Part shown: positions 1 through 64,000 of the stretch, in pieces
Layout of the letters: the number at the start of each line of letters is the position of its first letter
Position numbering within the stretch: position 1 is the stretch's first letter
Assembly: GCA_020002185.1 (NCBI GenBank)
Contig: CM034533.1
Span: 71,728,579-71,792,578, forward strand
DNA from: Paraescarpia echinospica
Lineage: Eukaryota > Annelida > Polychaeta > Sabellida > Siboglinidae
Direction: 5' to 3'
DNA length: 64,000 nucleotides
The notes under the pieces: generated by a model
Database searches by the model: none
Told to the model about the DNA's origin: nothing
Seen by the model: only the letters and a program-made list of their open reading frames with translations
Position numbers and translations under genes: made by a program

Positions 1-3000
1 GGAGGGTAAGGGATAGTACCTCACGGTGAATGACAGCCACGTCCCACACAGGACAGTCAGGATCCTATTTGGTTCCCCCTCCTTGTCTAGCTCACATATG
101 GCTCCTAGTGTCTGCATGTGTACTGCAGGGCCACACCTTGGGCAACGGCTTTGACTGGCCGGCCAAACTATGTGAGTGCCTTTCCAAAGGGTTGTCCCCC
201 TTGTTAGTACACACACCTGTCGGCGGAGTAGGCGGATGAATCCACAGAGGTCAACGGCTACGAAGGCGGGAGATGGAAAGGCCTGGTGTCGGGCCAAGGG
301 CGCATCAGGGATTTAGAAAGATAAGCGGCCAGAACCGTCCAGAAAGCAATGGCAAACTACTGGAATGTACACTGACGAAAACCCAGATGAAATCATGATT
401 GCAAAGAGAAACGATATGGGACTCGGTGGTGAGTCCCCCAAGCCAGAAGAGTACCTAACGGCTTGGGGAAGAGCCAGAAGCAACCGGGAGTACTACTCAA
501 GCTGATGAAGGCAATTTGCACGACTGTCCTGAGAAGGGAAAGAAGTTCGGTGGATGGCTAAAAAACAAAATGAGAATAGCCACTTGGAATGTCCGCAGCA
601 TGGCGGCTGGAAAAATGGACAATGTTATAGAAGAAGCAAAACAAAACAATATAAATGTCCTAGGAATAGCAGAACACAGACGGACGGGACAAGGTCATTT
701 TACACCACACGCAGGAGGAAAATTCATATACTCCGGACAAGCAAAGGCAGGACATGGAGGCGTAGCAATATATCTGAGTAAACAAATAGCAAATACAGTA
801 CTTGGATACAAACCAGTAAATGACAGAATTCTGAGCATAAGGTTACAAGGAAAAGTGAAGAATATCAAAATAATACAAGTCTATACGCCGACATCAACAG
901 CAAAAGACGAAGAAATAGAAGGTTTTTATACTAATTTGCAAGGTGAAATAGACGAATCCAAGAAATCGGACATCACCATTGTCATGGGTGATTTTAACGC
1001 CAAAGTAGGACAAAATACAAGACGAGATAGAACTAGGAACAATCGGGAAATTTTGATTAGGAGAGAGAAACAAAAGGGGAGAACGATTTATTGAGTTCGC
1101 CATCGCTAATAACCTCACTATCGTAAATACCAATTTCTCAAATCTCCCTAGAAGAATCTACACGTGGACATCGCCAGATGGAAATACTAGAAATCAGATA
1201 GACTATCTCATGATACAAAAGAGATGGATATCAGCAATAAGAGGTGCAAGAACACTACCAGGAGCAGACTGTGGATCTGATCATGAACTACAGATGGCAG
1301 AGATGAAACTTGAGTTGAAAGTGAAAAAAGGAGTGACAACAACACAGAGATATGATGTAGAAAATCTGACAGACGAATACACAGTATCTGTGAAGAATCG
1401 ATTTTCAACTTTACTAACAATGACAGAAGAGAAAGAACCAGAAGAAATTGCAAATGATATCAAGACAATTTTCCGAGAAGAAGCGGAAAAACACCTACGG
1501 AAGAGAGAGAGGAAACACCAACCCTGGATCAGTATGGAGAAAATAGCAGAAAGGAAAGAGCTCAAGAAACGCAAAAACGAGGAATCGATCAGATTAAAGT
1601 ATAATGAGATGAACAAATTAATCAAAAAACTCTGCAAATGGGGCAAACAAAAGTATATAGAAGCCAAGTGTAAGAAAATAGAGGACTGTATGGCAGAAAA
1701 CCGAAACCAAGAAATGTTTAAAGAAATAAAGAACATGACAGGTAAATTCCAGCCCATACTCGGTGTCATCAAAGATAAAAATGGGAAAACATTGACTGAT
1801 GCAGAAGACATAGCCAAAAGATGGAAAGAATATTGTGAAAATATGTACGCACGAGATGGAGACAACAACGACCCCCTGATATGGGAAACGAACACCAAGA
1901 CGAGGACGATCTTGAACCATTAAGAGATGAGGTGAAATGGGCCATTAATAGTCTAAAAGATGGGAAAAGCCCTGGGTGCGACAACCTACGGGCAGAAATG
2001 ATAAAAGCAGCGGAAGAAGAAGGAATAGACATATACCATGCACTGTGTAAGAAAATATGGAAGAGTGGAAAATGGCCTGACGACTGGAATAAATCAATAT
2101 ACATCCCATTACCAAAGAAAGGAGACCTACAGCTATGCTCCAACTACAGAACCATATCACTCATTAGCCATGCAAGCAAAATATTGCTGAAAATCATAAT
2201 GAAAAGAATGCAAGATAAAATGGAAATGGAAGTGAGCAGTTTACATGCAGGCTTCAGAAAAAAAACAGAGGCACAAGGGACCACATATTCAATCTGAGAA
2301 TGTTGATTCAGAAATTCAGAGAAATAAATAATGATCTAATAATATGCTTCATCGACTATTCCAAGGCTTTCGACTGCGTGAATCATCAGATGATGTGGAA
2401 AACGCTCAGTGACATGAACTTCCACCCAAAGATAATCGCCCTCTTGAAATCACTTTATAGCAACCAATAAGCAGTAGTCAGGCTGGAAAACACAACTACA
2501 GAAACTTTTACAGTGGGAAAAGGAGTAAGACAAGGGTGTATTTTATTACCATACCTATTCAATCTCTACACAGAAGACATAATGAGAGATGTAGAATTAG
2601 ATGACAGAAGTACAGGATACGATGAAGTGAATATTCATGGACACAGAATCAGAGACCTACGACACGCAGACGATACCGCACTCCTGTCCACTACAACAAT
2701 CGGCCTAACAAACCTAATTATGTCTGTAAAAGAACACAGTGAGAAAAGGGCTTGTTACTTAATGTGAAGAAAACAAAGATCATGGACACTGACAAATGCA
2801 TTGACAAAACAGAAATTGCAATAAACGGGGAGCAAGTTGAAAATGTGAACCACTACGAATACCTTGGAGCAAGACTACAAGGATACGGCAAGACATCATC
2901 AGAGATCAGAAGAAGAATAGCCATAGCAACGCAGAAACTAAATAATCTAAAAAATGTATGGAAAGGACAAAACATACCAACAAAGATAAGAATGTTAAAA

Positions 3001-3603
3001 ACTTGCGTTTTCCCAACAGCTCTATACGGGAGCGAAACGTGGACACTGAACAAAGAAGACATGAGAAGAATACAAGCGTTTGAGATGAACTGTTACAGAA
3101 AAGTCCTAAGAGTGCCATGGATAACAAGAACAACCAATGCAGAGATTCTTAAAAAAATAGACATAAAGAACTGTCAACTAGTTAATAGAATAAAAGGACT
3201 AAAACTGAGTTATTTTGGCCACATCAAAAGACATATTTCCTTAGAGAAAACAGTCCTAGAAGGAAAAGTGGAGGGAAAGAGAGGAAGAGGAAGACCAAGG
3301 AGAAGATGGGAGCAGGACATCAGCGAATGGTTGGAAAAAGACATCGTGAGAGCAGGGAGACGAACGGCTGACCGACATCGTGAGAGCATGGAGACGAACG
3401 GCTGACAGAGCAGTATATCGTGGAATCATCTGGGCAGCTACGTCTCGCAGAGATATGCTGAACTGAAGAAGAATCATATGTATTGTGAGGGCTAATCAGC
3501 CACTCGTGGCTTTATACCCTCATTACAGAAACCATGGCAATCTATGTATGTAATTGATTGGAATGTATCACAGTTTCTGTAATAAACCATTATTATTATA
3601 TTA
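1..3603 (+). mobile_element. RTE-clade (BovB-like) non-LTR retrotransposon, broken copy
   Basis: A near full-length LINE read on the + strand. An APE-type endonuclease begins at the MRIATWNVRSM motif at 571 and is followed by a reverse transcriptase that runs to about 3405. The order, the endonuclease signature GADCGSDHE and the tail motif WTLNKEDMRRIQAFE match the RTE clade, and BovB in particular, from family knowledge. The 3' end has an AATAAA-like stretch and a short ATT-rich tail at 3586-3603, typical of RTE elements. The 5' edge is not visible and may lie outside the window. The copy is dead (see the coding entry). A 26-bp satellite begins directly at its 3' tail. Confidence 0.85.
571..3405 (+). 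pseudogene. RTE/BovB-like endonuclease-reverse transcriptase, frameshifted
   Basis: One ancestral ORF is now split over several frames. The endonuclease N-terminal part lies at 571-1094 (GDFNAKVGQ motif). The frame is lost near 1050-1090 and picks up again before TWTSPDG at about 1163. It continues to 1923 through GADCGSDHE. The RT fingers (LKDGKSPGCDNLRAEM) lie in another frame at 1881-2250. A further shift near 2255 leads to FIDYSKAFDCVNHQ at about 2350. An in-frame TAA at 2468-2470 replaces the codon that is Glu in BovB. VRQGC follows at 2521. The catalytic box reads HADD instead of YADD near 2660. A last shift near 2755 leads to the C-terminal domain with the LRVPW and YFGH motifs. At least four frame changes and one nonsense codon make it non-functional. 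Confidence 0.85.
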
Positions 3604-5788
3604 AGTCTAAGGGTGAAGATAGTAAAGTGAGTCTATGAGTGGAGATAGTGAAGTGAGTCTACGAGTGGAGATAGTGAAGTGAGTCTACGAGTGGAGATAG
3701 TGAAGTGATTTTACGAGTGGAGATAGTGAAGTGAGTCTACGAGTGGAGATAGTGAAGTGAGTCTACGAGTGGAGATAGTGAAGTGAGTCTACGGGTGGAG
3801 ATAGTGAAGTGAGTCTACGGGTGGGGATAGTGAAGTGAGTCTCCGAGTGGAGATAGTGAAGTGAATCTACGAATGAAGATATTGGGGTAAGTCTAAGGGT
3901 GGAGATAGTGAAGTGAGTTTACGAGTGGAGATAGTGAAGTGAGTCTACGAGTGGATATTATGAGGTAAGTGTAAGGTTGGAGATAGTGAAGTGAGTCTAC
4001 GAGTGGAGATAGTGAAGTGAGTCTACGAGTGGAGATAGTGAAGTGAGTTTACAAGTGGAGATAGTGAAGTGAGTCTACGAGTGGAGATAGTGAAGTGAGT
4101 CTACGGGTGGGGATAGTGAAGTGAGTCTACGAGTGGAGATAGTGAAGTGAGTCTACGAGTGGAGATAGTGAAGTGAGTTTACGAGTGGAGATAGTGATGT
4201 GAGTCTACAAGTGGAGATAGTGAAGTGAGTTTAAGAGTGGAAATAGTGAAGTGAATCTACGAGTGGAGATAGTGAAGTGAGTCTACGAGTGGATATTATG
4301 AGGTAAGTCTAAGAGTGGAGATAGTGAAGTGAATCTACGAGTGGAGATAGTGAAGTGAGTCTACGAGTGGAGACAGTGAAGTGAGTCTACGAGTGGAGAT
4401 AGTGAAGTGAGTCTACGAGTGGATATTATGAGGTAAGTCTAAGAGTGGAGATAGTGAAGTGAGTCTATGAGTGGAGATAGTGATGTGAGTCTACGAGTGG
4501 AGATAGTGAACTGAGTTTACGAGTGGATATAGTCAAGTGAGTCTACGAATGAAGATATTGGGGTAAGTCTAAGGGTGGATATAGTGAAGTGAGTTTACGA
4601 GTGGAGATAATGAAGTAATTCTACGAGTGGAGATAGTGAAGTGAGTTTACGAGTGGAAATAGTGAAGTGAGTCTACGAGTGGAGATAGTGAAGTGAGTCT
4701 ACGAGTGGATATTATGAGGTAAGTCTAAGAGTGGAGATAGTGAAGTGAGTCTACGAGTGGAGATAGTGAAGTGAGTCTACGAGTGGAGATAGTGATGTGA
4801 GTCTACGAGTTGAGATAGTGAAGTGAGTTTACGAGTGGAAATAGTGAAGTGAGTCTACGAGTGGAGATAGTGAAGTGTGTCTACGAGTGGATATTATGAG
4901 GTAAGTCTAAGAGTGGAGATAGTGAAGTGAGTCTATGAGTGGAGATAGTGAAGTGAGTTTACGAGTGGAGATAGTGAAGTGAGTCTACGAGTGGAGATAG
5001 TGAAGTGAGTCTACGAATGAAGATATTGGGGTAAGTCTAAGGGTGGATATAGTGAAGTGAGTCTACGAATGGAGATAGTGAAGTGAGTCTACGAGTGGAG
5101 ATAGTAAAGTGAGTCTACGAGTGGAGATAGTGAAGTGAGTCTACGAGTGGAGATAGTGAAGTGAGTCTACGGGTGGGGATAGTGAAGTGAGTCTACGAGT
5201 GGAGATAGTGAAGTGAATCTACGAATGAAGATATTGGGGTAAGTCTAAAGGTGGAGACAGTGAAGTGAGTTTACGAGTGGAGATAGTGAAGTGAGTCTAC
5301 GAGTGGATATTATGAGGTAAGTCTAAGGGTGGAGATAGTGAAGTGAGTCTACGAGTGGAGATAGTGAAGTGAGTCTACGAGTGGAGATAGTGAAGTGAGT
5401 CTACGAGTGGAGATAGTGAAGTAAGTCTACGAGTGGAGATAGTGAAGTGAGTCTAAGAGTGGATATGGTGAAGTGAGTTTACGAGTGGAGATAGTGAAGT
5501 GAGTCTACGAGTGGAGTTAGTGAAATGAGTCTACGGGTGGGGATAGTGAAGTGAGTCTACGAGTGGAGATAATGAAGAGCGTCTACGAATGAAGGTATTG
5601 AGGTAAGTCTAAGGGTGGAGATAGTGAAGTGAGTTTACGAGTGGAGATAGTGAAGTGAGTCTACGAGTGGATATTATGAGGTAAGTCTAAGGGTGGAGAT
5701 AGTGAAGTGAGTCTACGAGTGGATATAGTGAAGTGAGTCTACGAGTGGAGATAGTGATGTGAGTCTACGAGTGGAGATAGTGAAGTGA
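3604..5788. repeat. 26-bp satellite array, about 84 copies
   Basis: The basic unit is GAGTCTACGAGTGG followed by AGATAGTGAAGT (26 bp), repeated without interruption for about 2.2 kb. Two variant units are interspersed: one with GGATATTATGAGGTAAGT and one with GAATGAAGATATTGGGG. The GAATGAAG variant begins at 3871, 4547, 5015, 5223 and 5587. The intervals are 676, 468, 208 and 364, all exact multiples of 26, so the array has kept register. No long open frame crosses it. It abuts the 3' tail of the RTE-like LINE. Confidence 0.95.
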
Positions 5789-6889
5789 GAGAGCTAAGCT
5801 ACCAGGTATTTGACAATCACAAACCCTGAGACAACGGACCTGGGCGATGGTCTGGAAAGGGTCAGTACTCTACTGTAGGTATACATCATTCGAGCGAATC
5901 TTGTGCAAAGGTGAAAAATATAATTATTTCTGTGTCGCCACTTGGATGTGCTCGCTTTTACTGGGTAGTATGCAAATCTCGGTGGTTTTCTCATTACATA
6001 GCAGCCATAGCAATGGTGAACAAAATATAAGTGGCCTTGGTCGACGCTTAATATTTTAGCCGAAACATAACGACGAATGATGCAGTCGCGCGATCAGTCT
6101 GTTTAACGTGTTAAACTTACATTCTGAGACACGATATCTTTTAAATACAAATGTCCACTGAATCAACACGCCCCATGCACCATATCACTTTCCTCAACAC
6201 CATATAAACTTCATTTCACGTAATACACAAGTTTAGATAGAACAAATATATAACGTTTATTATTCCGCTAGCCGGACATGGCGGCAGGTAATTTAGCAAT
6301 AATATATCAAATGAAATATATGATAGCAACTACGATCAGATAAATAAATATTGCTTACTGTCTTAGACGTAGTTTAAAATGGTAGTTGAACTCAGAATGC
6401 AACTTTAAACTCTGCACCTGCCATGTACTATATACAGCCAACTACCACATTTGACTGCGCTGAGCAAGTTTTCTCAGGAAGACTCCCGACTCTCTTTGTT
6501 CCTTTCCCAAATAATGTTATAGCCTCAACGCTGTAACACAAGTGGAAGTCCTCTCAAGTTCTCGTGATGCGATGAGATCTCGCAGAGCTACGAGAACTTC
6601 GTGAAGAACCTGACGACTGTTTGATGATTGTGAGACACACATTTCGAACAACAACGAAATATTAACATTCCCAGCTATCGTCCGAAAGGTCGAGCCGTCC
6701 GACAAAATGTCGTAGTTTTGACTGGTTAAAATTAAATATTAATGTAATATAGCACGTGTGCACTGTTATCACAGCATCGGGGTCGGAACACGGGGGGCTG
6801 AAGCTCACCAAACGTTACAACTGTACCCACCTTTTTAAGACTCACCAAAAAACTCCAACTTCATCACGTTACCGAAATGTTTTGGGGGT

Positions 6890-6936
<47 letters not shown>

Positions 6937-7250
6937 CGACCCCTCCCAGTTTCAACGCCTATGCACTGCACTGAACTGTATGTGTAAACGCATTTAACGT
7001 TATACAAAATAAAATAAGTTAACGTAATTAACACGAACAAAACGTTATATTTTATTATTTATTAAAATCAGAATGTTCTTTAAATGGGACAATATTGACT
7101 GTATTGTATTGCTTTATTATTTTATTAATATCCAGTAAATGTCAGGACCTTGAACAATTCACCAACGTGGGTTTGATGTAAACGCACACTCAGTCACCGC
7201 GATAGTTAATCTGTCAGCCTTCGTCAACAACAATGACATATTGACTGGTT
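5789..7250. other. Gene-free interval with a (TA)n microsatellite
   Basis: I see no coding exon here. The only clear structure is an alternating TA tract at 6889-6936. The short open frames have no recognisable motifs. Confidence 0.5.
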
Positions 7251-7251
7251 T

Positions 7252-7363
7252 GCGGATTCGTTTCAAAGCTGGGGACAGTTCGTTCGCGGTTGCGACTTCG
7301 TGGAACAATTTGCCCAATGACATTAAAGTATCGGGCATGCTTTTTATATTAAAGTCAACCTAA
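7252..7363 (+). pseudogene. LINE reverse transcriptase C-terminal fragment
   Basis: One frame reads SSFAVATSWNNLPNDIKVS and ends in a stop at 7363. The pattern sFxVxxxxxWNxLPxDIK just before the stop is characteristic of the extreme C-terminus of CR1/Jockey-group reverse transcriptases (family knowledge). Nothing of the RT core is left, so this is a 5'-truncated relic. Confidence 0.6.
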
Positions 7364-7413
7364 TTTGTATCAAATTTCTTTGGAGTTCAACATGGTAGTT
7401 TCTGTAGTGGACC

Positions 7414-7642
7414 TGGGCAGGGCACGTCAGCAGACTACAAGATAACCGATGGACATCGCGTATCACAACCTGGATACCTTACGAAGGGAAACGATCTAGA
7501 GGAAAACGGGCGATACGGTGGAGAGACGAATGACGAGTACTGAAAGGGTACCATCTGGCAGAGGATAGCGCAAGACAGGCAGATTTGGAAACGACATGCT
7601 GAGGCCTTTGCCCAACCACGGGACAATACGGCTGCACAGTGA
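7414..7642 (+). pseudogene. RTE-type reverse transcriptase C-terminal fragment
   Basis: The frame from 7414 reads WAGHVSRLQDNRWTSRI, then a KRSRGKRAIRWRDE block, and hits TGA near 7530. After a shift, WQRIAQDRQIWKRHAEAFAQ runs to a TGA at 7640-7642. WAGH, the basic RxRW block and the W..EAFAQ end are the last part of RTE/BovB-like polymerases, the same region as 3180-3405 in the big copy but a different family. It is followed by a GATAATGATGATGA tail, the kind of short repeat found at RTE 3' ends. Confidence 0.7.
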
Positions 7643-7659
7643 TAATGATGATGACCATT

Positions 7660-8244
7660 AGCCACAGCTGCGGTGTGTGGAATTAATCTGTTTCAATTAC
7701 TCGATTTTTCTTGGCAGAACATACAATAATGTATTATATTGCCTGGGCGATACTACACTAACCGCTACAGACAGGAGATGAGCGCCGAAGGCAGAGTGAT
7801 TTATAACGCCTAAGTATATACGCGCGGTAACGACTGCAGACTATCCTTTACACGTTTACAACACTCATCATAGCCTACATTATCATATCGAGTTGATACA
7901 TCACGTATTCTATGGTATGTTTTTCTACATCATCACGCACAGTGGAACCTCACTATTAAAGCGATTCTTAGATAATGTTAATCTCTTTGTAATATATGCA
8001 ATTATTAAATAATCCAGTTAATATGATTATTTCATGTAATTATATGCCTTTATTGCATTAGAGTTATGTTTTATTAACCACTAATGACCCTGACAATATA
8101 TCGAAAAAATAACTGCATACGCGCAATTTCCACTTTGGCTCCACCTTCACAATCCGTATAAGGCATGCTCATGAATATTCGGGACTGTCCGTCAGATTTC
8201 GATTAGCTACGCCGAGTTAACGGATGCAAGAAAAACGTCAACAA
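7660..8244. other. Gene-free AT-rich interval
   Basis: I see nothing coding or structured here. Confidence 0.4.
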
Positions 8245-8480
8245 CATGTGTGTATTTGGATTAGCAACCGCCATGCGAACGAGTCGTGACCGATAAAATT
8301 ATCAAAAGGAAACGTGGACCAGCTGCTGTTTATGTCACAGATTCAGCAAGGAAAAGAAGGAAACTGTATGGAATAAACGGAGAATGAACATAGCGACAGC
8401 TCAAGACAGACGGATTGATTTAAAAGAAAAAACACCAGCTCTCCACGCACGAAGCCGCCGATGACATATTGAATGATTGG
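8245..8480 (+). pseudogene. Possible remnant of a basic, multi-copy invertebrate protein
   Basis: Near 8310 one frame reads KRKRGPAAVYVTDSARKRRK. After one frame change near 8370 it reads NKRRMNIATAQDR, and in a third frame STHEAADDILND at about 8440. A basic head, a short helix and a THexAxxLL-like end resemble the N-termini of uncharacterised multi-copy proteins in aquatic invertebrates. It is short and frameshifted, so this is a weak call; chance open reading is the alternative. Confidence 0.25.
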
Positions 8481-9150
8481 CATTGTTTTTTTAATATAAA
8501 AACATACGAAATCTCACCTATGGTACTATCATGTTCCTTTTTTACTAGGTACATCTGGCTATACATTTTACAGTTTAGTTTTCATGAAACGTTTAGAAAG
8601 GTAGGCTTTATTTGGAATTGTATAAATCATATATAAAAACATAAACAATCGGTAAAACAATCCACAAATAATATACAATTCCAGGTTGACAGCAGAGCCA
8701 ATTAACGTTGTAAATAGTTTGTTTTAATTATTCCAATGTAAGATGATAATGATTAAATAAACTAGTCGCCGTCATCCCAAAAATAACTATTAACAACAAT
8801 GATTTCACGTATAGTGTGTTGGTTACGTTGTTATAATTAATAGAACATACCTGGGGGTATATGTAAATTTAATAACAGTAATATTAGATGATAAATGTTC
8901 ACATATTAGTCTTGCGAAACAAACATGTGGTTATGCCAAGCTTCAGCAATGGTATAACACCTAAGTAGAATAACATTATATCAAACACATATGTCAGACG
9001 TTTCGGGGTGGAATGAAATTAAACTAGAACACCATACCCCCTTACAACATTTGCCCTTAATGATAATATAAAACTATTTAAATTGGGTTTATTTTGTATA
9101 ACAGTTGTATTCAAGATCATCGGATCTTTACATTAATAAAGGAAAACATA

Positions 9151-9335
9151 CAGTGCACTCTGGGTAAGTTCGAACCTCCAGGGACCCATAACAATACTGA
9201 TAAGTGGAATTTCTGATAACTAGAAAATTATCAGAAGGTCCCCTTATTGGGACCTTTTGCACAGGACCGAGGGAAAAAATGACTTAACTTAGCGAAAATC
9301 AACTTATGTGAGGTCGAGTTATCTGGAGAGTACTG
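9151..9335. mobile_element. 185-bp non-autonomous pogo/Tigger-like element
   Basis: The left end CAGTGCACTCTGGGTAAGTT and the reverse complement of the right end, CAGTACTCTCCAGATAACTC, align over about 27 bases with a two-base gap, giving imperfect terminal inverted repeats. Each end is directly flanked by TA (9149-9150 and 9336-9337), the target duplication of the Tc1/mariner/pogo group. CAGT termini are typical of Tigger/pogo elements. The interior has no ORF, so it is a MITE that depends on a transposase elsewhere. Confidence 0.75.
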
Positions 9336-9339
9336 TATA

Positions 9340-10710
9340 TGACCAATGCATATAGGTAATTATGTAGAAGCAAATTAAAAGTTGGCCAAAGTAATGGATT
9401 GGGATTTTAGTCTGACTGAATCAGCATAACAAAGTTCTCTTGTATTTCTTTTCCATTTAGCCAGGTCCCATAATCCAATATCTAAACTGAATAAAGCTGG
9501 ACAGTGTTGAGTTAGTTAACTCATATTTAGGCTGTTTCCTAAATTCAACTTTGTTTATTTGCAGGAACTTTAGAAATAGCCGAGCTGAAGGAAAGAGGAA
9601 ATTGAAGAGCTCTACTCAACATTGTCATTAATTGAACAATGGGTCACCTGACATAAGATGGTGCCTGACTTTGTTCTGCCCCATTCTGTTCTGTACGACA
9701 TCTACTGGGAAATCGTACATCATTTCGTGTTTCAAATGGATGTGTGCATCTGATAGCTTTGTGTATCAAAATGCATAGGAGTGTTATTAATTGGACAGTG
9801 TGTTAACTGACACAGTAGTGAAGAAGTCTGTTCTGCCACATTAGTTCCATGTGGCTTCTGCTGGGAATATGTACACCACTATATGTTTCAAATGGATTTG
9901 TGTAATCGATCGATTTGTGCATCCAAAAGCACAACATCCCGTCAATATGTTGCAAAATAGGATTACATAATAACATGTATGCTTTCTTATGCTCATAATG
10001 TTTGGATTGTGTTTTACAGCATATTCTTCAAACAATTTTGAAACAAGTTTGTGTTAAGTGAACTATACTGGGAGTAGTGTATAAAAAGGTGTCAACAAAG
10101 TTGCTTTAACAATAATTTTGAAAATTCGTAACATAAATGTTGCACGACATTCACAATGTTTTAGGGATCTTCTTGAGTTAAATACACAAATGATGACTGA
10201 AAACAGTGTTATGGGTTACTTACTTTTAAAGTTTTGTAATTTTATAACTTTATTTCCATCATACAATGTTCATTTTATTTGTCATCGAAACGGGAGTTCG
10301 ACAGAAACAAATTCAATATGTTTTACTCTAAATCATGGGCAGAATAAATAATCATTGCACTCCCAGTACAAAATAAAACATGTTACACTGATGCAATATA
10401 TCTTAATATTTTGTCGACAAAAACGTTATTATGTTCTTTATATATCTACATTTTGTCAAACTAAAATCAAGCCTTATGTAGATAGGAAAGTACATAACCA
10501 CCAGTGCTATTTTAATAGTGTACATTACTTTATATGATGTGTAGTGTTGTTTTTCTACTGCTTATGGAAATAGCAGGTGGATTTATGGTGCAAACAAAAT
10601 GGTTTCATTATTGAATGTTTCTCGGCTTCAATAAGTTTATGTTATCAGCCCTAAGACGGACGAGCAGGATCATCCACGAAAACGACCAATTATGATGATA
10701 TGATACGGTG
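9340..10710. other. Gene-free AT-rich interval
   Basis: I see no convincing exon, repeat or transposon end. The open frames of 60-77 codons at 9841-10537 lack motifs. Confidence 0.4.
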
Positions 10711-10713
10711 AAA

Positions 10714-10890
10714 GACTTGGCCTTTGCGTAACGCGAATGTGGTCCTGGTTGAAGACTCGGACTCCGCGAAACTTGTTAGCGCGACCGAGCTGCGGGTTGA
10801 TACTGCCCCTGCCCTGACACTCGCCATCCAATGACTTGGACTTCGCGTAACGCGATTGTGGTCCTGATTGAAAACTCGGACATTCGCCAT
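10714..10890. repeat. Imperfect direct repeat, period about 119 bp
   Basis: The segment starting GACTTGGCCTTTGCGTAACG at 10714 recurs as GACTTGGACTTCGCGTAACG at 10833, each followed by a similar stretch ending in ACTCGGAC. The segment is more GC-rich than its surroundings. No product is supported. Confidence 0.6.
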
Positions 10891-11302
10891 CCAACGACTG
10901 AGATGTCAGACGTCGATGTAAAACATGTTCATCTTTTTTTCTTTTTTGTTATTGTGATTCTTGTTTTAATATTCGTAAAGTGAAAACTTTAATTATTTCT
11001 TTTACAATTATTATGACATATTAGCCAAAAGACACATTATTTTCATATTTCTGAATTGTTTTTTATTTACTGGAAATCCGGCCAGGAGGCGTTTATTTTG
11101 GAAAAGTCATTAATATGAACTAAATATAATGAATAATGAACTTTTCATTATTCATTATATGTTTTCACTTAATGTATATCTTCTTTTAATTTTATCTTTT
11201 CGTTGTTGACAATGATTCCTACACAGACAACTATAAACTATATATATAATTATGTTGGACTTAAGTGTCATTACTACACATGACTTGTATATTAGCGTAA
11301 GT

Positions 11303-11432
11303 AATTTAAAAACGTATTTTAATTTATTGTTCTTTAACATGTTGGTATGTCCCAGTGTGGTACGTTATTTAAAAACTTATACTTATTGTACTTTAACATG
11401 TTGGTACGTATTCAGTGTGGGGTGCAAACATC
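11303..11432. repeat. Imperfect direct repeat, two copies
   Basis: Two neighbouring stretches share TTTAAAAAC, CTTTAACATGTTGGTA and a CAGTGTGG block, about 65 bp apart. They look like a local tandem duplication in AT-rich DNA. Confidence 0.5.
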
Positions 11433-11589
11433 AGTTGCACGGTAAGGTTTTGGCGCCCTGGTATTGGAGTATAATGAGGCTGTTGAAACATATTTTCTAC
11501 TTACGTAACCTCAGCACAAAAACGTCTTCGTTATAATATAACTTAACAGTATACTGTCTGATTCGTAAGGTAATTAGACTCAAGAAGCA

Positions 11590-12270
11590 ATGGATGAAAT
11601 GTTAAATAATTATACTGAGTTAGACACAAGGAACTTGTTTGAAAACGAAGAGGTTGAAGCAATGCATTTTAATCTAGCTGATATAAATAGTAATTGCTAT
11701 GATGTTCATCATATTCTTCCCGATACATTTTGCCGTACCCGTTTTCAGCACAAAGTACTCCATCTAAATATACAAGGACTTTCATCAAAATTTGATCAAC
11801 TGAAAATGTTACTGTCACAACTATCTGATGCACGTGTCGAAATTGATTATTATTTTATGTGAATTTTGTTAACTGACAACAAAGCGCATCTTTTTAAACT
11901 GCCTAATTATAATTTTATTTACAAGAATAGGACATTTTAATCTAAAGGTGGTGTCGCGATGTCTGTACGTGATAATATTCAGTATAATCACCGTGAAAAC
12001 CTTGATATCTTCGTGGAGGGGGAATAAGAATCTGTATTTATTTAATCCAGCATTAATGGTAAAACCTCTGTCGTTGGTGAAATATACCGTATCCCTATTT
12101 CAAATGTGTCTTCATTTATTCAAAGATATGATACAATACTAAATAAGATTCAACGCTCAAACCATCAGGTCATAATTGGCACTGATCAACATTTTGACTA
12201 CCTAAAAATGGACTCATATAAACCTTCATCCGACTTACTATACTTACTCCTCAAGTTACGTCTAAAAAGT
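11590..12270 (+). pseudogene. CR1/Jockey-group LINE endonuclease fragment
   Basis: The frame from 11590 contains VLHLNIQGLSSKFDQLK, the usual start of an APE-type endonuclease in CR1/Jockey-type LINEs. After a stop near 11862, further pieces follow in shifted frames: LPNYNFIYKN, SKGGVAMSVRDNIQY near 11945, EIYRIPISNVSSFIQRYD near 12085, and QVIIGTDQHFDYLKMD near 12170. The last corresponds to the (G/T)D-N-D-L strand of the fold. There are several stops and shifts, and no RT domain follows; the 63-bp minisatellite begins about 250 bp further on. Confidence 0.7.
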
Positions 12271-12523
12271 TTAGATACAAATTACCCAAAAAGCGTTTTG
12301 TGGGGCCCCTATAAAAGTATATTACTAGGGCCCCTGGGCAATCATCCTATCACAATGGTTCTCACTCCGGCCTACCGATTACATCATGGCCTTCATAGAA
12401 CAACACAACTTGTTTCATTTAACAAACAAATAACAATTTTATGTCAGAATGTACTATGTCTACAGACACAGAAGTGATACGTAACAGAGACGTAAAACGT
12501 ATTCTACATTCATTACAATGCCA

Positions 12524-13153
12524 GGAAAGAGAGACGTTCCTGTGTCACGGTTGTGCGAAGTGTATTCTATATTCATTACAATGACAGGAAAGAAAGACGT
12601 TCCTGTATCACGGTTGTGCGAAGTGGATTATATATCCATTACAATGCCAGGTAAGAGAGACGTTTCTGTGTCACGGTTGTGCGAAGTGTATTCTATATTC
12701 GTTACAATGCCAGGTAAGAGAGATGTTCCTGTGTCATGGTTGTGCGAAGCGTATTCTACATTCGTCTCAATGCCAGGAAAGAGATACGTTTCTGTGTCAC
12801 GGTTGTGCGAAGTGTATTCTATATTCGTTACAATGCCACGCAAGAGAGACGTTCCTGTGTCATGGTTGTGCGAAGCGTATTCTACATTCGTCTCAATGCC
12901 AGGAAAGACAGACGTTTCTGTGTCACGGTTGTGCGAAGTGTATTCTACATTCAATACAATACCAGGTAAGATAGACGTTCCTGTATCACGGTTGTGCGAA
13001 GTGTATTCTACATTCAATACAATACCAGGTAAGAGAGACGTTCCTGTGTCACGGTTGTGCGAAGTGTATTCTACATTCATTACAATGCCAGGTAAGAGAG
13101 ACGTTCCTGTGTCACGGTTGTGCGAAACGTATTCTTGGTGTGTTTCAATTTGT
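12524..13153. repeat. 63-bp minisatellite, ten copies
   Basis: Ten tandem units of exactly 63 bp span the interval. In the + frame each unit encodes a 21-residue block such as GKRDVPVSRLCEVYSIFVTM. An eroded extra copy lies just upstream at about 12480-12523. Because 63 is a multiple of three, a frame open in one unit stays open throughout. Long frames therefore exist in three + frames and on the minus strand (12628-13080). I regard them as by-products of the repeat and not as genes: there is no splice, start or domain context. Confidence 0.9.
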
Positions 13154-13156
13154 TAA

Positions 13157-13731
13157 CGAACGCTCCTAATGCAGTTGGTGGTCGTCAACACTAAGTAGAC
13201 ACGGTGTGCTATTTCGATATTAGGAGATTGCCAGGGAAAGCACCGTTAACTCGCCTATCAAGTATCAACATTACACATGCAACTGTTCTCTGCGTGTGCT
13301 ACCGCGTTCCAGACCATCTTTGGAAATTCAACACGAAATCATGAATCAAGATCGTCATAGAACAAGTCATTATGTGTAAGAAATGTATAAAATGTTGGTT
13401 ACTTTCGAGTACGTATATCAACCCGATAGTTTGTCAGTTTCGCGCTAGAACGTAGAGGCACAACAGGCGTTTTATATTACACTTGCATTTATTCGACTTC
13501 GAAGCCATGGGACCATTATCCAATCAACGTTTTGTTGAGGCCCCCATCTGCCCTGCCTTAAATCTGGCTTTGAGCCCTCCGAGGTTCACCAAAAACCTTC
13601 AACTGTACTCCCTTGATGCTATACACCTCCCCACGATGTTCACTGAGAACACTACACTGCATCCGTAATAGTTCTGGTCGAGAGAAACTCTTTTGCCTCA
13701 CCGAGGTTACGTATAATAATGTTCAGCACGA
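13157..13731. other. Spacer before the RRM-type ORF1
   Basis: No recognisable gene. The 61-codon frame at 13483-13668 has no motif. The DNA becomes markedly more GC-rich from about 13740, at the start of the LINE ORF1. Confidence 0.4.
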
Positions 13732-14436
13732 TTGCTGAAAAACGACGCGGAGATAATGACAGCTATTGTCACGTCCGTTACAGATGCCATAATTACCAGC
13801 TTGATGGACAATGAGTCATTCACAGCGAAACTTGTGGACTCTGTGCTGCACGCCAAGGCAATGGATGATATTAAGCAGCAGCTGTACGAGGCGGTCATCA
13901 TGGATAGCGAGAAGTCGGCGAAGGCGACCGCAGCACTGCACACGCGAGTCAGCGAGCTCGAAAAGCAGAGCTACCGATTGCGGGACGAGACAGATAGTCT
14001 CGAACAGTATAGCCGGCGAAACTGTCTCGTTTTCCACGGTATACCTGAAAACGAGAAGGATACGACTGAAGCCGTGGCAAAGATCTGCCAGGGCAAGTTG
14101 GGTCTACCGACCGACCGCAACTGCATCGACAGGAGCCACCGACTCGGCAGGCTGACCGGCGAGACGAACGCCAAACCGAGGGCTGTCATCGTGAAGCTGA
14201 CGTCGTATGCTCCGAGGAACGACATCTTCAGGGCGAAACGGAAACTAAAGGACACAAAGATTGTCATCATTGAAAACTTTACAAAACGACGCAGTGAACT
14301 CCTGTCCAAAGCACGAACAGCGCCAAATGTGACAGCCACATGGACCGCAGACGGTCGAATCGTCTGCCTGCTGGCAAGTGGCAGAAAGGTAACCGTCACC
14401 ACAGAGGAACAGCTGAGGGGTTTGTACGAGTGTTAG
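13732..14436 (+). CDS. LINE ORF1 protein with coiled coil and L1-type RRM domain
   Basis: An uninterrupted frame of 234 codons. Residues about 40-100 form an acidic/basic heptad-like helix (coiled coil) ending in LEQYSRRNCLVFHGIPE, the start of the Transposase_22/L1 ORF1p RRM fold. IDRSHRLGR and PRAVIVKLTSYAPRN follow, and then a C-terminal domain (ENFTKRRSELLSKAR). In LINEs this protein binds the element RNA. The frame opens with a TTG; the first ATG is at 13756, so the true start is uncertain and the 5' end may be missing. The ORF is GC-rich compared with its AT-rich neighbours and has no stop, so it may be young or may come from a different element than the decayed polymerase downstream. 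The next ATG is only 4 bases after its stop codon (14441). Confidence 0.8.
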   Translation: MLKNDAEIMTAIVTSVTDAIITSLMDNESFTAKLVDSVLHAKAMDDIKQQLYEAVIMDSEKSAKATAALHTRVSELEKQSYRLRDETDSLEQYSRRNCLVFHGIPENEKDTTEAVAKICQGKLGLPTDRNCIDRSHRLGRLTGETNAKPRAVIVKLTSYAPRNDIFRAKRKLKDTKIVIIENFTKRRSELLSKARTAPNVTATWTADGRIVCLLASGRKVTVTTEEQLRGLYEC

Positions 14437-14440
14437 TTAG

Positions 14441-15040
14441 ATGGACAATGAAGCGGTACAACCCATCATTACGACCTTTTCCCACGTGGATAACGCCACT
14501 GCCGTCAGTGTGAACACTGTTGTTTCTAAAGACTCTTTATGTCTTGTAATTTTTACTATATTTCTTCAGCTGTTTATTATGAATGTTATTATACCTTCTT
14601 ATTGTTACACTAGGATGTATACACTAGTGTGCAAGCTATTAACACACGGGATCTGTGCAAGTGTAATCTTTACTGTGTTTTTTCAGTTGTCTATTATGAA
14701 TGTTATACCTTTTTTTTATTCTAAGAGGTACGTACTTGTATACATGGTACTTACACATTGGATCTGTGCAAATGTAATTTGTTTAAATTTAAATGAACCA
14801 GCTATATTCATGAAATACTATATCTATGATGTATGCTATACAAGCAATCTAAAGTTTGAATGTTTGTTTAAAAATATACCTGATTTAATGTATAACCAAC
14901 TGCTACATTTAAGGAGTTACCACAAAGTCAGAGGCCGTACATTTCGACACATTAACACTGATCAAGTAATTGATGGACAATTATTGAAATCTCTAATTGA
15001 TCAAATCATCACTCTTTGTTCTCTGAAAAATGTCGGTTAA
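14441..15040 (+). other. Open frame of 199 codons between ORF1 and ORF2, with an internal duplication
   Basis: The frame begins 4 bases after the ORF1 stop and stays open for 600 bases. It contains two similar halves: a block with IFTIFLQLFIMN near 14560 and one with IFTVFFQLSIMN near 14670, so the DNA holds a direct repeat of roughly 112 bp at 14545-14785. The translated halves are hydrophobic because the DNA is T-rich. I recognise no domain. It may be the degenerate start of ORF2 or spacer DNA. Confidence 0.35.
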
Positions 15041-15059
15041 CACTGAAGATTTTTAAGAC

Positions 15060-17275
15060 ATAAAGGCGGCATCGAAGAAAATGACCTAACAAAAATTATA
15101 AACATAGATCTAAGTGAAAATTCCATTAATATTAACAGTAAATACCATACCGTTGAGGACTTAAAGACATTTCTAAAAAGGCACACAAATAAGTTAACAA
15201 TCTTAAGTCTAAACATTCTCTGAGCTAAAAAATCGATGAACTGAATATTTTAATTGATACTCTTGCTGAATCAAATGTACAAATAAATACAGGAAGCAAG
15301 AATTAGAAAACATACAGACACACAACATCTTAATGTAAACAGTTATACCATCACAACCCAGGCATCCTCAGACAAATGTTGTAAGAAAGAAGGGCTAGTC
15401 ACATATATATCTAATAATATTACAATATCAAACTACAAAGCATATGATACATATTCAACCTGGGAAGCATTTTGCATAGACAATGTTAATAATTCAGATA
15501 AAAACATAATAATTTGTAACATCTACAGACCCACAAAAAACAACAACAACCATGCCTCGATTTAATTATTTATGCAGTAATTCAATTCGTAGACATAAAC
15601 AAGAGTGCCAGAAAAATTTAATATTAACAGGCGACTTCAAAATAGATCTTTTGAAACTTAACTCGAATGAAAAATTCCAAGAATTCTATGATTCTCTGTC
15701 CAAAATAGACCTCCTGCCTGTTATAACTCTTCCCACGAGAATGTCAAGCAGAAATGCAACACTGATTGACCAAATATACTGTAAATCACCAAACCCTCTT
15801 ACCATAGCAGATAGTGGCATATTGGCTGCAAAAATCTCTAATCACATGGCAATATTTGCTGCGCTTAATTTCAATATCATTAAAACATATACAGTAACTA
15901 ATAAAATTAGCACGAGATCATTCACTAGGAGAAACAGTCACGGTTTTACCAACGAAATAGGAAATATAAACTGGCATCAAGTCTTTGATCATAATCTAAC
16001 AACAAATCCACTCATATCGTATGATAAAAAATTCTCCACCAGGCTAGAGGAGGTAATGAACAATCATTACCCATTGAAAGAAGTTAAGTTTAATAAATAC
16101 AAACACAAGAAGTCAAAATGGACGACTTATGATCTCCTACCTAAAATAAAAAGCGAGATAAACTGTACATGGAAGTACACATGACAAATCCTAACTCGAG
16201 CATAAACAAACTAAAATCAACAGAGTTGAACAATATAACAAAGGAAGTAAGGAAACTAAAACGTCAAGAAAACGCTACTTACTACAACCTATAATTTAGT
16301 AAATATATGAACGACATAAAAAAAACATGGGAAAACATAGCTGATGTTGTCCAAAAATCAAAAATACAGAAACAACTACCGACATATTTCAATGTAAATT
16401 AAACCAAGATAACAGATAAAAATGAAATAGCAACACAATTCAACAACTTCTTCATAAATATTGGACCTCAACTTGCAAATAAATTAAGCATTAATGGAAA
16501 ACCTCCAAAAATCAAAAATACAGAAACAACTACCGACATATTTCAATGTAAATTAAACCAAGATAACAGATAAAAATGAAATAGCAACACAATTCAACAA
16601 CTTCTTCATAAATATTGGACCTCAACTTGCAAATAAATTAAGCATTAATGGAAAACCTGGATTCAAATCGTACCTAGGTAAAAAGAACAGAAGATTCTAA
16701 CTTCCAATTTACACTGGTTGATGAAAATGATACAAAAAATATAATAAATAATCTAAAGCCGAAAACAAGTACGAGAAATTATAACATTTCTTCAATCTTA
16801 CTTAAAGCTGCCGTTAATGTCATTGCCAAACCCCTTATCAGTATAATTAATCAATCATTACGCAGTGGAAAATTTCCTCAAAAACTAAAAATTGCTAAAG
16901 TAATCCCCATCCACACACAAAATTATAACCATAATTTCAACAACTACAGGCTAATATCTCTTTTGCCATACATATCCAGTCTTTGAAAAAATAGTTTATT
17001 CTCAATTATTCCACTATCTCACTCTTAATAAGCTCCTCCACCCTAATCAGTATGGTTTCAAAACTGAACACTACTGAATTAGCAATAACTGAATTAGTTG
17101 ACAGAATATACTTAAATCTTGACAAAAAAGGCTTGCCAATGGCACTATTTCTGGATCTGTCAAAGGCTTTCGACACAATAGATCATAGAATCCTTCTCAA
17201 CAAACCCGAACATTATGGCATCAAAAATACTGAACTAGAATGGTTTAAAAACTATTTACAGGCTGGATCACCGGA
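15060..17275 (+). pseudogene. CR1/Jockey-group LINE ORF2 (endonuclease and RT), decayed and truncated
   Basis: Endonuclease pieces begin with KLTILSLNI near 15195, followed by GLVTYISNNITISNYKAYD at about 15395 and IIICNIYRP near 15510. The frame at 15552-16184 then gives LILTGDFKIDLL and TRMSSRNATLIDQIYC. The final endonuclease motif reads SNH, not SDH, so a catalytic Asp is lost. RT pieces follow: NNLKPKTSTRNYNISSILLK near 16750, a degraded NNYRLISLLPYIS near 16945, and MALFLDLSKAFDTIDHRILL in the frame 17052-17297. The polymerase stops at 17275, before the FADD box, where the inverted duplicate of the ATPSCKMT intron begins. Confidence 0.8.
16351..16658. repeat. Perfect 154-bp tandem duplication inside the LINE
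   Basis: 16351-16504 and 16505-16658 are identical as far as I can read them base by base, starting CCAAAAATCAAAAATACAG and ending AATGGAAAACCT. The surrounding LINE is old and full of stops, so this duplication is far younger than the element, or it is an assembly artefact. Confidence 0.9.
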
Positions 17276-17936
17276 TGGATCACCGACTGCACTTTAAATA
17301 TACAGATTAGATTTGCACTAACTCTTACACACATCTCTTCTGTTTATGAAATGCTAGTACTTATTAAAAAAACATCTATTTAATAAGGAAAACTGTTAAA
17401 ATATTACATATTTCACCAAGAAATTGTGTACGTGGGTATATCACTAAGAGAGCAGTTTCTCAAACTCTATACAGATCACCTACCTAAAATCCATTAGTTT
17501 ACCGGTGCACACTAGGGGCCGGCTTCATGAAACCTACCACGTGTTTGCTTAAACTCCTGTTTGCTTATTTAAAAAGACGTGCAATTTATTAAATGTAAGC
17601 AAGTCACAATCATCTTAACATTAAGAATGTTTTTGCAGTTTCATGAAACTGGCCACTGCCCATAATTATGATATTTAAAGCATTTTCATTTCTTTTACAA
17701 AACACTAAAAAAACAATATCACTATCGTGCTTGGGTGACCGAATTATTCATTGCGAATATTACACAGAAAATCATTGGTACGATCCGCAATGGCGCGCGC
17801 GACTGCTTGCGTATTTCTATTCAAACAGATAAGGTATATTGTCAATGTCGCCATTTATCGCCCAGTGCACGATCCAAGACCTTGTCTTTGTACTTACTAT
17901 TCTGCCATCGCCACTGCCCAGGTCGATGAGTCTCCC
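17276..17936 (-). repeat. Inverted duplicate of the ATPSCKMT exon 1 end and intron 1, without the Kolobok insertion
   Basis: Read on the minus strand, this segment starts with the last 39 coding bases of ATPSCKMT exon 1 (from GGGAGACTCATCGACCTGGG) and its splice donor. It continues through the first 290 bases of intron 1 to ACATTCTTAATGTTAAG, then through sequence matching 25619-25985. In the genuine intron these two halves are separated by 5.8 kb of transposon; here they join at a single TTAA (17621-17624). Compared with the genuine intron it also lacks about 25 bp near 25705. It has been inserted into the LINE ORF2. Confidence 0.9.
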
Positions 17937-18776
17937 AGTATATTTCCAAGATATGTTTTCTACTAATGAAAATATATCTAGACCAGCAAGACAAAGAAAG
18001 GCACTTCAACACTTTACCAATACAATAAATAATTTCCCACAAAACTATAACTGTGATAACCAAATAAAACAAACCAATACTATATACTGCCGCCTTTGTG
18101 TCAGACATATTATACCACGTCTGCTTCAAGAAAACTTTCTTCCACAAATTGCCATGGAAAAAATTACCACCCATTCATATCAAGGCTACGTAAGTTATTG
18201 CTAAACATATATCATAAGTAAATATGACACGGAATGTTACTTCAATAACTGCTACATCTGCAAACAGAATATACCAGCTGAAGGATAGAAATTATTATTT
18301 TTCCTGTCCGAATTTTAATTGTACTTTACTATTATTTAGGATTTTTTCTATACTTTATCTACTTCTGTGTAATTATTGCATCATACCAATGATAATTTGA
18401 TTTACATTCTAATCACACTCATACACATGTTAGAAAATTAAAATAAGGCATTTACATTGTTGACACTATTATGTAGTATTAGTTTTGTTAGATCTATTAG
18501 CACTGTTAGATGTGCACTGTTATATATGTTGTTTGTAAATGGTAGCATTAACTATGACTACTACAGGTAGCATTAACTATGACTACTAGTACTACTAGAC
18601 CACAAGCACTATGTATACATAGATACATAGGGAGGTATGTACGATAGCGATCTATCAGGTCTTAGTGCAGACCTCCCTGGATCATCCAAACTGCAAGATA
18701 TGTACAAACTGTTTCTTTTACTATGTATGTATGATGATCTAAAAAAATAAACTTCACTTCACTTCACTTCACTTGC
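17937..18776 (+). mobile_element. Probable 3' part of the interrupted LINE, ending in an (ACTTC)n tail
   Basis: After the inverted duplicate an open stretch (about 17940-18204) reads STNENISRPARQRKALQHF and YCRLCVRHIIPRLLQENF; I cannot place it in a known domain. AT-rich, stop-rich DNA follows. It ends with AATAAA directly followed by five ACTTC-type repeats at 18751-18774, the kind of short tandem tail found at CR1/Jockey-group LINE 3' ends. I infer that this tail closes the element that started with the polymerase at 15060. Confidence 0.45.
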
Positions 18777-18949
18777 TAGTGATTTAGCACGCCACTGTTT
18801 TTTGACTTCGGCCTATTTCCGTAGGACGATTCCGGAAATTTTAATAATAATATTACTGTAATAAGTTTAATAATTAAATTTGATAAGCAGTGGCGTATTT
18901 ATGGTGGCCAACGGGGATATTTACGCCAATATCGTGATTTTGTTCTTTA

Positions 18950-19000
18950 TGCTCTGAGGACTGGAGACTGCGCTATATAAGAACTTACCTTTACTTACCT
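18950..19000 (+). mobile_element. SINE 3' fragment
   Basis: The stretch CTGAGGACTGGAGACTGCGC followed by TATATAAGAACTTACCTTTA matches the last 50 bases of the tRNA-derived SINE found in full at 44286-44620. It lies about 290 bp upstream of the ATPSCKMT start codon. Confidence 0.7.
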
Positions 19001-19286
19001 TTTTATGTCATTTTGCGTCACTACAGTTTTACTAAGCTCTAATGGGTGACTAAGGACCTGGTCTCGTTTTCCCCACTACCGAAATCCCAGATACACCACG
19101 GCTTATGACGATGTGAAATGTTGCCAACATGCCCATGGGCATGGTAGTTCGGGTAAATATTGTTTTAGCGCTGGGCTTATAGAAGGTACTTTACGGCATA
19201 GTCATCCCAGTACCTAAGCAAGCTTGCCACGGGCACTGCCAATATGCACCACTGAGACATTGCTTTTAGCCTAAAAACAAAGTGTA

Positions 19287-19547
19287 ATGGATATACTGCA
19301 ATCGGACGATGGAGAGAAGCCGAAAGAGAAGCCGACGTTGACCAGAACTGGCAAAATACTGCTCGGTGTTAGCGCCGCATCGTTTGTGACAGTGTTCGCT
19401 GTGACGACACCGTTCATACTGCCGGCTCTCAGAAAGTTTTGTCTTCCGTATGTGCCGGCGACCACGCAACAAGTCGAGAATGTCGTTCGGATGCTACGTA
19501 CAAGTTCAGGGAGACTCATCGACCTGGGCAGTGGCGATGGCAGAATA
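19287..19547 (+). CDS. ATPSCKMT: ATPSCKMT exon 1
   Basis: 87 codons from ATGGATATACTG to GGCAGAATA, directly followed by the donor GTAAGT. It holds the membrane segment and motif I of the methyltransferase. The start has G at +4, and the next ATG (codon 69) lies beyond the membrane segment. The last 39 bases are also present, inverted, at 17898-17936. Confidence 0.9.
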
Positions 19548-22500
19548 GTAAGTACAAAGACAAGTCAAGGTCTTGGATCGTGCACTGGGCGATAAATGGC
19601 GACACTGGCAATATACCGTATCTGTTTGAATAGAAATACGCAAGCAGTCGCGCGCGCCATTGCGGGTCGTACCAATGATTTTCTGTGTAATATAGTGGTT
19701 CGCAATGAATAATTCGGTCACCCAAGCACGATAGTGATATTGTTTTTTTGTTTGTTTTGTCAAAGTAATGAAAATGCTTTAAATATCATAATTATGGGCA
19801 GTGGCCAGTTTCGTGAAACTGCAAAAACATTCTTAAAGGAAATAACAACAAGGCATTAGCTAAAATCCGTTTTCCATGTGTACACAAAGATTAACATTGT
19901 ATGTAACATTTGACAACATTAAAAAAATACAGAAAAATACGTTTGTAGACAAAATTCTATTTTAAACCTGTCTGTGTAGAGATTCCCGCAGAAAGTTGAA
20001 ATTTAATGAGCTAGGCGATCACGTGGTATCGTGACGTCAATGCCGACTCGCGGCTTTGTTGACATCTATGCATCGCCATTGTTGTTCTCTCCATTCTCTT
20101 GTAACATCATGGCTAGTGGGAGTTTCGCAGAGTTTCAAGTGAAATCATACGATTTTGAGCCACTAGCGGGAACGGTTACAGCGGATGATTCGTCTAATTC
20201 CGCTCTTTCCGAGCGTTTCAGCGACGGTAGCGAAGAAGATGATACGGAGTCGGACAGTCACAATCATGACAATGTAATGTTCGCTCATGCAACACCGACT
20301 GGTAAGCTTCAACTTCATTATAATGACACATATGGTGTGAAAACTGTCGACAACAACAATTATATCGTTTTAGTACGACGTTATATTATAAAATGCGGTG
20401 TCAAAGCTGTACAGAGAGTTAGCTAGAGGTTGTAGCTAAGTAGGTCATCGGACGAAGTAATTGTAAACAGACTTGTCAAAGACAAACTTCACAAAGTTAC
20501 GAACCGTCGAACGTCGTAAGCATGGTTGTCTGGTTTATGCGGATCGAGTTTAGGACGTTATAGCTACTTACGATATCACCCCTCTGGACAAAACCCACAC
20601 TTTTTTAGTTGGACAGTTGTTCGCGAGATGACCATAATATCATGACATATATAATGACAGCTCTAGATTATCATTATGTCATTTATGTGGAACAATAATT
20701 TTATTACTCTGAGTCTGACACATAACAATATAGCTACTATATAATCAAAATAAACTAAAATAAACATTAAAACAACATGCAGAACAATTGAATAATTATG
20801 GTAATGGGTTATAGCCTGAAGGGTTATGTCCTAGACCTAGAGGTTTAGTGTAACCTTAGGGGTCTTATATGTGAGATGCTACCAGTGGGTATATATGTGC
20901 CCTACGATTATGTCCATAAAAATCATAAGGACATAGCATTTTTAATCACATTTTTTGTGTGACATATTTATTACAAATCCATCAAGCAAGTTTCAGAACA
21001 CAGTTTTACTGGGTTGAATCATTACAAATTCATCAAGCAAGTTTCATAACACAGTGTTACTGGGATGAATCATTCCAAATGTTGGTAACTGTGTATACCT
21101 GGTAACACAATGTGAATCACCACACTGTGCACAGACAATGGTTATAAGCCAAACAACACCCATGGGAATACTTCCCCTGCAGGCAGATGAGAATATGGCT
21201 TCAGCAAATACCCATTGATAAACAAGTTATCTAGTCCATTTTGTTGATCACTTTACCTATGACATGCTAATAAATAGCATAGCTTCACATCTACAGACCA
21301 ATTATTATCTTTACAGGGCAACTTCCCATTGAGCCGAGAAACTGCTGCACTACGACATTGGTTTGGCCAGTGCAGTTTCGGCAACGTGCGAAAAGATGAC
21401 GAAGTGAAGACTCTGCAACCAAGAAGTACCTCTCCCTGGAAGGGCAGCAATCTTTCCTCAAGGGAGTCTTGTTTGTAACACCCTCCTCTGTGTCAGTGTA
21501 CTGGTCGACATGGTCATCGCTGTCACTGTTGCTGCTGTCACGACTAGTCGACTCATTGTCAGAGCAAACATACTCTGGATCTGCAGCAGATGTCACTTCC
21601 TCCCCGTTTTAGTCACTCGAGTCACTAATCGGACCAGTCAACAAACTGCACTGCACACTCGTTGACCTCACTGCTGATGTCACCTGCACAGCAACCTGCT
21701 CTGATGCACAGACTGCTTGCACTCTTCTCGTGCGAGTTGATGGCCTGATGTCAACCTGAAAGCATTTGCTGCTCCTTTTTGGAGTGGAAGCTGTGACTGA
21801 CTCAGGTGTGGAATCCTCTGTATCACAGGAATCCGTACGAGAGCTCTCATATTCAATTGCTGTATCTTCAGATGACCCATTCTTGGTCGACGGTGGACTA
21901 TCTCGAGCTGCTGCCAGAATGTCAGCAAATAACTGAAATAACAAATGACCCTTATAGAATTTGCAAAAAAATAAATTGTTGTAGGTTTCTGACAAAAGCA
22001 AACAAAATCCTGTCTTTTACCATCTTGTCAGAAAGGAGTACATCCATTTGTCTAGTCATTTGCCCAGCTTCCAAGTGTGAACAGACTGCCTAGCTGTGAA
22101 AAATACAAATTAATAAATTAATTTCAAGTTGCAAGGTATGTATTGTTTATTCTATGATAAAAACATCATAAATAATTGATATCACGCTTACAGAATCTAC
22201 ACAGAGACATAGTTACTTTTGTTATGTTACACTTTTATACAAACAATTACCTGGAAAATGTGACAATATATTACTTGTGAACATTTTATTTTTGGTTATA
22301 ACTAATCATCTATTAAATATACAATAGATAGGTTTGCAACTTGCATTGCATTTATTGTTATTGTTTCACAACAAATGACCATTTTCACACTTGGTAGCTG
22401 GGCAACAACCCACATCCAAATGTGAACATATTTATTATTTGATAAATTTACTTGATTTTTTTAATAACATTAAGTTAAAAATCAAATAAATTCATTAATG

Positions 22501-25500
22501 ACATTTTGTAACATCATTAGTAGAATCCTTATCCATTGATATAGTTACTATCATAACAATATGTGACTGCAGACATGAACAATCCTGCAATAATAAATTT
22601 TATAGTCACTATAGGAAGCCTGCTCCAGGAGTGGTGTAATAATAATAATACCTATTAGTAACAATAAGTTGAACAAAGCACAATATAATAACAGAAACAA
22701 TGTAATAGTAACTGACATATAATATATATATACATGTTTATTAATATATGTCGCATCAAAATATAAATTTAATTATGCTTTCTGTATCCTATTGAACTAG
22801 TTTATCCAGGTTTTATGATTGCCAACATCCATCCCATGAATAATGTGGGAGCCGAATAATGGTCCTTGGTATATTTCTGAGCTTCAGTTTAAAAAAACAT
22901 CAGGACTTGTGCCAGTAATTAGCAATGCACCAAGCAGTAAGGTGTAATTACACTGATTGCAATCTATTAAATTGCAGTGACATTTCTTTTGTCTTCCATT
23001 CATTCATGTTATACAGACATAAAATGAAAAATATGTTCTATCCGTAAACGTTGTTAGTAGATAATACAAGATACAATAGTTATATTTTTGTTCTAAATAT
23101 TTATCTCGGTACATACTGTAGTTCCAATTCAAAATGTAATGATAATACCTTCAAATGTAATAGTATATATTGCATGATGTACATTGTCTTCGATATTCAA
23201 CTGTAATAAAATGGAAACTAGGCAATAGCAATATATGACACTGTAATGTAATTCACCATAGGCCTGTGCACTGGAGTTATGAAAATACAAATCAATAAAT
23301 TACTATTGAAATATTAAAAATTCTATAGTAACAAATGTAACAGTACTTGTGTGTTACAATAGTGTGTGTTATGAAAGCTGCTCTCTACTGTAAGAATTCT
23401 ATAGTAACAAATGTAACAGTACTTGTGTGTTACAATAGTGTGTGTTATGAAAGCTGCATCTACTGTAAGAATTATATTTATTGAAAACATTACTTTTGAA
23501 AACTTAAACATAATATATTATTAACTCGATGAATACATACTGTAATCTACAGGGTGTTCAATGTGGTAACCATTCAATATTAATAATAATTAATCACTTC
23601 TACCTGCAAGGTTTACCAATTGCAATGGTGATCAGGGTGATGTTAGGCATGGGTTAATTGCATGGGTTAATTATAGTAATAATAAGTATCCGACATGTCA
23701 CATCCATGTTACCCAGTTCCTGCCATTTCCACCTAGCATGCTTTAATTACCAGTAGATCAGGTTCAGATAACTATTTTAACTGGTGGGAGAATGCAGTGG
23801 GCCAGCTGGAGTTGGCTGGTGTATTTGTTATTCATAGCAGGAAAGACCTACAAAGTGCAATGTCAACTGGTAATTAATTAGATTTGATCTTTGATCAGTT
23901 GACTAGGGCAAACACTACACTTAGTTCCTCAGTCAAGTGGAGGAGTCACAACAAAGGAGTCCAATTAGCTGGATTAGCAGACAGGTGCCAAACACTGTAA
24001 TAAACTGTTTCTACAGAGAATACTGATGGGGGATAATTCTTCAGCAAGTCATTGATGACATAAGACTTTAGTGAGTCATGTGTCAGAGGAGGAGATTGCC
24101 AGCAACTGGTTCCAACTATGAGAGTGAGACAGACCACTTCCTAATTTTATATTTTTTGTTTTAAATATCTAACTTATGCATGGTACTTTATGTGTACATA
24201 CATTTGATGTTGATCAAAATGCATGGCACTTTCATAAAGTCCAAGTATTGTCATTTAAAAAACAACAAATGTTATGTATGAAAAATAATAATTAATTTAT
24301 GCAAATTCAACGTTAAATACATTTGAAAATATAATTATTCTTCCATCTGCAAATTCACATTGTTCTACATCCAAGTATTGCTTCTTACGGTTTAAAAAAC
24401 TTATTATAACAGACTAACCTGACTCGGCAACGAGTATAATTAAAATAATTATTTCTTATTTGCATGTAAAAGTAAATAGATTAATTAAATGCATAACTAA
24501 CAAATTAGCATCAATTAATTTGCTGACGTTTTTGTTTTATTGCCTTACATTCCTGTAACCATGATAATTATAAAAACAGTCACCTGAATCGATTTGATTA
24601 CACTATCAAATTTTCCACAAAACTGAGTATATGTAGATTTATTATAGTAGTATCGTGCATAACTACAACATTTAGAATATAAGATACTTAGGAAGAGTTC
24701 CGTGATATGATTGGAACCAATGGGATACAATGACAATAAGTTGAATAACTTATTTTGACACTTGACACACAAGAGACCGTCCAGTCCAGGCATTATACTA
24801 GACCTACAGAATAATAATAGTAGATATAACATGTAAGAATTACCTTCATTCGTTGCCGCTTTCGGTAAGCAGACCTCGTAAATTCACCACTCGTCGAAGG
24901 AACCTGGTACCCCAAAGAAGCCATGGGTGTAGTTGCTGAGCCGGCTGTAGTGACAGCGGCAGCGGAGCCTGCAGCGGCGACTGCGGCACTGGAACAACGC
25001 TTGCGAGACCCGCTTGCCTTCGACTCGGGCAAAGCGGCCGTCGATCCTGCCCGTGCCGACGCCTGTCTTCTGCGGATTGACGGCATCAATGCAGCTTCTA
25101 CTGCCGGGAATATTGTTGGGACTGCATCGCTTTTCAACGATATTCGAGCACCAGGATATCCAAGGGTTGCCAACATCTCCGGATCGCGATCAAAACAGCT
25201 TTTCTCAAAATGAGCGGAGCAAAGCCGGCTGTGTTTCTTCAATAAAACTGGATCCGTAGGGAACCGAAAAAAATGGTGTGTTGCTGTATGTTTAGAAGAG
25301 TTTGCATTACAACCGAATGCCGCACAATGAACCATGATGATATTCGCATTACACAGCCACCTCTGCTGTCATATTGCTGAGAATGAATGTAAACAAGCGG
25401 TCGCTGTATCGGCAGAGTCAACTCTGACGTCACATCTCGGCATCCCGAAAAGCGCGCCAAAAATATGCATATTCGAAAATGTCCGGATGTACAGCATAAA

Positions 25501-28500
25501 ATGTGGAATTTTTAATTCTTCGATTTTTGGGGATTTTTTTGGCTTGGTGGACATGGAAATATATAGCAGGATCTAATTTAATATGAATTCAAGCAATATA
25601 TGTTTTTATTCCCTTTAATGTTAAGATGACTGTGACTTGCTTACATTTAATAAATTGCACGTCTTTTTAAATAAGCAAACAGAGTTTAAGCAAACACGTG
25701 GCACTAAGTAATTGCATAAATTTAAGTAGGTTTCATGAAGCCGGCCCCTGGTGTGCACTGGTAAACTAATGGATTTTAGGTAGGTAATCTGTATAGAGTT
25801 TGAGAAACTGCTCTCTTAGTGATATACCCACATACACAATTTCTTGGTGAAATATGTAATATTTTAACAGTTTTCCTTATTAAATAGATGTTTCTTAATA
25901 AGTACTAGCATTTCATAAACAGAAGAGATGTGTGTAAGAGTTAGTGCAAATCTAATCTGTATATTTAAAGTGCAGCCAGTGATCTGTGTCTGTATGTATC
26001 ACCTGTTGGAGGGGGATTGTAATGTACACTTCTGTTCACCCCATTTCCAACACCCCGTAATTTCTTAATTCTATCGAATATTATTGATAGTTGAATTTAC
26101 TGCCAATCATACGTGCGGGAACAGAGAGGGCAGGGGGCAGCTGCCCCCCTGAAATTTCTCCATGGGGCTGACATATGGTTAAATGTGAGCGAGAATGTTT
26201 GTTTTTGTGGCAAGCGTCAATGGTAGGTGGAAATCTAAATTTTATGAGACGATTAATGTTAATTTTGTACACTGTGAAAGGTGTGTGCAATTGGAGGGCA
26301 GCAGAGCTGGGGTCGATTACACACTCATAATTACGATTACACTGTCTTGGGAAAAGTTGATTACGGTTACACACTTTAAAAAAAAAAGATTACGATATCA
26401 GTTCTCCGATTACGAATTACGATTACATTTTTTTGGATCAATCTTCATTCCTAAATTTTTATAGTATGTATGATTTGCTAAGGTTATGTCATACAATATT
26501 AACCAGATATACATATGTGTAATCAAAAATGTTGTAAGCAGAATGTACATCGTGTTGTACTTGCACATATCTCACAGTATGTACGTAATAGATTGACCTG
26601 TGAATTTGATGATGAATACATAATGTAAGGCATATTTAATATGTGCAAATGCATAATCAGCATTAGTGACTAATTATTCACGATTCACAAACTACAAACA
26701 AATGAGTATAATCCAGTACATTTATTACTCAAAACACCATCATCAAGAACACTACAGGTAGTGATGTAGGCCTGTCCACTTGCTGATTAAAAGGAGAAAA
26801 AGATAAGCACAAGTGGAGCCACATTGTCTAACAATAATAATAATAATGTTTCATTTCAGAGAAAAGTCCATATGTACATACAATACAAAAATTAAAAAAT
26901 AAATACTCAATCTAAGATTCTAAAACTGTGACTAACTACATTGTTCAGTACGACAGTGTCAACTGTGCAGTTGACCAACTGTAGGCAACTGTTGGTCAAC
27001 TGTGCAGTTGACCAACAGCATACCGCTTGCAACAGTTTTCAATTTGTCATTAGAAGAGGGAGTGGTTCCTTTAGAATGGAAAGAAGCAAACATTATACCG
27101 TTATTCAAAAAAGGTTCGAGAAACAAGTCAGAGAACTATAGACCAGTGAGTTTAACATCAGTGATTTGTAAATTGTTAGAAAGACTAATTAAAGATCACA
27201 TGGTGGATTTTATTGTTAAACAAAACTTGATAAACCCATCTCAACATGGTTTTTTTAAAGCGAGGTCATGCTTAACAAATATGTTATGTTTTTTGGAAGA
27301 CATCACTAAGTGGGTAGATGAGGGATCACCAGTAGATATCGTCTACTTAGATTTTCAAAAAGCTTTCGACAAAGTACCACATCAAAGATTACTGCTTAAA
27401 CTAAAGGCCCATGGCATAGGAAATGGTATAATAAACTGGATAGAACAATGGTTGATTGACAGAAGACAACGTGTAGTAGTTGATGGGGAGGCTTCAAACT
27501 GGAAATCGGTATTGAGTGGGGTACCACAGGGATCAGTATTAGGACCTATATTATTCTTAATATATATCAACGATTTGGATGATGAAATAACAAGCAAGGT
27601 GTTGAAATTTGCGGATGATACAAAAGTGTTTAGAAGGATTAAAATTGATGGAGATAGACAGCATTTACAAGATGATCTTGACAGGTTGATCAAATGGTCT
27701 GAAAAGTGGCAAATGCTGTTCAATTTTGGGAAATGTAAATGCCTCCACACAGGACATGGGAACGAAGAGGTAGAATATACAATGGGGGGTACTGTACTAA
27801 GTACTACTGTAAAAGAAAAGGACTTAGGGTTAACCATTAGTGCTGATATGAAGGTTTCAGAGCAGTGCGGAATTGCAGCTTCAAAGGGAAATCAAATCCT
27901 TGGATTAATTAGGCGAAACATAACGTATAAGGAAAAAGAGCTAATAATACCGCTGTACAAAACAATAGTTAGGCCTCATTTAGAATATTGTATTCAAGCG
28001 TGGAGGCCATATCGGAAGAAGGACATAGATATGCTAGAAGGAGTGGAGAGGAGGACAACTAAAATGATACAAAAACTGAGGGATCTTAGTTACGAAATAA
28101 GCCTAAAAATGCGGTTTAACAACACTAGAGACCAGGAGATTGAGAGGAGATCAGATAGAAGTGTTTAAAATATTGAAGGGTTATGAAAATATTGATAGAA
28201 ATATTTTTTTCTCAGTTAAGAAAGATAGAAGGACTAGAGGACATGAACTTACATTGGCAAAGGAGCAGAGTAGATTGGATATAAGAAAGTTTTCATTTTC
28301 ACAAAGGACTGTAAATGAATGGAACAGATTACCTGCTGATTGTGTGGGTGCTAGTAGCGTGAATATGTTTAAAAATAAAATCGACACATACCTCAGACGG
28401 GCGGGATACACATAGATAAAAGGGTCGGACTCTTGATAAGCCAAAGGGCTTCCTTGTCCACCTGCCACCTAGAGTTAATTCTCTGGGTGGCAATCTTGTT

Positions 28501-31500
28501 AAATCTTGTTAAATCACTTCACAATTGTATTTCACAGGGTAGCAAGCATGACTGAATACAACCAAACCATTTAATCCTTTAGAAGGATTTGTATAATTCT
28601 GTGCAAACACTAGGAGTTAGAAACCAATAAAAATAAATTGCAATTAGCCATGGTCCAGGTATGACCAGGTCAGACCTGAACCAGGCATATGAAGACTCTT
28701 CTGACAAACTGTGAATAAAACCAAAGGATTTAATCCTTCAGAAGGATCTGTGCAAACACTAGCAGTGGCTGGCCAGTGAGCAGTGAGATACCAATAAAAG
28801 TAAATTGCAATTAGCCATGGCCCATTGCTGGTATTACTGTTACAATCTGTTACCATCTGGCTGTCGTTTTCAACTGCCTCAACTAAGACTCTGTTGCTCT
28901 CGAAATTCCTTCATCCCATCCTCTATTCGTCTTCTAAACGAATGATCTGCCTCCTTCCTTCCCCCTCTCTCCAATGCCTGTCTGGCAACTTGAGAATATG
29001 GGTTCATGTGTGTGTGCGCGCACATGCGTGCACGTGTGTGATTATGCTAGTAATTGCACTGTATTCCACCTAGTTAAATAACACCTGTGATGATGAACTT
29101 GTTCCTGTACTGATGGCTGTGATATGTAAATGTAAATTATGTTTCCTAACAACTGGCTGATTGTTCTGTGCTATTTTATTGTAATCATATGTAAATCATT
29201 GAATCAGTGTTCTCAGTTACACATGTGTACTTATTTATTAATTAATTTATTTATTGCATTCTTAAATAGCAAACAACACAAGAGAATTTCCCTATGAGGG
29301 ACAATAAAGGTATTTTGAATTGAATTTGAGTGCACCAGTGTTTCTGTGATTATTGCCTTACAAATAGTTTATATTCATGAATGGTTGCATGCATGCATGT
29401 ATGTATATATATATATATATACTGTATAGAGTTTGAGAAACTGCTCTCTTAGTGATATACCCACATACACAATTTCTTGGTGAAATATGTAATATTTTAA
29501 CAGTTTTCCTTATTAAATAGATGTTTCTTAATAAGTACTAGCATTTCATAAACAGAAGAGATGTGTGTAAGAGTTAGTGCAAATCTAATCTGTATATTTA
29601 AAGTGCAGCCGGTGATCCGTGTCTGTACGTATCACCTGTTGGAGGGGGATTGTAATGTACACTTCTGTTCACCCCATTTCCAACACCCCGTAATTTCTTA
29701 ATTCTATCGAATATTATTGATAGTTGAATTTACTGCCAATCATACGTGCGGGAACAGAGAGGGCAGGGGGCAGCTGCCCCCCTGAAATTTCTCCATGGGG
29801 CTGACATATGGTTAAATGTGAGCGAGAATGTTTGTTTTTGTGGCAAGCGACGATTAATGTTAATTTTTGTAGACTGAAAGGTGTGTGCAATTGGAGGGCA
29901 GCAGAGCTGGGGTCGATTACACACTCATGATTACGATTACACTGTCTTGGGAAAAGTTGATTACGGTTACACACTTGGAAAAAAATGATTACGATATATA
30001 TATATGTATATATACTGGAATTAAAACTATTATGACATGTTTAATCACTGTTTGAAAAAAAAATATTAGGTGTAATCATGTGTAATCAAGTCTGATTACA
30101 CGATTACAGGACACTATTACAATTACAAATACACTGCCTTAGATTACGATTACAATCATAATTGACCCCAGCTTTGGAGGGCAGACATATGGTTTTCTGC
30201 CCTCCCCCCATTAAATGACATGGTTTTCTGCCCCCCTCCCAGTAATAGGCGGCACAGCGGCGAAACATTTTCAACAGAACCCCCCATTTTCAGATGTCAC
30301 AGTCGAGCCAACTGAGACAGCTAAAAAATTTGTCAGTAGTGCTGAAGCTCCGGTAGCCCCCAATATGAATTTTGTTGCCGCGCCACTGCTGCCAATACTC
30401 GATAGTGCACTTTGTCTTCTACACTTTGTGGTCTAGTACTATTGTTATTATTGAGAGATTGTGTGCTGTTTGTTGGAAATACAAATGTTGTTATTTATTG
30501 ATGCAGTGTCAGGAATAATTTACTATGTATTATAATGTTTATCTACTATGACTCATTTGTTGAAAATAGCAGAGTAGCAGACTCATACCAACAATGTTGT
30601 ATCATCTGCAGGTTGTGGAATGTGCCAAAAGGGGTTTTAAGGCCGAGGGTGTGGAGTTGAACCCCTGGCTGGTGTGGTACTCGCGCTGGTCAGCCTGGAG
30701 GTCAGGTGTGGGTCACCTCACTAAGTTCTACACGCAAGACTTGTGGAAGGTTCGTTCGCACTGGGTGGTAGCCAGTAGAGGTGTAATACTACATCAAACT
30801 GTCGATGTTTCATGATAGTTGATGTGATAATAGTGTAGTGTCAATAATTGATGTGATAATAGTGTAGTGTCAGTAGTAAATTGTACTGTCTGTCAATAGT
30901 TATCATTGATAACACACAGAATGATAATTAGTAACTCGAGTTAACAAACTGATTACTAGGGTTACTTAGGCCACACAACAGTGTTCATAAACATGATACT
31001 TATATTTACCAACCCAACATCAACAAGCATCATAAAAAACAGCATCATTCACGAATTCACCATTTTGAACCAACTGCGAGGTGGTGTTACATTTCAGTTA
31101 TGGTTTGGGACTGCTTTTTTCAAGTATTCAGTATTCCATGACACAATCATAATACTATTGTAATGGTTGTGACGCCATCGTAATAGCAGGTGTGATATTG
31201 TTTATTTAATTGAGTCCTTTAGGTATTTCCCAGTTTTGTTCATGATTGCAAGATACAACCAAGTAACCTTTGCACATTAATTGGATCATGGCTGAATGCT
31301 TCCCACAAAAGTCGAGATGGTGTTCAGTTTGAACAGAGGGAGTAAAGTGTAAAGTGTTTTGAGCAGTCCTAAGGAATGGATACTAACTGTGATATATAAG
31401 AACTTTCTTTAAAAGTGCCATTTTACATGTTTGTTGATTAATGCTTTCGAGTCTGCCATGTGCTATATTGGATTTGTTTATCCAAGAGGACAAGATAATA

Positions 31501-32536
31501 GCTAATTGTCCTTTGTCTGCTTGCAGACGAACTTGTCAAAATATGACAGCATTGTTATATTTGGGGTTCCCAACATGGTGAGTATTATGAACAGAGTAAT
31601 GTGATTTTACAATGGTATATTCTAGAAAGATAATTTTTAATTAAATGCAAAATTGTTCAATGTTTTTTATTCAGATGTATTCAAATTTCAAATAACTTAA
31701 ACACATCGGTGTTAATACATAGGTATTTACAATAATTGTTCAAGTAAACTATTAATGTTTTTGCAGCTTTTGATTGATATTATGTGATTGGGCTTGTAAT
31801 GTATGTGTAAGTCATGAAATACACTGACCATCTGTAATTACACTATCCATAATAAAAGTCAATCAACTTATTGGTATTTGCAAGCTACTGTTGAGAGTTC
31901 CATTGGACGATAAAAATGGTCTAAAAAAACACAGTCAATAACTGTCGAATTTAACCGATATAACATGGCTACAAAGACATTATGCACCACGCTGCCCCGT
32001 TCTAATATCCAAAATGCTGATACACTCTCAAGGTGCATTAGTATCTGTGCCGATAGGTATCGTCACTGTTTTCCCCATTTCCCGTGTGGTGGGGACGATA
32101 AACCACCACCCACCCATTTGCAATGTGTTTGGGACTTGTGTGACCATCTCTAGCTTCCATAGTTTCAAACTTAGACATTACCTGTAGAAAAAAGTATAAC
32201 ATTATTTTATGTGTGAGGTTAGAACCAACACATAAGCAAGTTTTAATGCTCTTCTTAGGAGACCATTTTTATTACACCGAAAACCAATTGTGTAAGTGAA
32301 AAAGAAAAGCGATCTGCACAGAATGAAACCGCTTGTTTGCCTTTGTTCTACAGATGGAGCCACTTGAGACAAAATTAGCCAATGAGCTGCAGCCACGTGG
32401 TCAGGTGATTGCGTGCCGGTTCCCGATGCCGACTTGGACGCCGGTAGAAACAGTAGAACAAGGAATTGACTCGGTGTGGCGTTATGAGAAGCCTACAATG
32501 GAACTACCAGAAGAAACGTCGGCCCATTCCCATTAA
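19287..32536 (+). CDS. ATPSCKMT: ATP synthase c-subunit lysine methyltransferase (FAM173B type), four exons
   Basis: The coding sequence joins 19287-19547, 30612-30749, 31527-31577 and 32354-32536: 210 residues against about 233 in human FAM173B. All introns are phase 0 with GT-AG borders. Residues 24-48 form a membrane segment followed by [20 protein letters not shown], the conserved pre-methyltransferase region. Residues 79-87 (DLGSGDGRI) are the SAM-binding motif I, completed by V-V from exon 2. [11 protein letters not shown] (exon 2), IVIFGVPNM (exon 3) and [13 protein letters not shown] (exon 4) are family hallmarks that separate it from the FAM173A/ANTKMT paralogue. The known human enzyme is mitochondrial and trimethylates a lysine of the ATP synthase c-ring; the role here is by homology. 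Nothing is missing, so I expect the gene to be functional despite an 11-kb transposon-filled first intron. Confidence 0.93.
20109..20301 (+). CDS. First exon resembling P2X7-like (P2XR_C domain) proteins
   Basis: The exon starts at ATG 20109 ([20 protein letters not shown]), runs through an acidic Ser/Asp/Glu stretch ([20 protein letters not shown]) and ends at the donor G|GTAAGC after 64 codons plus one base. A YxFEP motif followed by an acidic linker is how many invertebrate proteins labelled P2X purinoceptor 7-like begin, before a Cys-rich DWCxCGxC domain. I did not find that Cys-rich exon downstream, so the gene is partial or decayed. It starts 270 bases inside the left end of the Kolobok element, in the opposite direction to the THAP gene, suggesting that the element carries two divergent-end genes. 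An in-frame extension to 20031 has no supporting signal. Confidence 0.4.
20968..21078. repeat. Short tandem duplication, period about 54 bp
   Basis: ATTACAAATCCATCAAGCAA and ATTACAAATTCATCAAGCAA start adjacent copies that both continue through CACAGT.TTACTGGG.TGAATCAT. The repeat lies inside the Kolobok-like element. Confidence 0.7.
21933..24583. other. AT-rich interior of the Kolobok-like element
   Basis: No exon is evident. A tandem duplication with a period of 76 bp lies at 23321-23472 (units starting TTCTATAGTAACAAATG). The stretch is probably an intron of the THAP gene or non-coding ballast. Confidence 0.5.
24584..24803 (-). other. Possible extra exon of the THAP gene
   Basis: On the minus strand an open stretch after ATTCTGTAG reads [20 protein letters not shown] and ends IKSIQ before GTGACT. 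It has CxxC and FCGK Cys positions. Its reading phase (two bases needed from the upstream exon) does not fit exon A, which ends in phase 0. It is therefore either an alternative exon or a chance frame. Confidence 0.25.
25619..26399 (+). repeat. ATPSCKMT intron segment present in three copies (reference copy)
   Basis: The first part (25619-25985) is found inverted at 17276-17620. The part 25789-26399 is found directly repeated at 29422-29999. Because copy 17276 also contains exon 1 sequence, this is the parental copy and the others are segmental duplicates. From 26302 it contains the left end of the hAT-like element preceded by GAGGGCAG, but not its right end. Confidence 0.85.
26400..26990. 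other. Gene-free AT-rich intron stretch
   Basis: No exon or recognisable repeat was seen. Confidence 0.4.
26991..27016. repeat. Perfect 12-bp inverted repeat at the LINE 5' junction
   Basis: GTTGGTCAACTG, two bases, then CAGTTGACCAAC. A direct copy of AACTGTGCAGTTGACCAAC also lies 39 bp upstream (26960). The structure sits exactly where the 5'-truncated CR1-like LINE begins. Confidence 0.8.
27002..28520 (+). mobile_element. CR1-like LINE, 5'-truncated copy
   Basis: The reverse transcriptase frame 27002-28168 is nearly intact. It reads [61 protein letters not shown], the catalytic KFADDTKVF, and the C-terminal [15 protein letters not shown]. One frameshift near 28110-28140 moves the last domain ([20 protein letters not shown]) into the frame 28140-28415. 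The endonuclease and ORF1 are absent. The 3' end shows a repeated CTTGTTAAAT tail at 28493-28515. The sequence is very similar to 53101-54330, so both are copies of one family. It lies in intron 1 of ATPSCKMT, in sense orientation. Confidence 0.88.
28561..28832. repeat. Imperfect direct repeat after the LINE
   Basis: Two stretches share ATTTAATCCTT.AGAAGGAT, TGTGCAAACACTAG and AATTGCAATTAGCCATGG, about 165 bp apart. No product is suggested. Confidence 0.55.
29422..29999 (+). repeat. Second direct copy of the intron segment
   Basis: Matches 25789-26399 with a few substitutions and a 31-bp deletion near 29851. TA-rich runs lie at both edges (29405-29421 and from 29996). It carries the hAT-like element at the same site and with the same GAGGGCAG neighbour as the reference copy, so the duplication happened after that insertion. 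Confidence 0.85.
29902..30176. mobile_element. 275-bp hAT-like MITE
   Basis: The left end CAGAGCTGGGGTCGATTAC and the reverse complement of the right end, CAAAGCTGGGGTCAATTA, are inverted repeats. Both sides are flanked by the identical octamer GAGGGCAG (29894-29901 and 30177-30184). An 8-bp duplication with CA(G/A)...TG termini is the signature of hAT elements. The interior consists of GATTAC-type repeats and a TA tract, with no ORF. Confidence 0.88.
30612..30749 (+). CDS. ATPSCKMT: ATPSCKMT exon 2
   Basis: 46 codons after the acceptor CATCTGCAG, from VVECAKRGF to TQDLWK. It contains the acidic [11 protein letters not shown] motif that binds the SAM ribose in this fold. The donor is GTTCGT, a weaker match than the other donors of the gene. 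Confidence 0.9.
31271..31412 (+). mobile_element. SINE, 5'-truncated, in ATPSCKMT intron 2
   Basis: Matches the 3' half of the SINE at 44286-44620 from GCACATTAATTG to TATATAAGAACTTTCTTTA, including AAGTCGAGATGGTGTT and AAAGTGTAAAG. The tRNA-like head is missing. Confidence 0.75.
31527..31577 (+). CDS. ATPSCKMT: ATPSCKMT exon 3
   Basis: A 51-base exon between the acceptor CTGCTTGCAG and the donor GTGAGT. It encodes [17 protein letters not shown], which aligns with the SNVVIFGVPQM strand of vertebrate FAM173B. Confidence 0.9.
32354..32536 (+). CDS. ATPSCKMT: ATPSCKMT exon 4 (terminal)
   Basis: 60 codons and a TAA after the acceptor TTTGTTCTACAG. It starts [12 protein letters not shown], contains [13 protein letters not shown] and GIDSVWRYE, and ends in a short variable tail. 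The Met at its start is internal: it follows the final Met of exon 3, as in the MM pair of the vertebrate protein. Confidence 0.9.
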   Translation: MEPLETKLANELQPRGQVIACRFPMPTWTPVETVEQGIDSVWRYEKPTMELPEETSAHSH

Positions 32537-33552
32537 CGAAGACGTCACCATCTAACATGCATGACTTCACAGTTAGAACATATGAGACACACACAATTTA
32601 TGTGAGATATTTAGTAAGACAGTTGTGGTAACTAATATAAATCCGGGAACGTGTACAAATGTCCGCCCTGGTACCCTAATCAGATTCGTCCTGTTTATGA
32701 ACGAATGAATGTCATGGTAAACATTAGACGGTCGTCTCTCAATTGATACATGCTGATTACTTCCAAGTGACACGACGTGTGTCGCTGATTGGCCAATCTA
32801 CTGACGACATTTTCTTAGCCTATAGGAATTCCGATGTTAGGAATTGTGCACTGATAGTCTTCCGATTTCCGTCGGCGGCACTCCTCTGACACGTTGATAA
32901 TCAGGAGGATGTTTGTGTTAGACAAGCCTGTTCTGGTGAGTCGTGAACAACTTTTCTCCGACAAGTGATATCGTAGGCGGAAGCTGCTCAGAGTCTAGGG
33001 GCTACCCGGTGTTCAGTGTAGCCGAGTAAAGACGATTTGTAATGACTTCTCCCGACCACTTTAAAGAAATGCACCTGCTTGACAAGTCGTTTGTAATTAA
33101 ATCGGTATGTAAATATTAAACAAGTATTTTTAGTTTTCCATACCTCATTTCAAGCAATGTTTTGTTTAAAAACAGTTGAGCTGGAATTAGGTCCTAAGGG
33201 GCCTAGCTATATGTCAGTTGTGGTAGAAATAACGTCAAAATCAAACCTCCCCTTTCTGGCTACAAGGCACGAAAAATTTGAATTTCGAGATACCTAGGTA
33301 GAGGGAGTAGTATAACGTCATATCCTGGGTATAGTACCTGTGTGATTGAGCGTGTTTGTGTGAGCGTGCGTATGTTTTCTCGCGAACAATTTGTACTTCG
33401 GGCGCCAAACCTTAAGGGGTTCAACAACGACACCTCGGAATAAACGTAATGCCTTTATTTTTCGAATTTCTCCGTTGGTTAAGGTTACGTCATACTGGGA
33501 GCTCTTGATTGTGCTTGGCCTTGTGTGACCTCGGGATAGCCATTCGTAGGGA
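32537..33552. other. Downstream region of ATPSCKMT
   Basis: Presumed 3' UTR and intergenic DNA. I did not find a convincing AATAAA close to the stop codon. No further exon was seen. Confidence 0.4.
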
Positions 33553-33868
33553 GCGGAGTGGTGCAGTCGAACTCTCGACCGAAAGAACCCGGCTTCGATG
33601 TGCTGCTGTGTCAAACCTTGGGCAAGTTCGTTCACTCTACATTGCTCGCGTTCACGCGGCTGTGTGAATGAGTACCTGGCTATAGACTGGTGGATATTTA
33701 TGTACGAATCGTCTTCGCGCATTAATTGCAGCGTAGCTGGATGCTTCCCAGAGAAGTCGAGACGGTGTTCGATTGAACAGGTCTGCCAGGGTGTAAAGTG
33801 TAAAGCGCTTTGAGCAGTCCTGAGGACTGGATACTGCGCTGTATAAGAACTTACCTTTGCTTTACTTT
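33553..33868 (+). mobile_element. tRNA-derived SINE, full-length but diverged head
   Basis: Aligns along its length with the copy at 44286-44620: GAACCCGGCTTCGATG is an eroded B box, followed by GTGTCAAACCTTGGGCAAG, GCGCATTAATTGCAGCGT, GTAAAGTGTAAAGCGCTTTG and the end TGTATAAGAACTTACCTTTG. The A box region is poor. Confidence 0.8.
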
Positions 33869-36467
33869 TTAGTGCTGTCGTCAATGTTAGTCCCGTGACG
33901 GTAGTGGTCAGTGGATGGCGCCGTCACGCTAGTAATATGCTTCTCGACTGCGCAAAGTGGTCGTCGCATAAGTTCGCAAAATACATGAAGCATTACGTAA
34001 GTGTGTTTGGTTGTCGCCACGTATTGTGGGGGGAAATATATTGCTACAGTGGCGCCACCTGGGGAGTAAATATATTAATCCAAATTGACGCTAAAAGCAA
34101 TTATTATGAATCGTAAAAGTCGCGAGTCATATACCACCTATTGGTGGTGGGGATTTGAACCAATACTAAACGCATATAGCGTTGTTTATACTTTGCGAAC
34201 TCTATCTGAATGAACATAAGAACAATTCATTTTGAAGAACATATTGCATTTTTTATTAATCGAACATACACAGACAGTGCATGGTCTCGGTAAGGAACAA
34301 TTTTGAAAATAGTCAAACTGCTCCTTATATCCGATTATTGATGGGTAAAGCGAAACGGTTCATGTCATGACGTGGATTTCAAAGTTGTTTCTTTAAAACA
34401 GATAGTCTTTAGGCATACACCAATAGTCCTTAGACCTATATAGCGAGCATCCAGTGTAGTTTGTATTTTAATTAGTTAATTTTTATGTTGATTGTTCCAC
34501 ATATATAATGTTGCAATGCTAATGGTTCGAATCCCATGAAAAAAAATGCTATTTAAATTTTTTTTTTGAAGCTGTTATTTTAGTAATTTAATATGGTTAT
34601 CCAAAACACCTACACACGTTGTACCTACGCGTAACACTAATCACAGAGTTTAAATGCAAATGTAGACCCGAAATAAATTAATCTTAAATAAATGATAATC
34701 ATCTGACGGTAACAGTTAAACCACGCATTTGCAGTCAAGAGTCTATTCGCGCCGAGTTCTCGTCATAGACGTCGGCGCCCATTTGACAGTAACGCATTTC
34801 TAGACATCCAACGCTAACTGAAGCCTATAACGGTGATCATTAGCGGCATTAGAGGCGATGGAAACCAATACATACACAAACACACATCTACGCAACGGAT
34901 GGATAACGTGAAGTAGGAAGACGTCGCAAGAACAGCACAACACAGAGGAGGGGAAATTCACGATAGACGACTTTCCGAGAGATTTGACAAGGCGCTAGAA
35001 TGTAAGGTAAACCAGGGTATGTTTTATGTTTATTTGATATAGATGTTCAATACAAGTACATCTCAACTTTGTGTTTGCAATTCCCGTTTCCAGGAAATTA
35101 TATAAGCGATTCTGGATTTAACTGTTACGTGACTTCGCTTAAGTGCATTATACGTATGTCTGTGGCACTGTTAACGTGGACCTGCACGTTACGTGGTCTC
35201 TTGTCGCCAGTTGAGAATCCGACCAGACAGTAGCTGTAGTGCAACTGCAGTCAGCTACAGTTGGTATCGTTTTTGTTACACGTAGGCCTAAGTTATAGAA
35301 TCACTCTTGATATATCAACACACGCATGCCCAAACTGGAAACAAGTCACACATTCGGGAGACGAATGAAACCAAATGATCAATTATCGGTGAAAGCTATT
35401 ATTTACAATGTCACGTTTGGGACGAATCTTTTTATTCGATATGTATCTGCCATTTTGATATAGACCCTACCGAACTGCGGAAGTCATTTCGAGCGATTGA
35501 ATCGTTCTCGGGCATGTTTGTGAGAACTCAACGACGATTATTCACAGCTTAGTCGTCTGCTCGACGCAGTGTGTGGATCGTCTTCGATGCTCGTTGTCGT
35601 TCGTGTTTTCTCACTGCCACTATCGACGCAGTTGAAGCCAAGTGACACCCTAACGCCGTTTACTGTTCGCAAAGTCGCCCTCTATCGGTAATGTCAATTA
35701 AACTCAACCCGAAGACATATAACAATTTTATGCTCTCAGCGACTATTCCACGCATAAAATATTTCCAAACTCATCAACACACGGATCGTCTGCACCAAGT
35801 ATGTAACACAAACAAAACTAAATAGATTCCTCTGTTGGTTGCGATGATTACTATAAATGATCCGATAGAGGGAGCTATTAGAATAAACACCGCCTACCGA
35901 TCACACACGACACTACCATTAGTGTTGTGCAACTTTGTGGCACTGTTGCAGAAACTCTAAATAGAAATAAACATATCCATAGGGTTGAACACGTTTGTTC
36001 AGTGTGACACTTACTCGACCACGAAGTGATGACTCGCTGGGCTTGTCGTCGGAGGGTTCAACGAAACTGCGCGGCCAATGAGACAGATAGAGGCACGAAA
36101 GCGAAGTGTTGTTTAGTGACGAGGTGCCCGTTCGTATGTTCTCCAGCTTGCACGTATTTGTGTAGAGGCGGGGTGAGTGAGAGTGACACCCATTACCTCT
36201 CCCTCGGCAGCTGAGTCTCCTACAAATGTCACAAACAGTTGACATCCATTCATCATCCCGATGTTGAACTGTTCCAAGCTGTGGGGTAATACGTTTGTCC
36301 CAAGGTTTGGATTAATACGTTTTCTGAGGTGTAGGGTAACATCATTGTCTCTACTGTGGGATAATACGTTTGTTCAAGGCATGGGACAGTGGGGTAGTAC
36401 CATTGTCCAAGGTGTTCGGTGTACCATTGACCAGTTCGTCTGTTTGCGATTGATGGCCCGCGACATC
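33869..36467. other. Intergenic DNA, no gene recognised
   Basis: No exon with splice signals or motif was recognised on either strand. The interval contains the 3' flank of the minus-strand gene that ends at 36543. Confidence 0.4.
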
Positions 36468-36479
36468 TTTATTTTTATT
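36468..36479 (-). promoter_or_regulatory. Two adjacent polyadenylation signals
   Basis: On the minus strand AATAAAAATAAA lies 64-75 bases after the stop codon of the large minus-strand exon, at the usual place for a poly(A) signal. It supports this being the terminal exon of that gene. Confidence 0.6.
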
Positions 36480-36542
36480 TTTAGTTGTCCTCTCCGACGA
36501 CGCTAGCTTTTGTGTGTATCAGCTTCACCCGTTGTGTAGGTT

Positions 36543-39081
36543 CTATAAGTCGCAGTACGGCAGCTGAGTGAGCGAGCCACCAAACCCGTTCTGGACGCGA
36601 GGCTGGAAGGCCTTCGCTGACGTCGGCGACATCGGCTTCGCCGCATAATCGATCACGCGAGACTTGGCCGAGACGAGATACGGCGCGTACGAATCTATTT
36701 GCGACGTGTCGGCGGCGGCCGCGGAGGCTCTGCGTGCTGGTGTATTTTCGATGTACACTTGCTCCGAGTCGAGTAGGTATCCCTTGGCCTCCAGTCCCCG
36801 CAGACGGGACATCTGCCACGTCTTGAGACCGCTACTAGGGACGTTGACTCCGCCGAAAGGTTTAGGTATGGGTTGGTCGACAACGCCTGCCTTGCCGTAC
36901 TTGTCTTGCCACGAGTGGCCCTGTGCCGTGAACACGCCGTAGTTTCTGTTGACGGGAGATACAGGCGACACGGGCGCGGCGGGCGGGGTGACGAGGGAAC
37001 GGGCCCGTCGACGCCGAGGGACGTCGAGGGTGTCAGGGGCTGGCTGTTCCCACGGTCGATGTCGCGGTGTCCAAGTCGGTGTCGAGGCTGTCGCGTCCGT
37101 CACCACCAACCGCGGTTTCGGCTGGACCGGCGGCGGCGCGGGGCGTTGGGCCGGTCCATCCACCTTGTCGACGTCTCTCTCATTTCGCATCGCCTGCCTA
37201 GATGATGAAACCCGGCGTCGTTGATCCGGAAGCTGGAACGGGTACTGCGCTCCTACTGTGGCCTCTCCGGCGTACCCGTTGGTTGATGTTACCACCGTTG
37301 GGTACGCGTTTGATGATGCTACCCCTCCAGGATACCCGCTTGACGACACTGCTCTTCCGCCACACCCGCCTGCTGATGTCGCTGATGCCGGTTGTTGCGC
37401 TGGGACCGCGGACACGCTGTTGAAGGTGTCTTGTGCCCGCTGAGCCGGAGCCGGAGCCGGGGCCGGGGGCGGCGGCTGAGAGGCGGTGATCCCGCCGTAG
37501 CTCGAGGCCCGGGTCCGGTGAGACGTCGTGCCGCTCGACAGGCTCGTGTGACGAGTCGTACGCCATGTTTGCGAGCCGCTCGCTGCACCTTCGCCCGTGA
37601 AGATGGGCAGCCCTTGCAGCAAGGCCTGCAGCTTGCGCAGTTCCGCCGTCAGGTCTGTTGCGTGGTTGCGCGCCGTCTTCACCATCTCCACGTGCTTGTC
37701 GAACGACTCAGGCACGCAACTTTCCACTTGCTCGGCGCCGAGCCCGCACTTTGCCGTGTCTTCGGGCACGTATATGCCAGCCGACAACGACGATCCGATA
37801 AGTGTTCCCATTCCCGAGAAGTAGAACAGCTTGCTGTAGAATTCATCAGGGATTGGCTGGAATGCCGGACAGGACTCGATGAATGTCTTCTTTATCGCCT
37901 TGTCCGTTTCCGTTTCTTTCGGTTTTCTAGCCTCTTCTGCCTTTAAGCGAGCCTCCTCCACTGCCTTTAAGCGAGCATCTTCTTCTGCCTTTAAGCGAGC
38001 CTCTTCTTCTGCCTTTAAGCGAACCTCCTCCTCTGTCTTTAAGCGAGCATCTTCTTCTACCTTTAAGCGAGCCTCATCTTCTGCGTTTAAGCGAGCCTCC
38101 TCTTCTGCTTTTACACGACCCTCTTCTTCTGCGTTTAAGCGAGCCTCTTCTTCTGCGTTTAAGCGAGCATCCTCTTCTGCCTTTACACGACCCTCTTCTT
38201 CTGCCTTTAAGCGAGGCTCTTCTTCTGCTTTCGCTTCTTGTTCTACTTTTGCCCCATCCTCCTCGTCTGCCTTCAGTTCAGGTTCTTCCGCTTTACTTGC
38301 ACCTTCTACCTCTACATCCACACTCTCAATTGTTGCTCTAACCTTGGTACCCTCTTCTACCGCCACTTCATGTGATATGGTCTCCGCCGTTTCGTCAACG
38401 CTAACATCGACTGACATCTGAAATTCGCCAGCAACATCGCTGTCAAGTTGATCCTTTTTCCTGTCTTCCTCTTCGTCTTGTTCCTCCTCCACTTCCGTCG
38501 TGTCCGCGCTCGTCAGCTGAAGAGCGGCGTTCACCTGCAGCTCCGCCGTGAGATCGAGTTCCGGCTCATCAGTAGAGGTGGTAAAACTGAACGACAGTTC
38601 CGGCGTGTCGATTGCCGTCGATTCCGTCGGCTCAGCTTCCGACGTGCTCACCGACACCGGCGATATGTCCATGATCATGGTGTCTGACGCTTCCGACGCG
38701 ACGAGACTCGCGACAGTCTCCGCCGGCTCGGTTGACACGTCTGCTTCATCTGTCGTCACGTCCGCCGAAATCACGAAACCGGCCGCGACGGTCGTTTCGC
38801 TTTCCTCCGTCGCGTCCGTCTTTTCCAGTACTGCGACGACGCTGTCGTCTGCTACGGCTTCACTTTGCTGTTCTTTGCGTTCTTTCATCGTCGTCTTCGT
38901 CGATGTCTTTGTCTTGACGACTTTCTTAGTGGTCGTCTTCTTTGTCGTTGATTTAGATGTGTCCAAGCCGGGGCCAATGTTGAGCTTGCCGATCTTACGC
39001 GGTCGGGATGACACGCTGCTGGTGTTGTTATTATTGCTGTTGCTCGACGCTTGGAACCGCGCAGCCTTCTCTTTGGCACTC
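36543..39081 (-). CDS. Large terminal exon of an unrecognised protein with charged 8-residue repeats
   Basis: An open frame of about 846 codons ends at a TAG (36545-36543) and begins at the acceptor TTTATTGTTCAG; no ATG lies near the start, so upstream exons are needed (two bases of the first codon come from them). Order from the N-terminus: a Ser/Asn-rich and basic segment (SAKEKAARFQ, KKTTTKKVVK); about 170 acidic Thr/Ser-rich residues; about a dozen 8-residue repeats of the type ARLKAEEE (37925-38240), likely a single alpha-helix or coiled coil; a globular-looking block (FIESCPAFQPIPDEFYSKLF, SFDKHVEMVKTARNHATDLT); a Pro/Ala-rich linker (PPPPAPAPAPAQ); and a tail with SWQDKYGKAG and GLKTWQMSRLRGLEAKGYLL. 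The make-up suggests a cytoskeletal or muscle scaffold, but I do not recognise it. The opposite-strand frame (AFKRASSS repeats) is a shadow. Confidence 0.8.
37925..38240 (-). repeat. 24-bp coding repeats (8-residue KAEEEARL units)
   Basis: The coding DNA repeats with a 24-base period. On the + strand each unit looks like CTTTAAGCGAGCCTCTTCTT. Substitutions among units keep the charge pattern (K/R, then EE, then AR), for example KAEEDARL, NAEEEARL and KTEEEVRL, suggesting that the helix is under selection. Confidence 0.8.
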
Positions 39082-39089
39082 CTGAACAA

Positions 39090-39840
39090 TAAACATACAA
39101 ATTATGGTAATCGTCACCAATACAATTAAGTGTTTCATCATTGACATAATACTGAACTTCGAAACATTAAAGCATTTAGTTAAAGTTCATTTAGCTGATT
39201 ACCAAGAAATGTGCATACTAAGTTAGGGGTGATCGATTAGTTCGTAAAGTCCCAAAATAGGCATGAGTAATCGATGCTAGTATCACGTCAAACATAAATC
39301 CACACCGTGATGCCACCTATCGATTGGAACATAAATAAATGCATCATATTATATATACGTATATATCATACACCAGAACGGCACAGCGTTGTGGGTAATG
39401 TCTTGGCAACATTGTCGCATTAGTTGCTTCCGGTGGCTGTAGTTTTGGAAGCCATCTTGGATCGCTCAAACTCGCAACTAGCACACTATGTTGGCGAGGG
39501 TGTGTGGTAATTTAAACCAATGCGAAACGGTACATTTTTCTGAACTTTGCGAAATTATGAGCCTGCCATTTATATTTTATAGACACTACGTCGCATATTA
39601 ATTATTAGTTAATTCAGTTTTAAAGTAGCATTCCGGGTAAAGCAATCATTTTAACTTTTTTTTAATAAAAAGTGCATGTATAACATGAACAGTATTTACT
39701 GTTTTATTATACTTGCTACCTTACATGTCACTTTAGCAATTTATATTTTCTTTGACATATCGTTTATATCGAGTTGAGGAAACTGATATAATGTATGTTT
39801 CATGTTAGACATTTTTGTATTTAAAAGATGGACGATCTCA
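39090..39840. other. Presumed intron of the minus-strand gene
   Basis: No exon recognised. Confidence 0.4.
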
Positions 39841-39849
39841 GAATGTAAC

Positions 39850-40015
39850 TCTAACACATAGACGTGTGCATGAATAGCACCTGAAACATCGTAACACATG
39901 GATGTGTACATGAAAAGCACATGAAACATCGTAACACATGGATGTGTACATGAATAGCACCTGAAACATCGTAACACATGGATGTGTACATGAATAGCAC
40001 ATGAAACATCGAAAA
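39850..40015. repeat. 40-bp tandem repeat, four copies
   Basis: The unit contains ACACATGGATGTGTACATGA, then ATAGCAC and TGAAACATCGTA, and is repeated four times with small differences. It generates two spurious minus-strand open frames. Confidence 0.85.
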
Positions 40016-40202
40016 ACAAAGCCGTTGCGTATCCATGTGTATCCATGCTAGGGTGGGTTGGAAAATCATTATTGTACTCAATCAAGAACACACTTTATTA
40101 TAATAAAGAGGTTGTGGATACACGTACGCAAAACGTACGTTTAGTGGGAGGTAAGGATATACTGATCAATGCACTTAAAACATGTCTTTAAAAATATATA
40201 TG

Positions 40203-40510
40203 TTTATATGTACGCATGTGTGTGTGGGTGGGTATGTATGTGTATATGTGTGTGCGCACGCGTGTATACGCACGTTTGTATGTATGTATGTATGTATGTA
40301 GATGCATGCACATGTGTATGTATGTATGTATGTATACATGCATGCATGCATGTATGTATGTATGTTTGTTTGTATGTGTGTATGTATGTATCATATGTAT
40401 GTATCATATGTATGTATTATGAATGTATTATTGTATGTATTATTGTATGTATGTACGTATCTATGTAAATGTATGTGTGTATATATATATGTGTGTGTGT
40501 GTGCGTGTGT
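40203..40510. repeat. Compound (ATGT)n/(GT)n microsatellite
   Basis: Dense GTAT, GTGT and CATG repeats over 300 bases. The Met/Cys/Val and Tyr/Thr/His open frames here are translation artefacts. Confidence 0.9.
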
Positions 40511-41581
40511 GTCTTTGCGCGAGCGCGCGCGTAGTACATATTACATACGTTGTTATATGCAAAGATATGTTTGAGGAACATTGATCAGCAGGAAAGCGAT
40601 GTCAAAAGAGATGGCGGCGGAATGGGAGGGAGAACAGAACTTTGTGGAGAGAACCAACATATCAAATGGCGTGGCCACCGGCAGTGCAGATTGTGTCGGA
40701 TCATAGTCGGTCGTAGTTTAGACTTGGTTTATACCGGTAAATACGACGAAACTATTTTACGAATAACTTATTTTCCTTTGACCATCAAGCTGAACATCCG
40801 TTTTCAAGTATAGTGTGGCGAGCCATAAATAGGGATTGTGTGTATAGGGAGGTGATGATAGCACTTCAACAACAGGGGAAGATGTATCTTTGTGAAATAC
40901 GTCACCACCCCCATCTGAATCCATTTTAGGAATCATGAATTTGATGATCGTATTTCACAAAGTTGCATCGAAACAACAGTTCGGTAGATGTGTTAGACAA
41001 TCGCGAAATTATGCAGTCACAAGGGGTCGCTTCAAATCTGGTTTCCGGCCACATGGCGGCGGCCATTACTTACAGTCCATACATCTTTGCGAAATGTGAG
41101 TCAGCCGCAGCAAATAGAACGACTAGAACTACTAGAAGTGTATGTAAATATCGGCGAACCCTAAAAGGAGGAACAATCAACAACACATGACACCTGAAAC
41201 ACTAGTCAAATACGTTGGAAAATATAGATATATCATATCTCATGATACATATTATGTTTTGAATTAACATAATAATATAATTGTAATATGTATTGTTTAG
41301 AAAAGAATGCAGAACGCTCACACAAATATTCTAATAAATGAGTTAGTCAAGTAATATGCTAAAATAATAGTTAATTAAAATTTCTCAAGAGAACAGGTGT
41401 TAACCATTATCAGAGAAAAACATGATTTCATACTTTTTAACATGTTTGATATTTGCGATTCATTTGTTAATCTTAGCTAAATATGTAATTGATACAAAAA
41501 TATAATAACAATTACGATACTATATTTTGCCAGTTGCTATAACAGAAGTCCACTGCTGACATGGAATATGTTGATATTTAC
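40511..41581. other. No gene recognised
   Basis: Presumed intron or intergenic DNA. Two GC-richer patches (40590-40740 and 41000-41180) have short open frames without motif. Confidence 0.35.
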
Positions 41582-41638
41582 CTTCACAATGCTAAAAGGG
41601 CTTTGTTCCTTGCTGAGGTCTCTAACCGGAGGCTGAGC
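41582..41638 (-). CDS. Candidate 57-nt exon of the minus-strand gene
   Basis: On the minus strand the acceptor ATTATTATTTTCCAG is followed by 19 codons reading AQPPVRDLSKEQSPFSIVK and the donor GTAAAT. Only this frame is open, and it ends in phase 0. The large exon at 36543-39081 needs two bases from upstream, so at least one more exon must lie between them, or this exon belongs to another transcript. It is placed here because of the strand, the clean splice signals and the Pro/Ser-rich composition. Confidence 0.4.
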
Positions 41639-41639
41639 C

Positions 41640-42293
41640 TGGAAAATAATAATCGTAATTCAGGAGGAACAACCAGTGAAACACCTGTACTATTTTGAAT
41701 TTGGTTAAACAATCGTTATCAATAAATGTTTATAAACATACAAGTGGGTGAAATATGTACTTCGTGCTGACATGAATATATGCAGATTAGTTAGGTATCT
41801 TTAACATATTTCTGAGCTGAGTTTGTGCTAAGGTTAATTATTACTAAACTAAATTAACCACCATTTAAGCGATCCAAAGAAATATGAAACATATGGGGAA
41901 CATGTCCAAATATGTCTAAGTTTGTTTAATCCGCATGGCAATTAGCAAGATTAAATATGATATAAAACGTGTCTGTTGTAGTTTTTGTTTTTTCTTGCAA
42001 ATAAGCTACTGATAAAGAAATAAAAAACATGAATGGTTTATCTACAGTGGCTTAGTTTTATTAAACCGCGAACACTCGGCCAATAATTTATAGATTAAAA
42101 AATAACAGAGCCTGTCTTCACTTACTAAAATGATCGTTTCTCGCAAGAGGTGTCTTTTGTTTTCTTCTTATTCAGTTTCAGGTCGAAATCTAGAATTGAA
42201 GCAATCACACGGTCAAAAATCTCATTTAAAAAGATCTATTTAATATAATTAATTGCAGTAATATACACGTGTCTAGTTAAACGCCGTGTACCA
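41640..42293. other. No gene recognised
   Basis: AT-rich, with no exon evident. Confidence 0.4.
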
Positions 42294-44125
42294 TGGTACT
42301 AGTCCCAGTTCTTTTACGAGACAGAACCCCATGTGCCATGGTAATAGTCCCAGTTCTTTTACGAGACAGACCCCCATGTGCCATGGTACTAGTCCCAGTT
42401 CTTTTACGAGACAGACCCCCACGTACCATGATACTAGTCCCAGATCTTTTACGAGACAGACCCCCATGTGCCATGGTACTAGTCCCAGTTCTTTTACGAG
42501 ACAGACCCCCACGTACCATGATACTAGTCCCAGATCTTTTATGAGACAGACCCCCCATGTGCCATGGTACTAGTCCCAGTTCTTTTACGAGACAGACCCC
42601 ATGTGCCATGGTACTAGTCCCAGTTCTTTTACGAGACAGACCCCCACGTACCATGATACTAGTCCCAGATCTTTTACGAGACAGACCCCCATGTGCCATG
42701 GTACTAGTCCCAGTTCTTTTATGAGATAGACCCCATGAGCCATGGTACTAGTCCCAGTTATTTTACGAGACAGACCCCCATGTGCCATGGTACTAGTCCC
42801 AGTTCTTTTACGAGACAGACCCCATGTGCCATGGTACTAGTCCCAGTTCTTTTACGAGACAGACCCCCACGTACCATGATACTAGTCCCAGATATTTTAC
42901 GAGACAGACCCCCATGTGCCATGGTACTAGTCCCAGTTCTTTTACGAGACAGACCCCCATGTGGCATGGTACTAGTCCCAGTTCTTTTACGAGACAGACC
43001 CCCACGTACCATGATACTAGTCCCAGATCTTTTATGAGACAGACCCCCCATGTGCCATGGTACTAGTCCCAGTTCTTTTACGAGACAGACCCCATGTGCC
43101 ATGGTACTAGTCCCAGTTCTTTTACGAGACAGACCCCCACGTACCATGATACTAGTCCCATATCTTTTACGAGACAGACCCCCATGTGCCATGGTACTAG
43201 TCCCAGTTCTTTTATGAGATAGACCCCATGAGCCATGGTACTAGTCCCAGTTATTTTACGAGACAGACCCCCATGTGCCATGGTACTAGTCCCAGTTCTT
43301 TTACGAGACAGACCCCATGTGCCATGGTACTAGTCCCAGTTCTTTTACGAGACAGACCCCATGTGCCATGGTACTAGCCCCAGTTCTTTTACGAGACATA
43401 CCCCCATGTGCCATGGTACTAGTCCCAGTTCTTTTACGAGACAGACCCCATGTGCCATGGTATTAGCCCCAGTTCTGTCATGAGACAGACCCCCATGTGC
43501 CATGGTACTAGTCCCAGTTCTTTTACGAGACAGACCCCCATGTGCCATGGTACTAGCCCCAGTTCTTTTACGAGACATACCCCCAAGTGCCGTGATACTA
43601 GTCCCAGTTCTTTTACGAGACAGACCCCATGTGCCATGGTATTAGCCCCAGTTCTTTTACGAGACAGGCCCCCATGTGCCATGGTACTAGCCCCAGTTCT
43701 TTTACGAGACATACCCCCATGTGCCATGGTACTAGTCCCAGTTCTTTTACGAGACAGACCCCATGTGCCATGGTATTAACCCCAGTTCTTACATGAGACA
43801 GACCCCCATGTGCCATGGCACTAGTCCCAGTTCTTTTACGAGACAGACCCCCATGTGCCATGATACTAGCCCCAGTTCGTTTACGAGACATACCCCCATG
43901 TGCCATGGTACTAGCCCCAGTTCTTTTACGAGACAGACCCCCAAGTGCCATGATACTAGTACCCAAATCATGAACGAGACAGACTCCTGTCTGCCATGGT
44001 ACTAGTTCCCAGTTCTTGTACGAGACCGACCCCATGTACCATGATACTAGTTCCCAATTCATGTGCGAGACAGGCCCCATGTACCATGGTACTAGTACCC
44101 AGTTCGTGTTCATAACAGACCATCC
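42294..44125. repeat. 45-bp minisatellite, about 41 copies, with higher-order structure
   Basis: The unit is CCATGGTACTAGTCCCAGTT, then CTTTTACGAGACAGACCCCC and ATGTG, with one-base length changes. Landmark variants recur at a constant distance: CCCCCC at 42551 and 43044, and CCCCATGAGC at 42731 and 43224, both 493 bp apart. Blocks of about 11 units were therefore duplicated together. Units after about 43960 are increasingly diverged, as at the edge of an array. Many open frames on both strands are artefacts of the near multiple-of-three period. Confidence 0.93.
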
Positions 44126-44285
44126 ATGGAACTAGTTTTCAGCCATGTTGAAAACAGACGGAAAATACATGTGGAACATGTACACTTTTCTATAAAAAAA
44201 AGTACTCCATATCCCAGTCAGCTGGTATTACTGGGCAACACGGGAGACATGAGGTTTAATGCCGTGCAATATACACACACAGTAT

Positions 44286-44620
44286 AGCGCCGTGGTACAG
44301 TGGCTAGAGCTTCGGACTCACAACCGAGAGAACCCGGGTTCGAATCCTGTGTGGCGGTGTCAAACCTTGAGCAAGTTTATTCACTATACGTTGCTCCAGT
44401 TCACTCAGCTGTATGAATGAATACCTGGCTATAGACAGTGGTGGATATTTGTGTACGAATAGTCTTCGCGCATTAATTGCAGCGTGGCTGGATGCTTCCC
44501 AGAGAAGTCGAGATGGTGTTCGATTGAACAGGTTTGCCAGGGGGTAAAGTGTAAAGCGCTTTGAGAAGTCCTGAGGACTGGCTACTGCGATATATAAGAA
44601 CTTACTTATCTTTACCTTTG
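44286..44620 (+). mobile_element. tRNA-derived SINE, best-preserved copy
   Basis: The head carries a Pol III A box (TGGTACAGTGG, 44293-44303) and B box (GGTTCGAATCC, 44337-44347) in tRNA-like spacing. It is followed by a non-tRNA body shared with five other copies in the window and the end TATATAAGAACTTACTTATC. The body (GCGCATTAATTGCAGCG, AAGCGCTTTGAG) is what identifies the family. I cannot match it by name to a published mollusc SINE. Confidence 0.88.
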
Positions 44621-45110
44621 GTACACGCCTCGGTTCAACACTGTGCTCTATCGTTGCACAAACACATATAAAATGGTGATAGGGTACTTTATATATGTTA
44701 TCAGTCTGTCTCACGAAACAACAAACTTCACTGAATAAATGGAGTTTAACATTTATTTATTTAATGACTAGAGACATATTAAACATAACGCAAACTCAGA
44801 AAATGACAGTTTTCTACGATATTGTTGAATAATTATGAAACGAGTGTATGCTTGTTCCCACCGGTGTCGTCGTAGAAAGTTTCAACGATTGGCAATCGGG
44901 TGGATTTATCACTACTTGCCGGAAGTTCAGGAGTCGAGAGGTTGCAATAAAATCAGTTACGTTATCATTGAGAGCAGCATACCGGCGTCACGGGAATATC
45001 TTGCAGTTATACCCGAGCTGCGTAATGTTGCATGCAGTGAGTTATGACGGTGTTCTGTTCATATCGCAGACAGAGGCGTGAATTATCTTGGCAGCAGGGT
45101 CTCCCAACTC
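44621..45110. other. No gene recognised
   Basis: The 70-77 codon frames at 44835-45081 are GC-richer than their surroundings but lack motifs or clear splice sites. Confidence 0.35.
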
Positions 45111-45119
45111 ACAAAATAC

Positions 45120-46215
45120 AGACAGAGTCATGACGTCTTGTGGAGGAAGGGCCCCAATGTTGGACTAACTCATAAGCTACAGACACTCGTTGAGGAATGA
45201 CTTCTCCTGGAAAGAAAGCTTCTAACGTAGGGCCAACACACAAGCTATAGACACAGTGACACACCGTCTCCTAGGGACAGGACTCCCAATGTAAGGCCAA
45301 GCCACAAGCTATAGACACAGTGACATACCGTCTCCTAGTGACAAGGCTCCCAGTGTAAGGCCAAGCCACAAGCTACAGACACAGTGACATACCGTCTCCT
45401 AGTGACAAGGCTCCCAGTGTAAGGCCAAGCCACAAGCTACAGACACAGTGACATACCGTCTCCTAGAGACAGGGCTCCCAGTGTAAGGCCAAGCCACAAG
45501 CTACATACACAGTGACATACCGTCTCCTACAGACAGGGCTCCCAGTGTAAGGCCAAGCCACAAGCTACAGACACAGTGACATACCGTCTCCTACAGACAG
45601 GGCTCCCAGTGTAAGGCCAAGCCACAAGCTACAGACACAGTGACATACCGTCTCCTACAGACAGGGCTCCCAGTGTAAGGCCAAGCCACAAGCTACAGAC
45701 ACAGTGACATACCGTCTCCTACAGACAGGGCTCCCAGTGTAAGGCCAAGCCACAAGCTACATACACAGTGACATACCGTCTCCTACAGACAGGGCTCCCA
45801 GTGTAAGGCCAAGCCACAAGCTACAGACACAGTGACATACCGTCTCCTACAGACAGGGCTCCCAGTGTAAGGCCAAGCCACAAGCTACATACACAGTGAC
45901 ATACCGTCTCCTACAGACAGGGCTCCCAGTGTAAGGCCAAGCCACAAGCTACAGACACAGTGACATACCGTCTCCTACAGACAGGGCTCCCAGTGTAAGG
46001 CCAAGCCACAAGCTACAGACACAGTGACATACCGTCTCCTACAGACAGGGCTCCCAGTGTAAGGCCAAGCCACAAGCTACAGACACAGTGACATACCGTC
46101 TCCTACAGACAGGGCTCCCATTGTAAGGCCAAGCCACAAGCTACAGACACAGTGACATACCGTCTCCTACAGACAGGGCTCCCATTGTAAGGCCAAGCCA
46201 CAAGCTACAGACACA
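45120..46215. repeat. 64-bp satellite array, about 17 copies
   Basis: The unit contains CACAAGCTACAGACACAGTG, ACATACCGTCTCCTACAGAC and AGGGCTCCCAGTGTAAGGCC. The first three or four copies are diverged; the central ones are almost identical apart from an ACAGAC/ACATAC switch, and the last two share a CCCATTG variant. This pattern indicates recent homogenisation of the middle. Confidence 0.93.
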
Positions 46216-47160
46216 AATGTCGAAACAACCACTAGTTTGTTATAATAATCCAGAATAAAATGTATAACTAAACGCTAAGTCTGTTATTCGAGTGACACTA
46301 CTTTATTTACATTTTAGTGTTAATGTTCACCCGAGTTGAGTGTATCTGAATAAAGAGAAATGTTCCCTGCATTTAAAAGAAGTATTGCAGCGGAGACTCA
46401 TTAACCTGTCAGCAATTGTCAAAAGTGGTACACTGAGTGATGAACAAGACAGGTCCGCATGAGTGGTGTTTTGGGGTTCTAACGTTTCAAATATCATGGC
46501 GCAGTCGTTTGTTTGCCAGCGAACAAACATTAGTTTACTTGATCGACACGTAACACCTGGTGCTCTTTTTAGTACCTACGATAATAGTATAATATATCCA
46601 TACTTTTTATCTAAACAACCACGGCAAATATGCCCTAGAATTTGTATTAGCAGTCTTCCTCTTCCTCTTCGAAGTACAGTCTGGTATCCCGGTCTTGTGA
46701 CTGACACTTGAAATGTCTCAACCCTAAACACATCCCTGTCGAACACTTCGCTCTTGGGAATCAAACAAAACACATTACGCAATCAAAACACATTATGCAA
46801 AGGATGAGCCGTCAAATTACACGAGCTAACACGCTGATGTTCTGAAAGACCTAATCTTTTTGGTAGTGCACTTATCATATCCTAACGGTACGACGTAGTT
46901 ATATTTTTTATAGACAAAATTGATTTACGACTGTTTGTCTTGCCCCCGCAACTGTCCACGATAAGTACGTAGAGTTTCCAAGCAAACCAGCCAGAACTAA
47001 GCAATCTTCCCTGGCAGTATGGCATTTTCAACTGCTGTTGCGTTATCGACGGTATGAAGCGAAATATCGTATGCATGTGTGAATCAGCTATTGGGCGTAG
47101 TCATCTATTTGCCAACATTTACACTTCCAACCTCTGTAATTATTTTTACGGACACATTTG
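46216..47160. other. No gene recognised
   Basis: Nothing coding or repetitive was recognised. Confidence 0.4.
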
Positions 47161-47167
47161 CATTCCT

Positions 47168-48890
47168 CACATGTGAATCATTACCGCAGTGATTATATAT
47201 AGACCAATAGACCGTGTGTGCTGTTTAGATGTAGATGTCACATGCACATATTGTGTCTTACAACACATCACATGTGAATCATTAGCGCAGTGATTACATA
47301 TAGACCAATAGACCGTGTGTGTTGTTTAGATGTAGATGTCACATGCACATATTGTGTCTTACAACACATCACATGTGAATCATTAGCGCAGTGATTACAT
47401 ATAGACCAATAGACCGTGTGTGCTGTTTACATGTAGAAGTCACATGCACATATTGTGTCTTACAACACATCACATGTGAATCATTAGCGCAGTGATTACA
47501 TATAGACCTATAGACCGTGTGTGTTGTTTAGATGTAGATGTCACATGCACATATTGTGTCTTACAACACATCACATGTGAATCATTACCGCAGTGATTAC
47601 ATATAGACCAATAGACCGTGTGTGTTGTTTAGATGTAGATGTCACATGCACATATTGTGTCTTACAACACATCACATTTGAATCATTAGCGCAGTGATTA
47701 CATATAGACCAATAGACCGTGTGTGTTGTTTAGATGTAGATGTCACATGCACATATTGTGTCTTACAACACATCACATGTGAATCATTAGCGCAGTGATT
47801 ACATATAGACCAATAGACCGTGTGTGCTGTTTAGATGTAGATGTCACATGCACATATTGTGTCTTACAACACATCACATGTGAATCATTAGCGCAGTGAT
47901 TACATATATACCAATAGACCGTGTGTGTTGTTTAGATGTAGATGTCACACGCACATATTGTGTCTTACAACACATCACATGTGAATCATTAGCGCAGTGA
48001 TTACATATAGACCAATAGACCGTGTGTGCTGTTTAGATGTAGATGTCACATGCACATATTGTGTATTACAACACATCACATGTGAATCATTAGCGCAGTG
48101 ATTACATATAGACCAATAGCCGTGTGTGCTGTTTAGATGTAGATGTCACATGCACATATTGTGTCTTACAACACATCACATGTGAATCATTAGCGCAGTG
48201 ATTACATATAGACCAATAGACCGTGTGTGCTGTTTAGATGTAGATGTCACATGCACATATTGTGTCTTACAACACATCACATGTGAATCATTAGCGCAGT
48301 GATTACATATATACCAATAGACCGTGTGTGCTGTTTAGATGTAGATGTCACATGCACATATTGTGTCTTACAACACATCACATGTGAATCATTAGCGCAG
48401 TGATTACATATAGACCAATAGACCGTGTGTGCTGTTTAGATGTAGATGTCACATGCACACATTGTGTCTTACAACACATCACATGTGAATCATTAGCGCA
48501 GTGATTATATATAGACCAATAGACCGTGTGTGTTGTTTAGATGTAGATGTCACATGCACATATTGTGTCTTACAACACATAACATGTGAATCATTAGCGC
48601 AGTGATTACATATAGACCAATATACCGTGTGTGTTGTTTAGATGTAGATGTCACATGCACATATAGTGTCTTACAACACATCACATGTAAATCATTAGCG
48701 CAGTGATTACATATAGACCAATAGACCGTGTGTGTTGTTTAGATGTAGATGTCACTTGCACATATTGTGTTTGACAACAAATCACATGTGAATCATTAGC
48801 GCAGTGATTATATATAGACCAATAGACCGTGTGTGTTGTTTAGATGTAGATGTCACATGCACATATAGTGTCTTACAACACATCACATGT
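47168..48890. repeat. 101-bp satellite array, 17 copies
   Basis: Each unit starts CACATGTGAATCATTAGCGC, contains GACCAATAGACCGTGTGTG and ends near TTGTGTCTTACAACACAT. Two successive starts lie at 47168 and 47269. Copies differ at single bases (AGCGC or ACCGC, GTTGTTTAG or GCTGTTTAG). The unit contains the E-box palindrome CACATGTG. Confidence 0.93.
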
Positions 48891-50490
48891 TTACGCTGTA
48901 GGTAGTTCATTGGTCGTGTTTACTTGGTATGCAATAGAACGGTAACACTTTTACGTGAATCGCTTCAGGGGAATTATTGCCGTCGTTGAGGGCGTGGAAT
49001 GTGCACCTCTAGGCTGCCGGGTTGTAAGTCCTTGTGGGCAGACACAGGACGTAGAGTGGAGTTGGTGTGGAGCAAAGGGGCGGCACCTCGCTCTCGATAG
49101 TCGCAGGTAACACTAGCCTGCCGATTACTGGTCTGTATAAGCAAATACACGTAACATCTACCCTTATGTATGTCCACATTGAAAACGTGTTAAAAGTATT
49201 CATATTGAGGCAATAATGTACACTCCCCTCAACCACCTTTAGCTCTAGTATTACAGAGTGATCACTGGATATTACTGTCGGCGCAAAACCATCAGCATTA
49301 TGTCGGTGCATACGCGGTCAAAGAGTATGCCCCTATATGGCTTATTGCGTCTAGTGCGATTGCGTCTTGGGCTATTGTGTCTAGAAATAGAAGTTCGCTG
49401 TGTAAGAGAATACTGCCCTATTCTAAAAAATATGCGTAATATTTTACTTAAATGGCTCAAACTAGGATCATCCTAATGACCCTAAGTCCCAAACCTATGC
49501 TTCAACCCAGGGGAGTACCTACCCGGCGGATGCTGCTAATAATGTCGAAAAGTTAAGTACAAAATTGCCGAAATATGAATCTAAGCGATATTATGAATAT
49601 TGGCGATGGGATGGGTGTAAAATTATTAGAATGTTGCTCATCTGAAACATTTGTAAGAAAGATATATGTGGAAATATTTATGCTAGACAATTAAGATGTT
49701 GTAAGTTGTATTCAACAAAAACTGTCTACAAACTACAAAAACACATAATTGGTGCTAAAATAATTTATGTTTCGGAGGAAAATATTCCCTTACACAGCGA
49801 ACTTTCATTTCCAGACATGCGCAATAAGGGCCGGAACTGCATTATTTTACAACTGCAGGATTTTATGCTACAGCGTGTTTGGATATTGTGTCTGGGGCTA
49901 TTGTCTCTGGGGCTATTGTTTTAGGAACTATCGTGTCTCAGGTATTGTGCATGTGGCTGTTGTATTTACAGCTACAATGTAAGTAGGTATTCTGACAACA
50001 CTTTTGTAGGGCTACTATCGTACTAGCACTCTGATGACCAGGCAATATATATCAAATTATAGGACATTTTCATTCAGAATTCACTGCGGCATATGCTACA
50101 TATTAGCACAGGACATAATGTATAAAATATACGGTTTTACAAATGTACAAGAAGAACTGTGAATGTGTGAATTAATACCACTCTGTATAGGCAAACCTGT
50201 ACTTCTGTGTTTGTTCCTTATAATGGCCTCACGAGCTCGCTACATACCGGACTGCCGTAATCAACGCCGACCAGACGAGGAGAGGCGCTCATACAGACGG
50301 TAGTTAGGTACGTGTCGGCGTGTGGAATGCCACCAATTACAAACTCCTTAAAACAGGTTGTTACGTCAATAACGCCAAACACAGATGTTGCAAACTGTCT
50401 ACCCGAAGTGCCGCCGAATAACACCTTGAACCCGCCGCGTGTGTTTATCGTTAGTGACGTTGTAGGCTAGTGTCTTGCGTGTCTTGGTTA
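48891..50490. other. Mostly gene-free; possible small exon
   Basis: On the minus strand, 50454-50218 is open and reads FKVLFGGTSGRQFATSVFGV and TCFKEFVIGGIPHADTYLTT, ending in TAA. The frame has an even, protein-like composition, but I recognise no family and see no clean acceptor. A degenerate 18-bp repeat (GGGCTATTGTGTCT-like) lies at 49340-49400 and 49885-49960. Confidence 0.25.
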
Positions 50491-50772
50491 AAAGGTAAAC
50501 CAACCTTCGTATGTAGCGAGGTATCTAGTCCTCAAAGCGATTTACACTTCAACCCACGGTAGACCCGTTCACTGGAACTCCATCTCGACTTCTTCTGAAA
50601 AAATTCGGCCACACTGCAACTAATGCGTGAGGAATATCTACCAGTACCTATAGACAGGTTATGATTTATACAGCTGAGTGAACTGGAGGAACGTGGAGTG
50701 AACGAAATTGGCCAATCTTCGAAACGGCAGCAAGATGAATCGACCCCGGATTCTCTCGATTGATAGGGGGAA
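50491..50772 (-). mobile_element. tRNA-derived SINE, minus strand
   Basis: The reverse complement matches the 44286 copy: an eroded B box (GGGTCGATTC), CCAGTTCACTCAGCTGTAT, GCATTAGTTGCAGTGTGGC, AAGTCGAGATGGAGTTC and AAATCGCTTTGAGGACTAG. Older than the other copies, judging by the substitutions. Confidence 0.75.
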
Positions 50773-51367
50773 CGAGGCTATATTTGGCGGCGATAGATCA
50801 TAGAAATTGGTGGTGCAGAAAAATTTACAAACAAGTGGAATTACTGATTGATAAGTATTATTCTTGCCTTAATATCATTTATAAAGTAACAGTAAACATA
50901 TATTGAGTAGCAGTTGTGCGTAAAGTTAGTTAGATAAAGTATTTTAGAACACTTTAGTCTAGTGAGTGATAATAGGGTAAGTTAGCCTACGATAAGTTTG
51001 TAAACAAGGTTTAACAAATCTCATATGTGGTAGAATTTATAGATAATAAAGTAACAAACATCAAGCTACTTACATAAGATAATATATGTGTAAGCCAGTA
51101 CCTGCTAGACACTTTGATAAGGTAGCTTTGTTGTCAACATTAATCATTTGCGATAACCGGGCGAACTAACGTTATGTAGCTAGTGTCCCAAGTATTCGCT
51201 AGGGGCGGTATAACGTACATAAATAAGGCAGTCTTACGTCAAGTGTAACATTTGTGCACAGAAAACAGTCTTCTTAAAGACTACATAGGCAGTGAATAGT
51301 GTAAACACAGTTGACTAAACTATTTTAAATAGGTAATTAGATTATTATTATTAAATAAATTCTGATA
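50773..51367. other. Possible 5' region of the CR1-like LINE
   Basis: AT-rich DNA between the SINE and the first LINE frame. It may be the 5' UTR of the element; no boundary is visible. Confidence 0.35.
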
Positions 51368-52530
51368 TGGCGCCTTACAAGCGGCAAGTCGAGGCAAAGA
51401 GACACTTGTTGGGTGGATTTTGCCCTATCCGGCTGTGCGAAGTCATGGACAGAGACCAAGGAAGAGGGATTCACCTTTCAGTGCGTGGGGTGTTGGAAGG
51501 TGAAATGTCTGGAGAAGGAGGTAGCTAGATTGGTAGATATTGTGAAGGGGATGGAGATGAGAATCAGCAAGGAGACAGGTGAAATGGAGAAAGAGGACAG
51601 GGAGAGTGTTGGGAATACTGTGAGACTGAAGGAGCAGAGTAGTGGCAACAAGACCGAGGAAAGGAGACTGAGAGGAGGGAACGTGATCGGAGGGGAAGAA
51701 ATTGGAGGATCGACGGCAGGAAATGTGACAGGTGTGAAGGTGACAAAGTGACTGTAGAGAAAGAGGTAGGCGGGAAAAAGAAACGGGAGAGGAGAGTAGG
51801 AAATGCAATGGGAGAAAAGATGATGGGAAGAAAGGAAGTGAGAGTAAATGTGACAGAAGAGAAGTTGGGAGGGACGTCAGGAAAGAATGGAACGGACCGA
51901 ATTGTGACAGGAGAGCAGAAGACGGGAACAAGACTACAACCAGACAGATGCAATCCGGAGAAGGAGCTACTCCGAGGCAGTGATTGAGGGGGCAATGAGG
52001 AAAGAGAGGGTGTTTGTGGGCGATTCCATTATGAGAAAGACGGATAAGTCACTAAGCCAGGGGAAGGACATCGTTGTTTGTCTACCGGGGGCTAGGATAG
52101 AGCATGTGACTGAAAGGGTAGAGAAGGTATTGGGGCATGGCAAGGGAGGGTCTATACTAGTACACGTAGGGACAAATAATGCAGACAGGGAGGGAACAAC
52201 TGGGATAGTACAGAAATACAGACAGTTAGTGAGGATGTTAAAGAAGACAAGAGTCGAACAGACTATTCTCTCAGGAATTTTGCCAGTAATGGGAGGAAGG
52301 GGGCCAGCATACAGAAACTGCAAGAGGATGGCGATCAACGCACTAGTTGAGTAGATGTGTAAAGAAGAGGGGTGGGATTCATAGATTTATGGGGATACTT
52401 TGTTGGGAGGGAAGATATGTACATGAGAGATGGCCTCCATCTAAGTGGAAAGGGGGCAGCAGTTTTCTCAGAGAACTTGCTGCAATCTGTTGACAGTGGG
52501 ACAGGATGCATCTATTTAAACTAGATTCGC
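51368..52530 (+). pseudogene. CR1-type ORF1 with SGNH-esterase domain, frameshifted
   Basis: An ATG at 51368 starts MAPYKRQVEAKRHLLGGF. After a shift near 51413 the frame gives a Cys motif (CAKSWTETKEEGFTFQCVGC) and a charged helical segment (LEKEVARLVDIVKGMEMRIS), ending at 51751. A later frame (51980-52354) holds an SGNH hydrolase: block I VFVGDSIMR, the PGARIEHV segment, block III HVGTNNAD. The block V equivalent, MRDGLHLSGKGAAVFSENL, lies after a stop near 52430. ORF1 proteins with an esterase are known from CR1/L2-clade elements, where they are thought to help membrane or RNP association. Confidence 0.75.
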
Positions 52531-52639
52531 AGGGGGATTCACAGAGAAGCCTGAAACTGGAGGCATAGATAAAGACAGCAGAAATACATCGGCAAAGAAC
52601 AACCTGGGAAACTGTTCTGAATCAGGATATAAATGCGTT

Positions 52640-54208
52640 TGTCTAAATGCAAGGAGCATAGTAAACAAAAGAAATGAACTAAACATTATGGTAGAAGATA
52701 TTGACCTTCACATAATAGGTATAACCGAATCATGGGCCACCACTGATATATCAGATGCTGAATTGGGACTAACAGGCTATGTAATGTTCAGGAAAGATGG
52801 AATAGGAAGAAGGGGAGGTGGAGTTATTTTATACGTTAAAGAATCTATACAGGCTTATGAAATAAAATTAGAAAGAGAAGCAGACTGCAAAGAAGCTGTT
52901 TGGTGTAACATAGTTACAGGAAACTCAACGTTAACGGTGGGGTTAGTTTATCGAAGTCCAAACATAAATGTAGAAGAGAATGAAAAAGTACAAAATGCTA
53001 TAAGGGAATTTGGGAATAAAAACATAACATATTTGTTAAGCATAACCTCGCTTTTAGATGAGTTTAGATGAATTGAGATGGGTTTAACAAGTTATGTTTT
53101 TTGGAAGATATCACTAAGTGGGTAGATGAGGGATCACCAGTAGATATCATCTACCTAGATTTTCAGAAAGCTTTCGACAAAGTGCCACATCAAAGATTAC
53201 TGCATAAACTAAAGGCCCACGGCATAGGAAATGGTTTAATTAACTGGTCAGAAAAATGGCTAATTGACAGAAGACAACGGGTAGTAGTTGATGGGGAGGC
53301 TTCAAACTGAAAATCAGTTTTGAGTGGGGTACCAGAGGGATCAGTAATGGGACCTATATTATTCTTAATATATATCAACGATTTGGTGATGATGACGATA
53401 TAACAAGTAAGGTGTTGAGATTTGCAGATGATGCCAAATTGTTTAGAAGGATTAAAAGTGATGGAGATAGACAACATTTACAAGATGATCTTGACAGGTT
53501 GATAAAATGGTCTGAAAAATGGCACATGTTGTTCAATTTTGGGAAATGTAAATGCCTCCACACAGGAAATGGGAACGAAGATGTACAATATACAATGGGA
53601 GGTTCTGTACTAAGTACTACGGTTAAAGAAAAGGACTTAGGGTTAACCATTAGTGCTGATATGAATGTTTCAGAGCAGTGCGGTATTGCTGCTTCAAAGG
53701 GAAATCAAATCCTTGGATTAATTAGGCAAAACATAACGTATAAGGAAAAAGAGCTAATAATACCACTGTACAAAACAATAGTTAGGCCTCATTTAGAATA
53801 TTGTATTCAAGCGTGGAGGCCATATCGCAGGAAGGACATAGATATGCTAGAAAGAGTACAGAGGAGAGTAACTAAAATGATACCTAAACTGAGGGATCTT
53901 AGTTACGAAATACGCCTAAAAAATTTGGTTTAATAACACTGGAGACAAGGAGATTGAGAGGAGATCAGATAGACGTGTTTAAAATATTGAATGGTTACGA
54001 AAATATTGATAGAAATATTTTTTCCTCAGTTAAGAAAGATAGAAGGACCAGAGGACATGAAGTTACATTAGTAAAGGAGCAGTGTAGATTATATATAAGA
54101 AAGTTCTCATTCTCACAAAGGACTGTAAATGAATGGAACAGATTGTCTCCTGATTGTGTTGGTGCTAGTAGCGTGAATATGTTTAAAAATAAAATTGGCA
54201 CACCTTAA
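52640..54208 (+). pseudogene. CR1-like endonuclease-RT, deleted and frameshifted
   Basis: The endonuclease start reads CVCLNARSIVNKRNELNIMV and IIGITESWATTDISDAELGL, then GGGVILYVKESIQAYEIKLE. The RT resumes with [20 protein letters not shown], is interrupted by a stop at 53308-53310, and continues with [12 protein letters not shown] and the catalytic FADDAKLF. The C-terminal [20 protein letters not shown] ends at 54208. Confidence 0.8.
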
Positions 54209-54330
54209 AAGAGCGGGATACACGTAGATAAAAATTATTTGACTCTCGATAAGCCGAAAGGCTTCCTTGTCCACCTGCCATCTAGAGTTAATTTTCTGGA
54301 TGGCAATCTTGTTAAATCTTGATAGTTCTA

Positions 54331-54857
54331 TACTCGAAACACCTGACTACAGCACACCATATCTTTCGTGCGGTCGGGTTCTGATTATTTGATTGTTTCT
54401 AAGGTTATGTGTTATTTAGCACAATTCATGACCGAATAACCTGTTAAGCAACGCGAGCTGCATTTTGTGGTTAGTACAACTAATGGGTTATATACTGGCT
54501 GTCGTAATCTTAAACTACAAAGAATTGCTATAACGGATCTCGCAATAAAATTAGCAATAGTCCAACGTGACAGAATCCGAAATAGATGCAACTTAAGTGG
54601 AACTGACATTTGGAATGTGTGCTGTAAATGGATGAGTTGATTAATGCGGAAACGCCATGCATAAGCTGTATAGCAGACGCCAGGTGATCCAAGGCCGACA
54701 TTTCGCATCCGTTACCGAATGTCTTTCACTGTGCAATTTGCATTGGTCCGTTGTTTCTAACATCAATTGTCTCGCCTGAATTTACGACTCCCTGCACATT
54801 TCTTTCAATGTGGTCTATTTAAGATTCTGTTCGACGACCTTCTCGATGAAACCGATT

Positions 54858-54860
<3 letters not shown>
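54331..54860. other. No gene recognised
   Basis: Nothing recognised. Confidence 0.4.

Positions 54861-54929
<69 letters not shown>
54861..54929. repeat. (AC)n microsatellite
   Basis: An uninterrupted AC run of about 68 bases that passes into TA repeats. Confidence 0.95.
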
Positions 54930-54937
<8 letters not shown>

Positions 54938-54941
54938 ATGT

Positions 54942-55058
54942 ATATGTAGTTTTTAAGATATATATATTTTAAGATGTATATATATATACATATCATTTCT
55001 ATATTATACATATTATATATATATATAGACATACATATATCTTAAAAACTACATGTCC
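54942..55058. repeat. Foldback: 20-bp inverted repeat around a TA-rich core
   Basis: ATGTAGTTTTTAAGATATAT near the left edge is matched by ATATATCTTAAAAACTACAT at the right edge (about 55035-55055). The core is almost only A and T. It could be a tiny MITE or a replication-born hairpin. Confidence 0.75.
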
Positions 55059-55890
55059 ATTTTATTCCACCACCTTTTAGAACGTGACCTAAGGGAAACC
55101 TGAGATCGCGTTGCTTCCGGTGCTGAACCCTGCCCCCCCCCACTAGTTCCTTCAGTGGCATATCTAAGATCTCAGATGGGGATGATGTTCATGCTAAAAT
55201 GTAGTGGCGCAACATGTGTTATATATACAATTAAAGAAACTCTTTCCAGAACGAGACCATGGCGAAATGCCCCCTACCACAATAGGCCTTAGGCCACTGT
55301 TTGCCTCCCTTGCTTCACCTGTTGTTGCCTGAAGCATCAACCCTCTCCGGTTGTAGGACCCAATCTACTAACGACGTCGCCATGGCAACGCCCGACGACG
55401 CGGCATCCCAGACGAGGCCGAACCTGAGGGGAACATGCAGGTGTGTCCCACAACGGGATCAGGTAACAACCCGGTAAAGAACTCGACGTCAAATACGACT
55501 CCCTAAATACCGTGTTTGTCTCCCTTGCGCGCCCGAAGGATATCAGGGTCATGACTCCGAGTAACATCATAAGTAGCGTTAACTAGCTGTCAACACCACA
55601 GAGTCAAAGGGTACATAATGAAACAACTTATTCTATAAACACTTCCAGAATAGTCGAGTAAAATATCAACAACTGTTTGGGACTGTTTAATGCATTTGGG
55701 TTACTGAGAAGTATAGCTGGTTAAGCAATCACACTTGGACAGTTGACAATATAAGGCCTTCATTATAGTGTCATGTGTTACAAATGAGAAGTGTGGATCT
55801 TGGTTATGCCACTCTAATATAAAAAGCAATTCAAAATGGAAGACGTATCACATGGGTCATAAGTACAATTTGTGACATATTACTACTCAG
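55059..55890. other. No gene recognised
   Basis: A GC-richer patch at 55240-55560 has an open minus-strand frame without a motif. Confidence 0.35.
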
Positions 55891-55894
55891 TCAA

Positions 55895-56215
55895 GGACCA
55901 TATCTTTGTAAGATGAATGACACATCACGAGGACCATAATATATCCATATAGGTTAACTGTGTGAAATATCTCAAGGACCATACAAGTCAAATGATTGAA
56001 ATATAACAAGGACCATATAGATCAAATCACCTTAAATGTGTGAAATATCACAAGGACCATATAGGTAAAATGTGTGAAATATCTCAAGAACCATGTAGGT
56101 TAAATGAGTGAAATATCACAAAGAACATAATATTAAAATGTATGAAATATCACAAAGGCTACAACGGTAAAATGTGTTAAATATATCAAGGGCCACAGGT
56201 AAAATTAGCAAATCC
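55895..56215. repeat. Degenerate repeat of about 35 bp, some eight copies
   Basis: Repeated AAATGTGTGAAATATCACAA followed by GGACCATATAGGT with many substitutions. Confidence 0.7.
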
Positions 56216-56514
56216 AAGGACTATAATTATAGGATCTTCTATGTAAATCTGTCACCAGTTTCAAGGACCTTTCGTGTAAAATATCGCACAAAGTAAACCA
56301 TCTACTTCTTCTCAGCCCGACGTGCGGGACTGCTACATTAACCAGTCCAAGTTTAGTTATATGAACAGTCCGAATTGCACAGATTTTCCGTTGTACGAAT
56401 CTGTAGGTTACTGTGGAATTCATTTGAACGAATGTTTGGTGCATGGTGACCTACTGATATCTATGAAAGTAAGGTGTTCGACTACCTCCCCGGGGGAAGT
56501 TCTTATTACGAGTG

Positions 56515-56802
56515 GTGCGCGGTGGTGTGATAGTTAGAGCGCCGGACTCTCAGTGAGAGGTCACGGGTTTGAATCCTCTAACCCGTGGCAAGTTCGCACT
56601 TTCTCTAATTCACTCAACTGTATGAATAAGTACCTGGTTTTAGACAGTGGTGGATATTTTGTACGAATAACCTTGCGCATTAATTGCAACGTGGTTCTAT
56701 GCTTCCTGGAGAACTCGAGATGGTGTTTAACTGAACAGGTTTGCCAGGGAGTAAAGTATAAAGTCTGGATAACGCGGTGTATAAGAACTTACCTTTATTA
56801 GT
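56515..56802 (+). mobile_element. tRNA-derived SINE
   Basis: The head contains a B box (GGGTTTGAATCC) and an A box region (GGTGGTGTGATAGTTAGAGC). The body has TAGACAGTGGTGGATATT, GCGCATTAATTGCAACG and GTAAAGTATAAAG, and the end is TGTATAAGAACTTACCTTTA. It lacks the 20-odd bases around GTGTCAAACC that other copies have. Confidence 0.82.
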
Positions 56803-56869
56803 AATAACATTACAACTTCGAATTGCATCTGGTAAAATACCCAGGAACAGTGTTACATGTACGCACATA

Positions 56870-56971
<102 letters not shown>

Positions 56972-57199
56972 CAGTGTCGCGTACCTTGCCGTGTGTCATG
57001 AGTATCACCCAACGAGCCGCCACTCACTCGCTGCAGCCTCGCTGCGAACACATGGCGAGAGTATTATATAGTCTGGTTTGTTAAGGCAAATTTTTGGCCG
57101 AATCGTTAGTTGCCGAATAAAAGCATGAAAATTGGACCATACATGTAAAATTTCACGGCGAATCCGATTAGAGGGGGTTCCACGTCAGATTTTGTGTCC

Positions 57200-57222
57200 T
57201 TGACCTTGAATTTCAAGGTCAA
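57200..57222. promoter_or_regulatory. TGACCTTGA/TCAAGGTCA palindrome in the left arm
   Basis: TTGACCTTGAATTTCAAGGT with CAA forms an almost perfect inverted repeat. TCAAGGTCA is the extended half-site bound by monomeric nuclear receptors such as the NR5A and ERR groups (established knowledge). A second palindrome lies at 57325-57347 (ATGACCTTGAATGTCAAGGT with CAT), half-sites near 57484 and 57510, and counterparts in the right arm near 60462 and 60317. Confidence 0.6.
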
Positions 57223-57727
57223 ATGTTAAAGAACGTGAAATATATCTTTTTCAGAACCAGCACTCTTTTTATATGTGTACGAATGCGTGTGTATAATTAT
57301 GTATGTGGGCATGTATGTATATATATGACCTTGAATGTCAAGGTCATTTTCTTTTCTCAAAAACATCCCTGTTTTTGTTTATATAATAATAACGATAATG
57401 AAATCCATATTTTTAGTACCATCGCTGTTTTTCTACGCATGCATGCCGGATCCAAATCTGATGTTGTGTTCATAACCGTGAATGTCAAGGTTACATGTCA
57501 GTAACCTGGAAATGTCAAGGTCAAATGGCAATGATAGGGAAATTTGTATTCTTCAGCAGGGCGACTGTTTTTGTGCATATTTGCAAGCTAAGTTTATGTG
57601 CTGGTTTAGTTTGTTTTATTTCGAGGCCTACTTCTAAATAGGTAAAATTAATGAATGGGACTTAGTAGTGTCTAGATGACGCTGTCAGCCACCTGCCGGA
57701 CCCGAGACGAACGCGATACCAGACGCT

Positions 57728-59811
57728 ATGAAACGTAAGTGCATAATTACACGTGTGGTTTGCGATTTGATCATATATCTTCATTCAAATCGCTGCTAAG
57801 ATATTCATTGTGTGATGATATATAAATGACTACTACCAAAAGTTTTCGCATTTGAATATATTTATATGACTTTGATCAAAATGTGAGCGATATTACTTAC
57901 CCAGTCACAATGTACAATCAATAGATTCGTCAAGTTATGCTATATCAACAATATGCTATAATAGGCCTAACGTAAACTGCGCGTGCTCGATAAAACAAAT
58001 CGACCTATTCCAATACTATTTTGTTTCAGATGGAAAGCACACACACGAGACAAATAGCTGTTCTATCAACTGGAACCTATGCGTTATCTGTCAGGAAGCA
58101 GCTGAAGAAAAATTACTGTGTCCTCTGAGAAATTCAGATGGACAATACACTGCGGAGAATGTTTACGAAACTTTTGTGACTAACATTATGGGGTTCCAAG
58201 ATATTGAAAAGCTTCCAGTACATCTAACGTGTCGATACTCTGTTGAGTTGCTTATCAATAAAGAAGGGAAGTGGCATCACACATGTCGATACAAATTCAG
58301 CAACGCAAAACTCAAACGAGTAAGGAAGCGGAAAAGAACAACGGAAGTTGTCGGGGAAGACAGAAGATACTCAAAACGAAAAAGAAAACCGAAGCTGGAG
58401 AAGAAGAAAGGCACGCAGCTGTCAAACATCAAGTCAGACGCATCACTGTTTGGCAAGTTGTACATTGCAAACCAAGTCCGCGATGGCGACCCCGTTGTGT
58501 TTTTTGCTCACGGAAACCAACCTTTCCCGTCCTCTCTATCACAATTTGGGGAAGTGAGGTTTGGTACAAAGTCGGACCCGTTGTCTTGTCTTGATGTTCC
58601 CAACCAAACCTAGGCGCCTCAATTTGTAGACGCGAAGGTTTTTGACGGTCCTGTCCTAACTCACATGTTGACCCCCACAGGCTGCGCAACGTTCCAGGAA
58701 TACGCAGAGCAAGTGTTCATACCATTCGTCAAGAGGGAACTTAAATCGACATCGAGGTTGGACATTGTGTGGGATAAATATGTCGATACCAGCTTGAAAC
58801 TAACAGCCAGGGAGAAGCGCAGACACGGTGGAAGAGTGCGAGTTACAAGACAAGCCAAGGTTTCAAAGAAATGGGGACTCAAAAAACAAGGAGTGTCTTT
58901 TCAAGTTTCTCGGAGAAGCAATCCAGACGGAGCAATGGCCAGAAGACAAGGTGGTGTGCGTGACAACTGGAGACAGTGTAGCTGCTCATGGGACAGTCAT
59001 GGATGAATTGTGTTTCCACGAGGAGGCAGACATGCGAGTAATGTACCACTCACTACACGCTCTCCGGCAAGGGGCGAAGACAGTCGTGATGCGCGCTGTA
59101 GACACGGATGTTGTCGTCATCTTTGTTGGATTGTTCTTCTATTTGACAACGGCCGTCGGTAACTTCCAACTGTGGGTGGCATTCGGGAGAGGGCGAAACT
59201 TTAGAAACATACACGTCAACACCGTTTCTGACAGCCTTGGAGAGCGGAAGGCTAAGGGAATCCTAATGTTCCATGCCATAACGGGCTGTGATGTAGTTTC
59301 AGCGTGGCGTGGGGAAAAGGTCGGCTTGGAAGGCTTGATGTGAAGTTCCTGACGTGACAGAGGCATTTGCAACCATAACGAGGTCACCGTTTGCCAAGTT
59401 AGACGTGGCTAGTCCAGACTTTAAATTGATGGAGAAGTTCGTCATCACAAGTCAAGTACAGCAACGTATGTTAACGAGGCAAGACGAGACCTTTTCACGA
59501 AGAAAAACTGCGCCTTCGATCGTCTGCCACCAACAGAGGGTGCATTGCTGCAACACGTCAGGCGCAGCATCTACCAGGCAAGCATATGGTCTTTGAGTTG
59601 TGTGGCTCGGCCGGATGTGCCGTCCCCAAAGGACTTTGGATGGACGTTCGAGGATGGGAGATGGTCTCCTCTTTGGTCAACGCTTCCTGAAGCTACCAAG
59701 GCGTGCCGGGAGCTATTGCGGTGTCGATGCAAAAGCGGAAAGCCTCGTGCAGCGCACTGCACGTGCTCTAACGCTGGCCTGCCGTGCACGGACCTTTGCA
59801 CGTGTTTCTGA
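57728..59811 (+). pseudogene. Gene of the long-TIR element: recurrent unnamed invertebrate family with nuclease-like block and Cys-rich tail
   Basis: Exon 1 is seven bases (57728-57734, ATGAAAC) before GTAAGT. Exon 2 starts at 58030 after TTTTGTTTCAG and splices in frame (MKHGKHTHETNSC). It holds a Cys/His N-terminal domain (LCVICQEAAEEKLLCPLRNS, KWHHTCRYKF), a basic KRKR stretch and GKLYIANQVRDGDPVVFFAH. A TAG at 58611-58613 breaks it. In the same frame ATFQEYAEQVFIPFVKREL and RLDIVWDKYVDTSLKLTARE follow. After a shift near 58885 come FHEEADMRVMYHSLHALRQG, MRAVDTDVVVIFV and FHAITGCDVVSAW. Further shifts near 59340 and 59455 lead to the tail with CRCKSG and HCTCSNAGLPCTDLCTC. I know this arrangement from many multi-copy uncharacterised proteins of molluscs, cnidarians and echinoderms. 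The E-E-A-D...D-T-D pattern resembles PIN/FEN-type nucleases (inference). Confidence 0.75.
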
Positions 59812-59958
59812 GTCAAGAAGTGACAAATGATTAGCTTGCTTGCCGTGCAGGGACCTTTGTACGTGTTTCTGAGTCAAGAAGTGACAAGTGATTAGCTTGC
59901 TTGTCGTGCAGGGACCTTTGCACGTGTTCCTGTGTCGAGAAATGACAAGTGATTAGTT
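59776..59958. repeat. 61-bp tandem triplication of the gene's 3' end
   Basis: GTGCACGGACCTTTGCACGT with the following TTTCTGAGTCAAGAAGTGAC is present three times (starts near 59776, 59838 and 59899). The first copy encodes the final CTDLCTCF and stop; the next two lie downstream of the stop. Confidence 0.85.
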
Positions 59959-60047
59959 GGTTTGGGCGAGGAAATTAAAATGTAAACACAATACTTACTT
60001 ACATATTTACTAATATAGTATAGCCACGCACACCCGCGGAAATGTGT

Positions 60048-60177
<130 letters not shown>

Positions 60178-60610
60178 CATTTAGGGTAAATAACATACAT
60201 ACATACATACACAGATTTACACACATATATATTCATACTTACATGCACACACGCATGCATAAGTACACGCATATATTCATAAACAAAAACAGCGATGTTT
60301 TGGTGAACAAAAATTTGACCTTAACATAAGGTCATAGACACACATACATGCACACATATATGCATACATGCTTGCATACATAATTACACACATACATTCG
60401 TACATATATACAAAAATAGATATGGTATTGAAAAAAGTTATATTTCACTCTCAGTAACATTTGACCTTGAAATTCAAGATCAATGATACAAAGTCTGATG
60501 TGGAGCCCCCTCTAATCGGATTCGTCGTGACATTTATTTTACATATATGGTCCAATGTTCATGCTTTTATCCGGCAAATAACGATACTATCCCTTAGACA
60601 CCCTACTATA

Positions 60611-62470
60611 GCCGCCGCCCTGTGATATACACCCTACACACATCCATTCCTCTTAATCACCCGCCTTCAAAGGCCAATGAGCGTGATTAACTTCGCTGTA
60701 CAGACAAACATTAGGTCATTACTGTCTTGGGAGTACCACGTACACCAACTAAAGAAACATCAGAGCAGTGCTAACGGCAGAGACAGTTTGTTATGTAGAT
60801 TGTCTGTCTTTGCTTCATTTAATTGTATACAAGTATATTTATATCCTATGATTTGTTTATTTGTGTTTATATATGGTTAGTGGAGATCGTTACTCAGATG
60901 TCCACATTATTGTAATGATTGCAACCTGTGGAAACTCGTTGCCACTAACGTTTGAAAAAGCTTAACATATGGTATACACTGCCCTACTTCTTGGTTTGTG
61001 GCATTTCAGTGCAAAACCTCGGTAAACAAAGTTGCTACGTGATATTATCTATGTCAGATCAGGAGCATACTACGTTACCAACACCAAATAACATGTGCAT
61101 ATACTCCCTATACAGCGGCCTTGGGAGCAGAAAGCATTCTGTTCTAAGCAACTCTCCGTTCCGTGCGCCCAGACCCAGGGAGTATGCCACAGCCACCCAC
61201 GCGCCAAATCGGGCTGTCGCAATGACAGATATTCCCCTGTCACGATTTACGAAAACTTGATATGTTGATTAGGACATAATAATAAATTATATTGTTTCTA
61301 AATATGCATGTTTAATGTAACAATGACATTTTTTTCCCATATATCACTATTTACGAAGATGTTTGATACGTTGAATAGGACATACCTAATAATATATATT
61401 ATTTCTGAATAAGAATACGACCGCGCCCAACAGTGTGATACCCAAGGCTTTATTCACAAGGCCCAATAACATGGCACGGGCTTCAAACATGGAGCTTTAA
61501 AATATGAGAGGTGACAAATACAGAAAACCGCGGTGTGTTCAGTTCTCCACCGATGGCAGACACGAAGCAGCTGCGGCCAGCGATATGACCCATCTGTGTT
61601 AACGTCTTACCAGAACGACTATCTAAAATAAACATCCCGATTATCGATATATTATGGAAGTTCCGCCTACGAGAATCAGAAGATAGGACTGCACCAGGTC
61701 CGTCAACAGTTGGTGCTTCCGCTATGTTACTGTCAGTCTGCGTTTGTCTCAAGCAGTTCCTTCAACTTGTTGATCTAATCCTTATTACTCGTCTCAGTTG
61801 TTCCTGTCAGTATGGGGTTATCATGTATCTTTGTTTCTGTTGCAGCCTCAGCTGAATAAGACGACCGATGCAGACTCCTTGGGTCAGGGGTTCTCCTGTG
61901 TTTCCAACAGACCTATATACTTCACTTATTCTAGAAATGTCATAATATGTGGAATTCGCCAGCGATGCGTGATTCCTTCCATTTTACAACCGTCACAGTT
62001 CAGTAATATAGCCTACTTTTATGAACATTACCTCTATTTTATTATACATTATTTACTCCACAAGATACCTGATTGACATCTACGAATGTTTTGGCGGAAC
62101 TCCTGGCCGACGAAAGGCACGGCCGTAATATTTCTAGATTCCAACCAAGTTTCTTATAGATTGAACCATTACACAGTAATTTTAATGAAACAAACCAAGA
62201 CGCCAGAACTTCCATCCAGTCAGAGATTAGCACACGCGTTATTTAGTCTGGTATTTACGTTTTAGCGTCATAACGTCGTCTCCTTTAACATGTACCAGCG
62301 GATCCGGTAACCATCAATTGTGTGTATCGTGTGAGGGACCAGATGGCGGTCTTGTAGGTACGTAGCTAGGTTACAGGCCAGCACGGGACCGTAGACCCAT
62401 CCCTGCGAGTGGGAGGTTCGGATGATACACCTGCCAGATAAATGACGTGCACACAAACCTGCGCGTGCAT
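60611..62470. other. No gene recognised
   Basis: No exon, transposon end or array was recognised in this interval. Confidence 0.4.
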
Positions 62471-62479
62471 ATGCAAAAA

Positions 62480-62572
62480 CACAAGCAAACACGCACACAT
62501 ACACGCATGCACACAACTACACACACCCGCGAGCACACACACACAAACGCACACACACACACACGCACACAA
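62480..62572. repeat. CA-rich microsatellite
   Basis: Interrupted ACACAC, ACGCAC and ACACAA repeats. Confidence 0.85.
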
Positions 62573-62799
62573 TGATACATTACAGGAGCTACAATAACAC
62601 AATATAATACTATCATGTCTTCCAATATAGCTGTCAGTCACCTGATTTTCTTGGAAGCAGATCTATGCCGTTCGATGGTAAGGTTGGTGACATTATATTT
62701 GAAGACGTTCAGAAAACGTAGGAAACAGTGATAGGCTCGATCACGTGTTGTCAAATAAGCAAGTCACTGGCAAGCTTTCGTGACGCAGGTACAAAGTAA

Positions 62800-62972
62800 C
62801 TTAGGTGTAACACCTGCAGAAGGTGTACACACCAATACAAACTAACTGAGGTGTAACACCTACAGAAGGTGTATACACCAATACAAACTAACTGAGGTGT
62901 AACACCTACAGAAGGTGTACACACCAATACAAACTAACTGAGGTGTAACACCTACAGAAGGTGTATACAGCA
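62800..62972. repeat. 46-bp tandem repeat, four copies, with internal palindrome
   Basis: The unit contains AGGTGTAACACCTACAGAAG, GTGTACACACCAATACAAAC and TAACTG. Each unit has the perfect palindrome AGGTGTAACACCT apart from its central base pair, and a second element GGTGTACACACC. Confidence 0.9.
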
Positions 62973-64000
62973 CATGTTGTCGATCGACTTCTGTGGATCT
63001 GCTTGAGCCTGTTAGCACGTACCAGGAAATCATTAACTGAGCCAGGTTGTCCCCGCCCCGAGGTCATAAAGACACAGTGGCTGGATGGATCCCATCTCAT
63101 GTGCACTTGTATCTCTCTCTACATAAATAGTTGTCCTGGCTGGACGACCTCCAAGGCCCCGGGCGGTCAGCCCCCGTCGTCCGGTCAGCGAGGGGGAAGT
63201 GTTCCCACCTGCCGTTCTCTTCAGAGACGATAAATACCTGGTACCTCTGAAGTTGGAACGGACAATGTTCAGGCCGTTGCGGTGGCGTCGAGGTCACCAC
63301 TTTGATTTATAAGCATAAATCCCTATTCTCCAGGCCACATATACGTCAACGCCTTTTTTGGAATATGCCAATGAGTTCTTCTGCAGTTTTTAGAACAGGT
63401 CAGCTCCCAATATTGTGGACAGCGTGATTGTGTGCTCCTATCGTCCATATCAAAGCACAAACACAACGACATGATCATCCAATGACATATATTGAATCCA
63501 TAGCAGTCCGAGCTATGACCATAAGAGGTTAAATCTTTGGTCCACATCATCAACTTTCGGCAACAAATCACATTTGGTAGGGGACCTACATACTCAGTGA
63601 CGATCAACGTACATATGAACGAAAATATGGATGGAAATGATGTGCAATGCCAATAGGGATTTGTGTGTGTACGTGCGCGTGTGGGTGAGTGTGCGTGTAC
63701 ATGTGCGTTTACTTATCTTTCATTTCAGACAACAAATGCCTAGTTTGTTCATACCTAGAGCTAGCCTGTTGAACAACGTATTCAATGAACTGTTCACGAT
63801 CATTATAAAGTCACATTTCGGCGTCGCTTTTCACAAATAATTCGAACCTACGGAAATCGAAGTGGAACAGCTGAAAACACGAAGTAGGTCGATTGTCAGG
63901 CGTGATAACGTCTAGCTTGCGTATATAATTCTCGAAACGGTGGGAGTTCACGTGTAATTACTCATACTGATAAGCACGCGCCGGTTATATGTGGCCGAGC
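62973..64000. other. No gene recognised
   Basis: Includes a GT-rich patch at 63661-63712. No supported coding exon. Confidence 0.4.

Follow-up and report, generated by a model that had tools for sequence, protein, structure and literature searches.

The first intron of ATPSCKMT in the deep-sea tubeworm Paraescarpia echinospica is interrupted by a large insert flanked by TTAA, and an uninterrupted inverted copy of the same region lies 2 kb upstream of the insertion target. What kind of element is the insert, and did it arrive before or after the duplication? We addressed these questions in the window, the whole 64-kb stretch of DNA that was analysed. We favour, at a probability of about 0.85, a very young, full-length but non-autonomous element of the Kolobok superfamily, whose members are cut-and-paste transposons that target TTAA; it would have inserted into a TTAA after the inverted duplication, with a helper acting in trans.

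The insert, its ends and its genome copies

Exons of ATPSCKMT were placed with a probe sequence. It matched strongly at 30612-30752, at 32333-32488 and at 19407-19574, where the match overruns the exon, which ends at 19547; a further match at 31524-31580 was weak (E = 0.015). The first coding exon (19287..19547, + strand) ends with a GTAAGT donor, and these exon positions place the insert within a first intron of approximately 11 kb. The original prediction had delimited a 5778-bp insert at 19837..25614, and this placement was confirmed to the base. The TTAA target-site duplications, read directly from the sequence, occupy 19833..19836 on the left and 25615..25618 on the right.

The inverted partial duplicate (17278..17936, - strand) carries the empty pre-insertion site. 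Its reverse complement aligns with the left flank (19509..19836, + strand) and the right flank (25615..25984, + strand) of the insert, which are joined in the duplicate at a single TTAA (17621..17624) just as had been predicted. This alignment contains 18 substitutions among 658 aligned sites, together with 7 gaps. The duplicate had been described as a copy of the intron; the intron copy is real, but the duplicate is not intron alone and also includes ~39 bp from the end of ATPSCKMT exon 1. Because the flanks and the duplicate form a 939-bit alignment and the ends of the insert recur genome-wide, a chance resemblance is excluded. A third copy, absent from the original prediction, lies in direct orientation at 29422..29997 (+ strand) and covers part of the right flank (25789-26398).

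The insert is bounded by the terminal inverted repeats AGGAAATAACAAC (19837..19849, + strand) and AGGGAATAAAAAC (25602..25614, - strand), the latter matching the left repeat at 11 of 13 bases. A genome search with the two ends of the insert returned at least 40 matches per end, from 974 (left) and 2213 (right) first-look candidates, and the copies examined end at identical bases. The predicted exactness of the ends and the existence of further copies are thereby borne out. Among the best 40 left ends listed, 34 were inspected (the window copy, 13 loci and 20 others), and 20 of the best 40 right ends listed were fetched. Since these copies are the best matches to the window copy's own ends, and extraction demanded near-exact termini, relatives that are older, divergent or truncated are poorly represented, which may make the family look too young and too tidy.

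One of the 13 loci (L016) was left out of the counts, its right end being absent from the stretch fetched. The 13 fully read copies span 5474-5892 bp and share pairwise identities of 99.2-99.9%. Three of these aligned copies (L012, L013 and L015) occupy one common insertion site, and the latter two were excluded from the distinct-site counts and from the private-substitution set described below. TTAA is present on both sides at 9 of the 11 distinct fully read sites, while the other two are imperfect on one side (ATAA on the left of L010, TTAT on the right of L017). In further copies, TTAA adjoins every one of 20 right ends and 19 of the 20 left ends; some of these left and right ends come from the same element. 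A neighbouring copy outside the 13 (L023) also has TTAA on both sides and contains ~925 bp of extra internal sequence.

Of the 12 other fully read copies, 11 have the left terminal repeat unchanged and L020 has a change at base 2. Among the 13 aligned copies, which were picked by similarity to these ends, 12 have the termini AGGAAA...TTCCCT and L020 starts with ACGAAA. The RR...YY termini expected of the Kolobok superfamily (AGGRR in the T2 type) are thus present, as 5'-AGG...CCT-3'.

Probable coding remnants of a transposase

Two ORFs or gene remnants face inwards from the ends of the element. The first is a 180-aa ORF (24793..25335, - strand) that encodes a THAP finger (PF05485, E = 3e-10 in Pfam) with an AVPTIF box, and is probably the first exon of a transposase, with a GTAATT donor near 24843. 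It is open in 12 of the 13 aligned copies and exactly 180 aa long in 10; L011 carries a frameshift and L021 a changed residue. As read from the DNA alignment, a 14-residue in-frame gap removes the invariant Trp of the finger in all 13 copies, whereas this Trp is kept in all 11 aligned THAP relatives. In the Kolobok superfamily the THAP finger has a C2CH pattern, P-W-F residues and the AVPTIF box; the box is present here, but the W of the P-W-F residues is the one deleted. A stretch on the same strand (21294..22001), assigned by eye only, is probably what is left of a transposase exon further along the gene. It contains an in-frame TAA at 21609-21611 in 12 of the 13 copies and is frameshifted in the thirteenth, and no homologue of it was found among 653 candidates.

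The second inward-facing ORF is short (20109..20426, + strand), and its start may resemble that of the accessory protein KolX, a P2X7 ballast-like protein. It has no Pfam match and no PDB support as KolX, and 7 of the 13 copies carry a frameshift in it after ~50 residues. Palindromic CRE-type boxes, TGACGTCA, are placed symmetrically near both ends in 13 of 13 copies: the left box (20032..20039) is 196 bp from the left end and ~70 bp before the + strand ORF, and the right box (25425..25432) is 183 bp from the right end and 90 bp before the THAP ORF. An internal tandem repeat with a 76-bp unit (23315..23477) has two units in the window copy, which in this region is ~100 bp shorter than most other aligned copies.

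A six-frame Pfam scan of the insert gave no match to a catalytic (DDE) domain, which in the Kolobok superfamily goes with an H2CH finger. Two faint rows in the Pfam searches, KMPT-N (E = 0.16) and zf_Tbcl_Rhp7 (E = 0.089), were judged to be chance. A search for full-length transposases by way of the THAP exon found, among 2226 candidates, only two longer THAP proteins, neither of which has a catalytic domain. The element might nevertheless be autonomous if introns interrupted its transposase gene and the catalytic exons had escaped recognition. The plausible splice donor after the THAP ORF and the exon-like stretch on its strand would fit such a gene, and the scans relied on Pfam, in which we know of no Kolobok transposase model. 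Set against this are the loss of the invariant Trp, the in-frame stop common to 12 copies, the lack of any catalytic match in six frames and the lack of homologues for the later stretch, and we regard an autonomous element as unlikely. Judging from the missing Pfam match, the stops and the frameshifts, the catalytic domain is probably absent. The element seems to carry a defective gene for its own enzyme, and the description of a 'full' transposon stands for its length but not for a working element.

Truncated P-element proteins damp the full transposase. By analogy, the Trp-less THAP ORF could encode a working truncated transposase-like product that damps the full transposase, with the TGACGTCA boxes driving or regulating both inward-facing genes, an idea that we consider quite improbable.

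Order of duplication and insertion

The contigs of the P. echinospica assembly were joined by Hi-C, according to excerpts of its description (PMC8476170), and a recent insertion is a natural difference between haplotypes; the inverted duplicate could then be an insert-free other haplotype misplaced alongside its partner. However, the duplicate differs from the flanks by 2.7% substitutions plus 7 gaps, compared to a heterozygosity reported in the same excerpts as 0.63% (PMC8476170). Moreover, it is cut off inside exon 1, where it adjoins unrelated sequence, the window is free of any N over its 64 kb, and there is another partial copy, the third, at 29422. An artefact of this kind is therefore a poor candidate, with only a slight chance of being correct.

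Halving the duplicate divergence to one lineage gives an expectation of ~79 private substitutions for an insert of the same age as the duplication. Relative to 10 other copies, the window insert carries 10 private substitutions in 5767 sites, versus 18 in 658 between the duplicates (Fisher p = 6e-12, raw counts). Even when all 22 differences from the majority are counted, the number stays far below ~79. The insert is thus much younger than the duplication, which supports the predicted duplication-first order beyond what the empty site conveys. Judged from their sequences, the copies of the element have most likely been amplified very recently.

The empty site needs this additional support, since piggyBac-type TTAA transposons excise seamlessly and an empty TTAA alone leaves the order unfixed. 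The insertion might have come first and the duplication later, with the site at 17.6 kb being the scar of a precise excision. We find this very unlikely given the 10 private substitutions seen against ~79 expected; in addition, excision of KolobokP takes 1-5 flanking bases in the excerpts of PMC9587614, whereas the 17.6-kb site is intact.

A probable non-autonomous Kolobok element

Kolobok elements are characterized by TTAA targets, RR...YY termini and a THAP domain with an AVPTIF box (PMC6004289, PMC9587614; both used here in excerpt). The present element is probably near the Kol0 lineage (Kolobok-1_XT; Xenopus XKol), with which it shares TTAA duplications and AGG-type termini (PMC6004289). 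The XKol A2 terminus reads AGGAAATGGCAAGCCA, full-length XKol elements measure 6.8-13.9 kb, and the XKol THAP finger has C2CH and, as here, an AVPTIF box (PMC6004289). Kol0 elements encode a DDE transposase plus KolX as a second protein (PMC9587614), whereas the tubeworm element has a THAP finger without 14 residues including the Trp, a catalytic part that is unrecognisable and at most a fragment of KolX. Public data contain related THAP exons with linker (P0001-P0019, plus P0021 from Lamellibrachia satsuma); P0001 is 98% identical to the THAP of this element when gaps are disregarded and 88% identical as scored by BLASTP.

The T2-MITEs of Xenopus are likewise non-autonomous TTAA elements with AGGRR termini, for which Kolobok transposases are the presumed movers (PMC6004289). 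They are short, in contrast to this 5.8-kb element with its gene remnants. KolobokP and KolobokD belong to the same superfamily and share the RR...YY termini, and KolobokP is listed for P. echinospica (PMC9587614). However, KolobokP has long terminal direct repeats of ~450 or 660 bp, none of which exist between the ends of this element, and Pfam scans matched no His-Me or DnaQ nuclease domain. A non-autonomous piggyBac element would share the TTAA target duplications, but this identity has almost no probability and is rejected, in agreement with the original prediction, by AG...CT termini of the RR...YY type that excerpts of PMC9587614 contrast with piggyBac, by the THAP finger and by the lack of a piggyBac transposase domain in a six-frame Pfam scan.

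For the non-autonomous Kolobok element that we favour, an autonomous relative would supply a transposase in trans that recognises the AGGRAATAAMAAC ends; no helper of this kind sharing these ends was found among the 13 aligned copies. This transposase would excise a copy elsewhere, which would be pasted into a TTAA of ATPSCKMT intron 1 and thereby duplicate it. By then, the inverted partial exon/intron duplication would already have placed another copy of the target 2 kb upstream.

The element is a neat example, though an ordinary one, of a transposon type already known. It is a clean case in that one locus gives the insertion ends, the target and the order of events. It would also show that a large non-autonomous Kolobok element multiplied in a very recent burst in a deep-sea tubeworm, and such a burst implies that a helper transposase is active now, or was until very recently, in the same genome.

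Insertion and empty site in an ATPSCKMT intron

Two copies of TTAA, at 19833-19836 on the left and 25615-25618 on the right, enclose a 5778 bp insert (19837-25614). When the flanks are joined, they match the reverse complement of 17278-17936 without a break across a single TTAA (17621-17624), with 640 of 696 BLAST columns identical, 18 substitutions in 658 aligned sites, and gaps of 5, 6, 1, 25, 1, 1 and 1 bases. The TTAA on both sides and this alignment bear out the original prediction of a genuine insert with exact ends. The duplicate is inverted and holds the final ~39 bp of ATPSCKMT exon 1 together with intron sequence. Exon positions were set with an ATPSCKMT probe sequence, and on this placement the insert lies inside the ~11 kb first intron.

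Part of the right flank (25789-26398) has a third, direct copy in the same intron at 29422-29997 (identity 93% across 610 columns and 99% in the first 300 bp), and this stretch has therefore been copied at least twice. Over the 196 bp common to all three copies, the right flank (25789-25984) and the direct copy (29422-29618) differ at one site, the inverted duplicate and the direct copy at three, and the inverted duplicate and the right flank at four.

Other repeats populate the window. A reverse transcriptase of the non-LTR retrotransposon type (RVT_1, E=6e-34) lies within 27002-28168, and 27278-28511 recurs at 53086-54324 (91% identity). The stretch 516-3405 probably represents non-LTR retrotransposon remnants, with an endonuclease domain (PF03372, E=1.3e-10) in 516-1094. 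Five large minisatellite arrays (3604-5789, 12499-13149, 42280-44159, 45104-46215 and 47167-48890) have units of ~26, 63, 45, 64 and 101 bp, respectively, as judged from BLAST offsets. The minus strand of 36543-39089 carries an 848-aa ORF with an E/A/R-rich repeat (EEEARLKAEEEAR...), for which no Pfam family was found.

Copies of the insert in the genome

The genome holding the window comprises 1.08 Gb in 3111 contigs. Searched with the insert's first 1164 bp, it gave at least 40 matches at 97-100% identity (974 candidates); the last 1215 bp produced at least 40 from 2213 candidates, and every one of the 40 listed was 100% identical after rounding. Thirteen loci were fetched and both ends were found in 12, which together with the window copy yielded 13 aligned sequences of 5474-5892 bp with pairwise identities of 99.2-99.9% outside gaps. 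As predicted, other copies share the ends of the insert: all 13 terminate at identical bases, these loci being best matches cut by a script that demanded near-exact termini. They represent 11 distinct insertion sites, nine with TTAA on both sides; at locus L010 the left side reads ATAA, and at L017 the right side reads TTAT. Among the matches listed, TTAA adjoins 19 of 20 further left ends (L039 has TCAA) and 20 of 20 further right ends, some of these ends coming from the same elements. Since no query included TTAA, its presence at copy ends counts as independent evidence.

Another copy (L023; contig C3, 71801500-71810500) lies ~11 kb past the window end, with TTAA on both sides and ~925 bp extra inside. 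At L016 the inner part appears twice and no right end was found within the sequence retrieved; this copy is nested, rearranged or misassembled. Loci L012, L013 and L015 have identical flanks, two of them lying on contig C4, separated by 21 kb, and the third on a small contig; either the element was copied within a segmental duplication or the assembly contains a duplicate.

Order of duplication and insertion

The empty TTAA at 17621-17624 could be a clean excision scar. However, the insert appears too young for this explanation. Compared with the majority sequence of 10 other copies, it has 22 differences in 5767 sites, and 10 of these occur in none of the 10 copies, whereas ~79 private substitutions would be expected if the insert were as old as the duplication (duplicate divergence halved to one lineage). 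The contrast between 10/5767 and 18/658 is significant on raw counts (Fisher p=6e-12). The age argument presupposes that intron and insert evolve at similar rates and that gene conversion has played no part. Moreover, excision in the KolobokP lineage is described as removing 1-5 flanking bases (PMC9587614), and no such loss is seen at 17621-17624. Because the age of the insert argues against a scar, insertion after duplication is favored, and the empty site and the younger insert support this predicted order. That the duplicate is a haplotype artefact is unlikely if the host is Paraescarpia echinospica, for which a heterozygosity of 0.63% is reported (PMC8476170).

Coding content and classification

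A 180-aa ORF on the minus strand starts 280 bp inside the right end and contains a THAP finger (PF05485, E=3e-10) and an AVPTIF box; it matches THAP2, a protein of known structure, with E=3.6e-7, and reads through a plausible GTAATT splice donor. A related public protein, P0001, is 98% identical outside gaps and has 14 extra residues following LLKK, among them the tryptophan that is invariant in THAP fingers, which corresponds to its better THAP2 match (E=2.9e-15). Another THAP relative comes from Lamellibrachia satsuma. The 14-residue gap is found in the DNA of 13/13 copies, and the founder of this burst therefore probably carried it already. As expected for so young a family, the ORF is open in 12/13 copies (exactly 180 aa in 10; frameshifted in L011).

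Further along this strand, 22001-21294 resembles a later exon. The same TAA interrupts it in 12/13 copies, the 13th is frameshifted, and no homologue was found among 653 candidates. Six-frame Pfam scans of the insert, with X at stops, revealed THAP and nothing else above chance. A short plus-strand ORF starting at 20109 is a candidate for the start of KolX, which it resembles. No supporting profile was found for this reading, and the ORF is frameshifted after ~50 residues in 7/13 copies. In the Kol0 lineage, KolX is the second protein and is P2X7-ballast-like (PMC9587614). The motif TGACGTCA occurs only twice in the whole 64 kb (base composition predicts 0.8 occurrences), at 20032-20039 and 25425-25432. 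The two sites are placed almost symmetrically close to either end of the insert, ~70 and ~90 bp ahead of the inward-pointing ORFs, and are kept in 13/13 aligned copies.

Kolobok elements are described as having TTAA duplications, RR...YY termini, a THAP finger (C2CH, P-W-F and AVPTIF), a DDE domain that includes an H2CH finger and, in Kol0, KolX (PMC6004289, PMC9587614). The insert shares the termini, the TTAA duplications and, except for the lost tryptophan, the THAP finger. No catalytic domain was recognised by Pfam in six frames, and the plus-strand ORF is a candidate for KolX. A piggyBac identity is ruled out by termini and by domain (six-frame Pfam), in agreement with the prediction of Kolobok rather than piggyBac. 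On these sequence features we call the insert a non-autonomous Kolobok-superfamily element, probably Kol0-like, that would have moved in trans. Thus, the description of a ‘full’ transposon holds for length and most likely not for autonomy. The original observation was sound, most of its earlier interpretation was right, and the element itself is an ordinary transposon of a known kind.
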